59,558 nucleotides of DNA from Labrys wisconsinensis (lineage in GTDB: Bacteria > Pseudomonadota > Alphaproteobacteria > Rhizobiales > Labraceae): contig NZ_JAUSVX010000032.1 in the NCBI RefSeq assembly GCF_030814995.1, positions 1 through 59,558 of the forward strand, written 5' to 3'. Shown here one piece after another: positions 1 through 59,558 of this stretch (positions are counted from its first letter, which is position 1; each line of letters starts with the position of its first letter). Below the pieces are notes generated by a model. It did not search any database, had not been told where the DNA came from, and saw only the letters and a list, made by a program, of their open reading frames with translations. The translations under genes and the position numbers were made by a program.

Positions 1-120
1 ATCATCGCCAACATCATGAACCTCGCAGGCGTCCCAGGATACCACCAGCAGGTCTATATGGGCCTCATCATCGTCCTCGCCATGCTCATCCAATATGCAA
101 CGGGTTCCCTCAAGCATTGA
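1..120 (+). CDS. Sugar ABC transporter permease, C-terminal end (partial)
   Basis: Only the last 39 codons are in the window. They read as a hydrophobic helix ending in YATGSLKH, which fits the C-terminus of an RbsC/BPD_transp_2 permease for ribose- or xylose-type importers. The stop overlaps the possible TTG start of the next gene, a carbohydrate kinase, so this is probably the last transporter gene of a polyol or sugar operon continuing from the left. The family assignment rests on a short tail and on context. Confidence 0.55.
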   Translation: MIANIMNLAGVPGYHQQVYMGLIIVLAMLIQYATGSLKH

Positions 121-125
121 CGCCC

Positions 126-1664
126 ATGGCCCGCGACCTCACCCTTTCCATCGACGTCGGCACGGGCAGCGTGCGCGCCGCCCTGGTCGACGGCCGCGGC
201 GGGATCCTCACCATCGCCAGCCGCGAGCACGACCAGATCGTGCCGGCCTTCGGCTGGGCGGAGCAGCGGCCGAGCGACTGGTGGGCCGGCGTCGTCCACG
301 CCATCCGCGCGACGCTGGCCGCGGTGGAGGGCGCCCGCGAGCGCATCGCCGCGATCTGCGCCTGCGGCCAGATGCACGGCACGGTGCTGGTCGACGCGGC
401 GGGCCGGCCGACCCGCAACAGCGTGCCCCTGTGGAACGACAAGCGCACGGCCGGCATCGTCGCCGCCTTCGAGGCCGCCAACCCGCCGGCGAGCTACCTC
501 GCCGAGAGCGGCAACCCGCCGACGCCGGCCTGGCCCGGCTTCAAGCTCGCCTGGCTGCGCGACCACGATCCCGAAGCCTACGCCGCCGCGGCCGCGGTGA
601 TCATGCCGAAGGACTTCATCAACCTGAAGCTGACCGGCGAGATCGCCATGGATTCGGGCGACGCGTCCTGCAGCTTCCTGATGAACCCGCGCTCGCGCGC
701 CTGGTCGCCGGCGATGATCGCCCGGCTCGGCCTCGACGCCGCCAAGCTGCCGCCGATCCGCGAGCCGCTTGACATCCTCGGCGCGGTCACGGCCGAGGCC
801 GCCGCCGAGACGGGCCTTGCCGAGGGCACGCCGGTGCTGGTTGGCGGGGCGGACTATCCCGTCGCCCTGCTCGGCTCCGGTGCCTGCCGGCCGGGCCTCG
901 CCTCCGACGTCACCGGCACCTCCTGCATCCTCACCCTGATCGCCGAGGCGCCGCTGCTCGACCCCGAGATCTGCAACGTCGCCACGGTGGAAGGCCAATG
1001 GGGGCCGTTCGTGCTCCTGGAGACCGGGGGCGATGCCATGCGCTGGGCCCGGCGCGCCTTCCACGACAAGGCGCTCGGCTACGAGGCGATCGTGGCGCGG
1101 GCCGCCGAGGCGCCGGCGGGCGCCGACGGCCTCCTCTTCATGCCCTACCTCACCGGCGAGCGGCTCGGCGCCCATCGCAATGCCCGGGCCCAGTTCTTCG
1201 GCCTCGGCGCGGCCCACGGCCTCCCCCATCTGCACCGGGCGGTGATGGAGGGTGTCGCCTTCGCAGCGGCGCGGCACCTCGGGATCATGGAGCGGGCCGC
1301 CGGCGCGCGGCTCGAGCGGGTGATCGCCTCGGGCGGCGGCGCCAAGACGGCGCTCTGGCTGAAGATCAAGGCCAGCATCTACGGCATCCCGATCGTGGTG
1401 CCGCGCGAGGCCGAATGCGGCGTCGTCGGCTGCGCCGCCATGGCCGCGACCGCCACCGGCCGCTTCGCCGACATCCACGATGCCGTCGCCGCCACCGTCC
1501 GCCACACCGAGGAGATCGCGCCCGACCCGGCCTGGACCGAGACCTATGGCCGGATGCAGCCGGTGTTCGACCGCCTCTATGCCCACAGCCAGGCGCTCTA
1601 CGACGATCTCGACCGGCTGGCGGCCGCCAACGCCGCCGCGGCCGGACGCAGCGACGGATCCTGA
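126..1664 (+). CDS. FGGY-family carbohydrate kinase (xylulokinase-like)
   Basis: A 512-residue FGGY kinase that should phosphorylate a sugar or polyol with ATP in the cytoplasm. The N-terminal phosphate-binding stretch SIDVGTGSVRAALVD, the MPKDFINLKLTG segment and the C-terminal ASGGGAKTALWLKIKA nucleotide-binding region are typical of xylulokinase-like members, and the length is normal. I chose the ATG at 126; a TTG at 117 overlapping the upstream stop would add three residues. It starts a run of polyol-metabolism genes downstream of a permease. The exact substrate cannot be read from sequence. Confidence 0.85.
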   Translation: MARDLTLSIDVGTGSVRAALVDGRGGILTIASREHDQIVPAFGWAEQRPSDWWAGVVHAIRATLAAVEGARERIAAICACGQMHGTVLVDAAGRPTRNSVPLWNDKRTAGIVAAFEAANPPASYLAESGNPPTPAWPGFKLAWLRDHDPEAYAAAAAVIMPKDFINLKLTGEIAMDSGDASCSFLMNPRSRAWSPAMIARLGLDAAKLPPIREPLDILGAVTAEAAAETGLAEGTPVLVGGADYPVALLGSGACRPGLASDVTGTSCILTLIAEAPLLDPEICNVATVEGQWGPFVLLETGGDAMRWARRAFHDKALGYEAIVARAAEAPAGADGLLFMPYLTGERLGAHRNARAQFFGLGAAHGLPHLHRAVMEGVAFAAARHLGIMERAAGARLERVIASGGGAKTALWLKIKASIYGIPIVVPREAECGVVGCAAMAATATGRFADIHDAVAATVRHTEEIAPDPAWTETYGRMQPVFDRLYAHSQALYDDLDRLAAANAAAAGRSDGS

Positions 1665-1734
1665 CCGGGCCGGTCCAGCCGGGCATCATCGTCGATTGAC
1701 TGCGGCGGCTTGCATGTCTAATTTCTCACATAAA

Positions 1735-1747
1735 TGAAATTATTTCA
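1735..1747. promoter_or_regulatory. Two-tier palindromic operator upstream of the GldA-like gene
   Basis: A perfect 13-bp palindrome, TGAAAT-T-ATTTCA, is flanked by a second inverted pair, TCACA at 1726-1730 and TGTGA at 1752-1756. Both pairs are centred on base 1741, giving a 31-bp symmetric site in an AT-rich patch about 60 bp before the GldA-like start. The nearby SorC-family regulator (5796-6794) is the obvious candidate to bind it, but that link is inferred. Confidence 0.6.
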
Positions 1748-1804
1748 CTTTTGTGATTCAACAAGGACCGCCAACGGCGCGGACGGCAGGGAGGAGACAG
1801 ACCA

Positions 1805-2947
1805 ATGAGCGAGGACCGGGGCTGGCACAGCGCCACCGGGCGCGCCTTCGGCGGGCCGGGGAAGTACATCCAGCGGGCGGGCGAGATCGCGCGCCTCGCC
1901 GATCACCTGGCGCCGCTCGGCAGCAGGCTCTTCCTCCTGGTCGACGGCTTCGTGCTCGATGCGATCGGCCCCGCCATCCGTGGCCCGCTCGAGGCCGCCG
2001 GCCTCGCCGTGACCGTCGAACGCTTCGGCGGCGAGTGCTGCACCGAGGAGATCGAGCGTATCGCGGCGCTGGTGAAGGCGGCGGGCGCCGGCGTGGTCGT
2101 CGGCATCGGCGGCGGCAAGACCGCCGACACCGCCAAGACCGCGGCGGTCGCCAACGGCGCGCGCATCGCCATCGTGCCGACCATCGCCTCGACCGACGCG
2201 CCCTGCAGCGCCGTGGCCGTGCGCTATTCCCGCGAGGGCGTCTACCAGGAATCGATCTCGCTGCCGCGCAACCCCGACGTGGTCGTGGTCGACAGCGCCC
2301 TCATCGCCAAGGCGCCGGTGCGCTTCCTCGTCGCCGGCATCGGCGATGCCCTGTCGACCTGGTTCGAGGCGCGCTCGAACCTCGAATCGCGCTCCAACAA
2401 CTATATCCGTCCGGGCCTGCCGGCACCGGAGGCGGGCGTCGCCATCGCCCGGGCCTGCCACGAGGTGCTGATGCGCGACGCGCTGGCGGCCAAGATCGCC
2501 TGCGAGCGCGGCGCCCTGACCCCGGCGGTGGAGGCGATCATCGAGGCCAACACGCTGCTGAGCGGCCTCGGCTTCGAGAATTGCGGCGTCTCGGCCGCGC
2601 ACGGCATCCATGACGGCCTCACCGTGCTCGACGAGACGCACGGCTTCTTCCACGGCGAGAAGGTCGCCTTCGGCGTGCTCTGCCTCCTGATGCTCGAAGG
2701 CCGCCCGCTCGCCGAGATCGAGGCCACGGCGCGGTTCTGCCGCTCGGTCGGGCTGCCGACGACGCTCGCCGACCTGAAGCTCGCCCAGGCGACGCCGGCC
2801 GACATCGAGCGCGTCGCCGAAGCCGCGCTCAGGCCAGGCTCCGCCACCTGGCGCGTGGCCGTGCCGCTTTCGGTGGCGATCGTGCGCGACGCCATCCTGG
2901 CGCTCGACGCCTTCACCTCGGGCCTGGACCGGGCGGCCAAAGCCTGA
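1805..2947 (+). CDS. Iron-containing alcohol dehydrogenase, glycerol dehydrogenase (GldA)-like
   Basis: A 380-residue group III dehydrogenase that should oxidise a polyol to a ketose with NAD. It has the dinucleotide-binding GIGGGKTADTAK segment at about residues 98-110, the STDAPCSA stretch, and metal-ligand histidines in the AAHGIHDGL and THGFFHGEKVAFG segments. The start at 1805 has a GGAGGAG ribosome-binding site. It follows the FGGY kinase after a 140-bp gap that holds the palindromic operator, and precedes the GatD-like gene by 31 bp, so the two dehydrogenases are probably co-transcribed. Glycerol itself need not be the substrate. Confidence 0.85.
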   Translation: MSEDRGWHSATGRAFGGPGKYIQRAGEIARLADHLAPLGSRLFLLVDGFVLDAIGPAIRGPLEAAGLAVTVERFGGECCTEEIERIAALVKAAGAGVVVGIGGGKTADTAKTAAVANGARIAIVPTIASTDAPCSAVAVRYSREGVYQESISLPRNPDVVVVDSALIAKAPVRFLVAGIGDALSTWFEARSNLESRSNNYIRPGLPAPEAGVAIARACHEVLMRDALAAKIACERGALTPAVEAIIEANTLLSGLGFENCGVSAAHGIHDGLTVLDETHGFFHGEKVAFGVLCLLMLEGRPLAEIEATARFCRSVGLPTTLADLKLAQATPADIERVAEAALRPGSATWRVAVPLSVAIVRDAILALDAFTSGLDRAAKA

Positions 2948-2978
2948 CCCGCCCTCCATTTCAGCAAGGACGACAGCG

Positions 2979-3995
2979 ATGCGTGCAGCCGTGATGTATG
3001 CGCCGGGCGATATCCGGCTCGAGGACGTGCCGAAGCCTTCGGCCGCCGCCGGGGAAGTGCTGCTGCGCGTCGCCGCGGTCGGCGTCTGCGGCTCCGACCT
3101 CCCGCGCATGCTGACCAAGGGCGCGCACCGCATGCCGATCGTCTGCGGCCACGAATTCTCCGGCCACATCACGGCGGTCGGCGACGGCGTCGAGGGCTTT
3201 CGCACCGGCGAGCTCGTCGGCGTGGCGCCGCTGATCCCCTGCCGGGTGTGCGACCAGTGCGCCACCGGCAATTTCTCGCGCTGCCGCGACTACGACTATT
3301 TCGGCAGCCGCCGCGACGGCGCCTATGCCGAGTTCGTGGCCGTGCCGGTCGGCAATCTCCTGAAGGCGCCGGCGGGCGCCGACCCGCGTGCGGTGGCGAT
3401 GACCGACCCGGCCTCGATCGCCCTGCACGCGGTGTGGAAGGCCCCGCCGACCATGGGCCAGCGCGGCGGCGTGGTCGGCTGCGGGCCGATCGGCCTGTTC
3501 GCCATCCAGTGGATGAAGCTGATGGGCTGCACCGAGGTGGTGGCGGTCGACGTCTCCGAGCGCAAGCTGGAGCAGGCCCGCGAGGCTGGGGCGACGCACA
3601 CGTTCCTGGTCACCGAGCCGCCGCCGGCGGGCCTCGTCTGCGACCTCATCGTCGAGGCGGCGGGCCATCCTTCCTCGATCAACCGCGCGGCGAAGCTGGC
3701 GGCGCCCGGCGGCCATGTCGTGCTCATCGGCATCCCGGTCGGCGACGTGGCGCTGGAGAACAAGACCTTCCAGCATTTTCTCCGCCAGGAGATCTCGCTG
3801 CACGGCGCCTGGAACTCGTTCGGCGCGCCCTTCCCGGGCAGGCAATGGCGCGTGGCGCTCGACGCCCTGGCCTCCGGCGCGCTGAAATGGGAGTTCATGA
3901 TTACCCACGAGCTGGAGCTCGAGGCCCTGCCCGGCATGTTCGAGACGTTCCGCGGCAAGAACGACTTCTTCTCCAAGGTGATGTTCAGGCCATAG
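2979..3995 (+). CDS. Zinc-dependent medium-chain dehydrogenase, galactitol-1-phosphate dehydrogenase (GatD)-like
   Basis: A 338-residue MDR-family dehydrogenase. Catalytic zinc ligands lie in GVCGSDLPR and GHEFSGH. The structural zinc site is the Cys cluster PCRVCDQCATGNFSRC, and the Rossmann motif is VVGCGPIGLFA. The phrasing CGSDLPR...GAHRMP...GHEFSG and the DYFGSRRDGAYAEF stretch resemble GatD, which oxidises a polyol phosphate to a ketose phosphate. That would pair well with the FGGY kinases on either side. It could instead act on an unphosphorylated polyol such as L-arabitol or sorbitol. Confidence 0.85.
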   Translation: MRAAVMYAPGDIRLEDVPKPSAAAGEVLLRVAAVGVCGSDLPRMLTKGAHRMPIVCGHEFSGHITAVGDGVEGFRTGELVGVAPLIPCRVCDQCATGNFSRCRDYDYFGSRRDGAYAEFVAVPVGNLLKAPAGADPRAVAMTDPASIALHAVWKAPPTMGQRGGVVGCGPIGLFAIQWMKLMGCTEVVAVDVSERKLEQAREAGATHTFLVTEPPPAGLVCDLIVEAAGHPSSINRAAKLAAPGGHVVLIGIPVGDVALENKTFQHFLRQEISLHGAWNSFGAPFPGRQWRVALDALASGALKWEFMITHELELEALPGMFETFRGKNDFFSKVMFRP

Positions 3996-4052
3996 GGTGG
4001 TCGGTGGCGAAAGCATCGTGAGAAGGGCTGCGAAAGGCGCGCCATCCGCAAC

Positions 4053-4181
4053 CGTCATGGCCGGGCTTGACCCGGCCATCCACGCGAACGCCGATCGTGC
4101 CAGAGTGGACGCCACAATGTACGCCCAATGCGACAGAAACCTGTGATCGCGTGGATGGCCGGGTCAAGCCCGGCCATGACG
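4053..4181. repeat. REP-like element: perfect 34-bp inverted repeat
   Basis: Arms at 4053-4086 and 4148-4181 are exact reverse complements, separated by 61 bp. Each arm also holds its own hairpin, GGCCGGG-cttga-CCCGGCC. Sequences with CATGGCCGGGCTTGACCCGG are common intergenic repeats in Hyphomicrobiales. It fills most of the 286-bp gap between the GatD-like gene and the second kinase. It may be a REP-type repeat, an mRNA-stabilising structure or a terminator. Confidence 0.8.
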
Positions 4182-4281
4182 CGGCGGTGAGGGAGGAGGC
4201 TCGGTTGGCAAACGGGGCGGAACGCGGAACGACCGGTCGCCGGCCGATGACGGACTGCCCGGCATCAGCGAGCAAAGCACC

Positions 4282-5799
4282 ATGACGCGTCTCCTCGGCC
4301 TCGACTTCGGCACCGGCGGCATCCGCGTCGGCGTGTTCGACCTCGCCGCGCGCGCCGTGCTCGGCGAGCGGGAGGAGCGCTATGCCACGGCCTACCCGCA
4401 TCCGGGCTGGGCCGAGCAGTCGCCGACCGAGTGGTGGGAGGCGCTCGGCCGGGCGTGCCGCGCCCTGATGCGCGAGCTCGGCACGCCCGAGATCGCCGGG
4501 GTCTGCGTCGCCACCACCGCCTCCACCGTGGTCGCCTGCCGGCGCGACGGCACGCCGCTGCGCCCCGCCCTGCTGTGGATGGACTGCCGCGCCGCGCGCG
4601 AGGCGGATCGCACCGCCCGCGCGACGCATCCGGTGCTCGCCTATGCCGGCGGCGGCGACGCCGCGGAATGGCTGGTGCCGAAGGCGATGTGGCTCGCAGA
4701 GCACGAGCCGGAGGTCTATGCGCAGGCCGAGGTGATCTGCGAGTGCCTCGACTATGTCAACTTCATGCTGACGGGCCTGTGGGTCGGCTCGCGCATGAAC
4801 GCCACCTGCAAGTGGAACTATGATTCGGTCGCCGGCCGCTTCCACGACGCGCTCTTCGACGAGCTCGGCGTGCCGGACCTGGCGGCCAGGCTGCCGGCCG
4901 AGATCCATGCCGTCGGCGCGCCGGTCGCGCCGGTGAGCGCCGCGGCGGCCGAGCATCTCGGCCTCGCCAACCGCCCGATCCTGGCGCAGGGCGGCATCGA
5001 CGCGCATATCGGCATGGTCGGCGCCGGCACCATGGCGCCGGGCGAGCTCCTGATGATCGGCGGCACCTCGGTGGTGCATCTGTTCCAGCTGCCGGCGCAG
5101 GCGCCGGTCACCGGCTTCTGGGGCCCCTATCCCCATGCCCTGGTCGACGATCACTGGCTGGTCGAGGCCGGCCAGGTCTCGGCCGGCTCGGTGCTGTCCT
5201 GGTTCTCGGGCGAAGTGTTCCGCCTCGACGCCGCCGGCCTGGAGGCGCTGTGGCGGGAGGCGGAGGCGCTGCCGGTCGGCGGCGCGGGCCTGCTCACCCT
5301 CGACTATTTCATGGGCAATCGCACGCCCTATCGCGACCCGATGCTGCGCGGCGCCGTGCTCGGCCTGTCGCTGGGCCACGACCGGGCGGCGCTCTACCGC
5401 TCGGCCGTGGAGGGTGTGGCGCTCGCCTCCGCCAATGTGCTGAGGCGCATGGGCGAGCTCGGCGTCGCCTGCCGGCGCATCGTCAGCTCCGGCGGCTATG
5501 CCAGGAACCGGCTCTGGCTGCGCGCCACGGTGGACGCGATCGGCCGGCCGGTGGAGCTGATGCCCGAGGCCAACCTCACCATCATCGGCGCCGCGGCGAG
5601 CGCGGCGGCCGGGGCCGGGCTGGTGCCGGACCTCTTCGCCGCAGCCGCGGCGGTGGCCCAGCCCGCCATCACCGTCGAGCCCGACCTCGCCGCCCATGCG
5701 CGCTATGGCGAGCTCCTCGCCGACTATCTCGAGGCGACCAAGCTGCTGGCGCCGCTCTCCCGGCGCCTGGCGGCGCGCCAGCTCGGCGGCGCGGCATGA
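4282..5799 (+). CDS. FGGY-family carbohydrate kinase (second copy)
   Basis: A 505-residue FGGY kinase, clearly different from the one at 126-1664. The N-terminal LDFGTGGIRVGVFD phosphate loop, the central GGTSVVHLF region and the C-terminal SSGGYARNRLWLRATVDAIGRP nucleotide site are present. It looks more like the ribulokinase/pentulose kinase branch than xylulokinase. The stop overlaps the start of the SorC regulator gene in ATGA, showing translational coupling. Two kinases in one cluster suggest two substrates or two steps. The substrate is unknown. Confidence 0.85.
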   Translation: MTRLLGLDFGTGGIRVGVFDLAARAVLGEREERYATAYPHPGWAEQSPTEWWEALGRACRALMRELGTPEIAGVCVATTASTVVACRRDGTPLRPALLWMDCRAAREADRTARATHPVLAYAGGGDAAEWLVPKAMWLAEHEPEVYAQAEVICECLDYVNFMLTGLWVGSRMNATCKWNYDSVAGRFHDALFDELGVPDLAARLPAEIHAVGAPVAPVSAAAAEHLGLANRPILAQGGIDAHIGMVGAGTMAPGELLMIGGTSVVHLFQLPAQAPVTGFWGPYPHALVDDHWLVEAGQVSAGSVLSWFSGEVFRLDAAGLEALWREAEALPVGGAGLLTLDYFMGNRTPYRDPMLRGAVLGLSLGHDRAALYRSAVEGVALASANVLRRMGELGVACRRIVSSGGYARNRLWLRATVDAIGRPVELMPEANLTIIGAAASAAAGAGLVPDLFAAAAAVAQPAITVEPDLAAHARYGELLADYLEATKLLAPLSRRLAARQLGGAA

Positions 5800-6794
5800 G
5801 CGCCGAGCATCTCGACCGCGACGTGCAGTTCCGCGGCCTCTCGGCCGAGCAGCGCGAGCTCCTGATGATCCAGGTGGCCAAGCGCTACTACGAGCTCGAC
5901 ATGACCATGGGCGACCTCGCCAAGGAGCTCGGCCTGACGCGCTGGCAGGCGAGCCGCCTGCTCTCCGACGCGCGCGAGAGCGGCATCGTGCGCATCGAGA
6001 TCGTGCCGCGCGCGCCGCGCAGCCCGGAGCTGGAGAGCCGGCTGCAGCGCCGCTTCGGCCTCAAGGATGCGGTGGTGGTGCCGCAGAGCCCCGAGGACGA
6101 CGATGCGCTGCTGCTCGACAGCGTGGCCCAAGCGGCGGCGCGCCTGATCGCCGGGCTCGGCAAGGTGCCGCTGATCGGCGTCTCCTGGGGCCGCACCATG
6201 AGCGCCGTCGCCCGGCGCCTGCCGCCGTTCTGGAACGAGGGCGTGGAAGTGGTGCTGCTCAACGGCGCCATGAACATCCGCTCGCCCTCAACCCGCACCA
6301 ACAACACGGCCGAGCTGTTCGCCCGCGCCGCCAACGGCATGGCGACACTGCTGCCGGTGCCGGCCATCCTGGGCCATGCCGCCACCCGCCTCGCCCTGGA
6401 GCAGGACCCGACCATCGCCGGCGTGCTGGCGCTCGGCCGGCGCGCGCCGGTGATCTGCTTCGGCATGGGCGCGGTCGCGCCGGATTCGGTGCTGGTGCAG
6501 TCGGGCTTCGTCTCCGAGGCGGAGCAGGCGCGGCTGCGCGCCAAGGGCGCGGTCGGCGACATCCTCAGCCGCTACATCGACGCCCAGGGCGCCATCGTCG
6601 ACCCCGAGCTCGACGCCCGCACCATCGGCCTCGACCTGCGCTTCTGCGCCGAGCGCGAATTCTCCATCGGCGTCGCCGCCGGCCGCGCCAAGCACGCCAT
6701 CGCCCTCGCCTGCCTGCGGGCCGGCTATCTCAACGTGCTGGTCACCGACGAGGAGACCGCGCTCTTCCTGCTGGACGAGACGCATCGGGGCTGA
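5796..6794 (+). CDS. SorC/DeoR-type sugar-binding transcriptional regulator
   Basis: A 332-residue regulator. An N-terminal helix-turn-helix (about residues 32-56, MTMGDLAKELGLTRWQASRLLSDAR) is followed by a sugar-phosphate-binding domain with the GVSWGRTMSAVA segment. Length and layout match SorC-family regulators such as EryD. It is coupled to the upstream kinase by a 4-base overlap. It likely senses a phosphorylated intermediate of the cluster and may act at the palindrome centred on 1741. Repressor or activator cannot be told from the sequence. Confidence 0.85.
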   Translation: MSAEHLDRDVQFRGLSAEQRELLMIQVAKRYYELDMTMGDLAKELGLTRWQASRLLSDARESGIVRIEIVPRAPRSPELESRLQRRFGLKDAVVVPQSPEDDDALLLDSVAQAAARLIAGLGKVPLIGVSWGRTMSAVARRLPPFWNEGVEVVLLNGAMNIRSPSTRTNNTAELFARAANGMATLLPVPAILGHAATRLALEQDPTIAGVLALGRRAPVICFGMGAVAPDSVLVQSGFVSEAEQARLRAKGAVGDILSRYIDAQGAIVDPELDARTIGLDLRFCAEREFSIGVAAGRAKHAIALACLRAGYLNVLVTDEETALFLLDETHRG

Positions 6795-6841
6795 AACGTC
6801 GCCGGCAGGCGGCCCCGAACGAGAAACGAGAGAGGATCCCC

Positions 6842-7594
6842 ATGGACGAGATCATCGCCACCTTCCGACCGGACCTGTTCGCCGGCAAACATGTGCTGGT
6901 GTCCGGCGCCTCGAGCGGCATCGGCCTCGCCATGGCGCAGGGCTTCGCCCGGCTCGGCGCCACCGTGATCGCCACCGGTTCTTCCGCCGCCAAGCTGGAG
7001 GCGGAGAAGGCAGACCCGGCCAACAAGGGCATCCGCTTCGCGCTGCTCGACGTGAAGGACCGCAAGGCGATCGACGCCTTCCTCGGCGCCCTGCCCGCTC
7101 TCGACGTGCTGGTCAACGCCGCCGGCATCGCCCGGCCCGAGGCCGAGTTCACCGAGGAGACCTATCTGGAGGTGATCGACGTCAACCTCAACAGCGCCAT
7201 GCGCCTCGCCATGGCGGCGCAGCCGCTGCTCGCCCGCTCCAGGGGCGTCGTCATCAACACCGCCTCGATGCTGAGCTACCTCGCCGACGAGAGCGTGCCG
7301 GCCTATGGCGCCAGCAAGACCGGCATCGTCGGCCTGACCCGGGCGCTGGCCCACCGCTTCGGCAAGGACGGCATCCGCGTCAACGCCATCGCGCCCGGCT
7401 ATCACAAGACCGCGATGACCAAGGCGCTCTGGTCCGACCCGCCGGCCGCCAGCCGCATCGCCGAGCGCTCGGCGCTGAAGCGCTGGGGCACGGTGGACGA
7501 TCTCGTCGGCACCGCCCTGTTTCTCGCCTCGCCCGCCGCCCTCTTCGTCACGGCAGCGACGCTGCCGGTCGACGGCGGCTATGTCGTCGGCTGA
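6842..7594 (+). CDS. Short-chain dehydrogenase/reductase (SDR)
   Basis: A 250-residue classical SDR. The cofactor-binding motif is SGASSGIGLA near residue 22, NAAG is near residue 96, and the catalytic Ser and YxxxK lie in the NTASMLSYL and YGASK segments. It probably interconverts a polyol and a ketose with NAD(P), as ribitol or xylitol dehydrogenases do. It lies 47 bp after the SorC regulator, behind an AGAGAGGA ribosome-binding site, and is probably the last gene of the operon. Other SDR substrates are possible. Confidence 0.85.
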   Translation: MDEIIATFRPDLFAGKHVLVSGASSGIGLAMAQGFARLGATVIATGSSAAKLEAEKADPANKGIRFALLDVKDRKAIDAFLGALPALDVLVNAAGIARPEAEFTEETYLEVIDVNLNSAMRLAMAAQPLLARSRGVVINTASMLSYLADESVPAYGASKTGIVGLTRALAHRFGKDGIRVNAIAPGYHKTAMTKALWSDPPAASRIAERSALKRWGTVDDLVGTALFLASPAALFVTAATLPVDGGYVVG

Positions 7595-7641
7595 AACCAC
7601 GCGCGGCGATCGCCGTTGCCAGGACGGCGCATTGCTGCCAA

Positions 7642-8496
7642 ATGGCCGGCATGCGCAGCCAGGACAACGCCCGGACGAAGCCCGCCGCCGACGCAGGCGA
7701 GGACGCTCGCGACGCGGCCGCTCCGGTGCGGCCGCCCGTCCGCGCCCGCTCGCCGGCGCTCTGGGGCGTGGCCCTGGCGCTGCTGGCAGCCGCGATCATT
7801 GCCGGCTGGGCGGGCAAGCGCTCGGCGCTCGGCGTCGTCGTGGCGGGCTGCGCGCTGGACCAGCGCCTCACCGGCTCGCCCCTGCCGTGCCTCACGGTCG
7901 GCGGCGAGGCGCCCTGGGGCTATGCCGTGCTGCGCCCGCCCTGGGGCGGCTCGGAAGCGATCGTGGTCGCCGCGGCGCCGATCGCCGGCATCGAGACGCC
8001 CGCCCTGCGCGAGCCGGGGGCGGCGGCGCTGTGGCAGGCCGCCTGGCAGGCCCAGCGCTTCGTCACCCCGGTGCTCGGCCACGACCTGCCGCGCACCGCC
8101 ATCGGCATGGCGGTGAACTCGCGCCACAGCCGCTCGCAGGACCGGCTGCATATCCATGTCGATTGTTTCGAGGCGAGCTACCAGCGCGCCCTTACCGAGC
8201 GGCAGGACGAGATCACCGAGCAATGGACGCGCTTCGCCGTGCCGCTGGAGGGACACCGCTACTGGGTGCGCCGCGTCGCCGGCACCGATCTCGCCGGCAT
8301 CAACCCGGTGGCACTGCTCGCCGACGGCCTGCCGCAGGCCGCCGCCAACATGCGCGCCATGACGCTTGCGGTCGCCGGCGCCCGGTTCCGGGACGGGAGC
8401 GAGGGCTTCTACCTCCTCGCCGACCATGCCAACCTGCCGCGCGGCGATGGCGCCTCGGCCGAGGAGCTGCTCAACCACAGCTGTGTCGGCTGGTAG
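7642..8496 (+). CDS. cdh: CDP-diacylglycerol diphosphatase
   Basis: A 284-residue membrane-anchored enzyme that hydrolyses CDP-diacylglycerol to phosphatidate and CMP. A single membrane helix at about residues 37-58 (WGVALALLAAAIIAGWAG) is followed by a periplasmic domain. The family signature HSRSQDRLHIHVDC is complete, with HxH catalytic histidines. An ATG four codons later (MRSQ) is an alternative start. The last 26 bp overlap the 3' end of the convergent methyltransferase gene. Confidence 0.88.
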   Translation: MAGMRSQDNARTKPAADAGEDARDAAAPVRPPVRARSPALWGVALALLAAAIIAGWAGKRSALGVVVAGCALDQRLTGSPLPCLTVGGEAPWGYAVLRPPWGGSEAIVVAAAPIAGIETPALREPGAAALWQAAWQAQRFVTPVLGHDLPRTAIGMAVNSRHSRSQDRLHIHVDCFEASYQRALTERQDEITEQWTRFAVPLEGHRYWVRRVAGTDLAGINPVALLADGLPQAAANMRAMTLAVAGARFRDGSEGFYLLADHANLPRGDGASAEELLNHSCVGW

Positions 8497-9415
8497 GCCC
8501 CGGCTGCCGGATCCTGCCGGCGGCCGGCGCGGCGAGCGGCTGCTTGAGCGGCCGCACCGCCAGCAGGCGTTCGGCCTCCGTCCTGTACCGGTCGATGCGC
8601 GCCGGCCGATCGACGGCCCGCGTGAGACGAACGGCGCTGTTCTGATAATATCCCGCGTCGCGATACCATTGCATGTCGACCTTGCGGACATGTTCGTCGC
8701 AGAATTGCGCGAAGGGGTAGGCGGGGCCGACCGTGGCGAGCCAGTCGAAATCCAGCCCCGTCTCCATCAGGAATTCGTAGAAGGCCAGGAGCTCGTTCTC
8801 CGGAAAGCGATGATAATTCAGCAGCTCGTCGAAGACGATCACGGCTCCGGCGCCCAGATGCGGCTGCAGACAGCGGAAAATCGTGCTTGTCGAAGAGTAG
8901 ATGTCGCAATCGACATGCAGCAAATCGATGCGGAAGCCGGACCTGCGGCTCGCCAGAAAGGCCGGCAGGCTGTCCTCGAAGAAACCCGTGACCAGCTCGA
9001 CATTGGCCGGCACCCGCGGCAGCGAGTCCAGGGCAAAGTCCAGGCGCCAATCCGGACGGCCGTCCTTGGGAAAGCCCTCGAAACTGTCGAAGCCATGGAT
9101 CTGCCGGCCGGGAAGCAGCGCGGCCAGATGGCGGATCGTGCTGCCCTTCCAGACGCCGAACTCCAGGATCCCGTCCGGCGCCGCCGCGGGGGGCAACGCC
9201 CTCACCGCCGCCGTCAGCACCGGCATCACCGGCTTGCGGCCGCTCCTCCAGGGGGTCCAGCGATACGGCGCGAGGCGCACCCGGGAACCGGGGTAGCGAG
9301 CGAGCGCGTCGAGAATGAACGCATAATAATGCACGAGATCGATCAAGCGATTCCAATCCAGCTTCGCCTCGCGAGGGCCCCCTGTCGCACGGTGCCGAGC
9401 CCGAGGCGACGGCAT
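8471..9415 (-). CDS. TylF/MycF-type class I SAM-dependent methyltransferase
   Basis: A 314-residue protein with the SAM-binding motif ILEFGVWKGSTIRHLA and the metal- and substrate-site segment LLHVDCDIYSST, which mark the TylF/MycF/NovP sugar O-methyltransferase family (macrocin O-methyltransferase type). The start at 9415 (MPSPRARHR) gives the normal family length; the open frame extends further upstream without similarity. It probably methylates a surface-polysaccharide sugar or another small molecule. It converges on cdh with a 26-bp overlap. Confidence 0.8.
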   Translation of the reverse strand: MPSPRARHRATGGPREAKLDWNRLIDLVHYYAFILDALARYPGSRVRLAPYRWTPWRSGRKPVMPVLTAAVRALPPAAAPDGILEFGVWKGSTIRHLAALLPGRQIHGFDSFEGFPKDGRPDWRLDFALDSLPRVPANVELVTGFFEDSLPAFLASRRSGFRIDLLHVDCDIYSSTSTIFRCLQPHLGAGAVIVFDELLNYHRFPENELLAFYEFLMETGLDFDWLATVGPAYPFAQFCDEHVRKVDMQWYRDAGYYQNSAVRLTRAVDRPARIDRYRTEAERLLAVRPLKQPLAAPAAGRIRQPGPTSRHSCG

Positions 9416-9789
9416 GATGACCCCCCTGCCGTCACGGACCGGGCCCCCGTGCCCGGCCCTGCTGCCGAAAAGCGGCAATGGATCGAAGGCGCTTCGCGAT
9501 CTTTTACGGATTATGGCCAGGGCGCACAAGCACATGCCGCCCCGGATGCCGGCCGAGGCCGATACGTCGCTTTCGGCGCTCGCGGGTCGGTGCGGGGCGA
9601 AGTCCATCCCGACCACGTCATATTTGCGGCTTATTCGACAAGACCGATGACGGAAGGCTGCGGGCATCGGCCGGGCAAGGCAGGCGCACGGCTGCTGCCT
9701 CCGCGGACATGGTCCGGCGGCGGCACCGGCAACGGACCGTCGCCGAGGCCCGCCGCCGCGGCGGTTGCCTGTGCGTGGGGAGAGCGATC
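9416..9789. other. Intergenic stretch between divergent genes
   Basis: This separates the methyltransferase (minus) from the BA14K-like gene (plus). Open frames here read as arginine- and proline-rich shadow translations. I see no RNA gene, strong hairpin or clear promoter, but the promoters of both genes should lie here. Confidence 0.5.
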
Positions 9790-10314
9790 ATGATCCTGAG
9801 GTTCTTTGCCACCATCGGTGTCGGGACCCTCGCCGTCGTGGCGTTCTGGGGCTTCCTGGTGATGGCGACGCCGCCCGCGCCCAAGCCCAAGCCCTTCGAG
9901 AAGATCGGCCCCGGCATGGCCATGCACGATCCGCAGGTGCGGGACGTGACCGCGCAACCGCACGCCGCGCCCGCTGCGCAACCCGCCGTGACGGCCGCCG
10001 CCCCACCTCCCGCATCCCCTGCGGCGCCCCCGCCGGCGACGCCGACGCCCCCAGCTCCCGCGCCGGACGCGCTGTCCCCCGCACCAGCGCAGGCGCCGGA
10101 CGCGCCAGCCCCGGCACCGGTGCAGGCGCCCGACGCCACGCCGCCGCCCGGCGCACCGGAGGTCGCGGCCGCCCCGGACGACCCGGCGGCGGCGCAGCCG
10201 GCCCCCGGACCCGGGCAGAAGCACGCGGCGCATTGCACACGCTACCGGACCTATGACGCGGCGACCCAGACCTATCGGGGCTTTGACGGGCTCGTGCACC
10301 CCTGCCGGACATAG
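9790..10314 (+). CDS. Membrane-anchored Pro/Ala-rich protein with C-terminal BA14K-like motif
   Basis: A 174-residue protein: an N-terminal membrane helix (ILRFFATIGVGTLAVVAFWGFLV), a long Ala/Pro-rich linker (about residues 55-145), then a short end, CTRYRTYDAATQTYRGFDGLVHPC. That end matches the BA14K-like family pattern (RYRSYDP.T.TY.GYDG..HPC), with two cysteines that could form a disulfide in the periplasm. BA14K-like proteins are alphaproteobacterial cell-envelope proteins of poorly known function. The linker probably spans part of the envelope. Confidence 0.7.
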   Translation: MILRFFATIGVGTLAVVAFWGFLVMATPPAPKPKPFEKIGPGMAMHDPQVRDVTAQPHAAPAAQPAVTAAAPPPASPAAPPPATPTPPAPAPDALSPAPAQAPDAPAPAPVQAPDATPPPGAPEVAAAPDDPAAAQPAPGPGQKHAAHCTRYRTYDAATQTYRGFDGLVHPCRT

Positions 10315-10881
10315 CGGGAGCATCGATCAGGCCGGCGGCCCGGCGGGATATCGAGGTTTCAGCGGCGCTTGGCGGCCGGCATCGCCTTGCGATCCGCACA
10401 ACCCTGCCCGGCCGATTCCGGGATGCCGGCCACGCGCCACCCCTGGAGGAGCGAGTGCATCGACGGGTCGCGCCGGTCGCCATCCCGGCCCCGCCGCGCC
10501 GGCGCGGCTCATCACCGTTGACTCCCCCGTAATGCAATGCAACATTTTGGACCATCGTCGAAACTCAGGGGAAGCCGTCGTGGAATACGTCGCCTGTACA
10601 GCGATGTCAGGCCTGCTCGCGCCCGCGACCGCCGCGTGGTCCCGTAGCCCGCGCACCGGCGCGCGGGAGCCGGCCGTTCCGCTTCGAATCACGATTGTGG
10701 CGCCGGGGCGGCCACATATCCTCCAAATCACCGCGTCATTGCCAAATTGCCGTGTCATTGGCGCGACGTCGAACCGGGGTAGAGATGGTGAAGCGCTTTG
10801 TAGGATCTCCGCGGAAACGGAAGATCCAACAGGCGTTCGAAAAAACGGGGCGAGACGGGGCGATCAACAACAGGTGGCCAG
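10315..10881. other. Non-coding stretch before the TPR gene
   Basis: No convincing gene is seen in these 567 bp; open frames are short and of shadow type. The last 150 bp are less GC-rich (around 10700-10880) and probably hold the promoter of the TPR gene. No hairpin with a T tract was seen. Confidence 0.4.
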
Positions 10882-12108
10882 ATGTTGAGAGAATTATCTT
10901 TTGTTGGCAAAATAACCCCCGCTCCAGATCTGAATGCTTTTCTGGACGGCGCCATTCCAAGAATGAGGCAGAGCTGGAAGGCAAAGGATTATTCGACGAC
11001 CTTCGAAGCCGCAAAGATCATTACCAAGCAATTGCCTGATTGCGACGACGCGTGGCGGCTGGCGCATCTGTCGGCCTTGCATCTCGACGATTCCGACTTC
11101 GTCGTCGAGAACCTCCATTCGTTGCGGGGCGATCCCGAGGTGCAGGCCAGGATCGTCCGATATCTGGCCAAGCAGGACGACCATGTCTGGCAGGCATCCG
11201 AGTTGGCGAAGCGGCTCGACGTGGCCGGACATGCCGAGGCCGTCAGCCCCCCGACGCGCAGGCACATCATCGACAGGCTGATGCGGCTCGGGCTCCATGC
11301 CTACCGACTCGACGATGCCGTCACGGCCGGACGGCTGTTTCGGCGCTGTGTTGAGCTCGCCCCCGACTCCGACGAGGCGAAGCGCTATCTCACCGACGGG
11401 GCGGCGGCGGAGATCAGGCGGGCCAGGCAGACCAAGCTCGCCGACGATCCCCATGGCTATGAAGCGGCATGGCGGCGTGTGCTGGCCTATGAGCCGGACC
11501 ATGCGGACGGGCTGCGGCGCGTTGCCAAGGCTGTCGACCAGCGAGGCGAGGCGGGCGAATCCTACGAGGACTGGCTGAACTATCTCCGCGCCGATCCGCA
11601 TGACGAAAAGGCGTTCACCCAGTTCGCCCGGGCGGCCCGTCGGGCCGGACGGGCCGTGGAGGCGCTCCGGCGGATGCACACGCTCGGCCTCGATACCTCC
11701 CGTGCCGAGGCAGAATCCCTGGTGCGCGAGGCGCGCCGGTCTGCCAGGCTCGCCCACAAGGAGGGCGATCCGCGCGCAGCCGCGACGGCGCTGTCCGCCA
11801 TGTCCGCGGTCGGCGCTCTGGCCGAGCAGGATGCGACCCTGGTCGAGGCCACGCGGCGGCGCCTGAGCCGCCTTCTGGTCGCATCGCGGCGCGAGGGTGG
11901 CCTGGACCAGACGTCGGCCCTGGCGTCCCTGCTGCTCGACCTCGTGCCGGACGACGAGGTGGCTCTGCTCATGCTGGCGCAATATGCCAAGCTGTGCCGC
12001 GATCGCGAAAGAGCGGCCGCCTTCTACGAGCGCCTCACGCAGGTCGTGCCCTCGAACGCGAGCTACCGGGTGACGCTGGACCGGGTGCGCGGTCACGCCG
12101 CGGCCTGA
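10882..12108 (+). CDS. TPR-like helical-repeat protein of unknown function
   Basis: A 408-residue, Ala/Arg/Leu-rich, all-helical protein with degenerate tetratricopeptide-like units, for example AYRLDDAVTAGRLFRRCVELAPDS near residue 145 and the C-terminal DDEVALLMLAQYAKLCRDRERAAAFYERLTQVVPSN. No signal peptide or catalytic motif is visible, so it is probably a cytoplasmic scaffold or protein-interaction module. The ATG at 10882 has an AGGTGG site. It is followed by a non-coding gap and an epimerase gene. No specific function can be assigned. Confidence 0.6.
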   Translation: MLRELSFVGKITPAPDLNAFLDGAIPRMRQSWKAKDYSTTFEAAKIITKQLPDCDDAWRLAHLSALHLDDSDFVVENLHSLRGDPEVQARIVRYLAKQDDHVWQASELAKRLDVAGHAEAVSPPTRRHIIDRLMRLGLHAYRLDDAVTAGRLFRRCVELAPDSDEAKRYLTDGAAAEIRRARQTKLADDPHGYEAAWRRVLAYEPDHADGLRRVAKAVDQRGEAGESYEDWLNYLRADPHDEKAFTQFARAARRAGRAVEALRRMHTLGLDTSRAEAESLVREARRSARLAHKEGDPRAAATALSAMSAVGALAEQDATLVEATRRRLSRLLVASRREGGLDQTSALASLLLDLVPDDEVALLMLAQYAKLCRDRERAAAFYERLTQVVPSNASYRVTLDRVRGHAAA

Positions 12109-12797
12109 GGCCGCAGCAGCCGCGCCGCCTCGGCCGCTGGCCTCTCCACGCGCAGTTTCCTTCGGGGGCCCCGGAGGAGGCATCGGCAAGCGGTGATGCG
12201 GCGTGGCGAGCCCGGCCGCCCGGCATGACCTCGCGGGAACGGGCCGAGGCGATCCTCGGCCCGGGCGTCGCGCGGGACCGGGGACGCTGCTGCGCAGCGC
12301 GGACGCACCGATCTCCGGCCAACGGTCGAGACGTGACGGTCGTCGGCCGTGGAACCCGCGCCTCCGACATGAGGACTTGCGGGCCCCTTCGAGGACCTCG
12401 CCAGCCCTTGCTTCTCCAGACAAGCGCCGGCGCTCCATTCCGAAGAACGCCGGGCACGCGAGCAGAGGCGCCCCGGCGAAGATTCGCACTCGACCATCCT
12501 CCCCGCCGGCTCGAGCCCCGGCGCGGGCGAATCGGTGACGAGGCGGGGCCGCACGGCAGCTCCCAGTGCGCATGAAGCGCCGCAGACGGCGGCCGGCGTG
12601 GACGATCCCCGCCGGCGCGCGTGGCCGCGCCCACGCGAGAGACTGCTTCTCGACGAAGCATCGCGCGTTACCTTCCCGCATGTATACATCGAAATATCGA
12701 CATAACGTTGAGGGAGCTGCTGTATTGTCTTGACCGGACGCTACGGTGGCTCGAACATCGGCGGCGGTCTCGGCTCGTTCCACCAGCGGAAAAGCGA
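12109..12797. other. Long non-coding stretch before the epimerase gene
   Basis: There is no supported gene in 689 bp. The epimerase frame stays open upstream to 12621, but the extra translation is arginine-rich and looks non-coding. Near the 3' end lies an AT-rich patch with a TGTATACA palindrome at 12681-12688, then CGAAATATCG at 12690-12699, and a possible TTGACC -35 box near 12730. This is probably the promoter region of the epimerase gene. Confidence 0.4.
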
Positions 12798-13820
12798 ATG
12801 GCACAGGGGGCGGAGTCACGCGATGCGCGGCTCGGAAGCAGCCGCGTTCTGGTGACCGGTGGCGCAGGCTACATGGGGTCGATGCTGGTCAGGCGCCTTC
12901 TCGCCCTCGGCCACGAGGTCGCCGTGCTGGACAGCTTCCTCTACGGCCACCAGTCGCTCTCCGGCCTTTCGTCGGAGGTGACGATCTTCCATGGCGACGT
13001 CCGTGGCGCATCCGTGACGCAGAGGGCATTGGACGGCGTCGATGCGGTCGTGCATCTCGGCGAGATCGTCGGCGAGCCGGCTTGCGCCTTCTCGCCCGCG
13101 CTCGCGCGATCGGTGAACCTGGACGGCGCGCGTCGCCTCATCGACGAGGCCGTCAAGCGCGGCGTGCGTCACTTCGTCTACGCCTCGTCCTGCAGCGTCT
13201 ACGGATTTGATTCCGGCGACAGCCTGCTGACGGAAAGCAGCGCTTGCAACCCCGTCGGGATCTATGGGCAGCTCAAGCTCGAGGTCGAGCGCTACGTCAA
13301 ATCCGCCCATTCCCGAGACTTGCGATCGACGATCCTGCGCTTCGCGACGCTGCACGGCCCTTCCCATCGGCCACGGCTCGACATCGTCGCCAACGTGATG
13401 ACGGCCCGGGCCTTCTCGACCGGCGCCATCACCGTCAGCGGCCCCGGCAGCTGGCGCCCGCACCTGAGTGTCGGCGACGCCGCGCGCGCCGTGGCCATCG
13501 TGCTCCAGCGCAGCGTGACCGATGCCGGCGTGGATATATTCAATGTCGGCGACGCCGAACAGAACTTCACGATGGAGGGCCTCGCACACATCGTGCAGGA
13601 GGTCGTGCCGGGCACCCGCTGCACCATCGAAGACGGCGGCAAGACCGAGAACCAGCTGTCCTATCGCGTGGACTTCCGCAAGATCTATTCCGAGTTGGGC
13701 TTCGTGCCCTTGGACACTATTCGACGGCAGCTCAAGTTGCTGCTCGCTTTCCTGGAAGGGGAAGGTCGCGTCGACGATCCGCGATTCTCCAATCTGCGTT
13801 CGGCCGAGCTGCGTGCCTGA
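12798..13820 (+). CDS. NAD-dependent sugar epimerase/dehydratase (extended SDR)
   Basis: A 340-residue extended SDR. The NAD-binding motif is VLVTGGAGYMGSMLVRRLL near residue 14. The active-site serines are in FVYASSCSVYG, the catalytic Tyr/Lys pair is in VGIYGQLKLEVERY, and the RFATLHGPSHRPR stretch follows. These proteins act on nucleotide-linked sugars for surface polysaccharides. The start at 12798 gives the normal family length. It stands alone, about 250 bp before the attL of the integrated element, with a 380-bp gap to the integrase gene. The substrate is unknown. Confidence 0.82.
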   Translation: MAQGAESRDARLGSSRVLVTGGAGYMGSMLVRRLLALGHEVAVLDSFLYGHQSLSGLSSEVTIFHGDVRGASVTQRALDGVDAVVHLGEIVGEPACAFSPALARSVNLDGARRLIDEAVKRGVRHFVYASSCSVYGFDSGDSLLTESSACNPVGIYGQLKLEVERYVKSAHSRDLRSTILRFATLHGPSHRPRLDIVANVMTARAFSTGAITVSGPGSWRPHLSVGDAARAVAIVLQRSVTDAGVDIFNVGDAEQNFTMEGLAHIVQEVVPGTRCTIEDGGKTENQLSYRVDFRKIYSELGFVPLDTIRRQLKLLLAFLEGEGRVDDPRFSNLRSAELRA

Positions 13821-14069
13821 CAATCCCCCGCACGATCCGGCCGCGGGCATGATCCGTGCCGCCCGCCGGCATGCGTGCCACATGCTCGACGTCGGCGCCG
13901 AGTCCCGGCGCGGCTTCTCGCCCTGGGGTGAGACATCTGCGAGGAGGTCTGCTCCGGGCGCGGCCTGCCGATCGGAAAATGACAGCGGGGCTTCCCGGCG
14001 CCGGGCACCCACACGCGCCTGAGACGCAGGCGACGGCCGCCTTACACGCACACAGCCGAAGGAGGATGC

Positions 14070-14088
14070 CTTGGTGGAGCTGAGGGGA
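14070..14088. repeat. attL core: 19-bp copy of the tRNA-Ala 3' end
   Basis: The sequence CTTGGTGGAGCTGAGGGGA here is identical to 34042-34060, where it forms the 3' end (CCA, acceptor strand and start of the T arm) of tRNA-Ala. The flanking bases differ on both sides. It marks the left junction of a 19,972-bp unit and is the displaced 3' end of the original tRNA gene. Confidence 0.92.
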
Positions 14089-14152
14089 GTGTCCATTCCG
14101 ACCTAATTAAGCCATTGAAATTCCAATAAATGTAGACATCTCAAGTGCTTCC

Positions 14153-14186
14153 GGGTACGCATGAAGGGTACGTACCGGGGTACGCA
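14153..14186 (+). repeat. Left arm-type integrase repeats (three GGGTACGCA-like units)
   Basis: Three direct units, GGGTACGCA at 14153, GGGTACGTA at 14166 and GGGTACGCA at 14178, lie 65 bp inside attL and just before the integrase start. The 13- and 12-bp spacing is the same as in the triplet near attR (33947-33981). They are probably the arm sites bound by the integrase N-terminal domain. Confidence 0.75.
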
Positions 14187-14199
14187 GGGGGTGTCTGAG

Positions 14200-15573
14200 A
14201 TGGCAAGGCCGGCCGCTGCCGACACGCGATATCTGGAACAGAAGAATGGGAAGTGGCGGGTAACGCTCGCCGTCCCTCGCGAGCTTCAGGGCAAACTCGG
14301 GACCCGTCTCAAGCGCCCGCTGCACACCGACAGCCTCGCGGTCGCCAACCGGATCAAGTGGCAGGCGCTGGCGGAGCTGCGGGCGGTCATCGAGCATGCC
14401 CGCAACGTGACGGGCAAGGGCGCCATCATCCGGGAGGCCATCGAGCTGGCGGCGTATCGCTCACGAGCACGGGACCCCGAGGAGATTGCGAACCTAGACG
14501 ACGCCATTGTGGATCGAGCGATCGAGCTTCAGGGACCTGTCGTAGGCTCTGAGGAGGACGTGGACGGCGGCCCGGTGCCGATCTTCGATCCCGAGAAGGA
14601 GCGGGCGGCCTTAGAGTTCGCAGAGGTCGCCCAGGGCCGAGCAACGCCCATCGCCCTCTACCATCCCGACTACCTCAACCAGTCGATCAACAAGCGCCGC
14701 ACTAAGGCCGACGATGAGCGGTCCTTGCGGTTCCTCCTGGCGTGGTGCGAGCGGGAGCGGGTGCGGCCCACGTTGCAGGCGATAACCCGTAAGGTGGCGG
14801 CCCGCTTCATGGATGATCTGGGCGGGGTTGCCGGCGGGCAGAGCCCGGTGACCCTTCAGAAGTACGTGTCCCGCCTCTCTCGCTTCTGGCAATGGCTCGC
14901 GAAGCGTGACCACGTCGAGAGCAACCCATGGGCGGGCCTCAGGGTCGAGGCGAAGCCAACCCCGCATGACGAGCTAGAGCGGCCCTTCACGGATGCCGAG
15001 ATGCTCGCCCTCCTCAACGGCGCCGCGTCCCCCGAGATGCACGACCTTATGCGCATAGCGGCCCTCTCGGGGGCACGCTTGGATGTCATCGTGGACCTCA
15101 GGGTCAAGGACTGCGCGGGCGGCATGTTCGTCTTCAAGCCGCAGAAGAAGGAGACCGCGCCGCGGCAAGTCCCGATCCACTCGGAACTCGCGGCGATCAT
15201 CAAGAGGCGGGCCAAGGGGAAGGCCGCAGATGACGCCATGTTCCCAGAGTGGCCGGCCCCGAGAAAGGTGGGGTCCCAGCGTGAGCGGTCCTTCAAGGCG
15301 TCCAACGCCTTCACAGCGTATCGCCGGCAAGTGGGCGTTGATGATGTGGTGCCAGGTAAGCGCCGCTCCCTCGTCAACTTCCACTCGTTCCGGCGCTGGT
15401 TCATCACCAAGGCGGAGCAGGCGGACCAGGCTGAGGGGATCATAGCGGCCGTGGTGGGCCACAAGAGGAAGGGGATGACCCTGGGCAGATATTCGGCGGG
15501 GCCGCTGCTGGAACAGGCTAGGCGGTGTGTAGAAGCTGTGAGGTTGCCGCGGCAGCCTAGTGCCAAAGAATAG
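14200..15573 (+). CDS. int: Tyrosine recombinase, site-specific integrase of the element
   Basis: A 457-residue integrase. The catalytic set is complete: Arg in ALSGARLDVI (about R293), Lys in QKKETAPR (about K317), the HSFR box (H395, R398), His in VVGHKRKGM (H421) and the nucleophile Tyr in LGRYS (Y431). The N-terminal part reads as an arm-binding domain (YLEQKNGKWRVTLAVPRELQ) and a SAM-like core-binding region. I start it at 14200 behind AGGGGG; an ATG at 14161 is in frame but lies among the arm repeats. It should integrate and excise the element at tRNA-Ala. Confidence 0.92.
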   Translation: MARPAAADTRYLEQKNGKWRVTLAVPRELQGKLGTRLKRPLHTDSLAVANRIKWQALAELRAVIEHARNVTGKGAIIREAIELAAYRSRARDPEEIANLDDAIVDRAIELQGPVVGSEEDVDGGPVPIFDPEKERAALEFAEVAQGRATPIALYHPDYLNQSINKRRTKADDERSLRFLLAWCERERVRPTLQAITRKVAARFMDDLGGVAGGQSPVTLQKYVSRLSRFWQWLAKRDHVESNPWAGLRVEAKPTPHDELERPFTDAEMLALLNGAASPEMHDLMRIAALSGARLDVIVDLRVKDCAGGMFVFKPQKKETAPRQVPIHSELAAIIKRRAKGKAADDAMFPEWPAPRKVGSQRERSFKASNAFTAYRRQVGVDDVVPGKRRSLVNFHSFRRWFITKAEQADQAEGIIAAVVGHKRKGMTLGRYSAGPLLEQARRCVEAVRLPRQPSAKE

Positions 15574-15925
15574 GGCGCAGCCTACGCGACGCTCTCGGCG
15601 CCGAAGCTGGCCTAGACCTAATCCACAACATCCACAGCGCTGTGAATAGACGGCCCGACTCTGCGGCATACGATTGACTCGCTTCGGCGACTCGGGCCAT
15701 TACTCTCCACACGGTTCGCGTGTGTGCTCGGCGCATCTCTATTCAGGCACCAGGGGAGGCCTGAGGCTGCGAGCCCCACTTCAAAAAGGCTGATACCACA
15801 TGTTGGTATATAAGCCCATGTACCCTACAATGGGTTGCGTGCGACTCCGTCATGGAGTCGCAACCTCCGCCTAACCATGCCGTGAACAGACTGGGAAACT
15901 CTCCTTTCGTTCTCACGAGGCTCAT
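15574..15925. other. Intergenic stretch with a hairpin, after the integrase
   Basis: No gene is seen in 352 bp. A bulged hairpin lies at 15833-15866, with arms GCGACTCC and GGAGTCGC around GTCAT, extended by GGTTGC/GCAACC. It has no T tract and so may be a regulatory structure rather than a terminator. The next gene starts 60 bp later. Confidence 0.5.
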
Positions 15926-17080
15926 ATGGCCGCAGCTATGCGCCGCAAGGCGTACGATCCAACAGCTTCCCTTGATGGAGGGGGGCTGCCGTTCCGCCAG
16001 TTCACCACCGAGCCCACTAAGCTCTTCGTTGATCAGGTCGCAGAGCACATCAAACAGACTGGCCAGCCGGAGACCTGCGATGGTCTCTTCCGCGGCCAGC
16101 TAGACCAAGACACAAGGTACCGTATATTGCGGAAGATCAACATCGACCGCAGAAAGCGCCCTGAAGGTGACCGGGCGACCTGCCCAATGTGCACGCCAAA
16201 CAGATTCCTCGAAGGCGCCATCGTATACTGCCACGAGATTGGCGTCGTGGCCGTCATAGGCCATTGCTGCGCGACACACGCTGATGAAGCACAACGGGAC
16301 TTCAGAAAGGCCGAACTGAAGTGGTCTCAGGAAACCTACTTGATGGCGGCCCTGCCGCAGCTCCGCGGGAAGCAACAGGCGTTAGCCAAGCTTCGAGGCG
16401 CCGCTGATGCCGCACTGGCTCTATACCGCAAGTTCCGCTTAGGGGCCCCGAGGCTGCACCAGCACCTTCGCGATGTTGCCGTCCGGGGCGGACGCCTTGT
16501 TCTGTATGAGGTGCTCCGAACCGCGGATGAAGACCAGGGAGACCGTAGGGACTACACAGGCCCCGCGGGGTTTCGCGGCAAGGGCAGCTCCGAGACAGAG
16601 ACGCGAGACCACACCTTCGGTGTTATCGGAGGCGTGACGGCGACACTGAGCAACTACAACCCGGTCAAGGAGCTGGCTGACGCGATCCGCTTTGCCGACT
16701 CGATGGTCTTCACCGGGGACGAGGGCGCTGCAATAGATTTCGTGGCGCAGCTCGATGACGACCCCGCTCGGAGGGGCGCTGCGGTGGCCATCTGTCAAGG
16801 CACCGATCATCGGTACAAGAAGTTCTCTTCCCGATTGGTCGACTTTCTAGCGTTCTGGGACGCGGACAACGTGGAACGCTTGAACCAATACGGGCAGAGC
16901 GAGTGGAACCCCCATCCTTTCCAGGTCCGGCGCAATGTTCGAAGGGGTTCCACATGGATCACTATCCGGGAGCATCGGAGCCAGACGCCCCTAACATTGC
17001 TGCTTCCGGCTACATTGCTGGGCCTCACCCTGCCGGAGTGGACCCACTTCGAATTCAGAACCTCTCCGCCCGCTACCTAG
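15926..17080 (+). CDS. Unknown protein with a Cys/His cluster (possible zinc site)
   Basis: A 384-residue protein that I do not recognise. Residues 86-118 hold CPMC, then a Cys, then IGHCCATH, which looks like a split zinc-binding knuckle embedded in a small beta-rich module. The rest is charged, with two aromatic-rich C-terminal segments and no membrane helix or signal peptide. It is likely cytoplasmic. It sits directly after the integrase as possible cargo, near a DUF4145 gene on the same strand, but with its own upstream hairpin region. Confidence 0.55.
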   Translation: MAAAMRRKAYDPTASLDGGGLPFRQFTTEPTKLFVDQVAEHIKQTGQPETCDGLFRGQLDQDTRYRILRKINIDRRKRPEGDRATCPMCTPNRFLEGAIVYCHEIGVVAVIGHCCATHADEAQRDFRKAELKWSQETYLMAALPQLRGKQQALAKLRGAADAALALYRKFRLGAPRLHQHLRDVAVRGGRLVLYEVLRTADEDQGDRRDYTGPAGFRGKGSSETETRDHTFGVIGGVTATLSNYNPVKELADAIRFADSMVFTGDEGAAIDFVAQLDDDPARRGAAVAICQGTDHRYKKFSSRLVDFLAFWDADNVERLNQYGQSEWNPHPFQVRRNVRRGSTWITIREHRSQTPLTLLLPATLLGLTLPEWTHFEFRTSPPAT

Positions 17081-17182
17081 AAGCGCCCCACGGGGAGGCG
17101 CGAGGGTAAGCCGGAGATTGGCCCGTGGCCCTCAGTCGTCAGCTCCGTTATGCACTAGCTCGAACGACGAAAGGAATAAGAA

Positions 17183-17824
17183 GTGCCGTTGATTCCGATC
17201 GCACCAAAGTCCGGAGTAAAAGCATTTCACTGCCCTCTTTGTAATGCGTACGCAGAACACCGTTGGGGGGAGTTGTTGCATAGCTGTTTCGGGGCTCCAA
17301 ATTGGCGAAACATGGAGGGCTACCGGCGCACCGAATGCGTGCACTGCGAAGGCGAACTCATATGGAAGGACGATGTAATAGTCCTGCCAAACGTATTGAG
17401 TGGGCCCGAGCCAAACGAAGACCTCAACGATGACATCAAGGCCGACTATCAGGAAGCACGCTCCATAGCCGTCAAGAGCCCCCGAGGCGCCGCCGCTCTG
17501 TTGCGCTTGTGCCTGCAAAAGCTGTGCGCCCAACTAGGACAGCCGGGGAAAGATATCAACAAGGACATTGCCGCACTCGTGAAGACGGGCCTGCCCGTCG
17601 ATATTCAGCGTGCTCTCGATGTGGTTCGCGTCGTCGGCAACCAGGCAGTCCACCCCGGCGAACTGGACATAAAGGATGATATAGAGACAGTTGGCGCCCT
17701 CTTTGAACTCCTCAACGCAATTGCGGATGACATGCTGACGCAACCAAAGAAGAGGGAGGCGCTCTTCGCGAGGCTCCCGCAGGGGGCCCGCGATGCCATC
17801 GCAAAGCGCGACGGGAAACCGTAG
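17183..17824 (+). CDS. DUF4145 domain-containing protein
   Basis: A 213-residue protein starting with GTG behind AAGGAA. Two N-terminal Cys pairs, CPLC and CVHC, could bind zinc. The C-terminal two thirds matches the DUF4145 pattern: ARSIAVKSPRGAAALLRLCLQKL, then VRVVGNQAVHPGELD and ALFELLNAIADDML. This domain occurs alone and fused to restriction-type enzymes and is often found in mobile and defence regions, but its activity is not established. Here it stands alone as probable element cargo. Confidence 0.75.
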   Translation: MPLIPIAPKSGVKAFHCPLCNAYAEHRWGELLHSCFGAPNWRNMEGYRRTECVHCEGELIWKDDVIVLPNVLSGPEPNEDLNDDIKADYQEARSIAVKSPRGAAALLRLCLQKLCAQLGQPGKDINKDIAALVKTGLPVDIQRALDVVRVVGNQAVHPGELDIKDDIETVGALFELLNAIADDMLTQPKKREALFARLPQGARDAIAKRDGKP

Positions 17825-17932
17825 CGCCGGGTAAGAGGAGGAGGCACGCGGACCCATCGCCATCAAGACCAACGCGGCCTCCTCCCCGCTCACCCCGGGT
17901 CCACCCCGAGGGAACCCATAGAGGCCTCCGCC

Positions 17933-18634
17933 TCAGCAACTCCCCAGCACGTCGAGAGCCACCAGAGCCGGCAGCGGTTCCGGCTCCGGCACTGTCCGGC
18001 ACAGGTGGTATCCGCGGGCAGCATCGAGCAACTTGAAGCTCCCCCGCAGGAGCGCCTCGTAGTCTGGCCGCGTGATCGCCAGCGCCCACTTCTCCCAGTT
18101 CAGATCACACCGGCCGAGGGCGAGCCGGATGGCCGTCTCTCGGACCCGCCACGGCGAACGGCCCCCCGTCTTCGAGGCGGAGTGCATCATGTTCGACAGC
18201 CTGAGGTCGTGGTGGTCTTCGATCAGGCGCGTGTCGGCATCCGCTCCGGTGTCCGCGAGCAGGCGATGGAGGGCCAGGTTCTGCTCGAAGACGACGACGT
18301 AATGCAGTTCGCCGGGGCTGCCCTTCTTGCGGTCCGCCACGATGGACGGGAAGCCGCCGAATAGAGTGAGAGCCCGGAGCACCAGGAAGCCCTCGGGGTC
18401 GATGTAGCGGGGATTGCGGTCGCCGATATGGAACGCGATCTGCGGGTGCGGGCTGAAGCCGTCCCACCGCACCACGGCGCTGCTGATAGAGCCCTGTGGC
18501 AGGCAGGCACAAATCCCTGCCGGGTCCGGCTCCGGGTGTTCGTCGGGGACGATCCAATGGAGGAGGGCATCATTGTAGTAGCGGAGGACGATGAGGGCGG
18601 CCTCGGGCGTGGTGACAGGGTGAAATCGGGCCAT
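17933..18634 (-). CDS. Unknown protein of the integrated element
   Basis: A 233-residue soluble protein with no motif I recognise. I start it at 18634 because AGGAGAAAGG lies just upstream; the frame itself continues to 18679. It contains a His-rich middle (IEDHHDLRLSNMMHSAS) and a Trp-containing C-terminal part (WEKWALAITRPDYEALL). It is the last gene of a minus-strand block that includes the second tyrosine recombinase and is convergent with the DUF4145 gene. Confidence 0.55.
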   Translation of the reverse strand: MARFHPVTTPEAALIVLRYYNDALLHWIVPDEHPEPDPAGICACLPQGSISSAVVRWDGFSPHPQIAFHIGDRNPRYIDPEGFLVLRALTLFGGFPSIVADRKKGSPGELHYVVVFEQNLALHRLLADTGADADTRLIEDHHDLRLSNMMHSASKTGGRSPWRVRETAIRLALGRCDLNWEKWALAITRPDYEALLRGSFKLLDAARGYHLCRTVPEPEPLPALVALDVLGSC

Positions 18635-18730
18635 CGGTGGGCGCCTTTCTCCTGGGGTTAACATGAATGTGACGGGCACCCGGCTGCCGTCACTCCGGCT
18701 CGAGTTGTGCTTGGCGTCGGCCGATTCGTT

Positions 18731-19021
18731 TCAGCGGGCGGCTTCGTGGGCCGTCCGATAGGCGTAGAGATCGGCAATCGAGAGGGTGCCATCCCTCACC
18801 AAGGCCATGCATGGCTCGCCCGCGGTCGCATAGCCGTGCCCGCGGCAGTACGAGGCCAAGGCAATGAAGTACCACTCACGGTCCGCTTGGCTCATCCCGG
18901 AGAACGGTGGGGTCCGCGCGGCGATCCCGGCAGCGGCCAGCCCGAGGAGGAACCCAACGGCCACCGCAAGGGCGATCGGCACGGGCGGCCGGGAGAGGAA
19001 GCGGCGACCGACTAGAGCCAC
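18731..19021 (-). CDS. Small single-helix membrane protein
   Basis: A 96-residue protein starting with GTG at 19021, seven bases after a perfect GGAGGAG site. Its start overlaps the stop of the tyrosine recombinase gene by 10 bp. A membrane helix (PIALAVAVGFLLGLAAAGIAA) is followed by a short domain with two cysteines (YCRGHGYATAGEPC) that could form a disulfide outside the membrane. A role in lysis, exclusion or the envelope is possible; none can be shown. Confidence 0.6.
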   Translation of the reverse strand: MALVGRRFLSRPPVPIALAVAVGFLLGLAAAGIAARTPPFSGMSQADREWYFIALASYCRGHGYATAGEPCMALVRDGTLSIADLYAYRTAHEAAR

Positions 19022-20361
19022 CGCGCCATCTCCTCCGTGCCATACCCCCCGGTCAGCTTCAGGTACCCCATGGTCGTCCCCACGCTCCCATGCCTGAGGT
19101 ACGCCCTGGTCAGTTCCAGGGGCATCCCACGGTCCACATGCAGGTACCGCGCAGCACTCCTCCTGAGGGCCTTCAGGGTCGCCGTGGGGACGTCCTGTGC
19201 CCCGATGAACTCCCTGCACTCGGACCAGAGGTTGGCCAGCTTGCGGTACCCGATGGGGAACACGCGGTCCCCCGGGTGAGCCTCGGGGACGGCCTCGCGC
19301 CTCCTGACGATGATCAGGCAGGCCTCCTTGCCGAGCGGTAGGGCGGCCTGGGAGTTGGCCGTCTTGGTCCCCGGGGCCGTCATGGCCATCTTCTCGGGGA
19401 TCAACCTGCCGTCCGGCCCATGGTTGAACGTGATGTCCCGCCAGGTCAGCCTCAGGGTCTCCTCGACCCGCAGGCCGGTGTAGCAGGTCCACTCGATGTA
19501 ATCGGCGGTGTCCCCATAGTCGGCATCGGGGATGCCACGGAGCCACCCTAGGAGCCTCTCGCGTTCGGTCGGATTGAGCCACCATTTGAGCTGCTGGCGG
19601 CCCCTCGGGCGGCACCCTTGGACCGGGACCCCCATGAGATTGAGGATGGCGCAGCGGACCATGATGGTGCCCCTCGCGTACCCCGCACGGGTCCACAGGT
19701 CGACCAGCTCCCGGACGACTTCGGGGGTGACCTCGGGGAGGGTCGTCAGGCCCCGACTATGGAGGGCCTCGAGGACCATGTTGCCCTGGGACATGGACCG
19801 GTCGAAGGATCTGCGGTGGGCCCAATGGGTCTTGGCGACGCGGGTGAGGAGGCGATCAAGTTCGGTCTTCTCCCGCGCCGGGGTCTCCTCCTCCTGGGGG
19901 TCCACCGGCCGGGGCTTGGGGTACCGCTTCGGGGTGTAGGGGAGCGGCGGGCGGCAGCCCCTCACCGAGATGCCCAAGACGCTGAGAGCCGAGAGGCGGC
20001 GATGGATGGTCGAGGCCGCAAAGCCCTGCGCCTCCCAATACTCGGTGAGACCCCGGATGTGCTCGCTGGTCACCTCGGCCGGGTCCGTGACCCCGAAGAG
20101 GTCCTTCAGGTCTTGGACCGCGGCCCGAGCCTGGGCAATGCCGCCGCCCTTGGCAGTGCCACCCTGGGACCACCGGGCCACGAGGTCATCAAGCCCCTGA
20201 TCGAGGAGCGCGAGGGGCGCGGTGCCAACACCCCCGGTCTCATCCTCGCGGGGCCGCCGGATCAGCGGGAAGGGCAGCGGGGTCTCCCAGTCGGCGAACT
20301 CCGTGTCCGGCTCGTGGTCGGGCACGAGGTCGTCAATGGCGATGCGTAGGCCTTCCATCAT
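19012..20361 (-). CDS. Second tyrosine recombinase, with a duplicated N-terminal module
   Basis: A 449-residue recombinase. Catalytic residues: Arg in YTGLRVEETLRLTW (about R298), Lys near GTKTANSQAALPL (about K333), the ALRRSAARY box (R400, with Lys in place of the usual His at 397), His in LRHGSVGTT (H424) and Tyr in MGYLKL (Y433). Residues 88-142 and 203-251 repeat each other: EVT.E..R.L...W...G.A..TI..R...L...G..V.GCRP. Start chosen at 20361, behind GAGGAGAGC. It is unrelated in detail to the integrase at 14200. Confidence 0.85.
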   Translation of the reverse strand: MMEGLRIAIDDLVPDHEPDTEFADWETPLPFPLIRRPREDETGGVGTAPLALLDQGLDDLVARWSQGGTAKGGGIAQARAAVQDLKDLFGVTDPAEVTSEHIRGLTEYWEAQGFAASTIHRRLSALSVLGISVRGCRPPLPYTPKRYPKPRPVDPQEEETPAREKTELDRLLTRVAKTHWAHRRSFDRSMSQGNMVLEALHSRGLTTLPEVTPEVVRELVDLWTRAGYARGTIMVRCAILNLMGVPVQGCRPRGRQQLKWWLNPTERERLLGWLRGIPDADYGDTADYIEWTCYTGLRVEETLRLTWRDITFNHGPDGRLIPEKMAMTAPGTKTANSQAALPLGKEACLIIVRRREAVPEAHPGDRVFPIGYRKLANLWSECREFIGAQDVPTATLKALRRSAARYLHVDRGMPLELTRAYLRHGSVGTTMGYLKLTGGYGTEEMARWL

Positions 20362-20372
20362 GGCTGCTCTCC

Positions 20373-20741
20373 TCAACCCTTCATCTTCAGGATGGCCCGG
20401 ACCCCGGGGTCACTGCCGCCCGTTCCGTTCAAGAGCACCAGCTCGAAGCGCTCGCCGCGCTTGGCCGCAGGGGCCTCCGCGGTCCACTTCTTGAACTGGT
20501 CCCGCAGCTTGGTCCGCAGGTAGACCGTGGTCACCTTCTCGGGCTTGGCGCCGCGGTCCACGAAGTACTGGGCCGGGACCGGGAAACCGCGGGGCTTGCC
20601 ATCCTTCTCGATGTCCGCTGCGAGGTCGGACCACCGAGACCGGAAAGGCAAGGCGTTCGGGGTGGTGCGTTGAGTGTCCCCTGAGGGGATGGTCTCGAAG
20701 ACTATGCCCTCAAAGGGATAGTCGGGTTTGGCAGTAGGCAT
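20373..20741 (-). CDS. Small unknown protein preceding the second recombinase
   Basis: A 122-residue, lysine- and proline-rich soluble protein beginning MPTAKPDYPFEG, with a GGAG site upstream. The middle, VTTVYLRTKLRDQFKKWTAEAP, is strongly basic. It ends 12 bp before the recombinase start, so the two are very likely co-transcribed and the protein may assist or regulate recombination. It could also be a virion or structural accessory. I do not recognise the family. Confidence 0.55.
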   Translation of the reverse strand: MPTAKPDYPFEGIVFETIPSGDTQRTTPNALPFRSRWSDLAADIEKDGKPRGFPVPAQYFVDRGAKPEKVTTVYLRTKLRDQFKKWTAEAPAAKRGERFELVLLNGTGGSDPGVRAILKMKG

Positions 20742-20840
20742 GTGTGGTTCTCCGGGGAGATGAAGGTTCGACAAGTGCTCCAACGCCCCTTGGCCGCCGG
20801 CCAAGACTGGGCAGAGCCTTTTGGTGACTTTCGGGAAGGC

Positions 20841-20879
20841 ATCGCGTCCAACGAATATGTTGAATCGGTCGGACGCGAT
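20841..20879. repeat. 9-bp inverted repeat between the giant gene and the recombinase operon
   Basis: ATCGCGTCC at 20841-20849 and GGACGCGAT at 20871-20879 are perfect inverted arms around a 21-bp AT-richer centre. It lies 26 bp past the stop of the 1441-residue gene and about 100 bp before the start at 20741. It could be an operator, a factor-assisted terminator or a recombinase site. There is no T tract. Confidence 0.5.
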
Positions 20880-20905
20880 TGATTCACGGCAGTGATGGTC
20901 TGCGG

Positions 20906-23900
20906 CTATTTCTGCGAGGGAAGCTGCACGCTGGGCAGCCCGACCCCTTCGAGGATGTTGTTGAGGGCCTTGGTCTGGGGGATGGCCCCCTGGGGGTCCC
21001 TCTGCTGGGCGGCGTAGGCGGCTCGCACCTTCATCTCGTCCGCATAGAGGGCCTGCCGGACGTTGGGGTCCTGCCGCAGCACCTTCATGGCCTTGTCGTG
21101 GTAGGGGTTGATGACGGACCCGAGCATGTAGAGCTTGGTGCCCTTCAACCGAGCGGCCCCGTCCGGGGCATTGTGGTAGGCCGGGGTCTGCATCACCTTC
21201 GCCACTAGGTCCTTCAGCGCGGGGGCACCGGGAAGGTGGCCGGACAGCTCCTGAAGGCGGTCATAGGCGTTCCTGCCGTCGACCATGGTGACATCGCGCA
21301 GGTCTGCATCCTGGTGGTTCGGCAAGACCCCAGCGATGGACTTGCCATCATCGGTCTCCATGATCAGCCGCTCCATCTCCTGGTCGACGAATCCGGTGGA
21401 CGTGGAGCGCCATGCCTGCCGGACGTGCACCGGGTCGCCCCAGACGTCCCGGCGTGCGGGAAGGTCCGCTGAGAGGCCGGGCATGGTCGCGAGCACACGG
21501 TCCATGATGGACCTCGCGTCCCTCATGGTGTCGTCCACGGCCATCGTGTTGAACTGGCTGTATGCCCATTTGCCCGGCACGAGGTTGGCCGCCATGTTGC
21601 CGAGGAGGGCGCTTGTCTTAGCCGGCTGAGGGTCCATCACGGCGTCGAGCCCATTCGAGAGCCCGAGGAGATACGTCTTGTTGGCAATCTGCTTGGCGAG
21701 CGCGATGACCAACGCCGTGGCCGCCTTGTCGACCGCGCCACCCTCCGGGTGGTCAATGGCATCCCCGATGTCCGCTATGATCCCTAGAGGAATGGCGATG
21801 GGGTCCATTCGGCCGGCGAGCGCATCGTAGGTGACGGACCCATCGTCATTGTGGATGACCCTCGAATAGGGCTGCCACCCGGTGTCCATCAGGTCCCGCT
21901 TCGCCTTCCGGTCCGCCGGGCCACCCCCGGTGTAGCCGCCGCCGGCCACGATCGCAGCGCCCGCAAGGGTGTAGGCAAGGGAGAGGCCAAACTGCCCCCG
22001 AGCCTGGGCTCGGTTGAAGGCCCGCACGGCCGGCGTATCTCCGACCTTCCCGGCCATCCTCGCCCGGAAGTCGGCCTGAATGGCATTGAGGCCAGGCGTG
22101 AGGTTGAGCCCGTACCTGAGGATGTTGTCGACGGTCCGCACGAAGGGGACGATGAGGCGGGCGGTCGGGTGGTTCGCGACGTATCCCTGGACGGTCTTGC
22201 CAAGAGTGTTGGGGGCAAGCTCCTGCGAGAAGGTGGCGATCTGTGCCTCCTGCTTCGCGTCCATGTCTGTGGCTCGCCCCATGTCATCGAAGGCGCCGGC
22301 CACGCGGTCCTCGACAGTCTGCTTGATGAGGGCGGCCTTTGCGGCCCCCGTGATGCCCTGCTGCTCCGCGAGGGTCCGCGCCTCCATGTAGGCCTTGGCG
22401 GACACGAGAGAGCGATAGGTGATCACCTTCATGGTTTCGTCGGCGGCGCCGAGGAGCCGCGAGGGGATGCCATGGTAGGCCTTCCCGACCGTGAGAGCCC
22501 CGACGAGGCCGTTATAGATCACGTTCGGAACACTCGTCGGCGGCTTCCAGGAGAACAGCCCCGGAGTGCCTCGGTCGGTGGTCCGGTAAAGCTCTACGCT
22601 GTGCGGGGTGATGCGGCTGTTGGCGGCAATGAAGCTGTCGACGCCGGCCTTGAAACCGTCGACAAGGGAGGTCGTCATATAGGCGTACTGGCGGAGGCTC
22701 TGCTGCATGATGGGCAACCCGGCCTTGCCCATGAACGCGGCACCCACGATCCGCTCGAAGGGGCGGTGGGCCATCACAAAGCTGTTGGACAGGAAGTTGA
22801 CGACCTGGGTCCGCCAGCCGCCCACCAGGTTGTTCACGAAGATGAAGCTGGCGAGGTCCGTGAGCTTGGACCAGGTGGACGGCCGCACGATGGTCGGCAG
22901 GTTCTTCACGTTGCCCCTCGCGTTTGAGAGGAGCTGCGCCAGCATGTCCCCGTTCACCGCGCGGAGGGCTGCGATGTCGGCTGGGGTCGGCAGGAACTCG
23001 CTGCGGTTCCTTCGGACCGCCCGACCGGCGGCGGCCCGGATCGAATTGGCGTGGCCCATGGCCTTGGTGGCCGCCACCAAGTGCTGCTGGACGGTCTCAT
23101 GGGCCAGGTCGGCATTGCCGCCCCACCGCGCGAAGTCTCCGGCGACGATGGCCTTGGCCGCCACGGTGGCGTCCTGGAACATCCGGTTGGCCGCCAGATA
23201 GCCGGCTTCCATCTGGACCACCATCTCCCTGGCGCCGTTGCCGGCTTCTTGGAGCTTGGCCATCATCAGGGCCGGGTCGAGATTAAAGTCCTCCTTCCAC
23301 TGGGCGAGCCGGGCCTGGACGGTCGCGTCTTTCAGGACATCCCCGCCCTTCGCATTGGCGAGCCATCCGGTGTCATCCAGGGCCCGGGCGGCCTGCCTGA
23401 CGAAGGCGTCCACGTCATCCGGACTGCCCATCTTGTTGTATGGCACCGAGTTGGGCGAGGAAGCGAACTTGTGCCCGGCCTCCGTCGCCGCCTGCCAATC
23501 CATGCCCGCCGCGTGGAGGGCGTCCCAGTCCTTCTGGACCGCCGAGATGATGCCACGGACGGTGGCCTGATCGAACTTGGGGAGGTCCGCGCGAGTGCCC
23601 GGGGTCAGCCCCTCGGGGGTGGATGGGACCCCCGCCTCGCCCTGAGGACGTTCTCGTCCAGCAGGTACAGAGGGAGACTCAGGACGACTGCCACCATGCT
23701 CAGGTGCAGGGGCCCCGTCCAAAACCCGAGGAGGAACAGGAGCACCAGTGCCAGCATCAGCCGTGGGGACCACTTCGCCAGGCGGTCCATCATGTGCCTT
23801 CCCCTCTGCCGCATCGAGAAACTGCTTGGGGGTGACATCGGGCACCTCGGCCCCAAGGTCCGCCTTGACGGAAACTCGAGGCTTGGCCGCAGGTGCCCCA

Positions 23901-25231
23901 GGAGGAGAAGAGACCGCAGGCCCAATCTCGAAGGCCGGCTCGCTCATGTCCGCCTTGGAAATCAGCGGGAGCATCCCCCAGCGCTGGCCTTTGGCGTCCG
24001 CCATCATGCCCCGATCTACGGAAACGATGGGGATGGGCTTGCCCTCGACATAGATGGTGACCTTGCGGCCTGCATCGAGAGCCGCCTGCGCCTCCTGGGA
24101 GAGGGCATCCGAGGCCTGCCCGAGGTTGACTGCGCCATCGGGGCCCGTGAAGCGGGCTTTGAGTTCCGCTGCGGTCTCGGGCTTAGGAGGGGGCGGGATG
24201 GGGACCCCTTTGGGTTCACCCGCGAAGGCACCCTGGGCCGGCTCAACGGTCACAGGGCCACCCTCGGCCTGCACCTTCGGGGCCGGGACCCCCTGTGCCG
24301 TGGGCTGAGCCTGCTGGACTTCCTTGGTGGCCGCTTCGATGGCCGCCCTGTCGCCGGCACCGAGAGCCTTGAAGAGCCGCAGCGAAGCGACAAAGAGGCC
24401 AGCGCCGGCATCCATCCCGAGGCTCTCAAGGGTGTTCCTCAGGCGGCCCTCGGCGTCCGTCTCGCCGGGCTGATGGGCCAGGAGGCGGGTCACCCCGTTG
24501 TTCAAGAGGGGGTACTGGATGAGGAGGTTGCTCAGGCCTTCGGCATGGGGGTCGAACATGGTGTTGGCCACGGTGGCCGCCTTGACGGCCTCGGCGCCCA
24601 TGGAGGCCACCTTGGACCCCTCAATGGCATCACCCAGGGCGGTGACCCCACGGCCGACCCAAGGCAGGGCCTTCATGCCCGCCGTGAGCTTCCCCAGGCC
24701 CACCATGCCGAAGGCGAACTGCCCAACCGAGCGGGTGAAGCCGGCGATGGGTCCTGCCTCAGCAAGGATGGTCTTGGCCTGGGCCTCCGAGGCCTGCCGA
24801 AAGTCGGACTTCTGGTCCTCGGGGGTGGGACCAAAGAGGAAGTCATGGGCCTGGAAGAGATCCTCATCGAATGCCCCGCCGAGGGTCTGGACGATGCCAT
24901 TGACCCCCGCACCGAACCTCGCGGCATCGCCGAGGAAGCCGCGGTCTCTCCTCCTCCTGGCAGCATCGAGATTCGCCTGGATGGTCTCCTGAGGCATCAC
25001 GGGGGTCGGGGTGAGCTGGGGACCAATCGGCAGGCCACCCCTCATGTTGGTCCTCTGGATTACAGGGGTCTCGGGTGTCTGCGAGGCTGCCTCTTCGGCC
25101 TGCTGTTCCGCTATGGCCTGCTCAAGGATGGCACGTTGGAGAGCCGCATCGACCCCCGCGGTGTCGGGCGGAGAGGCGGAAGGAGTGGTCTGGTCCTGGG
25201 TGGACACTGTGGGTGACTTGGGGTCGGGCAT
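20906..25231 (-). CDS. Giant virion-type protein, probable podovirus-like ejection (internal virion) protein
   Basis: A 1441-residue protein. Residues 1-100 are low-complexity. Residues 110-290 are Gly/Ala helical (AGPIAGFTRSVGQFAFGMVGLG). Pro-rich linkers with small folded patches run to about 600. The helical C-terminal half has hydrophobic stretches (FVNNLVGGWRTQVVNFLSNS; LSLAYTLAGAAIVAGGGY) and a late RRDVWGDPV motif. This layout resembles large podoviral internal virion proteins that enter the host envelope during DNA ejection; I see no lytic transglycosylase domain. Start set at 25231 (MPDPKSP, AAGGA upstream); 25339 is possible. Confidence 0.6.
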   Translation of the reverse strand: MPDPKSPTVSTQDQTTPSASPPDTAGVDAALQRAILEQAIAEQQAEEAASQTPETPVIQRTNMRGGLPIGPQLTPTPVMPQETIQANLDAARRRRDRGFLGDAARFGAGVNGIVQTLGGAFDEDLFQAHDFLFGPTPEDQKSDFRQASEAQAKTILAEAGPIAGFTRSVGQFAFGMVGLGKLTAGMKALPWVGRGVTALGDAIEGSKVASMGAEAVKAATVANTMFDPHAEGLSNLLIQYPLLNNGVTRLLAHQPGETDAEGRLRNTLESLGMDAGAGLFVASLRLFKALGAGDRAAIEAATKEVQQAQPTAQGVPAPKVQAEGGPVTVEPAQGAFAGEPKGVPIPPPPKPETAAELKARFTGPDGAVNLGQASDALSQEAQAALDAGRKVTIYVEGKPIPIVSVDRGMMADAKGQRWGMLPLISKADMSEPAFEIGPAVSSPPGAPAAKPRVSVKADLGAEVPDVTPKQFLDAAEGKAHDGPPGEVVPTADAGTGAPVPPRVLDGAPAPEHGGSRPESPSVPAGRERPQGEAGVPSTPEGLTPGTRADLPKFDQATVRGIISAVQKDWDALHAAGMDWQAATEAGHKFASSPNSVPYNKMGSPDDVDAFVRQAARALDDTGWLANAKGGDVLKDATVQARLAQWKEDFNLDPALMMAKLQEAGNGAREMVVQMEAGYLAANRMFQDATVAAKAIVAGDFARWGGNADLAHETVQQHLVAATKAMGHANSIRAAAGRAVRRNRSEFLPTPADIAALRAVNGDMLAQLLSNARGNVKNLPTIVRPSTWSKLTDLASFIFVNNLVGGWRTQVVNFLSNSFVMAHRPFERIVGAAFMGKAGLPIMQQSLRQYAYMTTSLVDGFKAGVDSFIAANSRITPHSVELYRTTDRGTPGLFSWKPPTSVPNVIYNGLVGALTVGKAYHGIPSRLLGAADETMKVITYRSLVSAKAYMEARTLAEQQGITGAAKAALIKQTVEDRVAGAFDDMGRATDMDAKQEAQIATFSQELAPNTLGKTVQGYVANHPTARLIVPFVRTVDNILRYGLNLTPGLNAIQADFRARMAGKVGDTPAVRAFNRAQARGQFGLSLAYTLAGAAIVAGGGYTGGGPADRKAKRDLMDTGWQPYSRVIHNDDGSVTYDALAGRMDPIAIPLGIIADIGDAIDHPEGGAVDKAATALVIALAKQIANKTYLLGLSNGLDAVMDPQPAKTSALLGNMAANLVPGKWAYSQFNTMAVDDTMRDARSIMDRVLATMPGLSADLPARRDVWGDPVHVRQAWRSTSTGFVDQEMERLIMETDDGKSIAGVLPNHQDADLRDVTMVDGRNAYDRLQELSGHLPGAPALKDLVAKVMQTPAYHNAPDGAARLKGTKLYMLGSVINPYHDKAMKVLRQDPNVRQALYADEMKVRAAYAAQQRDPQGAIPQTKALNNILEGVGLPSVQLPSQK
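23605..23793 (-). CDS. Overprinted 62-residue two-helix membrane protein inside the giant gene
   Basis: This out-of-frame ORF starts ATGATG at 23793 behind an AGGGGAAGG site and reads MMDRLAKWSPR, then two hydrophobic helices (LMLALVLLFLLGFWT; LSMVAVVLSLPLYLL) and a basic tail. In this frame the codons end in G or C as expected, whereas the giant frame here uses many T-ending Pro, Ala, Gly and Val codons and encodes only a Pro-rich linker. This suggests that the small frame is under selection. It could be a holin-like or exclusion protein. Confidence 0.5.
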   Translation of the reverse strand: MMDRLAKWSPRLMLALVLLFLLGFWTGPLHLSMVAVVLSLPLYLLDENVLRARRGSHPPPRG

Positions 25232-25637
25232 GGGGTGGTCCTTGGGTGGATGGGGTGGGGAGGCTTGGGGTGGGTCTGAGGGAGGCCTTGTGGTTCTCGG
25301 GGGGGGGGCTTGGGTTGATCCCCGAGTAAGGGTTGACATTCCCCTCAGTGTTGGGGCATATGAGTGGGACATAAGGGTGTACTTGGTCAGTTGATGGTGG
25401 GGCTAGGACACGAGTACCCTCCGGTCAGGCATGATGAGATCTCCCAGGGTGCTTGGTGAGAGACATAGGAAAGCGAAGGCTGGCCCGTGAGGGGCACCCC
25501 AAAGACTTACAACAGACCAGCTTTAACCTATCTCAGCGGGCCGTCAAGGTGGTCCCCGATGAGATGTGGATGATTGGGTCTTCTCTCCTCTTTCTCTCTC
25601 AGTCCGTGCTGGCGGCGTAAGGCCCCTAGAGGCCCCC
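25232..25637. promoter_or_regulatory. Leader region of the giant gene with a candidate promoter
   Basis: This is a 406-bp gap. On the minus strand TTGACG (25547-25542) and TAAAGC (25525-25520) with a 16-bp spacer are a plausible promoter for the giant gene. A plus-strand TTGACA lies at 25333 without a good -10. A G-rich run is at about 25300-25310. An imperfect hairpin with GGCGTA/TACGCC arms at 25614-25643 overlaps the stop of the polymerase-like gene and may end that operon. Confidence 0.35.
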
Positions 25638-27008
25638 CTACGCCTTTATGTGGGCCATAACTTCTGGCTGTGATTTCAATGAGATAGGCAGGCGGTGACC
25701 CGTAATGGCCTCCGCGGCGTCGCCCATCACCTTGGCTGTAAGGTCGGCCTTGGACCTCGCGACCATCAGTCCGTCGTGCATCGGCAGGGCTGTAACGCCA
25801 GCGTCGACTAGGCGGAGCAGTGCGGCCACGAGGATTTGACTCTCGGTGAACATCAGCCCCAGGCCGCCGCCGCTCTCAAAGACATGACGGATCGGCGTGT
25901 GGGCTTCGAGTATTTTCGACCTGATCCAGGCCCCGGATGCGTTGGGCCCGAAGTAATCTCTTGCTTCTTTGGGCATGCGAGATAGCGGAGTGGATCGAAA
26001 GAACATGGCGTTGACCACCTTCTTCGCGCCTTCGCGGAGCTTTGGCCCCGGCGCAAATCCAAAGACATCCGCATAGAGGTCCCCGGCTGGCGGGGCGAGG
26101 CCGGCCTGGACATACGCGAGGCGCAAGAACATCGAGCTGAAGTCCAAATCAGCGATGGACTCCCCGTCAATGCGAATGGCCATGCGGTCCATGCTGGAAA
26201 GGCCTTGCCACCAGCCACCGAATAAGCGACCGCAGAGGTCGAACCGCGGTGCGGTCTCGCCTTGGAGAAGCTTGAAGTGCCGCCGGAGTTCACGGTGGGT
26301 GAAGACCCCCATCCGAACAGTATCGTCGGCGAGGAGGTCCATTTGCGCCGAGGCGAGGTGGTGGTTGATCCGGTGCATTTCGCCCCGAAAGCGGACGGTC
26401 TCCTCCGTGTCGTCGTAGTCGACAAGCTCAGTCTCGCGAGTGTCGGCGACAAAGTCTCGAACTGTGCGGCTCAGTCGAATAACCTCTCCCCCGGAGGCGC
26501 GACCAAAGTATTCTGGGCGCAGCCAGGAGGGCTTCCACACGGATGGCGTTTGGACATTGAATAGATCACCCGCCGTGACACGGCTAGCGACACCTCTTTG
26601 TGTTGACTTTCGGAGTGTGCAGACCGGAGTGGCGCTTCGCTTCACATCGGACAGCGTCTCAAGGACATGAGTTAGCTGGCCAAAACCCTTCGGGTCATAT
26701 CGCGGACTGAGCTTCTGCTTGACCGATCGGAGGCTGACGGCGACGGATGCTGGCTCTCTGCCCGAAGCGACCACGAAGGCGAGATTCGTAAGGATGGCAC
26801 GGATGATCCGCTCGATATTGGTGTTGTCGCGAGCTTTGCGGCGCCTCTGCCGCCTCTCGTTCAAATCAAAGGTGAGCGCCAGGTTCTCGCCAAGCACCTC
26901 TATTATCCGGGAGTTGGTTGTAAGCCAGGGGTCGAACACCAGCGGTGACCGTTCAAGATATGCGTCCTCACTTAGCTGCCTCTGATCACTCACGAGTTCG
27001 CTCCGCAT
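25638..27008 (-). CDS. Compact family A DNA polymerase-like protein
   Basis: A 456-residue protein with the three palm/fingers signatures of family A polymerases. Motif A is D289-F-S-S-M-F-L-R296 (Pol I DYSQIELR), followed by GDLYADV where Pol I has DIH. The O-helix pattern is R325-x3-K329-x7-F337 (Pol I R754, K758, Y766). Motif C is MHDG, with H411 and D412 (Pol I VHDE). A CGRLFGG...LSSMD segment before motif A recalls the Pol I TGRLSS region. The N-terminal 250 residues show no 3'-5' exonuclease motif. It is the last gene of a three-gene operon. Active polymerase, primase-like or RNA polymerase-like use cannot be decided. Confidence 0.65.
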   Translation of the reverse strand: MRSELVSDQRQLSEDAYLERSPLVFDPWLTTNSRIIEVLGENLALTFDLNERRQRRRKARDNTNIERIIRAILTNLAFVVASGREPASVAVSLRSVKQKLSPRYDPKGFGQLTHVLETLSDVKRSATPVCTLRKSTQRGVASRVTAGDLFNVQTPSVWKPSWLRPEYFGRASGGEVIRLSRTVRDFVADTRETELVDYDDTEETVRFRGEMHRINHHLASAQMDLLADDTVRMGVFTHRELRRHFKLLQGETAPRFDLCGRLFGGWWQGLSSMDRMAIRIDGESIADLDFSSMFLRLAYVQAGLAPPAGDLYADVFGFAPGPKLREGAKKVVNAMFFRSTPLSRMPKEARDYFGPNASGAWIRSKILEAHTPIRHVFESGGGLGLMFTESQILVAALLRLVDAGVTALPMHDGLMVARSKADLTAKVMGDAAEAITGHRLPISLKSQPEVMAHIKA

Positions 27009-27009
27009 C

Positions 27010-27792
27010 TTAGCGACGGCCCCTAGGCCGTTCGGCAGGCCGCAGGTTCGGACCCTTTGACTTCGGGAATGCCGGTGGTGGGCCGGGCGGCCGAGGACCC
27101 GCCATCGCGATCTTCAGGGCCACCACGGGCTCCACGTGATACTCGTCCACCCACTCGCACTGCTCCTCGATCATCCGCCCGAGGTACCGCAAGGCCAGCC
27201 CGGATGATCGGGGGTAGCGGTGATAGCCGCAGTCCGTGTGGTATCCCGAAGCTAACCGGTGGGCGGCCTTTGCGACCTGGACCCGCCGATACTCGCCAGG
27301 CTCCCCGCCGGGCCCGATCGGGTCCTCCGCCACCGCGGCGGCGACCGCGAGGAAAACAGTGAGAAGCTGCTCGGGGGGCACCTCGGCCCGCCGGAGCCGC
27401 GCAAGGGCTGCTCGGGCCTTGTCGCGAGGCGGCATGATCAGCACGTCCACCACCCTCTCGACCGGACCCGCTCTTTGCATGAGACTGTCGAGGGCGCTCA
27501 TGGTCAGCTTGATCCACTTATCCTCAGGGTGCTCCCGCAGATACTTCTCGGCAGCCCGCCTATATGGGCGCAGCTCGGCAGCCCGGTAGGTGTTCTTCCA
27601 GTAGCTGCCGTGGCGGTTTTTGAACTGGACGTGATATCGGCAATGGAATTGCGATAGCCCGCGGCCCTCTCCTGCCTGTGGAGGCCTGCCGCAGCCGGGA
27701 ATGCAGCAGTGCGGCATGGCGGCGCGGCCCTGGGCTTCTGCCTTTGATCGGACCCGGGCAGCGGCCCGCTTGTGCTCGGTGAGGCTCACCAT
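27010..27792 (-). CDS. Unknown protein with N-terminal Cys/His cluster, polymerase operon
   Basis: A 260-residue protein. Residues 26-55 contain CCIPGCGRP, then FHCRYH, a likely zinc-binding knuckle. A basic segment (FKNRHGSYWKNTYRAAELRPYRRAAEKYL) follows, then helical repeats, and a Pro/Arg-rich tail. DNA binding is plausible. It overlaps the gene before it by 7 bp and ends one base before the polymerase-like start, so the three products are made together. It may be an origin-binding or accessory replication factor, by inference only. Confidence 0.6.
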   Translation of the reverse strand: MVSLTEHKRAAARVRSKAEAQGRAAMPHCCIPGCGRPPQAGEGRGLSQFHCRYHVQFKNRHGSYWKNTYRAAELRPYRRAAEKYLREHPEDKWIKLTMSALDSLMQRAGPVERVVDVLIMPPRDKARAALARLRRAEVPPEQLLTVFLAVAAAVAEDPIGPGGEPGEYRRVQVAKAAHRLASGYHTDCGYHRYPRSSGLALRYLGRMIEEQCEWVDEYHVEPVVALKIAMAGPRPPGPPPAFPKSKGPNLRPAERPRGRR

Positions 27793-28337
27793 TTGTCCTT
27801 CGCCTCAGCCTGCTTACGGAGGAAGTCGGGGTCCTCCTTGGGGCCCCAAGGGTTTTCGTCCGGGTCGCCTGGTGCCGGCTCCGAGATGCCGCGTCGGCTC
27901 CGGCTGGCCATAGTCCGAAGGTTTGCGAGGACTACCGCATCCTCGCTGCCCCTTACGGGCACGGCGGCCTCCACCTTGATCTGCTGAGATTCAATAACCT
28001 CCCATAAGCTGCGGGCCTCATCCCTGTACGCCTCTGGCTTGCGCTTAAACCCGTCGCGAGCAGCCTCCGCCAGCCGACCGTGCGAGAACAATTCGGCTGA
28101 GGCAGACAGGGGCACTAGAAAGCGAATGGTGCTGCCGGCTTGTGTCCTCGCGGCGAAGTCGACGAAGAACAGGAGGTAAGCGAGGTAGAGCGTACAGCCG
28201 CCGTCTCGTCGGTACTCGATCAGCCTGCGGTGTCCGAATGCGCCCCCCTCTCGTGCCTGCGATGCGATGAAGACGCTTGGCGAGAAGGCGATGCGCTTTT
28301 CGCTCCCGGCGACATACACCGTGATTGCTGCTGGCAT
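27786..28337 (-). CDS. Unknown protein, first gene of the polymerase operon
   Basis: A 183-residue protein starting MPAAITVYVAGSEKR at 28337, ten codons inside the open frame. The N-terminal half looks like a beta-alpha fold (TVYVAGSEKRIAFSPSVFIA; CTLYLAYLLFFVDFAAR); the C-terminal part is charged. The VYVAGS opening slightly recalls RNase H-like folds, but the catalytic Asp is absent, so I do not assign that. An AT-rich 230-bp region upstream probably carries the operon promoter. Confidence 0.55.
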   Translation of the reverse strand: MPAAITVYVAGSEKRIAFSPSVFIASQAREGGAFGHRRLIEYRRDGGCTLYLAYLLFFVDFAARTQAGSTIRFLVPLSASAELFSHGRLAEAARDGFKRKPEAYRDEARSLWEVIESQQIKVEAAVPVRGSEDAVVLANLRTMASRSRRGISEPAPGDPDENPWGPKEDPDFLRKQAEAKDKW

Positions 28338-28566
28338 GCGAGGCTCCAAGCTGGAACAGGGCGGCACAGCTTCGTGCTCGCTCCTAAACAGTGCGACCGC
28401 ACTGGCGCTCTTACAATCCCCTAAAATTGCCGAATTGGCATTTAACGGCGAGAAAGTTCGTCAAATCTTGGCAATCAGTGGCCAGTTTTCTTTGCGGAAT
28501 GACCTATGAGAGGGCTATAAGGACTAAAAATGCTAAATTTGGTGGGCTATAGGCTGTGCTGCGCGT

Positions 28567-29211
28567 CTAGCCCTCGCCAGTCTCCCAGGCGTCCAGCGCC
28601 TTCTCGGCCTTCGCCGGGTCCTCTTTGATCCGTAGAACCGTCTGCCTGCTCAGCCCCGTTGTCCGTGCGATATCGGAGGTGCCCGCCGTCCCTGCCTGTA
28701 TAAGGGCCCTGACAGCCGCCAGCGTCTCCCGGGTGTACGTCGGCTTGCGACCCAGATATCGCCCCTCCTGCTCCTTCGCGTGCTCGATGCCGGCCCGCTG
28801 CGCCTCCCTGGTCGCCTCGGCCTGTGCTTGGGACAGAGCCGCCATGAAGCCGATGAGGGCGTCTCGCACGGCCTGTTGCATCGGGTCCTTCGTCGCCCCG
28901 TCGAACACCATGTTGTGGATTACGGTGCGGATTACGACGCCCCGCCGCATGAACTCCCGGATCGCGTCGCAAACGTCCTGATAGTTGCGGCCCAAGCGAT
29001 CCACCCAGCGAACCACGAGGGTGTCCCCGGCGCGAAGCTTGTCATAGAGCCGCTTCCCCTCGGGCCGCTCGATCAGGCGGGTTGCCACCCCGGAGATTCC
29101 GTGATCGGCGATGATCTCATCGATAGCGAACCCGGCCGCCTCCGCCTGGGAACGCTGGTGGTCAATCGTCTGGCCGGCGGTCGAGACGCGGGCGTACAAG
29201 ATAGTTGCCAT
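28567..29211 (-). CDS. Serine recombinase (resolvase/invertase type)
   Basis: A 214-residue small serine recombinase. The catalytic domain starts MATILYARVSTAGQ with the nucleophile Ser at residue 10. RWVDRLGRN and the arginine-rich ATREAQRAGIEHAKEQ long helix follow, and a C-terminal helix-turn-helix (TSDIARTTGLSRQTVLRI). Length and order match Hin/Tn3 resolvase enzymes. The start at 29211 is supported by a TATAAT box 40 bp upstream. It could resolve multimers of the element or invert a segment. Confidence 0.9.
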   Translation of the reverse strand: MATILYARVSTAGQTIDHQRSQAEAAGFAIDEIIADHGISGVATRLIERPEGKRLYDKLRAGDTLVVRWVDRLGRNYQDVCDAIREFMRRGVVIRTVIHNMVFDGATKDPMQQAVRDALIGFMAALSQAQAEATREAQRAGIEHAKEQEGRYLGRKPTYTRETLAAVRALIQAGTAGTSDIARTTGLSRQTVLRIKEDPAKAEKALDAWETGEG

Positions 29212-29225
29212 GAAGCCGGCGGCTC

Positions 29226-29256
29226 CCTGTCCGTTAGGGTGAGGCGCCCCATTATA
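29226..29256 (-). promoter_or_regulatory. Serine recombinase promoter and operator-like repeat
   Basis: On the minus strand a perfect TATAAT (29256-29251) has only a weak -35. The transcript should begin near 29244. Directly there lies ACCCTAACGGACAGG (29240-29226), an exact 15-bp match, in opposite orientation, to 31630-31644 in the operator region of the small-gene operon. A repressor bound here would block the recombinase promoter. Confidence 0.55.
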
Positions 29257-29420
29257 GACAGGTCCTCTCCCCCCGGTAGATCGCTCAGGGGCAGCCCTTG
29301 TGGGCGACGTGGGCATGGCGATTGATCCTTTCGGTGTGGTGCCGGTGCTTGACTGAAAGCGCTTCGCCAGCACCCCGGGCCGACCCGCGGGGTGCTGGCC
29401 AAAAGCTCTCGATGAGCGGC

Positions 29421-29702
29421 TCATGTCGCCAAGGCGTCATCCAGCTCCGCGATGGCCGCCGTCTCAGCGCCGCCGGGTGGCCCCTCACTCACCATGACCT
29501 CGTCATAGGCGCTCAGGACCAATTCCGCCTCCCGTCCCTCAGGGCAGGCCCCAAGCTCCAACTCCAAGTACCCGGCCTCCTCCCCTTGGAGCAGCGCGGA
29601 GAGGACACGGCCGGGGCCGTCATTGCGGGTGATGAGGATGGCTGTGCCGCGGGCAAAGGATTGCACGCTGTAGCGGCCGGACTGGCATATGGTGGTGCAC
29701 AT
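29421..29702 (-). CDS. Small unknown protein, end of the small-gene operon
   Basis: A 93-residue soluble protein, MCTTICQSGRYSVQSFARG, with an acidic C-terminal half (EGREAELVLSAYDEVMVSEG). No family is recognised. It starts 5 bp after the stop of the previous gene and is the last member of the minus-strand chain of tiny genes, ending 210 bp before the serine recombinase start. Confidence 0.55.
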   Translation of the reverse strand: MCTTICQSGRYSVQSFARGTAILITRNDGPGRVLSALLQGEEAGYLELELGACPEGREAELVLSAYDEVMVSEGPPGGAETAAIAELDDALAT

Positions 29703-29707
29703 GAGCG

Positions 29708-29935
29708 TCAGGCTCCCACCTTGGCGACCACGTCGGGGTGCGTGCGGGCGGCCCGGAGGAACTCTTCGAGCTTCGCCATGTCCTCCCACGAGAGGGCCAC
29801 AAGGTAAGACCCAAAGTGTATTGTCGTGAGGGTCATGGCGACCCCATCGGGGTAGGCCGCAAATGTCGTGGTGATGAGAGAAACCTCTCTGTCCCGCAAG
29901 GTGATGCTGCTATCGGCTATGTAACCCGCGATCAT
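29708..29935 (-). CDS. Small unknown protein
   Basis: A 75-residue protein, MIAGYIADSSITLRDREVSL. It looks like a small beta-rich domain followed by a helix (WEDMAKLEEFLRAARTHPDVVAK). It probably folds on its own in the cytoplasm. Gene packing with its neighbour supports it as real. No function can be assigned. Confidence 0.55.
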   Translation of the reverse strand: MIAGYIADSSITLRDREVSLITTTFAAYPDGVAMTLTTIHFGSYLVALSWEDMAKLEEFLRAARTHPDVVAKVGA

Positions 29936-30029
29936 GGCTTGTAGTCCCCTCTAATCGAGCGCCCATTGCGCTCCCCCACAGGCCTCACCCGGAGCGGTGA
30001 CCGGGTGTGACCATGAGGGAGGGCAGGGG

Positions 30030-30254
30030 CTAGGAGGCGAACGGTGCTAGCTGTCGAGGCCCTTGTCCTGTGAGAGACCAATGGGCCTCCCGGAGGCTCC
30101 GATAGCTGCCAACGCGGGAAGGCCTGGGGTAGCGCTCGTCGTGCTCGAAGGCGACCCACAGCCGGCCCTCGCGCTCGACAGTGAAGACGGACCACCTATA
30201 GGAGCCTGCGGAGCCCTCAATGTTTGGCTGAAAGAGGCCGAAGGACTTCGCCAT
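30030..30254 (-). CDS. Small unknown protein
   Basis: A 74-residue protein, MAKSFGLFQPNIEGSAGSYRWSVFTVEREGRLWVAFEHDERYP, with alternating beta-type residues and an Arg/Ser-rich second half. The ATG shares one base with the upstream stop (TGATG), which indicates translational coupling. A 94-bp gap separates it from the next gene in the chain. Function unknown. Confidence 0.55.
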   Translation of the reverse strand: MAKSFGLFQPNIEGSAGSYRWSVFTVEREGRLWVAFEHDERYPRPSRVGSYRSLREAHWSLTGQGPRQLAPFAS

Positions 30255-30550
30255 CACTGCGCCCTCCGCAAGACCGGCGCCGCGATGACCGTGAGTGCCA
30301 GCCTGTAGAGCTTGGCTAGCTCCGACTTGCCGCCATCCCAGTACCACCTATGGTCCCTCCGGACGGCACTGCGGCACAGGCGGATGTACCTGAGGCAGTC
30401 CCTGCGGTGGGCCTCGGACTGGACGCAGAAGCCCTCGGAGAAGCCGTAGAGGCAGGCGCCAGGGTCACCGGGGCGGACATAGGAGGCCCATGAGGCGGCA
30501 TAGCGCCATGCCTCATGGGGCGTGAAGGTGGTGGAGGAGAGGCGGGACAT
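30254..30550 (-). CDS. Small unknown protein
   Basis: A 98-residue protein beginning MSRLSSTTFTPHEAWRYAASWASY. It is aromatic- and cysteine-containing (GACLYGFSEGFCVQ; DCLRYIRLC), with a hydrophobic C-terminal helix, LAKLYRLALTVIAAPVL. The start overlaps the upstream stop in TGATG; a GTG one codon earlier is also possible. It is possibly membrane-associated. Function unknown. Confidence 0.55.
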   Translation of the reverse strand: MSRLSSTTFTPHEAWRYAASWASYVRPGDPGACLYGFSEGFCVQSEAHRRDCLRYIRLCRSAVRRDHRWYWDGGKSELAKLYRLALTVIAAPVLRRAQ

Positions 30551-30792
30551 CACTTGGCCTCCCCATCAGCCACCACGGCATCCGTGGGGACGAACGCATA
30601 GCGGTATTTCGGATCGTGGGTGTTGCCCGTGAGATCCATGAGGAGCTTAGTGTTGCTCACGGCCCAGAGGTCGCCTTCGGTGCCGATGCCGCTGGCGCCC
30701 TTGACGAGATGAACCAGGGTGCCCTTGGGCAGGACCGCCTGAGACCCCCAGAGGTTCATTGGGAGGTCGCGATTGGTGCGGTGTGCGGCCAT
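30550..30792 (-). CDS. Small unknown protein
   Basis: An 80-residue protein, MAAHRTNRDLPMNLWGSQAVLPKGTLVHLVKG, reading as a small beta-barrel-like domain (KGTLVHLVKGASGIGTEGDLWAVSNTKLLMDL). Start and stop both overlap neighbouring genes by one base. No family is recognised. Confidence 0.55.
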   Translation of the reverse strand: MAAHRTNRDLPMNLWGSQAVLPKGTLVHLVKGASGIGTEGDLWAVSNTKLLMDLTGNTHDPKYRYAFVPTDAVVADGEAK

Positions 30793-30956
30793 CAGCGTGC
30801 CTCCCCCTTGTTCGCTTGCGCGTCTGCCTGCGAAGAGGGAGCCGTGCCAGAGACCTTGATGGTGGTCAGCGTGGGGTCCGGGCGGATGTCTTGGGATGGC
30901 ATGGCGCCGACCAAGAGGGCGACGTGAGCCGCGAGGATGAGCAGGGAGGTGACCAT
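30792..30956 (-). CDS. Tiny exported or membrane-anchored protein
   Basis: A 54-residue protein with an N-terminal hydrophobic helix, MVTSLLILAAHVALLVGAMPSQ, that fits a signal peptide or anchor, then a polar Thr/Ser/Ala-rich tail. It is coupled to the next gene by TGATG. Such small exported phage-type products can be involved in lysis or exclusion, but nothing specific is visible. Confidence 0.5.
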   Translation of the reverse strand: MVTSLLILAAHVALLVGAMPSQDIRPDPTLTTIKVSGTAPSSQADAQANKGEAR

Positions 30957-30960
30957 GGTG

Positions 30961-31170
30961 TCAGGCCCTCCCCAAGCCGGTGCGGAAGGCCGAACGCCAC
31001 GCCTCAACAGCCGAGATGTAGGCATCGCGGAGGGCGTTTAGCTCGGGCGGGAGCATCTTGGGCAGATAGCGATAGGTGCCGGCTTGGCGGCCATAGGCGG
31101 CCGTGAGGGCGGCCTGAAAGCGATCATCGGCCGACTGCATGGCGCAGTAGAGGTCGTACAGGGAGGACAT
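30961..31170 (-). CDS. Small helical unknown protein
   Basis: A 69-residue, mostly helical protein, MSSLYDLYCAMQSADDRFQAALTAAYG, with no membrane segment. A GGGAGG site lies close to the start at 31170 and only 4 bp separate it from the gene on each side, which supports it as a coding gene of the operon. Function unknown. Confidence 0.55.
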   Translation of the reverse strand: MSSLYDLYCAMQSADDRFQAALTAAYGRQAGTYRYLPKMLPPELNALRDAYISAVEAWRSAFRTGLGRA

Positions 31171-31174
31171 GGTG

Positions 31175-31300
31175 TCAGTCCTCCCGCACGTAGGTGGTCC
31201 AGGCGTCATGCGCCCGGCCGACCAGGAGGATGGCCGCCATGATCACGGCGAGGGCCGTGAGGAAGAGCGCGATGGTGAGGCAGGCTTCGGCTGGGGTCAT
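31175..31300 (-). CDS. Tiny single-helix membrane protein
   Basis: A 41-codon ORF reading MTPAEACLTIALFLTALAVIMAAILLVGRAHD and a short acidic tail. A single hydrophobic helix covers about residues 8-27. It fits exactly between two neighbouring genes with gaps of 3 and 4 bp, which is the main reason to call it. It resembles small phage holin-like or membrane-toxin peptides only in general character. Confidence 0.5.
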   Translation of the reverse strand: MTPAEACLTIALFLTALAVIMAAILLVGRAHDAWTTYVRED

Positions 31301-31303
31301 GGC

Positions 31304-31495
31304 TCAGTACCCCAAGAATTCGCGGGCCGCCCGGTAGTCGAGGACCGTCACGGTCTCCTCAAACCACCCATCGGCATCGGTATGGCACCAGACCCTGAGG
31401 ACCACCCCATGGTCATTGGTGCCGACGTAGTTGTCCCGGTGCAGGGCACACCATGCTGCAAGGCGGGCTAGCTGGTAGGGCGTGAGGTAGGTCAT
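31304..31495 (-). CDS. Small unknown protein, first gene of the small-gene operon
   Basis: A 63-residue protein, MTYLTPYQLARLAAWCALHRDNYVG, with a central WCHTDADGWFEETVTVLDY segment. It is the promoter-proximal gene of the tightly packed chain that runs down to 29421. The start is uncertain because the frame is open to 31630 and the ribosome-binding site is weak. No family is recognised. Confidence 0.5.
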   Translation of the reverse strand: MTYLTPYQLARLAAWCALHRDNYVGTNDHGVVLRVWCHTDADGWFEETVTVLDYRAAREFLGY

Positions 31496-31593
31496 GGGGA
31501 GGTTCTCGGCACGGCGCCCGTGCATCGCTCCGGGCTTTGGAGCGGACGGGCCGGGTTGCACCGGGCGGGATCGCCAAGTGTCCACAAGGGTGG

Positions 31594-31691
31594 TGTCCGA
31601 AATGTGATGTGTCCGTATGTACGATGTCAACCCTAACGGACAGGCGGAGCGATCACATTATGGTGACCGATGTGGTATACCCTATCGGACA
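31594..31691. promoter_or_regulatory. Nested inverted repeats and promoter of the small-gene operon
   Basis: Four TGTCCG/CGGACA boxes lie here: TGTCCGA 31594-31600, TGTCCGT 31610-31616, ACGGACA 31636-31642 and TCGGACA 31685-31691. The second and third form an inverted pair, bracketed by AATGTGAT (31601-31608) and ATCACATT (31652-31659). On the minus strand TTGACA (31629-31624) is a good -35 with a weak -10 near 31602-31607. A further imperfect dyad, CCGATGTGG/CCCTATCGG, spans 31667-31688. This looks like a complex operator. Confidence 0.55.
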
Positions 31692-31870
31692 ATGGTGCCG
31701 GGTATGGTGTCCACGGCGAGGCGCTCCGATTCGGCGAGCCATCGCTTCAGCCCGCACATCGCGTGTTACAGGGCGGTGCAGTAGCGCCGGGGCCTACCGA
31801 TTGGCGCGAGGCCCGGCGGCCAGGGCGCCCCCCATGCCTTCCGCACTGGCGAGACAGGCCGGCAGGGGCC

Positions 31871-31937
31871 ACGGGGGGAAGTGCCCCGCCGTTGCCATGT
31901 GATGGGGGCTCGCATAGGTGACCCCTAGGTAGTCGGG
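31871..31937 (+). repeat. Imperfect direct repeat, copy 1
   Basis: This copy begins ACGGGGGGAAGTGCCCCGCC, contains ATGTGATGGGGGCTC and GTGACCCCTAGGTAGTCGGG, and matches a second copy at 32076-32143 at roughly three of every four bases. Both copies are in the same orientation, about 205 bp apart, in a 640-bp stretch without genes. Confidence 0.6.
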
Positions 31938-32075
31938 GAGCCCGCCCACGGACCTAAGGAACTGGCGCCTGCCGCCCCCGAGGACACCTCACGATGTCAT
32001 CAGGTCGCCACGGGGTTCCGACCCGAGGTGCCCCGCCGGCCTCGCCCGGCCCCAGCCGAAAATCCGGCCACCCCC

Positions 32076-32143
32076 ACGGGGGGAAAGTCCCGCGCCGCTC
32101 CCACATGATGGGGTCTCATATAAGTGACCCCTGCTTAGTCGGG
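32076..32143 (+). repeat. Imperfect direct repeat, copy 2
   Basis: This copy begins ACGGGGGGAAAGTCCCGCGC, contains ACATGATGGGGTCTC and GTGACCCCTGCTTAGTCGGG, and is partner to 31871-31937. It runs a few bases into the 3' end of the DUF4238 gene. Possible roles are iterons, regulatory sites or a remnant duplication. The rest of the gap 31692-32134 shows nothing else I can support. Confidence 0.6.
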
Positions 32144-33067
32144 CGCTGAGGGCGGCCCATCGATAGGGAATACGGCGCTAAGGGCTGTCGTTGGCATCCC
32201 ACGATACTGAGGGTTCTCCGAGAAGACTTTCCTTGCGAACGAAAAATCCGCAGACTGTGAGTAAATGGCCGCTGACGACCATGAACATTGCAGATAATTG
32301 AGGTTTTCGACATAGGGAGCAATCGCACGAATACCAATCCCCCGGACAAGAGAGACATACAAGCCGCGATGCTTGATGATGTAATCCGCCATCCAACCGT
32401 CGTCTCGCGGCCCTGTTGATTTCATTATCTCTTCATATGTCGAAATTATAAGCGCACTGGTTGCCGGGCATGGCATGTATAAAGCTGCCTTGGGCGACAG
32501 CGGGAGAAACGCTTCTACCCCAGGCACGTCAAAGCCGAGGTTACTGCCATCAGAAGGTTGCCTTGTGCGTTGAAGAACCACTGGGTTATCGCCTAGGTAG
32601 AAAACGTCGTCACCTTCAATTGTCATGACGACCCAATGCCGCCTCTCAATCATATCGGCAAGTAGCGCTGAACTCCGCCACATTTGTTCCATGAGTTGCG
32701 CAAACTGCTCGGGCGAAGGGTTATTGACCATTCCCCTTTGAAAAGCGTCCGTCCGAAAACTTTGAGTGGCAATGAGACGAGCGACAGAAATCCTCTGTTG
32801 CTTGGTCAGACCAGCGACGGAGCGCGTCCGTATGATTTCTCTGATCACCGGAGCGGCCTTGGTTTCGATCTTCTCAAACCGATCCTCGAAGGAAACGCTC
32901 ACGCCATTGATGACATGGTCGTAAATCGCCGGACCAGCCGCCGCGTACTTCGGCGGAGGCTTTGTGATTTGGTCCGACAGCACGTCCAGTCGGAAAACCC
33001 GTCCGTCCTTATCGGCGAAATTCTTGACCAGGAACTTCGATACCCAGTGTTGATTTTCGGGGGACAT
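32135..33067 (-). CDS. DUF4238 domain-containing protein
   Basis: A 310-residue soluble protein. The N-terminus, NQHWVSKFLVKNFADKDGRVF, and the later GDNPVVL segment and PLSPKAAL stretch fit the DUF4238 family, whose members begin with a conserved His and SKF/LLKNF pattern. Activity is not established; such genes are common in mobile regions. Start set at 33067 because similarity begins there, although the frame is open far upstream. It lies in a minus-strand pair with the small gene at 33112. Confidence 0.75.
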   Translation of the reverse strand: MSPENQHWVSKFLVKNFADKDGRVFRLDVLSDQITKPPPKYAAAGPAIYDHVINGVSVSFEDRFEKIETKAAPVIREIIRTRSVAGLTKQQRISVARLIATQSFRTDAFQRGMVNNPSPEQFAQLMEQMWRSSALLADMIERRHWVVMTIEGDDVFYLGDNPVVLQRTRQPSDGSNLGFDVPGVEAFLPLSPKAALYMPCPATSALIISTYEEIMKSTGPRDDGWMADYIIKHRGLYVSLVRGIGIRAIAPYVENLNYLQCSWSSAAIYSQSADFSFARKVFSENPQYRGMPTTALSAVFPIDGPPSAPD

Positions 33068-33111
33068 CGGGACAAGGGGCGAGGATTGGGAACACAGAAG
33101 TTGGCTCACTA

Positions 33112-33375
33112 TTACACTAACACCAACTCCCCCGGCACCTCGCCGGCTCTCCCCAAGATAACCGCATCCTCGAAGTCCCCCAACGCCGGGTCCCCACTTC
33201 GAGAAAACACCAGGACCCCCGCCTTGCCTGCCGCGAGCCGCCGCATGAGGCTCAACGCCCCGTGCTCGCTGCGGGCCTCTATGGGGTCCTGAGGTACAAG
33301 CTCGCCGTCCTCGTCTCGGACGAAGGGTTGGACCACATAGTAGGTGATCGCCCTGCCTGCTGCGGCACTGGCCAT
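33112..33375 (-). CDS. Small unknown protein
   Basis: An 87-residue protein, MASAAAGRAITYYVVQPFVRDEDGELV, with a central EARSEHGALSLMRRLAAGKAGVLVFSRSGD and a short acidic end. It reads as a compact alpha/beta domain of the kind found in rhizobial mobile elements. It lies 44 bp upstream of the DUF4238 gene and may be co-transcribed. Function unknown. Confidence 0.6.
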   Translation of the reverse strand: MASAAAGRAITYYVVQPFVRDEDGELVPQDPIEARSEHGALSLMRRLAAGKAGVLVFSRSGDPALGDFEDAVILGRAGEVPGELVLV

Positions 33376-33467
33376 GGGGCTCCTCCCATCTGCTCATTGA
33401 CTGCCGGGACTAACGGTAGCACAACGGGAACGGAAAGAGAACAAGGTGAGCTTGGTAAGGCGAGGCG

Positions 33468-33674
33468 ATGGCGGAGCGGCAGCCCGAGACAGATGAGCTG
33501 GAAGCCGACATTGATGCAGCCATCGCGGCGTGCGGCGGGGACCCGAGGGCGACCATAAGGACCCTGCTGATCGCCCAGGCCTACTACGAGGCGGACATTG
33601 CGCGGCTGACAGAGATGGTTTCGAGGGGGTACGCGAGGAGGGGGCCAGAGGAATTGCGACGCAGCGGACGATGA
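33468..33674 (+). CDS. Small acidic unknown protein
   Basis: A 68-residue helical protein, MAERQPETDELEADIDAAIAACGGDPRATIRTLLIAQAYYEADIARL. This acidic helical pattern recurs in small conserved hypothetical proteins of rhizobial genomes. It is divergent from the gene at 33112. A helper or regulatory role is possible; none is shown. Confidence 0.6.
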   Translation: MAERQPETDELEADIDAAIAACGGDPRATIRTLLIAQAYYEADIARLTEMVSRGYARRGPEELRRSGR

Positions 33675-33741
33675 TCCTCCGCCGCGAAATCGCCGCTACT
33701 GCCACGTAGTCTCGTACTCTCCGCAATCGAGGGGTCAGACG

Positions 33742-33939
33742 ATGAGCACGTGGTACATAGAAGGATATGCGCCAGATGGCATCAGAGCCAAATGGCACCG
33801 CCGGAACACAACGTTCGAGGACGTCATCGCGACGCTTGAGATGCGGCGGGATGGTGAGATTTTGCGGGTGCTCTGTCCAGTCGGCGCAACAGCGGAAGAA
33901 CTTAAAACGCTCCGCGGGCACGGCGCCGCGCCGTTCTAA
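33742..33939 (+). CDS. Small unknown protein next to attR
   Basis: A 65-residue protein, MSTWYIEGYAPDGIRAKWHRRNTTFEDVIATLEMRRDG, reading as a small mixed alpha/beta domain. It ends eight bases before the right arm-type repeats, at the edge of the element. It could be a recombination-directionality factor by position and size, but it lacks a recognisable helix-turn-helix. Confidence 0.5.
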   Translation: MSTWYIEGYAPDGIRAKWHRRNTTFEDVIATLEMRRDGEILRVLCPVGATAEELKTLRGHGAAPF

Positions 33940-33946
33940 ATTTCTT

Positions 33947-33981
33947 GGGGTACGCAAACGGGGTACTTCTCGGGGTACGCA
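33947..33981 (+). repeat. Right arm-type integrase repeats (three GGGGTAC units)
   Basis: GGGGTACGCA at 33947, GGGGTACTTC at 33960 and GGGGTACGCA at 33972 are spaced 13 and 12 bp, as in the left triplet at 14153-14186, and lie in the same orientation. The last unit ends 60 bp before the attR core. Together the two triplets define the outer binding sites of the attachment region. Confidence 0.75.
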
Positions 33982-34041
33982 AGCGATACCCGATGCCCCA
34001 TAACTTCTTGCTTCTAAAAGGAAATTTCGCCAAGCCTAACG

Positions 34042-34119
<78 letters not shown>

Positions 34120-34232
34120 GGTTGCCCGAAAGCGCCGCCATTTACTGTTCGACCTCCGCGCGTGTCAAGCACGCCGGCGGGCGAAACGGCGGGGTCTCGG
34201 CGCTTTCCCGGGGTGCGGCCTGACGGACTGAC

Positions 34233-35210
34233 GTGATCACTGCCCTGACCGTTCTCGCCGCGGCGCTGGCGATCGAGATGCTGGCGGGTTACCCGCCGTC
34301 CGTGTTCGCGGCGATCGGCCATCCCGTCACCTGGATCGGCCGGCTGATCGCTGCCCTCGACCGGCGCTTCAACCTCGAAGGGGACGATTTCGAGGCGCGC
34401 CGGCGCGCCGGCGTGCTGGCGCTGCTGCTGCTGCTGGCGGTGACCGGCTTTGCCGCCGAGATCGTGCAGATCCTCTGCCTGGCGCTGCCGCTCGGCTTTC
34501 TCGTCGCGGCGGTGATCGCCTCGTCGCTGATCGCCAGCCGCAGCCTCGACGAGCACGTCGCCGCGGTGGCGACGGGCCTGGAGCGGCAAGGCGTCGTCGG
34601 CGGGCGCGCGGCGGTGTCGCGCATCGTCGGGCGCAACCCGGAGGCCCTCGACGTGCACGGCGTGTCGCGCGCGGCGATCGAGAGCCTGGCGGAGAATTTT
34701 TCCGACGGCGTGGTGGCGCCGGCCGTCTGGCTCGGCGTGCTCGGCCTGCCCGGCGCGGCGCTCTACAAGGCGATCAACACCGCCGATTCGATGATCGGCC
34801 ACCGAACGCCGCGCCATCTCGCCTTCGGCTGGGCCGCGGCGCGGCTCGACGACGTCGTCAACCTGCCGGCCTCGCGGCTTTCGGCGCTGCTCCTGGTGGC
34901 CGCCGCCTGGCTGCTGCCCGGCGCCGACGCCCGGGCGGCCTGGCGGGCGGTGTGGCGCGACGCCCGCAAGCATCGCTCGCCCAATGCCGGCTGGCCCGAA
35001 GCGGCGATGGCGGGCGCGCTCGGCCTCAGCCTCGCCGGGCCGCGGGTCTACGGCCAGATCCGGGTCGAGGACGGCTACATGGGCGAGGGCCGCATCGAGG
35101 CGACCGCGGCCGACATCCGCCGCGCCCTCGATCTCTACCGCATCGCCTGCCTCCTGCAGCTCGCCCTGGTGCTGGTCCTGGTGATGCCGCTCATCATCGC
35201 GCGAGGCTGA
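34233..35210 (+). CDS. cbiB: Adenosylcobinamide-phosphate synthase (CbiB/CobD)
   Basis: A 325-residue integral membrane protein that attaches aminopropanol (or its phosphate) to adenosylcobyric acid in vitamin B12 synthesis. It has several membrane helices ([26 protein letters not shown]), the [11 protein letters not shown] segment near residue 30, [16 protein letters not shown], and [13 protein letters not shown]. Length is normal. Its last 17 bp overlap the 3' end of the convergent cobQ, the preceding enzyme in the pathway. No B12-box riboswitch is seen upstream. Confidence 0.92.
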
Positions 35211-36654
35211 GCAGGGCCTCGACATCGAGATGGCGGGCGAGGTGGCCGGCGAAGTCGTCGAGCGCCGCCTCCAGCCCGGCCTCATAGGCGAGGTCCGAGG
35301 CCTGCCCGCCGAGCCGGCGGATCCAGGCGGCGCGCTGGCGGTCGTCGGCGAAAAGGCCGTGCACGTAGCAGCCCATGACGCGGCCGTCGGCGGAGACGGC
35401 CCCGCTGCCGACAGCGGCCGTGGCGGCACGCAGCATCGGCCGCGCCGTATCCGGTCCGTCGGTGGCGCCGACATGCATCTCATAGCCGGCAAAGGGGGCG
35501 CCGTCGACGGTCTCCCCCGTGACCGCCACCAAGTGCTTGTCGCCGCCGAGCACGGTGGCGACGTCCAGCAGGCCGAGCCCGGCGACGGCGCCAGGGGGGC
35601 CCTCGATGCCGGTGGGATCGGCGACGGTGCGGCCCAGCATCTGGTAGCCGCCGCACAGGCCGAGCACCCGGCCGCCGCGCCGCACATGGGCCTTGAGGTC
35701 GATATCCCAGCCTGCCGCCCGGAAGGCGGCAAGGTCGGCGATGGTCGCCTTGGAGCCGGGCAGGACCACGAGGTCGCAGACCGGCAGCGGCTCGCCGGCC
35801 CGCACCATGACGAGGTCGACGCCGCCCTCCTGCGCCAGCGGGTCGAAATCGTCGAAGTTGGAGATGCGCGGCAGCACCGGCACGGCGATGCGCGGGCCGG
35901 CGCCCCGCCCGGCCGCGGCATAGGCGGTGAGAGCAAGCGCGTCCTCGGCCGGAAAGCGCGCCGCCGCGGCGCAGTGCGGCACCAGGCCGAGCGCCGGCCA
36001 GCCCGTGCGCGCGGCGATGAAGCGCATGCCTTCGGCGAAGAGCGTGGGATCGCCGCGCATCTTGTTGACGACGAAGCCGCCGACCAGCGCCGCATCGTCC
36101 GGGTCGATCGCCGCCTGCGTGCCCAGGATCTGGGCGATCACCCCGCCGCGGTCGATGTCGCCGACCAGCACCACCGGCGCGCCGGCGGCGCGGGCAAAGC
36201 CCATGTTGGCGATGTCGCCCCGGCGCAGGTTGACCTCGGCCGCCGAGCCGGCGCCCTCGACCAGCACCAGGTCGGCCTCGTCCTTCAGCCGTCCGAAGCT
36301 CTCCAGCACGGCCGGCATCAGCTGAGGCTTGAGCGCCTGGTAGGCGCGCGCGCCGGCCGCCCCGCGCACGCGGCCCTGCACCACGAGCTGGGCGCCGGTC
36401 TCCGACTGGGGCTTGAGCAGCACCGGATTCATGTGCACGGTCAGGGCCGTCCGGGCGGCACGCGCCTGGAGGGCCTGGGCACGGCCGATCTCGCCGCCGT
36501 CCGCGGTGACCGCCGCATTGTTGGACATGTTCTGCGGCTTGAACGGCCGCACCTTGAGGCCGCGGTCGGCGAACAGGCGGCACAGCCCCGCCACCAGCAC
36601 CGACTTGCCGACGTCGGAGCCGGTGCCCTGCAGCATCAAGACGCGGGCCGCCAT
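35194..36654 (-). CDS. cobQ: Cobyric acid synthase
   Basis: A 486-residue enzyme that amidates four side chains of adenosylcobyrinic acid a,c-diamide using glutamine and ATP. The N-terminal ATP-binding region [20 protein letters not shown] is followed by [12 protein letters not shown]. The C-terminal amidotransferase domain has [10 protein letters not shown] with the active-site Cys and a late HGLF. Start set at 36654 (MAARVLML). It is convergent with cbiB. No cobalamin riboswitch motif is visible in the 219-bp upstream gap. Confidence 0.94.
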
Positions 36655-36873
36655 CGATCCATCCCCGGGTTCGCCGATGATTCCGGCACGGATCTGGCAT
36701 GAAACGGGGGACAAGGCCACCCGGCCGGCGACATGGAATTGCCTCACGGCCTGTTTACGCTGACCTTGTGGCCATGACGCCGGGCTCGCCCTAGTGTTCC
36801 GACTCCGACTGTCCGAGGAACCAGGCGTCGGAAGCACAACACGAGGTTCACATCGGCCCGAGACGGAGACGGC

Positions 36874-39426
36874 ATGGCTGATATCGCGGAGCGCAAGCCA
36901 CCCCAGCCTTCGGACGGCGCCCGGACAAGGCTGGGCGCGCTCGTCCTGCGGGCGCGGCTGGTGCTGGCCTGGGAGCGGCTCTGGCCCCGCCTCGCGCCGC
37001 TCCTCGGCGTGATCGGCCTCTTCCTCGCCGTCAGCTGGTTCGGCCTGTTCCTGCTGCTGCCCTTCGCCGCGCGGGTTGCCCTCCTGGCGCTGTTCGGCTT
37101 CGGCGTGCTCGCGGCCCTGGTGCCGCTGGCCCGCCTGCGCCTGCCCACCACGGGCGAGGCCTTCGGCCGGCTCGACCGCGAGACCGGCCTCGCCCACCGC
37201 CCGGCCAGCGCCCTCGGCGACAGCCTCGCCACCGCGCCGGCCGACCCGGTGTCGCGGGCGCTGTGGGCGGCGCACCAGCGCGAGGCCGAGGCCAAGACCC
37301 GCGGCATCCGGCTCAAGGCGCCCTCCCCCGGCCTGCCGGCGCGCGATCGGTACGGCCTGCGCTTCGCCGTGATCCTGGCGCTGGTGGTGTCGTTCTTCGC
37401 CGCCGGACCCGACCGGCTGGCGCTGCTGCGCACCGCCTTCGAGCCCTCCGCCGTCCTGCCCGACGCCAAGGCGGTGCGCATCGACGCCTGGGTGACGCCG
37501 CCGGCCTATACCCGCCGGCCGCCGATCATGCTGGCGGTCGAGCCGCAGACAGGGGTGGTGAGCGTGCCCCAGAACAGCGTGCTCTCGGTGCGCGTCGCCG
37601 GGGATGCCGGCGCCGAGATCGCCGTCACCGGCCAGGCGGTGGACGCCGCCCCGCCGGCGACCGTGCCGGCCGATGCCGGCACCGCCCTGGTCGAGCGGCG
37701 CCTGACGCTGCAGGGCGATGCCGGCGTCACGGTGCACCGCGAGGGCGCCGAGGCAGCGGCGTTCCGCTTCTCCATCATTCCCGACCTGCCGCCGAAGATC
37801 GCCTTCGACGGGCCGATCGCCGAGTCGGCCCGCGGGGCGATGACGCTGGCCTACACCGTGGAGGACGATTACGGCGCCACCAGCATCGAGGCGCGCGTGG
37901 CGCTGCCGGACAATCCGGGGGCACACCCACTCTACGAGCCGCCGCGGATCGCCCTGCCCCTGCCCGCCGGCCGCAACCACAACGGCAAGGCCAGCGCGAC
38001 GCGCGACGTCTCCGAGCACCCCTTCGCCGGCGCCACGGTGAAGATGCAGCTCGTGGCGCGCGACGATGCCGGCAATGAGGGCCACAGCGACGAGCAGGAG
38101 GTGACGCTGCCCGGGCGCACCTTCGTCAAGCCGCTCGCCCGTGCCCTCGTGGAGCAGCGGCGCAAGCTCGCCCTCGACGCCCGCCAGCAGCCGGCGGTGG
38201 AGGACGCGCTCGACGCGCTGATGCTGGCGCCCGAGCAGTTCACCAAGGACGCATCGATCTATCTCGGCCTGCGCACGGCGCGGGTCCGGCTCGGCGATGC
38301 CCGCAAGGACGAGGCGCTGCGCGACGTGGCGCAATATCTCTGGCAGATCGCCCTGCGCATCGAGGAGGGCGATCTGTCCGATGCCGAACGCGAGCTCAAG
38401 GCGGCGCAGCAGCGCTTGCGCGACGCGCTGGAGCGCGGCGCGCCGCCCGAGGAGATCGCCCGCCTGACCCAGGAGCTGCGGCAGGCGATGAACAAGTTCA
38501 TGCAGGACTACGCCCAGCAGCTGGAGCAACGCCGCCGCAACGGCGACACCTCCAGCCCGCGTCGGCAGGCCGATCGCACCATCACCCCGGACGAGCTCAA
38601 CGCCATGATCGACCGCCTGGAGAACATGGCCCGCAATGGCGACAAGGATCAGGCGCAGCAGCTGCTCTCCGAGCTCAGCCAGCTCCTGGAGAACCTGCAA
38701 TCGCCCGATCAGAGCGAGACGGCCGACGATCCCGCCGGCCAGGAGATGCAGCGCTCGCTCGACGAGATGGGCCAGATGATCCAGCGCCAGCAGCGCCTGC
38801 GCGACCAGACCTTCCGCAACCGCCAGGGCCAGCAGGGCCGGGACGATCAGCAGGACGGCGCGCCGCAGCAGGGCCAGGAGGGCGACCAGCAGGCGCAGCA
38901 GGACCAGGGCGACGACAAGGACGGCACGCAGGGCCTGCGCCAGCGCCAGCAGGCGCTGCGCGAGCAGCTGGAGGCGCTGCAGAAGCGGCTCGACCAGATG
39001 GGCATTCCGGGCAATGACGATCTCGGCCAGGCCCAGCAGGCGATGCGCGACGCCGAGGGCAAGCTCGGCGAAGGCGACGGCGAGGGCGCCGTCGGCTCGC
39101 AGGGCAAGGCGATCGAGGCGCTGCGCAAGGGCGCCCAGGGCCTCGCCAAGCAGATGGAGCAAGCGCAGAACGGCCAGGGACAGGGGCAGGGACAGGGACA
39201 GCCCGGACGCGGCCAGCGCAGCGGGCGGGCCAACGGCGACCGCGACCCGCTCGGCCGGCTGCTGCGCAACGATCCCAGCGACAGCTCCGGCAAGGTGCCC
39301 GGACGCGGCGAGACCGACGTGGAGCGGGCAGCCCGGGTGCTGGAGGAGCTGCGCCGGCGCTTCGCCGACCCGAACCGGCCGCAGATGGAGCTCGACTATA
39401 TCGACCGCCTGCTGCGGCGGGACTAG
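36874..39426 (+). CDS. TIGR02302/DUF4175 family membrane protein
   Basis: An 850-residue protein with three N-terminal membrane helices ([54 protein letters not shown]), a periplasmic beta-rich part (about residues 190-420), and a Gln/Asp/Gly-rich coiled C-terminal part ending in a conserved [22 protein letters not shown] segment. Order and length match the alphaproteobacterial TIGR02302 family. Its role is not known; it may link envelope and cytoplasm. A hairpin follows the stop. Confidence 0.85.
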
Positions 39427-39443
39427 GCCGCCTGCGGCGGCGG

Positions 39444-39461
39444 GAGAAGCGCCCGCTTCTC
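39444..39461. terminator. Possible terminator hairpin after the TIGR02302 gene
   Basis: GAGAAGCG-CC-CGCTTCTC forms an 8-bp stem with a very tight loop, preceded by GCCGC-CTGCG-GCGGC at 39427-39441. There is no clear T tract, so termination efficiency is uncertain. Confidence 0.4.
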
Positions 39462-39540
39462 TCCATGCGACATCGATGCCGGCCTGGGGCAAGTGCTCCC
39501 GGGCGCCTCCCTTACGATGGCGCCATCGGAGGGACATGGA

Positions 39541-39948
39541 ATGGCCGAGAAAGCCCTGCGCGCCACCGGCGGCTGCCTGTGCGGCGGCGTGCGCTACGAG
39601 ATCCGAGGCGAACTGCGCCCGGTCATCGCCTGCCACTGCTCGCAATGCGCCCGCACCAGCGGCCATTTCGTCGCGGCGACCAGCTGCGCCGCCGCCGACC
39701 TGACGCTGGTCAGCGACGCGACGCTCACCTGGTACCGTTCGTCGGACATTGCCGAGCGCGGCTTCTGCCGCACCTGCGGCGGCAACCTGTTCTGGAAGCC
39801 CGACCAGGGCGACGCCATCAGCATCACGGCCGGCACGCTCGACCGGCCCACGGGCCTGGCCGTCGCCGAGCACATCTATGTCGGCTCCAAATCCGACTAT
39901 TACCAGATCCGCGACGGCCTGCCCCAGCAGGAGAGCTGGGATGCCTGA
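39541..39948 (+). CDS. GFA-family (glutathione-dependent formaldehyde-activating type) zinc protein
   Basis: A 135-residue protein with the full GFA/CENP-V cysteine pattern: [23 protein letters not shown] and [11 protein letters not shown]. The fold binds structural and catalytic zinc. Family members are annotated as glutathione-dependent formaldehyde-activating enzymes, though most have no demonstrated activity. The start at 39541 is chosen at MAEKALRA. It overlaps the following OYE-type gene by 8 bp, so the two are probably co-expressed. Confidence 0.88.
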
Positions 39949-41995
39949 GGCGCGCGCCCCCTCCGCCGATCCGCTGCTTCAGCCCTACCGGCTCAAGCAC
40001 CTGACCCTGCGCAACCGCTTCATGTCGACGGCGCACGAGCCGGCCTATACCGTCGACGGCATGCCGGCCGAGCGCTACCGGCTCTACCATGTGGAGAAGG
40101 CCCGGGGCGGCATCGGCCTGACCATGATCGGCGGCTCCGCCGTGGTCGCCGCCGACAGCCCGCAGGCCTTCGGCAACATCCAGCTCCACAAGGACGAGGT
40201 GGTCGGCCATCTCGCCCGCCTCGCCGAGGCGGTGCACGAGCACGGCGCGGCGGTGATGATCCAGATCACCCATCTCGGCCGGCGCACCTCCTGGGCCAAG
40301 GAGCACTGGCTGCCGATCGTCGCGCCCTCGCCGGTGCGCGAGCCGGCGCATCGCGCCTTCCCCAAGGCGGCGGAGGACTGGGACCTCGCGCGCATCCTCG
40401 CCGCCTATGCCGATGCGGCCGAGCGGGTCAAGGCGGCCGGGCTCGACGGGCTCGAGTTCGAGATGTACGGCCATTTCATCGACCAGTTCTGGTCGCCCGC
40501 CACCAACAAGCGCGACGACGAGTACGGCGGCAGCCTGGACAATCGCCTGCGCTTCGGCTTCGCGGTGATGCGCGCGGTGCGCGAGCGCGTCGGGCCGGAC
40601 TTCATCGTCGGCACCCGCATGGTCTGCGACGAAGACTGGGACCGCGGGCTCTCGCGCCAGGAGGGCCTGGAGATCGCCCGACGCATCGCCGCCTCCGGCG
40701 ACATCGACTTCATCAACGTCATCCGCGGCCATATCGACACGGACGAGGCGCTGTCGCACGTCATCCCCGGCATGGGCGCGCGCTCGGCGCCGCATCTCGA
40801 CTTCGCCGGCGAGGTCAAGGCGGCCACCGCCTTCCCGGTGTTCCACGCCGCCCGCATCCAGGACGTCGCCACCGCCCGCCACGCCGTCGCCTCCGGCAAG
40901 CTCGACCTCGTCGGCATGACCCGCGCCCACATGGCCGACCCGCACATCGCCCGCAAGGTGCGCGAAGGCCGCGAGCACGAGATCCGGCCCTGCATCGGCA
41001 TGGGCTACTGCATCGATTCGATCTATGGCGGCGAGGCGCTCTGCATCCACAACCCGGCGACCGGGCGGGAAGCGACCATGCCGCACGAGATCGTCCGCTC
41101 GGACGGGCCGGCGCGGCGGGTGGTGGTGGTCGGCGCCGGCCCGGCCGGCCTGGAGGCGGCGCGGGTGGCGGCGGCCCGCGGCCACCAGGTGACGCTGCTC
41201 GAGGCGGCGGCCGAGGCCGGCGGCCAGGTGCGCCTCACTGCGGCGCTGAAGCGCCGGCGCGAGATCATCGGCCTGATCGACTGGCGCGTCGCCGAATGCG
41301 AGCGCCACGGCGTCGCCATGCGCTTCAACACCTATGCCGAGGCGGCCGACGTGCTGGCGGAGAAGCCCGACATCGTCGTGGTGGCGACCGGCGGCCTGCC
41401 GAACCTCTCCTTCCTCGATGCCGGCGAGGACCTGGTCACCACCAGCTGGGACATCCTCTCCGGTGCGGCCCGGCCGGGCGAGACGGTGCTCCTGTTCGAC
41501 GACAACGGCGCCCATCCCGGCATGACCACGGCCGAGTTCCTGGCCGAGGCGGGAGCCAAGCTCGAGCTCGTCACGCCCGAGCGCAGCCTGGCGCCCGATG
41601 TCGGCGGCACCAACTTCCCCGCCTATTTCCGCGCCTTCTCCCGGCACGGCGTCAAGACCACGCTCAACCTGCGCCTGGAGGCGGTGCGGCGCGAGGGCAA
41701 CGGCCTCGTCGCCCGGCTGTTCGACGAGTATGGCAGGACGCATCAGGAGCGGCGCGTCGACCAGGTGGTGGTCGAGCACGGCACGCTGCCGCTGGACGAG
41801 CTCTATTTCGCCCTGAAGCCGGCCTCGCGCAATCTCGGCGCCGTCGACCACGAGGCGCTGATCGCCGGCCGGCCCCAGGCGATGGCGGCGAATGCGGCGG
41901 GCGGCTTCATGCTGTTTCGCATCGGCGACGCCGTCGCCTCGCGCAACATCCACGCCGCCGTCTATGACGGCCTGCGCTTCGCCCTGGCGTTCTGA
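39941..41995 (+). CDS. Old-yellow-enzyme-type FMN/FAD oxidoreductase (dimethylamine dehydrogenase / N-demethylase-like)
   Basis: A 684-residue two-domain enzyme. The N-terminal TIM barrel (about residues 10-370) binds FMN, with [10 protein letters not shown] and a Cys cluster for a 4Fe-4S centre around CIGMGYC and ALCIHNP. The C-terminal FAD/NAD domain begins [23 protein letters not shown]. This is the trimethylamine dehydrogenase / 2,4-dienoyl-CoA reductase layout. In rhizobia such proteins often demethylate N-methylated compounds, releasing formaldehyde, which would suit the neighbouring GFA protein. The substrate is unknown. Confidence 0.82.
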
Positions 41996-42224
41996 GGGGC
42001 GAGGAGGATTGAGGCCTGGAACGCGCTTCGTGAGGAGCCCAGCAAGGACGCCGACGGCGGTCGCATCCCCCGGTCCGCAGCATCGTCGGCTTGCCTGCCA
42101 TAAAATTGCGTTAAACGCCCTGCTGTAAGCAGGGATGATGCAAGGCCCCCTTCCCGGCCTGCGCCGCGGCGGGGACCGGCTCCGCCACGGGGCGGGCACC
42201 CTCTCCTCCGTTCCCGCGGCAACG

Positions 42225-43235
42225 ATGCGCCGATGCCTCCTCGCCCTGCCGGCGCTCCTCGCCCTTGCCGGGCCGGCCGCCGCCAAGCCCGTCACGCCGG
42301 CGCCCGGGGCCGTGCCCTTCACGGTCACGGCCGCGCCGATCGAGCGCTTCCGCATCCGCAGCGACGAGCGGCGCTTCGGCGCGCTGGAGTTCCGCGGCGG
42401 CCTTGAGCTCTCCGGCGACAGCCGTAACTTCGGCGGCATCTCGGGGCTCAGCCTCGATGCCCGGGGCGAGCGCTTCGTCGCGGTTTCGGATGCGGGGCTG
42501 TGGGTTACCGGCCGCTTCGTCGAGCGCGACGGCCGGCTCGCCGGCGTGGAGGACACCGCGATCGGGCCGATCCTCGGCACCGACGGCAAGGCGCTGATGC
42601 TCACCGGCGGCGGCGACACCGAATCAGTGGCCATGGACGGTTCCGGCACCGCCTATGTCGGCATCGAGGGCGTGAACGAGATCCGCGCCTTCCCCTTCGG
42701 CCGCGACGGCCTGATGGCGCGCGGCGCGCCGGTGCCGCTGCCCGCCGCGGCCAAGACGCTGCCGTCCAATCGCGGCTTCGAAGCGATCGGCATCGCTCCG
42801 GCGGCCACGCCGATCGCCGGCGCGCTGATCGCCATCTCCGAGCGCTCGAGCGACACGGGCCCGACGACCAGGGGCTTTCTCGTCGGCGGCCCGGCGCCGG
42901 GCGAATTCGCGGTGCGCCGCACCGACGGCTTCGACGTCACCGACCTCACCTTCCTGCCCGGCGGCGACCTCTTGATCCTGGAGCGGCGCTTCTCGCTGCT
43001 GCGCGGCGTCGCCATGCGCCTGCGCCGTATCGCCATCGCCGACGTCAAGCCGGGCGCCGTGCTGGACGGACCAGTGCTGATGGAAGCCGAAAGGGGCGAG
43101 CAGATCGACAACATGGAGGCGCTCGCCGTCAGCCGCGGCGACAAGGGCGAGATCATCCTCACCGTGATGTCGGACGACAACTACAACTTCTTCCAGCGCA
43201 CGCTGGTGCTGCGCTTCGCGCTGGTCGAGGACTGA
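42225..43235 (+). CDS. Exported esterase-like (phytase-family) protein
   Basis: A 336-residue protein with a clear signal peptide (MRRCLLALPALLALAGPAAA). The mature part matches the esterase-like activity of phytase domain (PF13449): FGGISGLSLDARGERFVAVSDAG, then GDTESVAMDGSG and NRGFEAIGIAP, then ENMEA-type IDNMEALAVS near the C-terminus. It should fold as a beta-propeller in the periplasm. The ATG at 42225 gives the signal sequence directly. The substrate is not known. Confidence 0.8.
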   Translation: MRRCLLALPALLALAGPAAAKPVTPAPGAVPFTVTAAPIERFRIRSDERRFGALEFRGGLELSGDSRNFGGISGLSLDARGERFVAVSDAGLWVTGRFVERDGRLAGVEDTAIGPILGTDGKALMLTGGGDTESVAMDGSGTAYVGIEGVNEIRAFPFGRDGLMARGAPVPLPAAAKTLPSNRGFEAIGIAPAATPIAGALIAISERSSDTGPTTRGFLVGGPAPGEFAVRRTDGFDVTDLTFLPGGDLLILERRFSLLRGVAMRLRRIAIADVKPGAVLDGPVLMEAERGEQIDNMEALAVSRGDKGEIILTVMSDDNYNFFQRTLVLRFALVED

Positions 43236-43262
43236 GGCGGCGGCGATCTCCCGCTCCACCGC

Positions 43263-43556
43263 TCAGAGATGATCTTCGGCGCGCATGCGATCATGCAGCA
43301 GGCGGACGATGCGGATTCCACTCGGTTGCCGACAGAAAAACACGACGAAGGGATAGATCCTCACCGGGAAGTACCGGATGCCGCGGCGCAGCTTCGGGTG
43401 CTGTCGCCCCATCTCTGGAAACCGTTCGAGGAGGCCGAACAGATCGTTCAAATGCTGCAGCACACGGAGCGCATGGGACGTTCCATACTGCCGCTCCGAC
43501 ACCAGCCAGATTCATTCCAGATCCGCCTCGGCCTGCTCACTCCGACGGATTGTCAC
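43263..43556 (-). pseudogene. ParE/RelE-type toxin with an in-frame stop
   Basis: The reading frame from the GTG at 43556, overlapping the antitoxin by 20 bp, would encode a 97-residue ParE toxin: VTIRRSEQAEADLE, stop, IWLVSERQYG, then HLNDLFGLLERFPEMGRQHPKLRRGIRYFPV. The stop is TGA at 43514-43512 (codon 15), where ParE proteins have a residue just before the conserved I-W. The rest of the frame is intact to a normal C-terminus. Either the toxin is recently inactivated or an internal start (43502) gives a 79-residue product lacking the first helix. Confidence 0.7.
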
Positions 43557-43821
43557 GTCGACGGTCTCGATGCTTGCGAAGCATGCGCGCGTGGAAGGAT
43601 TCTGCTCCTTCCCACGGCTCCGCCGGACCATCCAAACCGCGGTCGAGCGCCGCGTTGATTTGATCGAACGTCATTCCCAGACGCTCTTCGAGGCCGAATG
43701 CGAGCTCGTCGCGCATGTTCGCGAGGGCCATGGACACAAACGCCTCGGCCGAGGGCGCCAGACCTTCGGCGACGACCTCCCGCACGATGGCTTCCTGATC
43801 CGGCGTCAGTTGTACCGTCAT
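43537..43821 (-). CDS. ParD-type antitoxin
   Basis: A 94-residue protein. The N-terminal MTVQLTPDQEAIVREVVAEGLAPSAEAFVSMALANM resembles ParD-like ribbon-helix-helix antitoxins. A charged C-terminal tail (EGAESFHARMLRKHRDRRRD) would bind and neutralise ParE. It is the first gene of the pair and overlaps the toxin frame by 20 bp. It probably represses its own promoter. The partner toxin carries an in-frame stop. Confidence 0.7.
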   Translation of the reverse strand: MTVQLTPDQEAIVREVVAEGLAPSAEAFVSMALANMRDELAFGLEERLGMTFDQINAALDRGLDGPAEPWEGAESFHARMLRKHRDRRRDNPSE

Positions 43822-43920
43822 GGCTTGATTCTAGAATCTCGCTCGCGGGAAAGCCAACGAATTTCCCTCGTCACCTCTCTCGCAGGCCATATGGCCGATC
43901 TCATCCGCCGGCAACTAGCC

Positions 43921-44544
43921 CTACTCCGCCCTCTCCTTCTTCGCCTCGTAGCGCATCAGGAGCGGCACCTGCGAGGCGGCGAAGAGAAAGGTGAGCGGCA
44001 TGGTGCCGAACACCTTGAAGCTGACCCAGACGTCGGTGGAGAAGTTGCGCCAGACGACCTCGTTGAGGCCCGCGAGCACGAGGAAGAACAGGCCCCAGCG
44101 GAAGGTGAGCTTGCGCCAGCCCTCCTCGGTGAGGTCGAACACGGCGTCGAGCACATAGGTGATCAGCGACTTGCCGAAGGCCAGGCCCCCGAGGAGGATC
44201 ACGCCGAACAGGGCGTTGATGATGGTCGGCTTCATCTTGATGAAGGTCTCGTCGTGCAGCCATAGCGTCAGGCCGCCGAAGACCAGCACGACGATGCCCG
44301 ACACCAGTGGCATGACCGGCAGGTGTCGCGTCAGGACATAGCTGACGGCGAGCGCCGCGATCGAGGCGACCATGAAGACGGCCGTGGCGGCGAAGATGCC
44401 GATATTGGGATCGGCCGGGTTCAGGCCTGGCATCCAGCCGGTGAAGAGCTGAGGCCGGCTGTTGGCCAGGAAGAACAGCGCCAGCGGGCCCATCTCCAGC
44501 ACGAGCTTGAGCACGGGGTTCAGCTTCTTGATCGGGTCGTTCAT
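43921..44544 (-). CDS. ispZ: Septation protein A (inner membrane-spanning protein YciB)
   Basis: A 207-residue inner-membrane protein with five or so helices. Conserved family stretches are [80 protein letters not shown] and FAASQVPLL. It is involved in cell-envelope maintenance and septation. It starts 3 bp after the ftsY stop, an order common in alphaproteobacteria. Confidence 0.93.
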
Positions 44545-44547
44545 GCC

Positions 44548-45588
44548 TCACTCCAGCCCGGCTATGGCCCGGGCGAAGTCCCGCGCCGAGAACGGCTCGA
44601 GGTCGTCCACGCCCTCGCCGACGCCGATATAGTGCACGGGCAGGCCGAAGCGCTGTGCGATTGCGACCAGGATGCCGCCGCGGGCCGTGCCGTCGAGCTT
44701 GGTCATCACCAGGCCGGTGACGCCGGCGATCTTGCCGAAGACCTCCACCTGCGACAGCGCGTTCTGGCCCACGGTCGCGTCCAGCACCAGCAGCACCGCG
44801 TGCGGGGCGCTGTCGTCCTGCTTGCGGATGACGCGCACCACCTTGGCGAGCTCGTCCATCAGCTGCGCCTTGTTCTGCAGCCGCCCGGCCGTGTCGATCA
44901 GCAGCACGTCCGAGCCGTTCTCGACGCTGAGCTTGAGGGCGTCGAAAGCCAGGCTCGCCGCGTCCGCCCCCTGCTCGCGGGCGACGACCGGGGCGCCGGT
45001 GCGCTCGCCCCAGACCTTGAGCTGCTCGATCGCGGCGGCGCGGAAGGTGTCGCCGGCGGCCAGCGTCACCCTCCTGCCCTGGGCGCCGAACTTGGCGGCG
45101 AGCTTGCCGATGGTGGTGGTCTTGCCCGAGCCGTTGACCCCGACCATCAGGATGACGAAGGGCTTCTTCGCCGGATCGAGCGCCAGGGGCCTGGCCACCG
45201 GCGCCAGCACGGCCTCGACCTCGCTCGCCAGCACGTCGCGCACCTCGGCCGGGTCGATCTGGCGGTCGAAGCGGCCCTTGCCGATCGCGCCGGTGATGCG
45301 GCTGGCGACATCGACGCCGAGGTCGGCCTGGATCAGCACGTCCTCCAGCTCCTCCAGCGTGCCGGCGTCGAGCTTGCGCTTGGTGAAGATGTCGGTGATG
45401 CCCTGGCCGATGGCCGAGGAGGAGCGCGACAGGCCGTCCCTGAGCCGCCGCCACCAGGACTTCTTCTCCGGCACGGGCGGAGGCGGCGCCGACGACTCGG
45501 GCACCGCCTGCGGCTCGGGCGCGCGCTCCGGCCCGCGGCCGAACAGGCGCGTGAGGAAACCGGATCTTTGCTTGTCGTCGTCGGCCAT
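44548..45588 (-). CDS. ftsY: Signal recognition particle receptor FtsY
   Basis: A 346-residue SRP GTPase that docks ribosome-SRP complexes at the membrane. A short acidic, charged N-terminal region (residues 1-60) precedes the N domain. In the G domain are the G1 loop GVNGSGKTTTIGKLA, DTFRAAAIEQL, the G3 region LLIDTAGRLQNK and the G4 TKLDGTARGG. The C-terminus LEPFSARDFARAIAG is normal. It is co-transcribed with ispZ. Confidence 0.96.
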   Translation of the reverse strand: MADDDKQRSGFLTRLFGRGPERAPEPQAVPESSAPPPPVPEKKSWWRRLRDGLSRSSSAIGQGITDIFTKRKLDAGTLEELEDVLIQADLGVDVASRITGAIGKGRFDRQIDPAEVRDVLASEVEAVLAPVARPLALDPAKKPFVILMVGVNGSGKTTTIGKLAAKFGAQGRRVTLAAGDTFRAAAIEQLKVWGERTGAPVVAREQGADAASLAFDALKLSVENGSDVLLIDTAGRLQNKAQLMDELAKVVRVIRKQDDSAPHAVLLVLDATVGQNALSQVEVFGKIAGVTGLVMTKLDGTARGGILVAIAQRFGLPVHYIGVGEGVDDLEPFSARDFARAIAGLE

Positions 45589-45750
45589 GGGTCCCGATGC
45601 AGAAGGTCTTGGTCTCGGCAGGACAGCGGGCCGGAGCCCGGGTTCCGATCCGGCGCGTCAGCCGCCCGGCATGCCGGGCCATGCCGCGATCGGTCAGTCC
45701 TGGCTGATCTCTCTAGCGCAGGCCGCCGCCAAGGGGTAGCTGAGATCATC

Positions 45751-46470
45751 ATGAATGACGGCCTGGATATCGACCTCGAAGCCCGCCTGCTGCATCGCGA
45801 CGGCCTGATGCTGGTGCTGGACAAGCCGGCCGGCCTGCCGGTGCATGCCGGTCCCAAGGGCGGCCCCAACCTCACCGCCATGCTCGACGCCCTGCGCTTC
45901 GGCCTGCCGCGCCGGCCCGAGCTGGCGCATCGCCTCGACAAGGACACGTCGGGCTGCCTGGTGCTGGGGCGCCATCCCAGGGCCCTGAAGACGCTGAACC
46001 AGCTCTTCGCCCGCGGCGAGGTCGAGAAGACCTATTGGGCCGTGGTCGAAGGCGGCCCCGCGGACGAGGCCGGCCGCATCGACCTGGCGCTCGCCCCGCG
46101 CTCGCCCGAGCGCGGCTGGTGGATGAAGCCGGATCCGGCCGGCCAGCCCGCTGCAACGCTGTACCGCGTGCTCGGCCGCGCCGGCGGCCTCGCCCTCCTG
46201 GAGCTGCGCCCGCTGACCGGCCGCACCCACCAGCTGCGCGTCCACTGCGCCGCCTCGGGCTTCCCGATCCTCGGCGACGCGGTCTACGGCTCGGCCCCGC
46301 GCGTCGGCGGCGAGCCGCTGCACCTGCACGCCCGCGCGGTGAGCGTGCCGCTCTACCCGAAGAAGCCGCCGATCGCGGTCGAGGCGCCGCCGCCGCCGCA
46401 CATGCGGGCGCGGCTGGCGGCGCTGGGCTGGCCCTCTGCGGGAGAGGCGGAGGCGACGGCCCGTCCCTGA
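45751..46470 (+). CDS. RluA-family pseudouridine synthase
   Basis: A 239-residue enzyme that isomerises uridine in rRNA or tRNA. The catalytic motif is HRLDKDTSGCLVLGR with the active Asp at about residue 55, and later family motifs are LELRPLTGRTHQLRVHCA and PILGDAVYG. It lacks an S4 domain, so it is like the shorter RluA/TruC members. It is divergent from ftsY with 162 bp between starts. The exact target base cannot be told. Confidence 0.9.
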   Translation: MNDGLDIDLEARLLHRDGLMLVLDKPAGLPVHAGPKGGPNLTAMLDALRFGLPRRPELAHRLDKDTSGCLVLGRHPRALKTLNQLFARGEVEKTYWAVVEGGPADEAGRIDLALAPRSPERGWWMKPDPAGQPAATLYRVLGRAGGLALLELRPLTGRTHQLRVHCAASGFPILGDAVYGSAPRVGGEPLHLHARAVSVPLYPKKPPIAVEAPPPPHMRARLAALGWPSAGEAEATARP

Positions 46471-46532
46471 TGCGCGGGCGGACCACGCCGGCCGGCTTGC
46501 AGCTCGGCCCGATTCGTAATAATCAAAGTTAC

Positions 46533-46976
46533 ATGAAACGGGATAGCCGCCTCTCCTCCGTCCTTCATGCGCTGCTCCACCTGGCCGAGCAGCGCAGGCC
46601 CATGACCTCGGAGGCTTTGGCCGACTGCATGGGCACCAATCCGGTGGTGGTGCGCCGGACCATGGGTCTCCTGCGCGAGGCCGGGATCGTCGCATCCGCC
46701 AGGGGCCATGCCGGCGGCTGGACGGTCGCGGCCGATCTCGGCGCCGTCACGCTGCGCCAACTGCACGAAGCGCTGGGCGAGCCGGCGATCTTCGCCATCG
46801 GCAACCGCAACGAAACGCCGGAATGCCTCGTGGAGCAGTCGGTGAACGTCGTGCTCGACGGTGCCTTCGCCGAAGCCGAGGCGCTGCTGCTCGATCGTTT
46901 CTCCGCCGTCACCCTCGCCGACCTCGCGGCCGACTTCACGCGTCGGCATGCCCGGCGGCGCTCGCAACAGGATTAG
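46533..46976 (+). CDS. Rrf2-family transcriptional regulator
   Basis: A 147-residue Rrf2 regulator: N-terminal winged helix (MKRDSRLSSVLHALLHLAEQ; LADCMGTNPVVVRRTMGLLREAGIVASARGHAGGW). Only one Cys is present in the effector region (TPECLVEQS), so an iron-sulfur cluster of the IscR type is unlikely and a redox or other signal is more probable. It lies 3 bp before a thioredoxin reductase-like gene, which it probably controls. Confidence 0.88.
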   Translation: MKRDSRLSSVLHALLHLAEQRRPMTSEALADCMGTNPVVVRRTMGLLREAGIVASARGHAGGWTVAADLGAVTLRQLHEALGEPAIFAIGNRNETPECLVEQSVNVVLDGAFAEAEALLLDRFSAVTLADLAADFTRRHARRRSQQD

Positions 46977-46979
46977 CCC

Positions 46980-47861
46980 ATGCACCACGACGTCATCGTC
47001 GTCGGCGGCAGCTATGCCGGAATGGCCGCCGCTCTCCAGCTTCTCCGCGCCCGCCGCACCGTGCTGGTGATCGACGCCGGGCTTCGCCGCAACCGCTTCG
47101 CGGAGGAGTCGCACGGCTTCCTCGGGCAGGATGGCGCCGATCCCGCCGACGTCGCCTGCGGGGCGCGCGACCAGCTCATGCGCTATCCCACCTTGACCTG
47201 GGTCGACGGGCTGGCCGAGCAGGCTGGCGGCGAACGCGACGCCTTCACGGTCGGAACCGCCGACGGCGCGGCGCACGCCGGGCGCCGCCTGCTCTTTGCC
47301 ACCGGCGTCGCCGACGACCTGCCGCCGGTCGAGGGGCTCGTCGAGCGCTGGGGCAGAAGCGTCTTTCACTGCCCCTATTGCCACGGCTACGAGCTCGACC
47401 AGGGCCGCATCGGCGTGATCGCGACCGGGCCGATGTCCCTGCACCAGGCCCTCCTGATCCCCGAATGGGGCACGGTGACGCTTCTCGCCAATGGCGCGAT
47501 CCGGCCCGACGCGGCACAGCATGCCGAGCTCGCCGCCCGCGGCGTCGCGATCGAGGAGGAGCCGATCGCCGGGCTGGAGGGCCACGCCGACGTCCGGCTG
47601 GCCGACGGCCGCCTCCTGCCGTTCGCCGGCCTGTTCACGGCGACGCGGACGGCGCCGGCGACGCCGATTGCCGAACGGCTGGGCTGCGCGCTCGAAGAGA
47701 CGCCCTTCGGCAGCCAGATCCGGACGGATGCCTCGAAGGAGACCTCCGTGCCCGGCGCCTTCGCCTGCGGCGACGCCGCCCGCGCGCCGCACTCGGTCTC
47801 CCTGGCCGTGGGGGACGGCGCCTGGGCCGGGGCCCAGCTGCATCGCTCCCTCGTCTTCTGA
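46980..47861 (+). CDS. Thioredoxin reductase-like FAD oxidoreductase with CPYC motif
   Basis: A 293-residue flavoprotein. The FAD-binding motif is VVGGSYAGMAAALQL at the N-terminus, the redox-active pair is in FHCPYCHGYE, and ACGDAARAPHS is near the C-terminus. The central nucleotide-binding site is degenerate (GVIATGPMSLHQALL in place of GxGxxA). This resembles GliT/HlmI-type dithiol oxidases, which use oxygen instead of NADPH. It could oxidise a small thiol. It is directly downstream of the Rrf2 regulator. Confidence 0.8.
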   Translation: MHHDVIVVGGSYAGMAAALQLLRARRTVLVIDAGLRRNRFAEESHGFLGQDGADPADVACGARDQLMRYPTLTWVDGLAEQAGGERDAFTVGTADGAAHAGRRLLFATGVADDLPPVEGLVERWGRSVFHCPYCHGYELDQGRIGVIATGPMSLHQALLIPEWGTVTLLANGAIRPDAAQHAELAARGVAIEEEPIAGLEGHADVRLADGRLLPFAGLFTATRTAPATPIAERLGCALEETPFGSQIRTDASKETSVPGAFACGDAARAPHSVSLAVGDGAWAGAQLHRSLVF

Positions 47862-47939
47862 GCCCCGCGGCGCGGCCGCTGGACATGGGTCCTCTGCCGC
47901 GCCAGCATGGGTGCAACAAGACGAGGCAGGGGAACGGCC

Positions 47940-49094
47940 ATGGACGAGGGCGCGCCGCCGCGGCGGATCCGGTGGGGCATGGTCGGCGGCGGGCGCGGCG
48001 CCTTCATCGGCGAGGTGCACCGCCGCGCCGCGCGGCTCGATGACGGCTACGAGCTCCTGGCCGGAGCGCTGTCCTCCGATCCGGAGCGAGCCCGGCTCTC
48101 CGCGCAGGACTGCCGCATCGCGCCCGAGCGCGCCCATGCCGACTATGCCGCCATGGCCCGGGCCGAAGCGGCGCGGCCGGACGGCATCGAGGCGGTGAGC
48201 ATCGTCACCCCGAACCATCGCCACCACGCGGTGGCCAAGGCCTTCCTGGAGCAGGGCATCCACGTCATCTGCGACAAGCCGCTGGCGACCTCGCTGGCCG
48301 ATGCCCGCGACCTCGTGGCGCTCGCCCGCGCGCGCAACCTGCTGCTCGGCGTCACCTACAATTATTCCGGCTACCCCATGGTCCGCCACGCCCGCGACCT
48401 GGTGCGCGGCGGCGCCATCGGCCGGGTGCGCATGGTGCAGGCGGAATTCGTGCTCGGCTGGCTCTCCACCGCCCTGGAGGCCGAGGGCGCCAAGCAGGCG
48501 GAGTGGCGCACCGATCCGGCCCAGGCCGGGCCGAGCGGCGTGGTCGGCGACGTCGGCACCCACGCCTTCCACCTCGCCCAGTTCGTCACCGGGCTGGAGC
48601 TGGAGGCGGTCTCCGCCGACATCGCCACCTTCGTGCCCGGCCGGCGGCTGGAGGACAATGCCACGATGATGCTGCGCTGGCGGGGCGGTGCCCGTGGGGC
48701 GATCTGGGCCAGCATGGTGGCGGCGGGCGAGACGGTCGGGCTGCGCCTGCGCGTCTACGGCGAGACCGGGCACATCGCCTGGGACCAGTCCTATCCGGAC
48801 GACCTGCAGGTGCGCCCGCTCAACGGCGAGGCCCATGTGCTCGCGCGCGGTGGCAAGCTCTCACCCGCGGCCAAGGCGGCGACGCGCCTGGTCGCCGGCC
48901 TGCCCGAGGGCTTCTTCGAGGCCTTCGCCAACCTCTATCGCGACTATGCCTCCATCATCACGGCGCTGCGCGAGGGCACGCCGCCGCCCGAGCCGATCGC
49001 CCCGACCGGCGAGGACGGGGTGGCCGGCCTCGCCTTCGTCGAGGCGGTGCTGAACTCGGCGCGGCGCGACGGCGCCTGGGTGCGGCCGACCTGA
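47940..49094 (+). CDS. Gfo/Idh/MocA-family oxidoreductase
   Basis: A 384-residue NAD(P)-dependent sugar or polyol dehydrogenase. The Rossmann motif is WGMVGGGRGAFIGEVH, with the family signature VICDKPLATSLADARDL near residue 110 and GVVGDVGTHAFHLAQF near residue 200 (catalytic Asp/His). The start at 47940 is behind AGGGGAA. It converges on the 2-hydroxyacid dehydrogenase gene with a 6-bp gap and belongs by content to the right-hand catabolic cluster. Confidence 0.88.
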   Translation: MDEGAPPRRIRWGMVGGGRGAFIGEVHRRAARLDDGYELLAGALSSDPERARLSAQDCRIAPERAHADYAAMARAEAARPDGIEAVSIVTPNHRHHAVAKAFLEQGIHVICDKPLATSLADARDLVALARARNLLLGVTYNYSGYPMVRHARDLVRGGAIGRVRMVQAEFVLGWLSTALEAEGAKQAEWRTDPAQAGPSGVVGDVGTHAFHLAQFVTGLELEAVSADIATFVPGRRLEDNATMMLRWRGGARGAIWASMVAAGETVGLRLRVYGETGHIAWDQSYPDDLQVRPLNGEAHVLARGGKLSPAAKAATRLVAGLPEGFFEAFANLYRDYASIITALREGTPPPEPIAPTGEDGVAGLAFVEAVLNSARRDGAWVRPT

Positions 49095-49100
49095 CGGGCC

Positions 49101-50075
49101 TCAGGGAAAGCGCTTGCGATAGGCCTCGGCCACGCCGGGATTGACGAAGTTCAACGGCAGGCCACCCGCGAGGATGCGCTCCACCTCCTCGGCGACGCCG
49201 ACGCCCATGCGCTCCATGCTCTCGCCCGTGATGCCCGCGAGGTGGGGCGTCAGCATGACGGTGTCGAGCCGGAAGAACGGGTGGCCGGGCGGCAGGGGCT
49301 GCGTCGCGAACACGTCGAGCGCCGCACCGGCGATGCGCCCCGCCTGCAGCGCCTCGACCAGCGCCGCCTCGTCGGCGACAGGGCCGCGAGCGACGTTGAC
49401 CAGCACGGCGCTTCGGCGCATCAGGCCGAGGCGGCGGGCATCGATCAGGCCGCGCGTCTCCGCGGTCAGCGGGCAGCACAGGGCGAGGATGTCGCTCTCG
49501 GCCATCAGGGCGTCGAGCGCGCGCGCCTCGACGCCGGCGGGCAGGGCGGTGTCGGGCCGGCGGGTCGCGACGATCACCCGCAGGCCGAAGGCACCGGCGA
49601 TCGCCGCCGTCGCCCGGCCGACCGCGCCGAAGCCAACCAGCCCGAGGGTGCGGCCGAAGAGCTCGCCGGCGCTCTCGGCATGGGCCCGGCCGGCGAGCCA
49701 GCCCTGGCCGCGCAGGTCGCGGTCGATCGTGCGGAAGCGGCGCGTCAGCATCAGCGCGGCGAAGAGCACATATTCCGCCACGGAGCGGGCATTGGCGCCC
49801 GGCACGTTGGCGACCAGCACGCCGGCGGCATCGGCGGCCTCGATCGGGATCATGTCGACCCCGGCGCCGTGGCGGATGGCGGCGCGCAGGCCCTTGGCCC
49901 GCTCGAAGAGGACGGTCGGCAGCGGCGCGCGGACCACGACGATGGTCGCCGGCTCGGCCTCGCGGGCAAGCGTCCCGGCATCGAGGGCCGAGGCGATCCG
50001 CAGCTCGGCCACGGCGCGGACCATCGCCTCCGCCCGGGGATGCAGCGCATGGGTGGAATAGACGATCGGCGCCAT
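49101..50075 (-). CDS. D-isomer-specific 2-hydroxyacid dehydrogenase
   Basis: A 324-residue NAD(P) enzyme that reduces a 2-keto acid or oxidises a D-2-hydroxy acid. The NAD site is LGLVGFGAVGRATA near residue 145. Catalytic residues are Arg in NVARGPV, Glu in the LDVFATQPLP segment, and His in MLTPHLAGITGES. It is the last gene of a minus-strand operon starting with the isomerase at 52921, and may process the keto-acid made by the enolase-superfamily enzyme. Confidence 0.88.
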   Translation of the reverse strand: MAPIVYSTHALHPRAEAMVRAVAELRIASALDAGTLAREAEPATIVVVRAPLPTVLFERAKGLRAAIRHGAGVDMIPIEAADAAGVLVANVPGANARSVAEYVLFAALMLTRRFRTIDRDLRGQGWLAGRAHAESAGELFGRTLGLVGFGAVGRATAAIAGAFGLRVIVATRRPDTALPAGVEARALDALMAESDILALCCPLTAETRGLIDARRLGLMRRSAVLVNVARGPVADEAALVEALQAGRIAGAALDVFATQPLPPGHPFFRLDTVMLTPHLAGITGESMERMGVGVAEEVERILAGGLPLNFVNPGVAEAYRKRFP

Positions 50076-50085
50076 CGCCCGGCCT

Positions 50086-50832
50086 CTAATGCGAGCGGCC
50101 GGTGGCGAGCGCCAGCCAGGCCTCGGTCTGATCGCCGGGCCCGGGCGGGGCGCCGCGGCCGATCAGATCCTGCCAGTAGCTGTTGGCGCCCTTGAGGTGC
50201 TCGCTCATCAGGTTCATCGCCGTCATGGCATCGCGCCGGGCGACGGCCTGGAAGATCGCCAGGTGCTCCTCGTGCGAGGTGCGGCAGCGGGCGGGGTCGT
50301 TGAAGTAGATGCGCAGCCGGTCGACGGTCATGAGGTAGTAGACCTGCACGATGCGGTGGAAGATCGAGTTCTGGGTGGCGCGCACGATCTCCAGGTGGAA
50401 GGCGCGGTCCTCCTCGTTGATCGGCTGTCCCGCCGCCATCTTGGCCTCGGAGGCGGCGAGGATGGCGCGCAGCCGGTCGAAATTGTCGAGAGTGGCGCGC
50501 TCGCAGGCGAGCCGCACGGCGGTGATCTCGTGGATCTTGCGCATCTCGATCGACTGCTGCACGTCCTCGGCCGTCAGCGGCGCGCCGACCTGGGCGTAGA
50601 GCGCCAGCGCCTCGACGCTCGCCGCCTCGCGCGCCATGAAGATGCCCGACTTGGCCCGCCGCTCGATGACGCGCAGCGCCTCCAGAAAGGCCAGCGCCTC
50701 GCGGATATGGCCGCGGCTGACCTGGAAGCGCTCGGCCATCTCCCGCTCGGAGGGCACGCGCTCGCCCGGCTCGTATTTGCGCAGGTGCAGGAACAGCACC
50801 AGCTGCGAGACCAGGTCCTTCTGCTCGCTCAT
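50086..50832 (-). CDS. FadR-subfamily GntR transcriptional regulator
   Basis: A 248-residue regulator. The N-terminal winged helix is EPGERVPSEREMAERFQVSRGHIREALAFLEALRVIERR. The C-terminal helical FCD domain carries likely metal and ligand residues (DRAFHLEIVRATQN; HLAIFQAVARRD). Its start overlaps the stop of the enolase-superfamily gene in ATGA. It probably binds the two TGGTnnnACCA sites between 52959 and 53108 and responds to a sugar acid, as usual for the family. Confidence 0.9.
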   Translation of the reverse strand: MSEQKDLVSQLVLFLHLRKYEPGERVPSEREMAERFQVSRGHIREALAFLEALRVIERRAKSGIFMAREAASVEALALYAQVGAPLTAEDVQQSIEMRKIHEITAVRLACERATLDNFDRLRAILAASEAKMAAGQPINEEDRAFHLEIVRATQNSIFHRIVQVYYLMTVDRLRIYFNDPARCRTSHEEHLAIFQAVARRDAMTAMNLMSEHLKGANSYWQDLIGRGAPPGPGDQTEAWLALATGRSH

Positions 50833-52001
50833 CGGCTTTCCACGGCGAAGCGCCGCACGACGTCCTCGCGGATGGTCATGCCGAGGCCGGGTCGGTCGGG
50901 AATAGCGAGCATGCCGTCGGTCACCGCGATCTCTTCCTCGATCAAGTCGTGCAGCATCGGGTTGGCGCCGAGCGAATATTCGAGAATGTGACACGACGGG
51001 CTGGCGGCGGCGAGGTGGAGACCGGCGAAAAATGCCGGCGCTCCCGCCCAAAGATGCGGTGCCAGCCTGAGGTTGAAGGCGCCGGCCAGGGCGTCGATGC
51101 GCCGCGCCTCGGTGAGGCCGCCGCAGATGGCGAGGTCCGGCTGCAGGATGTCGACGGCGCGGGCGGTGACGAGGTCGCGGAAGTCGAAGCGCGTCTGCTC
51201 GCTTTCGCCGGCGGCGATGGGAATGGCGCAGGTGGCGCGCAGCTCGGCCATGCCGGCCTTGTCGTCGCCCGTCACCGGCTCCTCGAACCAGGCGAGGTCC
51301 TCGTCGCGGACGAGACGGGCGAAGCGCCTGGCCTCGGCCACGGTGAAGGTGCCGTGGGCGTCGACCATGATGTCGATGCCGGGGCCGAGATGCCGGCGCG
51401 CCGCCTGAACGCGCCGGGCCGAGACATGGGCGGGCCCGTCCATCGCCCCGACACGCATCTTCACCGCGCCGAAGCCGCCGGCGGCGACATAGCCGGCGAG
51501 CTGGGTGCCGATGCCGGCCTCGTCGGCCCAGCCGCCCGAGGCATAGGCGGGCAGCCGCTCGGCCTTGCGGCCGCCGAACAGGCGCCAGACCGGCTCGCCC
51601 AGCGCCTTGCCGAGCAGGTCCCAGCAGGCGATGTCGACGGCCGAGAGAGCGGCGATGGAGAGGCCGCGGCGGGCGATCTCCGGCAGGGCGTGGCCGCGCG
51701 CCAGGGCATGGTGGTGGCGCGTGCCGCTGTAGAGCCAGTCCCACAGCACCGAAGGCTCGCGCGGGTCGCGCCCGATCAGGCGGGGCGCCAGCTCGGCATT
51801 GACGAGATGAACCAGGCCGGCATAGGTGCCGGCGCTGCCGGCGGCATTCTTGCCTTCGCCCCAGCCGACCAGGCCGTCCTCGGTCTCGATGCGGACGATG
51901 GCGGCGTCGAAGGTGCGGACCTCGCCGAAGTCGCTGCGGTGCTGCCGCGCCTCGGCGATCGGCATCCGCACCCAGGTGGCGTCCACGCGCGCGATCCGCA
52001 T
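50829..52001 (-). CDS. Mandelate racemase/muconate lactonizing-type (enolase superfamily) dehydratase
   Basis: A 390-residue enzyme. The N-terminal capping domain runs to about residue 120. The barrel has VKMRVG (catalytic Lys region), the metal-ligand Asp in DIMVDAHGTF, Glu in WFEEPV and Glu in GESEQ, with a later catalytic His in RLAPHLWAG. These match sugar-acid dehydratases (gluconate, galactonate, fuconate types). The product would be a 2-keto-3-deoxy sugar acid. The exact sugar acid is unknown. Confidence 0.87.
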   Translation of the reverse strand: MRIARVDATWVRMPIAEARQHRSDFGEVRTFDAAIVRIETEDGLVGWGEGKNAAGSAGTYAGLVHLVNAELAPRLIGRDPREPSVLWDWLYSGTRHHHALARGHALPEIARRGLSIAALSAVDIACWDLLGKALGEPVWRLFGGRKAERLPAYASGGWADEAGIGTQLAGYVAAGGFGAVKMRVGAMDGPAHVSARRVQAARRHLGPGIDIMVDAHGTFTVAEARRFARLVRDEDLAWFEEPVTGDDKAGMAELRATCAIPIAAGESEQTRFDFRDLVTARAVDILQPDLAICGGLTEARRIDALAGAFNLRLAPHLWAGAPAFFAGLHLAAASPSCHILEYSLGANPMLHDLIEEEIAVTDGMLAIPDRPGLGMTIREDVVRRFAVESR

Positions 52002-52033
52002 CGGCTTTCCCCTGCCGCCCGTCCGGGGCCGGC

Positions 52034-52921
52034 CTACTTGATCAGCGGCAGGATGGTCTCGGCCGACTTGGCGACCAGCATGGAGTAGAAGGCCTCGCTG
52101 AGCAGGCTCGAGCCGTGGTCCTGGATGAACTTGAGCTGCTCGGGCGAGATGTCGACCGGGCTCTTCTCGACGGCGTCGGGATATTGCGTCGCCGGGGTGC
52201 GGTCGACCGGGGCGACGAACTCGACGGTGAGCGCGCCGTCATAGCCCGCCTCCTTCAGGGTCGCGACGATCTTCTTCCAGTCGAGCGCGCCCTGGCCCGG
52301 AGCCATGCGGTTGTTGTCGGCGATGTGGAAGTCGACCAGCCGCTTGCCCGCCTTGCGGATCGAGGCATGCATGTCGGCGTCCTCGATGTTGAGATGGAAG
52401 GCGTCGAGGCAGACGCCGCATTCCGGCCCGACCGCCTCGGCCAGGGCCAGCGCCTGGTCGGCGCGGTTGAGCAGATAGGTCTCGAAACGGTTGAGCGGCT
52501 CGATGCCGATGCGGATGCCCTTCTTGCGGGCGAACTCGTGGCACTCGCCGACGCCGTCGATCAGCCAGCGCCACTCCTCCTCGGGCGTGCCGTCCGGGAT
52601 GATCTTGCCGACCGTGACCGGCACCAGCGTCAGGATCTCGCCGCCGAGCTCGCCGACCATGGTCAGCACGTCCTTGACATATTGCACCGAGGCGGCCCGC
52701 TGCTTCTCGTCCCTGGCCGCGAGGTTGCGCTCGGCGAGGGTGAGGGTCACCGCGCCCCAGCAGCGGATCTTGTACTTGTCGAGCAGCGGACGGACCTCCC
52801 GCGGATCGTATTGCGTCGGCTCGCCGGAAATCTCGATCGATTCATAGCCCAGCCCGGCGATGCGCTTCAGCGTCACCTCCAGGGGCTCGGCGCGCATCCA
52901 GTTGTGGGTCGACAGATGCAT
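52034..52921 (-). CDS. Xylose isomerase-like TIM-barrel sugar epimerase/isomerase
   Basis: A 295-residue AP_endonuc_2 family protein. Likely metal ligands are Glu in IGIEPLNRFE (about residue 140), Asp/His in CLDAFHLNIED, His/Asp in DFHIADNNR and Glu in LTVEFVAP. It resembles ketose 3-epimerase or hydroxypyruvate isomerase-like enzymes. It is the first gene of the minus-strand catabolic operon and is divergent from the ABC importer. The first FadR-type operator lies 38 bp before its start. Confidence 0.85.
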   Translation of the reverse strand: MHLSTHNWMRAEPLEVTLKRIAGLGYESIEISGEPTQYDPREVRPLLDKYKIRCWGAVTLTLAERNLAARDEKQRAASVQYVKDVLTMVGELGGEILTLVPVTVGKIIPDGTPEEEWRWLIDGVGECHEFARKKGIRIGIEPLNRFETYLLNRADQALALAEAVGPECGVCLDAFHLNIEDADMHASIRKAGKRLVDFHIADNNRMAPGQGALDWKKIVATLKEAGYDGALTVEFVAPVDRTPATQYPDAVEKSPVDISPEQLKFIQDHGSSLLSEAFYSMLVAKSAETILPLIK

Positions 52922-52958
52922 CGGATCCTCCCATGCGGCTCTGATTGGCCGGCCATTT

Positions 52959-52969
52959 TGGTAGGACCA
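52959..52969. promoter_or_regulatory. FadR-type operator 1
   Basis: TGGTAGGACCA fits the TGGTnnnACCA inverted pattern bound by GntR regulators of the FadR group. It is followed by GATT, as is the second copy at 53098-53108. It lies 38 bp before the isomerase start, so it should control the minus-strand operon. Confidence 0.7.
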
Positions 52970-53002
52970 GATTTAGCACAATCGCATCAGAAATCTGCCT
53001 TC

Positions 53003-53032
53003 TTGTCGAATATAAGTATTTTCCCGTATGAT
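53003..53032 (+). promoter_or_regulatory. Candidate promoter of the ABC importer operon
   Basis: TTGTCG (53003-53008) and TATGAT (53027-53032) with an 18-bp AT-rich spacer form the best sigma-70-type promoter in the divergent region. Transcription would start near 53039, about 216 bp before the ATPase start, with operator 2 downstream. Confidence 0.5.
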
Positions 53033-53097
53033 TCTTGCAGTGCAGTGTGGTTTTTTGCGGTGCATGCCGGATAAGCGCTTGCTGATGACGACGCATC

Positions 53098-53108
53098 TGG
53101 TATTACCA
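53098..53108. promoter_or_regulatory. FadR-type operator 2
   Basis: TGGTATTACCA is the second copy of the TGGTnnnACCA dyad, 139 bp centre to centre from the first, and is also followed by GATT. Lying downstream of the probable importer start site, it would act as a roadblock operator or take part in looping with operator 1. Confidence 0.7.
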
Positions 53109-53254
53109 GATTGGGGAAACCATTCGATCCGCCATAAGAGCGGGCGCTCCCCAAGGGAGGGATTCGTGCCGCAGGGTGATCGCCATGCCGGCGTGGCCTC
53201 GGCCATGCCCGGTCGCTCGGGGCCTGGCGGCGCATCGCGCCGGGGTGCCCGCTG

Positions 53255-54352
53255 ATGGCGCCGGCGCTGCGGCTCGACGGCGTGTCGAAGCGCTACGGGG
53301 CGGTCCGCGCCCTCGACCGCCTGAGCTTCGCCGTGCCGGAGGGGCGCTTCTTCGTGCTGTTCGGGCCGAGCGCGGTCGGCAAGACCACGGCGCTGCGCAC
53401 CATCGCCGGGCTGGTGGTGCCCGATGCCGGGCGCCTGGAGATGTTCGGCGCCGACGTGACGCGCGCCGCCATCGCCTCGCGCGGTGTGTCGATGGTGTTC
53501 CAGTCCTTCGCGCTCTATCCGCACCTCACGGTCTACGAAAACTTCGCCTATCCCCTGCGCGAGATGAAGGTGGCGCGGGACGAGATCGACCGGCGCGTCC
53601 GGGAGACCGCGGCGATGCTGCGGCTGTCGCACCGGCTCGACCGCAAGCCCGGCACGCTGTCGGGCGGCGAGCAGCAGCGCGTGGCGCTCGGGCGCTCGCT
53701 GATCCGCCGGCCCAGGATCCTGCTGCTCGACGAGCCGCTGACCAATCTGGACGCCAAGCTGCGCCAGGAGATGCGCACCGAGCTCAAGCGCCTGCATGCC
53801 CAGTTCGGCATGACCATCGTCTATGCCACGCCCGACGAGCTCGAGGCCCTGTCGATGGGCGAGGAGATCGCCGTCCTGCGCGAGGGCGCCGTCGTGCAGC
53901 GCGGCACGCCGGACGCGCTCTACGAGGCGCCCCGCGACCTCTATGTCGCCAGCAAGATCGGCTCGCCGACCATCAACCTCGTCGAGGCGGTGGTGCGCCG
54001 GGGCGGCGAGGGCGTCGAGACCCCGTTCGGCGCCCTTGCGCTCAGGACCAGCGCCGCCCATGCCGGCGAGCGGGCAGTCCTCGGCATCCGGCCCAGCGAC
54101 CTGCGCCCGGCGGGCCCCGACGAGGCCGCCCTGCCGGCCAGCGTCCGCCTCATCGAGCCGCTCGGCGACGTCACCGTCGTCTCCTTCGCGCTCGCGGGCG
54201 AGGCCGGCCCGATCCTCAAGGTCGTGCTGCCGGAGGCACGGGCGCTCGGCATGAAGCCGGGCGATGCCGTGCCGCTCGTCCTCGACCCCGGCAAGATCCA
54301 CCTCTTCCACGCCGGCACCGGCCTCGCGATCCGCGAGCCGGCGCCGGCGTGA
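53255..54352 (+). CDS. ABC importer ATPase 1, with a substituted H-loop
   Basis: A 365-residue MalK/UgpC-type ATPase. Walker A is GPSAVGKTT, the Q-loop VFQSFALYP, the signature TLSGGEQQRVA is intact, and Walker B is ILLLDEPLTNLD. The switch (H-loop) histidine is missing: VYATPDELEAL replaces the usual THDQxEA. A C-terminal TOBE-like domain follows. It pairs with the second ATPase at 57912, whose signature motif is degenerate instead. It is the first gene of the importer operon and ends 40 bp before the binding-protein gene. Confidence 0.92.
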   Translation: MAPALRLDGVSKRYGAVRALDRLSFAVPEGRFFVLFGPSAVGKTTALRTIAGLVVPDAGRLEMFGADVTRAAIASRGVSMVFQSFALYPHLTVYENFAYPLREMKVARDEIDRRVRETAAMLRLSHRLDRKPGTLSGGEQQRVALGRSLIRRPRILLLDEPLTNLDAKLRQEMRTELKRLHAQFGMTIVYATPDELEALSMGEEIAVLREGAVVQRGTPDALYEAPRDLYVASKIGSPTINLVEAVVRRGGEGVETPFGALALRTSAAHAGERAVLGIRPSDLRPAGPDEAALPASVRLIEPLGDVTVVSFALAGEAGPILKVVLPEARALGMKPGDAVPLVLDPGKIHLFHAGTGLAIREPAPA

Positions 54353-54392
54353 AGGAAAGAGCAAGACGAAACGTCTGGAGGAGGAAACGCCC

Positions 54393-55808
54393 ATGTTCTG
54401 CCGCAAGACCCTGACGGCCCTCGCGACGGTGGTGAGCCTCGGTGCCGCGATTCGCCCCGCCGGCGCCGAGGAGGTGACGCTGCGCATGGCGGTGCCGGAC
54501 TGGCCGCCGACGCGCATCATGAAGGACCTGTTCGACAAGCAGTACAAGGCGCCGTCGGGCAACACGGTGAAGCTCGACGTCGACTTCATCCCCTGGCCGG
54601 ACTATTACACCCGCCTCAACGCCTCGCTCACCTCGGGCGAGAAGAAATACAACATGGCGGTGTCGGACAGCCAATGGCTCGGCGCCTTCATCGAGGGCGG
54701 CTACTACCTCAAGATCAACAAGTTCGTCGACGCCGATCCCGGCCTGCAGGCTGTGTTCAAGGACCTGCACCCGGCGGTCAAGGCTTCCTATTCGACCTAT
54801 CCCTACAAGTCCGACAATCTCTACGGCTTCCCGCAGATGCCGGACCTGGTGGTCGCCTATTACCGCAAGGACATCCTCTGCGACGAGACGGAGCAGAAGG
54901 CCTTCCAGGCCAAGTACAACGAGAAGTTGCCCTGCACGCCGGAAGAGATGGACGCCATCGACTGGGATATGTTCGGCAAGATCGGCGAGTTCTTCCAGCG
55001 CAAGAAGGGCGACATGCTGGCCGGCAAGCCGGCCGATGACGACTTCTACGGCGTGGAGTTCCAGGTCGGCAAGGGCTACGACTTCTTCACCACCTCGGTC
55101 TACGAGTTCCTGTGGCAGCACGGCGGCGACATCTGGGACGAGACCAAGCAGCCCGACGCCCATGCGCTGGGCGTGGTCAACTCGCCGGTGGCGGTGAAGG
55201 CCTTCGAGCACCTGCTCTCCTTCGTCAAGTACATGCCGCCCGAGGCCAAGACCGGCAATCTCGACATCTTCAAGACCGACGAGCTGTTCCGCGCCGGCAA
55301 GGTGGCGGTCAACCTGGAATGGATCGGCTTTGCCGAAAGCTCGATCAATCCGCAGACCTCGAAGGTGGCGGACAAGATCGCCTTCGCCCAGCTCCCGGGC
55401 CTCAAGACCGACAAGGGGCTGGTGAAATGGTCGGTGATCGGCGGCCAGCCCTTCGTGCTGATGACCTGGAACACCGACCTGCAGACCAAGGAGGCGCTCG
55501 ACTTCTGCAAGTGGTGGCTGTCGAAGGACACGCAGATCGCCTACGCCAAGGCCGGCGGCCAGAGCGCCCTGAAATCGGTCTACACCGATCCGTCCTATCT
55601 GACCTTCCGCCCCTGGAACCGCACCTGGGCGGCCAGCCTCGACTGGCAGAAGGACTTCTGGCACATCCCGGAATTCTTCGAGCTGCTGACCCAGCAGCAG
55701 GAGGAATACACCAAGGCGATCACCGGCCAGCAGGACGCCCAGCAGACGCTGGATAACATCGCCAACTTCCAGGAAAAGACGCTCAAGGACGCCGACCGCA
55801 TCAAGTAG
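54393..55808 (+). CDS. Extracellular solute-binding protein of the importer
   Basis: A 471-residue periplasmic binding protein with a signal peptide (MFCRKTLTALATVVSLGAAIRPAGA). The mature part is a family 1 type protein: EVTLRMAVPDWPPTRIMKDLF, NMAVSDSQWLGAFIEGGYY and DELFRAGKVAVNLEWIGFAE. It is aromatic-rich, as in sugar and polyol binders. A GGAGGAGG site precedes the start. A very strong hairpin follows the stop, which would raise its amount over the permeases. Confidence 0.9.
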   Translation: MFCRKTLTALATVVSLGAAIRPAGAEEVTLRMAVPDWPPTRIMKDLFDKQYKAPSGNTVKLDVDFIPWPDYYTRLNASLTSGEKKYNMAVSDSQWLGAFIEGGYYLKINKFVDADPGLQAVFKDLHPAVKASYSTYPYKSDNLYGFPQMPDLVVAYYRKDILCDETEQKAFQAKYNEKLPCTPEEMDAIDWDMFGKIGEFFQRKKGDMLAGKPADDDFYGVEFQVGKGYDFFTTSVYEFLWQHGGDIWDETKQPDAHALGVVNSPVAVKAFEHLLSFVKYMPPEAKTGNLDIFKTDELFRAGKVAVNLEWIGFAESSINPQTSKVADKIAFAQLPGLKTDKGLVKWSVIGGQPFVLMTWNTDLQTKEALDFCKWWLSKDTQIAYAKAGGQSALKSVYTDPSYLTFRPWNRTWAASLDWQKDFWHIPEFFELLTQQQEEYTKAITGQQDAQQTLDNIANFQEKTLKDADRIK

Positions 55809-55818
55809 CGGCGCGAAG

Positions 55819-55852
55819 CCGGCTGCCGCGCCATCGCCGGCGCGGCAGCCGG
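55819..55852 (+). terminator. Strong intra-operon hairpin after the binding-protein gene
   Basis: CCGGCTGCCGCGCC and GGCGCGGCAGCCGG are perfect 14-bp arms around ATCGCC, starting 11 bp after the stop. There is no T tract, so it is more likely to protect the binding-protein mRNA or cause partial termination, a known way to make more binding protein than permease. Confidence 0.7.
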
Positions 55853-55908
55853 GAATCCGGCCCCGGATCGCCTCCGAGCCCGCCCGCGGCCTGCCCCAGG
55901 ACTTCGAG

Positions 55909-56973
55909 ATGACCCTCGCCCCGCCCCTTCCCAGGCCGTCCCTCCTGCGGCGCCTCGCCGAGCCGCGCTGGAACAACTGGCCGGCCGCGCTGGCGCTGTT
56001 CCTGATCGGCGCGCCGCTGGCGATCACCCTCCTGCCGCCGGCGGTGTCGTTCTGGGCGGCCGGCGCGCTCGCGGCGCTGCTGTGCGCGACGCTGGTGGTC
56101 CATGCCTGGGGGCGCCACACCGGCGGCCTCCTGGTGGCGCCGGCGATCGCCCTGCTCGTCCTGATGAACGTCTTCCCGCTGCTGTGGTCGTTCGGGCTGA
56201 CCTTCTTCTCCTATCGCACCAACCGCGCCCGGCCGCCGAGCTGGGTCGGGCTGGAGAACTACGCCAAGGTCCTCACCGACGCCGAGGTCTGGGACCGGCT
56301 GCACAACACCGTGATCATGGTGATCCTGACCGTGACCACGCAGATGGTGGTGGGCTTCCTGCTCGCGCTCCTGTTCGCCAAGCAGTTCCCGCTCCGGCGC
56401 GTGCTCCTGATCCTGGTGCTGACGCCGATGATGCTGTCCTTCGTCGCGGTCGGCGCCTTCTTCCGCTATTACTACGATCCGACCTTCGGGCTGGTCTCGC
56501 AGGCGGTGCGCCTGTTCACCGGCGAGCCCTTCATCCTGATGCAGACGATCTGGGGCGCGCGCGCCGGCATCGTCTTCGCCGATGCCTGGATGTGGTCGCC
56601 CTTCGTCATGCTGCTGGTGCTGGCTGGCCTGGTCAGCGTGCCGAAATATCTCTACGAGGCCGCGGCCATCGACCGGGCCTCGCGCTGGCGGCAGTTCTGG
56701 TCGATCACCTTCCCCTATATCCGCGGCCTGCTGCTGCTGGCGCTGCTGTTCCGCACCATCGAGGCGTTCAAGCTGTTCGACCTGGTGTTCCTGCTCACCC
56801 AGGGCGGCCCCGGCACGGCGACGGAGACCATCGCCCTGCGGGTCTATCGGATCGCCTTCGAGAACAACAAGACGAGCGACGCGGCGGCGCTGGCCTATAT
56901 CCTGCTCTTCACCGTCATCGTGCTCACCAACCTCTATCTCTATTTCGCGCGCCAGCGCGTCGAGGAGGCGTGA
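55909..56973 (+). CDS. ABC importer permease 1
   Basis: A 354-residue membrane protein of the MalF/UgpA type. There are two extra N-terminal helices (WPAALALFLIGAPLAITLL; FWAAGALAALLCATLVV), then the six-helix core and the EAA loop YEAAAIDRASRWRQFWSITFPYI that contacts the ATPase. It forms the channel together with permease 2, whose start lies 4 bp downstream. Confidence 0.9.
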   Translation: MTLAPPLPRPSLLRRLAEPRWNNWPAALALFLIGAPLAITLLPPAVSFWAAGALAALLCATLVVHAWGRHTGGLLVAPAIALLVLMNVFPLLWSFGLTFFSYRTNRARPPSWVGLENYAKVLTDAEVWDRLHNTVIMVILTVTTQMVVGFLLALLFAKQFPLRRVLLILVLTPMMLSFVAVGAFFRYYYDPTFGLVSQAVRLFTGEPFILMQTIWGARAGIVFADAWMWSPFVMLLVLAGLVSVPKYLYEAAAIDRASRWRQFWSITFPYIRGLLLLALLFRTIEAFKLFDLVFLLTQGGPGTATETIALRVYRIAFENNKTSDAAALAYILLFTVIVLTNLYLYFARQRVEEA

Positions 56974-56977
56974 CGCC

Positions 56978-57904
56978 ATGGCCGAGGCCGCCAATCCCGT
57001 TCCAGCCCCCGCCGTGCCGCTCGCCGAGCGCCTGGGCCTGCGCCGCCCCTCCGGCATCGGGGAGGCGGGTTGGGGCCGCACGGCCGGGGCGGCGCTGGTC
57101 AGCCTGATCTACTTCTTCCCCGTGCTGTGGATCATCCTGACCGCCTTCAAGTCCTACAACGACGCCCTGGCGGTGCCGGCGAAGATCCTGTTCACGCCGA
57201 CCTTGGAAAACTTCGTCGGCGTGTTCAGCCGGGCCTATTCGGTCGGCGCCGCGACGCAGGACACCGGCTTCACCCTCTATTTCTTCAACTCGATCTTCAT
57301 CGCCGGGGCGAGCGTCATCCTGGCGCTGATCATCGGCACGCTCGCCGCCTTCGGCTTCTCGCGCTATCCGCTCAAGGGCAACGACACCTATCTCTTCATG
57401 ATCCTGACCACGCGCATGCTGCCGGCGATCGTGGTGATCATCCCGATCTTCGTGATGTTCCGCGTCACGGGCCTGGCCGGCACGTATCTGGGCATCATCC
57501 TGCTCTACACCGTGTTCAACCTGCCCTTCACCATCTGGATGATGAAGAGCTTCTTCGACGAGCTCTCGCTCGACGTCGAGGATGCGGCGCGGCTCGACGG
57601 CTCCTCCGACGTCAAGGTGTTCTTCAAGATCTGCCTGCCGCAGGTGATGGCGGGCCTGGCCGCCACGGCGGTGTTCGGCCTGATCCTGACCTGGAACGAG
57701 TTCCTGTTCTCGCTGCTGCTCTCGGGCGTGGAGACCCGCACCGTGCCGGTCGCCATGGCCCAGACCATCGGCGGCGACATCGGCGTGCGCTGGGGCCTCC
57801 TGGCGGCGATCGAGACGCTGTTCCTCATCCCCGTCATCGCCGTCACCTTCGCGCTGCAGAACCACCTGCTGCGCGGCGTCACCTTCGGCACGATCAAGCG
57901 CTGA
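56978..57904 (+). CDS. ABC importer permease 2
   Basis: A 308-residue MalG/UgpE-type permease with six helices. The EAA loop is DVEDAARLDGSSDVKVFFKICLPQV, and the C-terminal NHLLRGVTFGTIKR is typical. The ATG at 56978 lies just after the permease 1 stop. It should contact one of the two ATPases. It is followed 7 bp later by the second ATPase. Confidence 0.92.
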   Translation: MAEAANPVPAPAVPLAERLGLRRPSGIGEAGWGRTAGAALVSLIYFFPVLWIILTAFKSYNDALAVPAKILFTPTLENFVGVFSRAYSVGAATQDTGFTLYFFNSIFIAGASVILALIIGTLAAFGFSRYPLKGNDTYLFMILTTRMLPAIVVIIPIFVMFRVTGLAGTYLGIILLYTVFNLPFTIWMMKSFFDELSLDVEDAARLDGSSDVKVFFKICLPQVMAGLAATAVFGLILTWNEFLFSLLLSGVETRTVPVAMAQTIGGDIGVRWGLLAAIETLFLIPVIAVTFALQNHLLRGVTFGTIKR

Positions 57905-57911
57905 GCCCGGC

Positions 57912-59000
57912 ATGTCGACCATCGAACTCAAGCGGATCACCAAGCGCTTCGGCAGCTTCATGGCGGTGCGCGACGTCGACCTCTCCGTCGCCGCCGGCGA
58001 GGTGGTGTGCCTGCTCGGGCCCTCCGGCTGCGGCAAGACCACGACCCTGCGCATGATCGCCGGGCTCGAGGCGCTCACCGCAGGCGAGGTGATGATCGCC
58101 GGACGCACCATGAACGGCCTGCCGCCGGACAAGCGCGACATCGCCATGGTGTTCCAGTTCTACGCGCTCTATCCCGCCCTGACCGTGGCGCAGAATCTCG
58201 CCTTCCCCCTGCATGTCGAGCGGCTGCCGGCGGCGGAGCTGAAGCGGCGGATCGACCGGGCGGCCGCCATCCTGCACCTCGACGGCGTGCTCGACCGGCT
58301 GCCCGGCCAGATCGCCGAGGGCGAGAAGCAGCGCGTCGCCGTCGCCCGGGCGATCATCCGCACGCCGAACTGCTTCCTGTTCGACGAGCCGCTGTCGCGC
58401 CTCGACGTCGAGCTGCGCCAGTCGATGCGCGGCCAGATCAAGGAAGTGCTGCAGGGCCTGACCAAGGCGACCGTCATCGTCACCCACGACCAGCTGGAGG
58501 CGCTGACCATGGCCGACCGCGTCGCCATCATGCGCGACGGCGTCATCGAGCAGATCGGCTCGCCGCACGAGGTCTTCGCCCGGCCGGTCAACACCTTCGT
58601 CGCCGGCTTCATCGGCACGCCGCAGATGAACCTGATCGCGGCGGAGCTGCGCGGCGTCGAGGGCGGCCGCGCCACCCTCGGCCTCGGCCCGGACAGCATC
58701 CGCCTCGAGGTCGATCCGGCCGCCGCGCGCCTCCCGGCGGCACGGACGACGATCGGGATCAGGCCCCGCGCCCTCGCCCCGGTCGATGCCGCCGCCGCCG
58801 ACACCTTCCTCGCCAAGGCCGAGCTGATCGAGCCGATGGGCGCGGAGACGCTGGTGCATGCCCGCGGCCCGACCGGCCAAGACCTCAGGGTGGTGCTGCC
58901 GCGCCAGCGCCGCGTTACGGTCGGCGAGACGCTGCACCTGCGCTGCGATCCGCGCCAGACCCACATCTTCGACGAAGCCGGCAAGGCGGTCCGATCATGA
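57912..59000 (+). CDS. ABC importer ATPase 2, with a degenerate signature motif
   Basis: A 362-residue ATPase. Walker A GPSGCGKTTTLRM, Q-loop VFQFYALYP, Walker B CFLFDEPLSRLD and H-loop IVTHDQLEAL are all canonical. The signature LSGGQ is replaced by QIAEGEKQRVA. A TOBE-like C-terminal domain is present. With ATPase 1 (good signature, no H-loop His) it should form a heterodimer with one canonical and one degenerate ATP site. Its stop overlaps the start of the small membrane protein. Confidence 0.92.
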   Translation: MSTIELKRITKRFGSFMAVRDVDLSVAAGEVVCLLGPSGCGKTTTLRMIAGLEALTAGEVMIAGRTMNGLPPDKRDIAMVFQFYALYPALTVAQNLAFPLHVERLPAAELKRRIDRAAAILHLDGVLDRLPGQIAEGEKQRVAVARAIIRTPNCFLFDEPLSRLDVELRQSMRGQIKEVLQGLTKATVIVTHDQLEALTMADRVAIMRDGVIEQIGSPHEVFARPVNTFVAGFIGTPQMNLIAAELRGVEGGRATLGLGPDSIRLEVDPAAARLPAARTTIGIRPRALAPVDAAAADTFLAKAELIEPMGAETLVHARGPTGQDLRVVLPRQRRVTVGETLHLRCDPRQTHIFDEAGKAVRS

Positions 59001-59419
59001 ACCAGGCCCTCGACCAGCAGAAGGCGACGCCGAGAGCCGGCATGCAGGAGGCGAGGCAGGGTGCCATGCCGGCGACGCTGCCGCAGGCCGCGTCGCCGGC
59101 GCCGGCCGCCGCCCGGGGCATGTCGGCGGGCGCGGCGCGGCGGCTGGAATACGCCATCATCGGCCTCGGCCTGCTGGCGCTGGCGCTGATCTTCCAGCCC
59201 TTCGCCCTCGGCCTGTTCTCGGTCGGCTGCGGCCTGGTGGTGCTGGCGGGCCTCGTCAACAACCTCCTGCCGCTCGCGCGGCCCGGCGTGCCCGTGCGCA
59301 CGGTGGTCAAGGTGGCCCTGATCGTGGCGGTGATCTTCGTGATCGTCACCGCCCTGTCGATCGGCTCGGCCTGGCTCTACGGCGTCTATGTCGAGGCGCA
59401 GCGGGCGGCGCAGGGATAG
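58997..59419 (+). CDS. Small membrane protein of the importer operon
   Basis: A 140-residue protein: a polar Gln/Ala-rich N-terminal 45 residues, then three hydrophobic helices (LEYAIIGLGLLALALIFQPFALGL; GCGLVVLAGLVNNLLPLA; VKVALIVAVIFVIVTALSIGSAWLYG). It is coupled to ATPase 2 by ATGA. The two-ATPase glycerol importer of Rhizobium (GlpSTPQUV) also includes a small membrane protein (GlpU), so this may be an accessory subunit. The family was not identified. About 140 bp without features follow to the window end. Confidence 0.7.
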   Translation: MNQALDQQKATPRAGMQEARQGAMPATLPQAASPAPAAARGMSAGAARRLEYAIIGLGLLALALIFQPFALGLFSVGCGLVVLAGLVNNLLPLARPGVPVRTVVKVALIVAVIFVIVTALSIGSAWLYGVYVEAQRAAQG

Positions 59420-59558
59420 GGGCCGATCCCTCGGACGCCGCGCGAAAACCTTCTCCACGCAGCGGCTGTTTGATTCACACATCGCAGCAATCGAGCGATC
59501 TATTCTGGATGGGCGTGTTACTCCCATGACCTGCGTGGGATGGCGTTGTGTGGCATCC

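What the first reader, a model, noticed from the sequence alone, without database searches (positions are those of the whole stretch)
25638..28337. Three-gene operon ending in a compact family A polymerase-like protein
Seen: the last protein (456 residues) has motif A D289-FSSMFLR-296, the O-helix spacing R325-x3-K329-x7-F337 and motif C MHDG (H411-D412), in Pol I order, plus a GRL...LSS segment before motif A. Motif A to B is about 40 residues and B to C about 83, much shorter than in Pol I. No exonuclease motif is visible. The other two proteins are unknown; one has a Cys/His cluster and a basic segment. Genes overlap by 7 bp or sit 1 bp apart. Inference: a self-contained replication or primer-extension module of a mobile element, not matching a system I know.
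Basis: partly seen in the sequence, partly recalled or inferred. Interest (0 to 1): 0.85.

Follow-up and report, generated by a model that had tools for sequence, protein, structure and literature searches.

The report
Compact island polymerase with two partners
A 20-kb mobile island inserted at a tRNA gene carries a small, Pol I-like nucleic-acid polymerase of a widespread but little-studied family, side by side with a zinc-finger protein and an apparently inactive RNase H-like protein, which together look like a private DNA-copying or DNA-starting kit of the island.

Summary
The three overlapping genes are real. The last (25638-27008, -) is a compact family A polymerase. In 79 of 79 aligned homologues the DX2GR arginine, motif A Asp289, motif B Arg325 and Lys329, and motif C His411-Asp412 are invariant. 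One of three profile comparisons places all of them on Pol I motifs A, B and C; the other two align motif C only. Of 100 shuffled profiles, none scores as high.

It is homologous to AUR84708, the published model protein of the phage group divPolA2, which has a predicted palm domain, and it shares several TV-Pol features. It sits in a 20-kb element bounded by a 19-bp repeat of a tRNA-Ala end.

What I did not find in the papers searched is its company. A zinc-finger protein lies within 1.5 kb on the same strand in 54 of 80 genomic loci. The first gene is an RNase H-fold protein without catalytic residues; some relatives carry an intact RNase HI instead. Best reading: a replication or priming module of integrative islands. 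The mechanism is inferred. No structure could be predicted.

The parts
25638..27008 (-). 456-aa compact family A polymerase (divPolA2 / phrog_4756 family); R261 of DX2GR, D289 (motif A), D310/Y312, R325/K329 (motif B), H411-D412 (motif C)
26142..26144 (-). codon of D289, motif A catalytic Asp
   Evidence: invariant 79 of 79; aligned to the Pol I motif A Asp by the profile of A2; position computed
25773..25778 (-). codons of H411-D412, motif C
   Evidence: invariant 79 of 79; aligned to Pol I motif C; position computed
27010..27792 (-). 260-aa zinc-finger partner (C29, C34, C51, H54 and R60-H61-G62, then a ~200-residue C-terminal part)
   Evidence: homologue on the same strand within 1.5 kb of the polymerase in 54 of 80 genomic loci; ligands conserved; co-diverges with the polymerase, Mantel r 0.52 in 57 loci
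27786..28367 (-). 193-aa RNase H-fold protein lacking the four catalytic carboxylates (likely ATG start at 28337)
   Evidence: 42% identical to L038, which matches an RNase HI profile at E 1.3e-7; two relatives over the Pfam RNase_H cut-off; residues compared. The window protein itself has no Pfam hit
28567..29424 (-). serine recombinase (resolvase/invertase)
   Evidence: Pfam Resolvase 1.4e-27; a relative within 5 kb of the polymerase, either strand, in 50 of 68 loci
14070..14088 (+). left attachment-like repeat (19 bp, exact)
34042..34060 (+). right attachment-like repeat, at the 3' end of tRNA-Ala
34044..34119 (-). tRNA-Ala (CGC), inferred integration target
14161..15573 (+). tyrosine integrase next to the left repeat
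19012..20376 (-). second tyrosine recombinase
20906..25372 (-). 1488-aa internal-virion-protein-like gene, downstream neighbour of the polymerase
   Evidence: phrog_6651 1.8e-35; homologues in L038/L002, L076, L088
17183..17824 (+). PD-T7-4 anti-phage protein (cargo of the island)
   Evidence: PADLOC 4.5e-80

Best explanation
Supported by the calls: the last gene encodes a shortened family A polymerase with its catalytic residues in place, of the divPolA2 family. It lies in line with a conserved zinc-finger gene and an RNase H-fold gene, inside a ~20-kb integrated element with its own recombinases. Inferred: the trio starts or extends DNA synthesis for the element. After excision (or at a gapped recombination intermediate), the zinc-finger protein holds the single-stranded template or origin, as MP does for CcPol or zinc domains do for DnaG and PrimPol. 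The polymerase makes or extends a primer with relaxed sugar choice, because the steric-gate Glu of Pol I is absent. The RNase H-fold protein handles the RNA-DNA hybrid, by cutting in elements that keep an intact RNase HI and only by binding in elements such as this one.
For: Polymerase identity: invariant catalytic set in 79 of 79 rows. hhalign of the 28-row family profile (A2) against Pol I aligns residues 275-445 with 641-867 and puts D289, R325/K329 and H411-D412 on their Pol I counterparts (E 0.009). Reversed Pol I gave E 0.66 with the same profile; 0 of 100 shuffled profiles scored as high (31.4 against at most 28.7). Homology to published divPolA2 AUR84708: E 1.2e-20 with the A3 profile, which holds no phage-record member; same PHROG. 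Sugar selection: Glu stands at the Pol I steric-gate position in 0 of 79 and 0 of 28 rows. Partners: zinc-finger gene on the same strand within 1.5 kb in 54 of 80 loci, 42 upstream and 12 downstream, none on the opposite strand. Pol and zinc-finger distances correlate (r 0.54) more than pol and serine recombinase (r 0.18) in the same 30 loci. RNase H-fold gene on the same strand within 1.5 kb in 17 of 68 loci at E up to 0.2, 11 of 68 at E up to 0.001; four of these 11 helped to build the profile (L044, L074, L085, L112). Four loci have an RNase HI with the full catalytic set. Context: tRNA-end repeats, integrase, serine recombinase. Precedent: CcPol-MP primase of SCC elements (PMC7581432, abstract and passages).
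Against: No structure could be predicted, so the fold rests on motifs, a weak profile match and a published model of a distant homologue. The profile match is modest: the best of 100 shuffles reached E 0.02, and two other family profiles aligned only the motif C end (E 0.017 and 0.0048). No helicase family was recognised among the recurrent neighbours except type I restriction HsdR, unlike CcPol-MP and helicase-linked TV-Pols; two small clusters stayed unidentified. Most loci (51 of 68) have no detected RNase H-fold neighbour, and 20 of 68 lack the zinc-finger gene within 1.5 kb on the same strand, so neither is obligatory. The two phage loci searched (L033, L243) have neither partner, and of four plasmid loci only L036 has them. 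No origin, excision or replication was observed, and the empty site could not be shown because the left flank has no match in the 4 other genomes of the genus.
Confidence: 0.5

Rival explanations
1. A gap-filling or repair polymerase that mends the element's ends or host lesions, with no role in starting replication.
For: divPolA2 in phages stands in variable neighbourhoods beside a separate replicative polymerase, and its authors suggest repair (PMC11348598 section 13). Linked to recombinases. No helicase recognised among recurrent neighbours apart from HsdR.
Against: Repeated linkage to a zinc-finger protein and RNase H-fold proteins and loss of the steric gate fit priming or RNA handling better than plain gap repair (inference).
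Confidence: 0.22
2. A single-subunit RNA polymerase that transcribes element genes.
For: The divPolA2 authors report mitochondrial and N4 RNA polymerases among structural matches. Glu at the steric gate in 0 of 79 and 0 of 28 rows. The 'GRLFGG' segment resembles the T7 RNAP DX2GR loop (recalled).
Against: The O-helix position equivalent to the T7 RNAP tyrosine (recalled) is Phe in 58 and Tyr in 1 of 79. No profile match to T7 RNAP (E 0.56 and 0.099), though that test is weak. Linkage to RNase H would be odd for a transcriptase.
Confidence: 0.12
3. An anti-phage or conflict module carried by a defence island.
For: The island carries a PD-T7-4 protein; a type I restriction subunit lies near the polymerase in 8 of 84 loci.
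Against: No PADLOC match for any of the three proteins at E up to 0.01. Similar proteins occur in 245 of 50,697 phage records. The most frequent neighbours are recombinases and the zinc-finger gene.
Confidence: 0.1
4. Not a polymerase: the motifs are coincidental or the enzyme is dead.
For: No Pfam, NCBIfam or PDB sequence match; the profile match to Pol I is modest.
Against: Seven spaced signature residues invariant in 79 of 79, profile alignment in register, published palm model of a homologue.
Confidence: 0.04

Closest known systems
divPolA2 (divergent phage family A polymerase; Virol J 2024, PMC11348598, section 13 and passages seen)
   Same: Homologous to the published representative; same PHROG (phrog_4756); no exonuclease found; palm motifs; unplaced N-terminal region.
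   Different: Described there in phages, in variable neighbourhoods. Here it is in a chromosomal island, linked to a zinc-finger protein and an RNase H-fold protein. Motif C is HDG here; the AUR84708 representative reads FD.
TV-Pol family (Iyer et al. 2008, PMC2579912; parts 1 and 2 of 3 read)
   Same: Minimal family A core, no nuclease, conserved hairpin Arg, two palm Asp, fingers Asp plus RxxxK, resolvase/integrase neighbourhoods, many alphaproteobacteria.
   Different: D5-like helicase linkage not seen. RNase H (other than a transposase fold) and a zinc-finger partner gene were not mentioned in the text read or found by term search. Sequence link to the candidate Ma-LMM01 gene is weak.
CcPol-MP / PolA-SSB primases (Bebel 2020, PMC7581432, abstract and passages; Rice 2023, PMC10061031, parts 1 and 2 of 5)
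   Same: Mobile-element operon pairing a shortened family A polymerase with a small partner, near recombinases.
   Different: Partner here has a zinc-finger pattern and is not shown to be an OB fold; no helicase gene in the operon; no Bacillota among the 80 relatives listed.
ColE1-type initiation (host RNase H plus Pol I; recalled)
   Same: Same two kinds of enzyme, RNase H fold and Pol I-like.
   Different: Here encoded together by the element, with the RNase H-fold member often lacking catalytic residues.

Membership tests
divPolA2 | Sequence homology to the published representative AUR84708 | tested here: met
   A3 profile (no phage-record rows) hits it at 1.2e-20 among 186 frames; both match phrog_4756 (1.8e-91 and 3.9e-19)
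divPolA2 | Palm domain with motifs A, B, C in a predicted structure | not testable with these tools
   Prediction switched off; motifs present by sequence
divPolA2 | No 3' exonuclease domain | tested here: met
   Window protein: no Pfam or NCBIfam family. No nuclease among the 25 families shown of 27 for the 79 members
TV-Pol | Absolutely conserved hairpin Arg, two palm Asp, fingers Asp plus RxxxK | tested here: met
   R261, D289, D412, R325, K329 79 of 79; D310 78 of 79. That R261 is the hairpin Arg is inferred
TV-Pol | Resolvase, integrase or transposase neighbourhood, no nuclease fusion | tested here: met
   Serine recombinase within 5 kb in 50 of 68 loci; integrase cluster in 37 of 84 loci, 26 of them within 4.5 kb (identity of its representative)
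TV-Pol | Sequence link to a named TV-Pol | tested here: inconclusive
   Only the Ma-LMM01 gene MAP_030 was tried, my choice by its position beside transposases: different PHROG; hhalign E 0.048, 0.12 and 0.48; first of 642 frames with one of three profiles, E 0.15
TV-Pol | Bihelical coiled-coil thumb; all-helical N-terminal domain in a subset | not tested
   No structure or secondary-structure prediction was run
CcPol-MP primase | OB-fold partner protein | not testable with these tools
   The 260-aa partner has a zinc-finger pattern and no Pfam family; fold not predicted
CcPol-MP primase | Helicase gene in the same operon | tested here: not met
   No helicase in the window operon; no helicase among clusters recurring in 5 or more of 84 loci except HsdR (two of six clusters not identified). 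Two weak helicase-module hits among A3 members (D5_N 0.011, DUF3987 0.024)
Housekeeping Pol I (PF00476) | Match to the DNA_pol_A model | tested here: not met
   No hit for the window protein; not among the 25 families shown of 27 for the 79 members; the host has a separate Pol I
T7-like RNA polymerase | Profile similarity above decoys | tested here: inconclusive
   hhalign E 0.56 and 0.099; Pol I against T7 RNAP also fails (0.53), so the test is weak
RNase HI (193-aa protein) | RNase H fold by sequence | tested here: met
   Through its homologue L038, RNase HI profile 1.3e-7, and two relatives over the Pfam cut-off; indirect, the window protein itself has no Pfam hit
RNase HI (193-aa protein) | Catalytic D-E-D-D residues | tested here: not met
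   None of the four retained in the window protein in the alignment

The most novel reading that the evidence does not exclude
A three-component initiation machine not described before: a family A polymerase without a steric gate, guided by a zinc-finger partner and by an RNase H-fold protein (active in some elements, a hybrid-reading pseudo-enzyme in others). It would let integrative islands start their own replication from an RNA or de novo primer without a helicase of their own, a private counterpart of ColE1-type initiation spread through alphaproteobacterial islands.
Probability: 0.2. Interest if true: 0.82.

Novelty: new variant of a known kind. Interest (0 to 1): 0.57.

Why it matters
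The family is widespread (20 of 249 genomes of the host's order; 25 of 398 of the phylum; 245 of 50,697 phage records similar to one member). The annotated copies I saw are labelled 'hypothetical protein'. Linking bacterial-island members to divPolA2 gives the phage protein a genetic context. The repeated zinc-finger and RNase H-fold partners make a direct biochemical test possible: does the pair or trio prime DNA synthesis? If so it would be a further primase derived from a family A polymerase.

Tried and rejected
Pfam, NCBIfam and PDB sequence searches found no named polymerase family for the protein, and none is among the 25 families shown of 27 for its relatives. A profile search of viral contigs with alignment A2 had no conserved stretch. 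HMM searches against 642 frames holding Pol I, T7 and Ma-LMM01 proteins gave only marginal hits: Pol I frames ranked first with two of three profiles (best E 0.0089), MAP_030 of Ma-LMM01 with the third (E 0.15). T7 RNAP and MAP_030 profiles did not align convincingly. The empty integration site could not be shown: the left flank has no match in the 4 other genomes of the genus, and sequence further left lies elsewhere in them. No sigma-70-like promoter was found in 25300-28700. Repeats around the intergenic region 28368-28566 are short and mostly imperfect. A defence role was considered and ranked low. Paper searches for related work.
Full report
**What is in the sequence.** Upstream lies a serine recombinase (28567-29424; Pfam Resolvase 1.4e-27). 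Downstream lies a 1488-aa gene related to phage internal virion proteins (phrog_6651, 1.8e-35).

**The element.** A 19-bp sequence occurs exactly twice in the window, at 14070-14088 and 34042-34060; shuffles give a mean of 0.02 matches with up to 3 mismatches. The right copy is the 3' end of tRNA-Ala (34044-34119). A tyrosine integrase (14161-15573) stands next to the left copy. G+C is 0.59-0.68 between the repeats, against 0.67-0.75 in the rest of the window. This is the layout of a ~20-kb tRNA-integrated island. In one other genome of the genus parts of the tRNA region occur twice about 7 kb apart (G503), so the site may be a hot spot. The empty site could not be shown.

**The 456-aa protein is a family A polymerase.** Pfam and NCBIfam give nothing, but PHROG phrog_4756 (unknown function) matches at 3.9e-19. 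A genome scan found 165 relatives, of which the tool kept 80. I aligned 78 of these 80 with the window protein; the two left out were split or partial. Invariant in 79 of 79 are R243, G260, R261, L262, W267, D289, Y312, R325, K329, E389, S390, L408, H411 and D412. Position by position: D+1 is Tyr/Phe in 78 of 79, D+3 is Gln in 46, D+7 is Arg in 67, which recalls DYSQIELR of Pol I, and position 310 is Asp in 78. The distances between motifs are short: A to K 35-50 and K to D 79-92 residues, against 53 and 124 in Pol I.

I compared family profiles with 30 Pol I sequences by hhalign. The profile of 28 diverse members aligned residues 275-445 with Pol I 641-867 at E 0.009 and placed D289, R325/K329 and H411-D412 on the corresponding Pol I residues. 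Two other family profiles (79 rows, and 104 rows) aligned only the motif C end (E 0.017 and 0.0048). Reversed Pol I gave E 0.66 with the first profile. Of 100 shuffled Pol I profiles 0 reached the observed score, but the margin is modest: 31.4 against 28.7, best shuffle E 0.02. The same method does not link Pol I to T7 RNAP (E 0.53), so it is insensitive and a miss means little.

**It belongs to a published family.** Section 13 of PMC11348598 (read) describes divPolA2, a divergent family A polymerase of barbaviruses and other phages, with a predicted palm, no exonuclease and an N-terminal domain of unknown kind; the authors consider repair or RNA synthesis. I fetched part of the genome of its model protein AUR84708. 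That protein matches phrog_4756 at 1.8e-91. My profile built from the genome-scan loci finds it at 1.2e-20 among 186 frames, and a broader profile that includes one phage member at 2.7e-30. AUR84708 has the motif A Asp and the motif B Arg and Lys; at motif C it reads FD, not HD. A tblastn search with another phage member found 245 of 50,697 phage records, 115 of them Rheinheimera phages.

The older TV-Pol family (PMC2579912; parts 1 and 2 of 3 read, passages) has the same minimal motifs and resolvase/integrase neighbourhoods in many alphaproteobacteria. My only sequence test, against the candidate Ma-LMM01 gene, was inconclusive.

**Partner 1, zinc finger.** Homologues of the 260-aa protein were found in 62 of 110 polymerase loci, a set with some near-duplicates. 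In the 80 genome-scan loci the gene lies on the polymerase strand within 1.5 kb in 54: 42 upstream and 12 downstream, none on the other strand. The weakest is L117 (1.4 kb away, E 4.5e-4). The C-x4-C-x16-C-x2-H ligands are each kept in 55-57 of 59 sequences. Polymerase and zinc-finger distances correlate (r 0.52, 57 loci; r 0.54 in 30 common loci), more than polymerase and serine recombinase (r 0.17, 49 loci; r 0.18 in the same 30). The two therefore appear to travel and diverge together.

**Partner 2, RNase H fold.** The 193-aa protein is 42% identical to a gene in the same position in L038. Iterated search within the set of upstream neighbours reaches further genes in that position; over all frames the window protein alone reaches 5 hits. 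Of seven such genes scanned, two exceed the Pfam RNase_H cut-off (6.8e-8 and 3.1e-6), two match it more weakly (3.6e-4, and L038 at 0.19) and three do not. A profile made of the host RNase HI and five RNase HI-like sequences from the loci finds L038 at 1.3e-7 in 11,744 frames. In the window protein none of the four catalytic carboxylates is retained. Four loci (L074, L085, L044, and L080 on the opposite strand) carry an RNase HI with all four, and L112 one that looks disrupted. On the same strand within 1.5 kb of the polymerase, an RNase H-fold gene was counted in 17 of 68 loci with enough flank at E up to 0.2. At E up to 0.001 it is 11 of 68 (L038, L042, L044, L047, L057, L074, L085, L093, L106, L112, L114), four of which helped to build the profile. 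Other hits in that list were L080, further fragments in L112 and the likely duplicates L002 and L018.

**Other neighbours.** Clustering of neighbours in 84 loci gave six clusters in 5 or more loci: a serine recombinase in 51, the zinc finger in 44, a tyrosine integrase in 37, a type I restriction subunit in 8, and two in 6 and 5 loci that were not identified. No other helicase was recognised, which separates this from CcPol-MP modules. One plasmid copy (Thioclava) has a DEAD/DEAH-family gene beside a DNA methyltransferase gene nearby. The two phage loci searched have neither partner.

**How it may work.** The Glu that in Pol I excludes ribonucleotides (recalled) occupies its place in 0 of 79 and 0 of 28 rows, so relaxed sugar choice is plausible. 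CcPol needs its small partner MP to start synthesis without a primer (abstract), and other primases use zinc-binding or helical partners for the template (passage). By analogy the zinc-finger protein would hold the template, the polymerase would make or extend the primer, and the RNase H-fold protein would cut or bind the RNA-DNA hybrid. These steps are inferences. Repair, transcription and defence are the rivals.

**Novelty.** The polymerase family is known; the annotated plasmid copies I saw were called hypothetical proteins. I found no paper in the library that links it to a zinc-finger or RNase H partner, but most subscription papers and all supplements were out of reach. I therefore file it as a new variant of a known kind.

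Noticed in passing
window 17183-17824 (+): DUF4145 protein that matches the anti-phage family PD-T7-4 at 4.5e-80, carried inside the island.
   Followed up: no
window 20906-25372 (-); L038/L002, L076, L088: A 1488-aa protein like a phage internal virion protein lies next to the polymerase; the island ORFs scanned gave no capsid or large-terminase match. Homologues stand near the polymerase in three other distinct loci.
   Followed up: partly
window 14070-14088 and 34042-34060: Exact 19-bp repeat at a tRNA-Ala end that bounds a ~20-kb lower-G+C element.
   Followed up: yes
window about 4039-4190: A short repeated sequence with many matches across the host genome (the 4.5-kb query has 123 matches there, most of those listed in this stretch), probably a dispersed palindromic repeat.
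   Followed up: no
L074 4958-5533, L085 6964-7446, L112 7249-7875: RNase HI genes (apparently disrupted in L112) directly beside relatives of the polymerase, where other loci carry RNase H-fold proteins without the catalytic residues.
   Followed up: partly
G503 contig C58 3082-3175 and 10271-10361: Parts of the tRNA-Ala region occur twice about 7 kb apart in another genome of the genus, which suggests a second island at the same site.
   Followed up: no
window 32135-33397 (-): DUF4238 protein (Pfam 4.3e-26) near the right end of the island, with only a weak PADLOC match (0.0082).
   Followed up: no
L037 2500-3146: A second, partial relative of the polymerase about 4 kb from the main copy on the Paracoccus versutus plasmid.
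   Followed up: no
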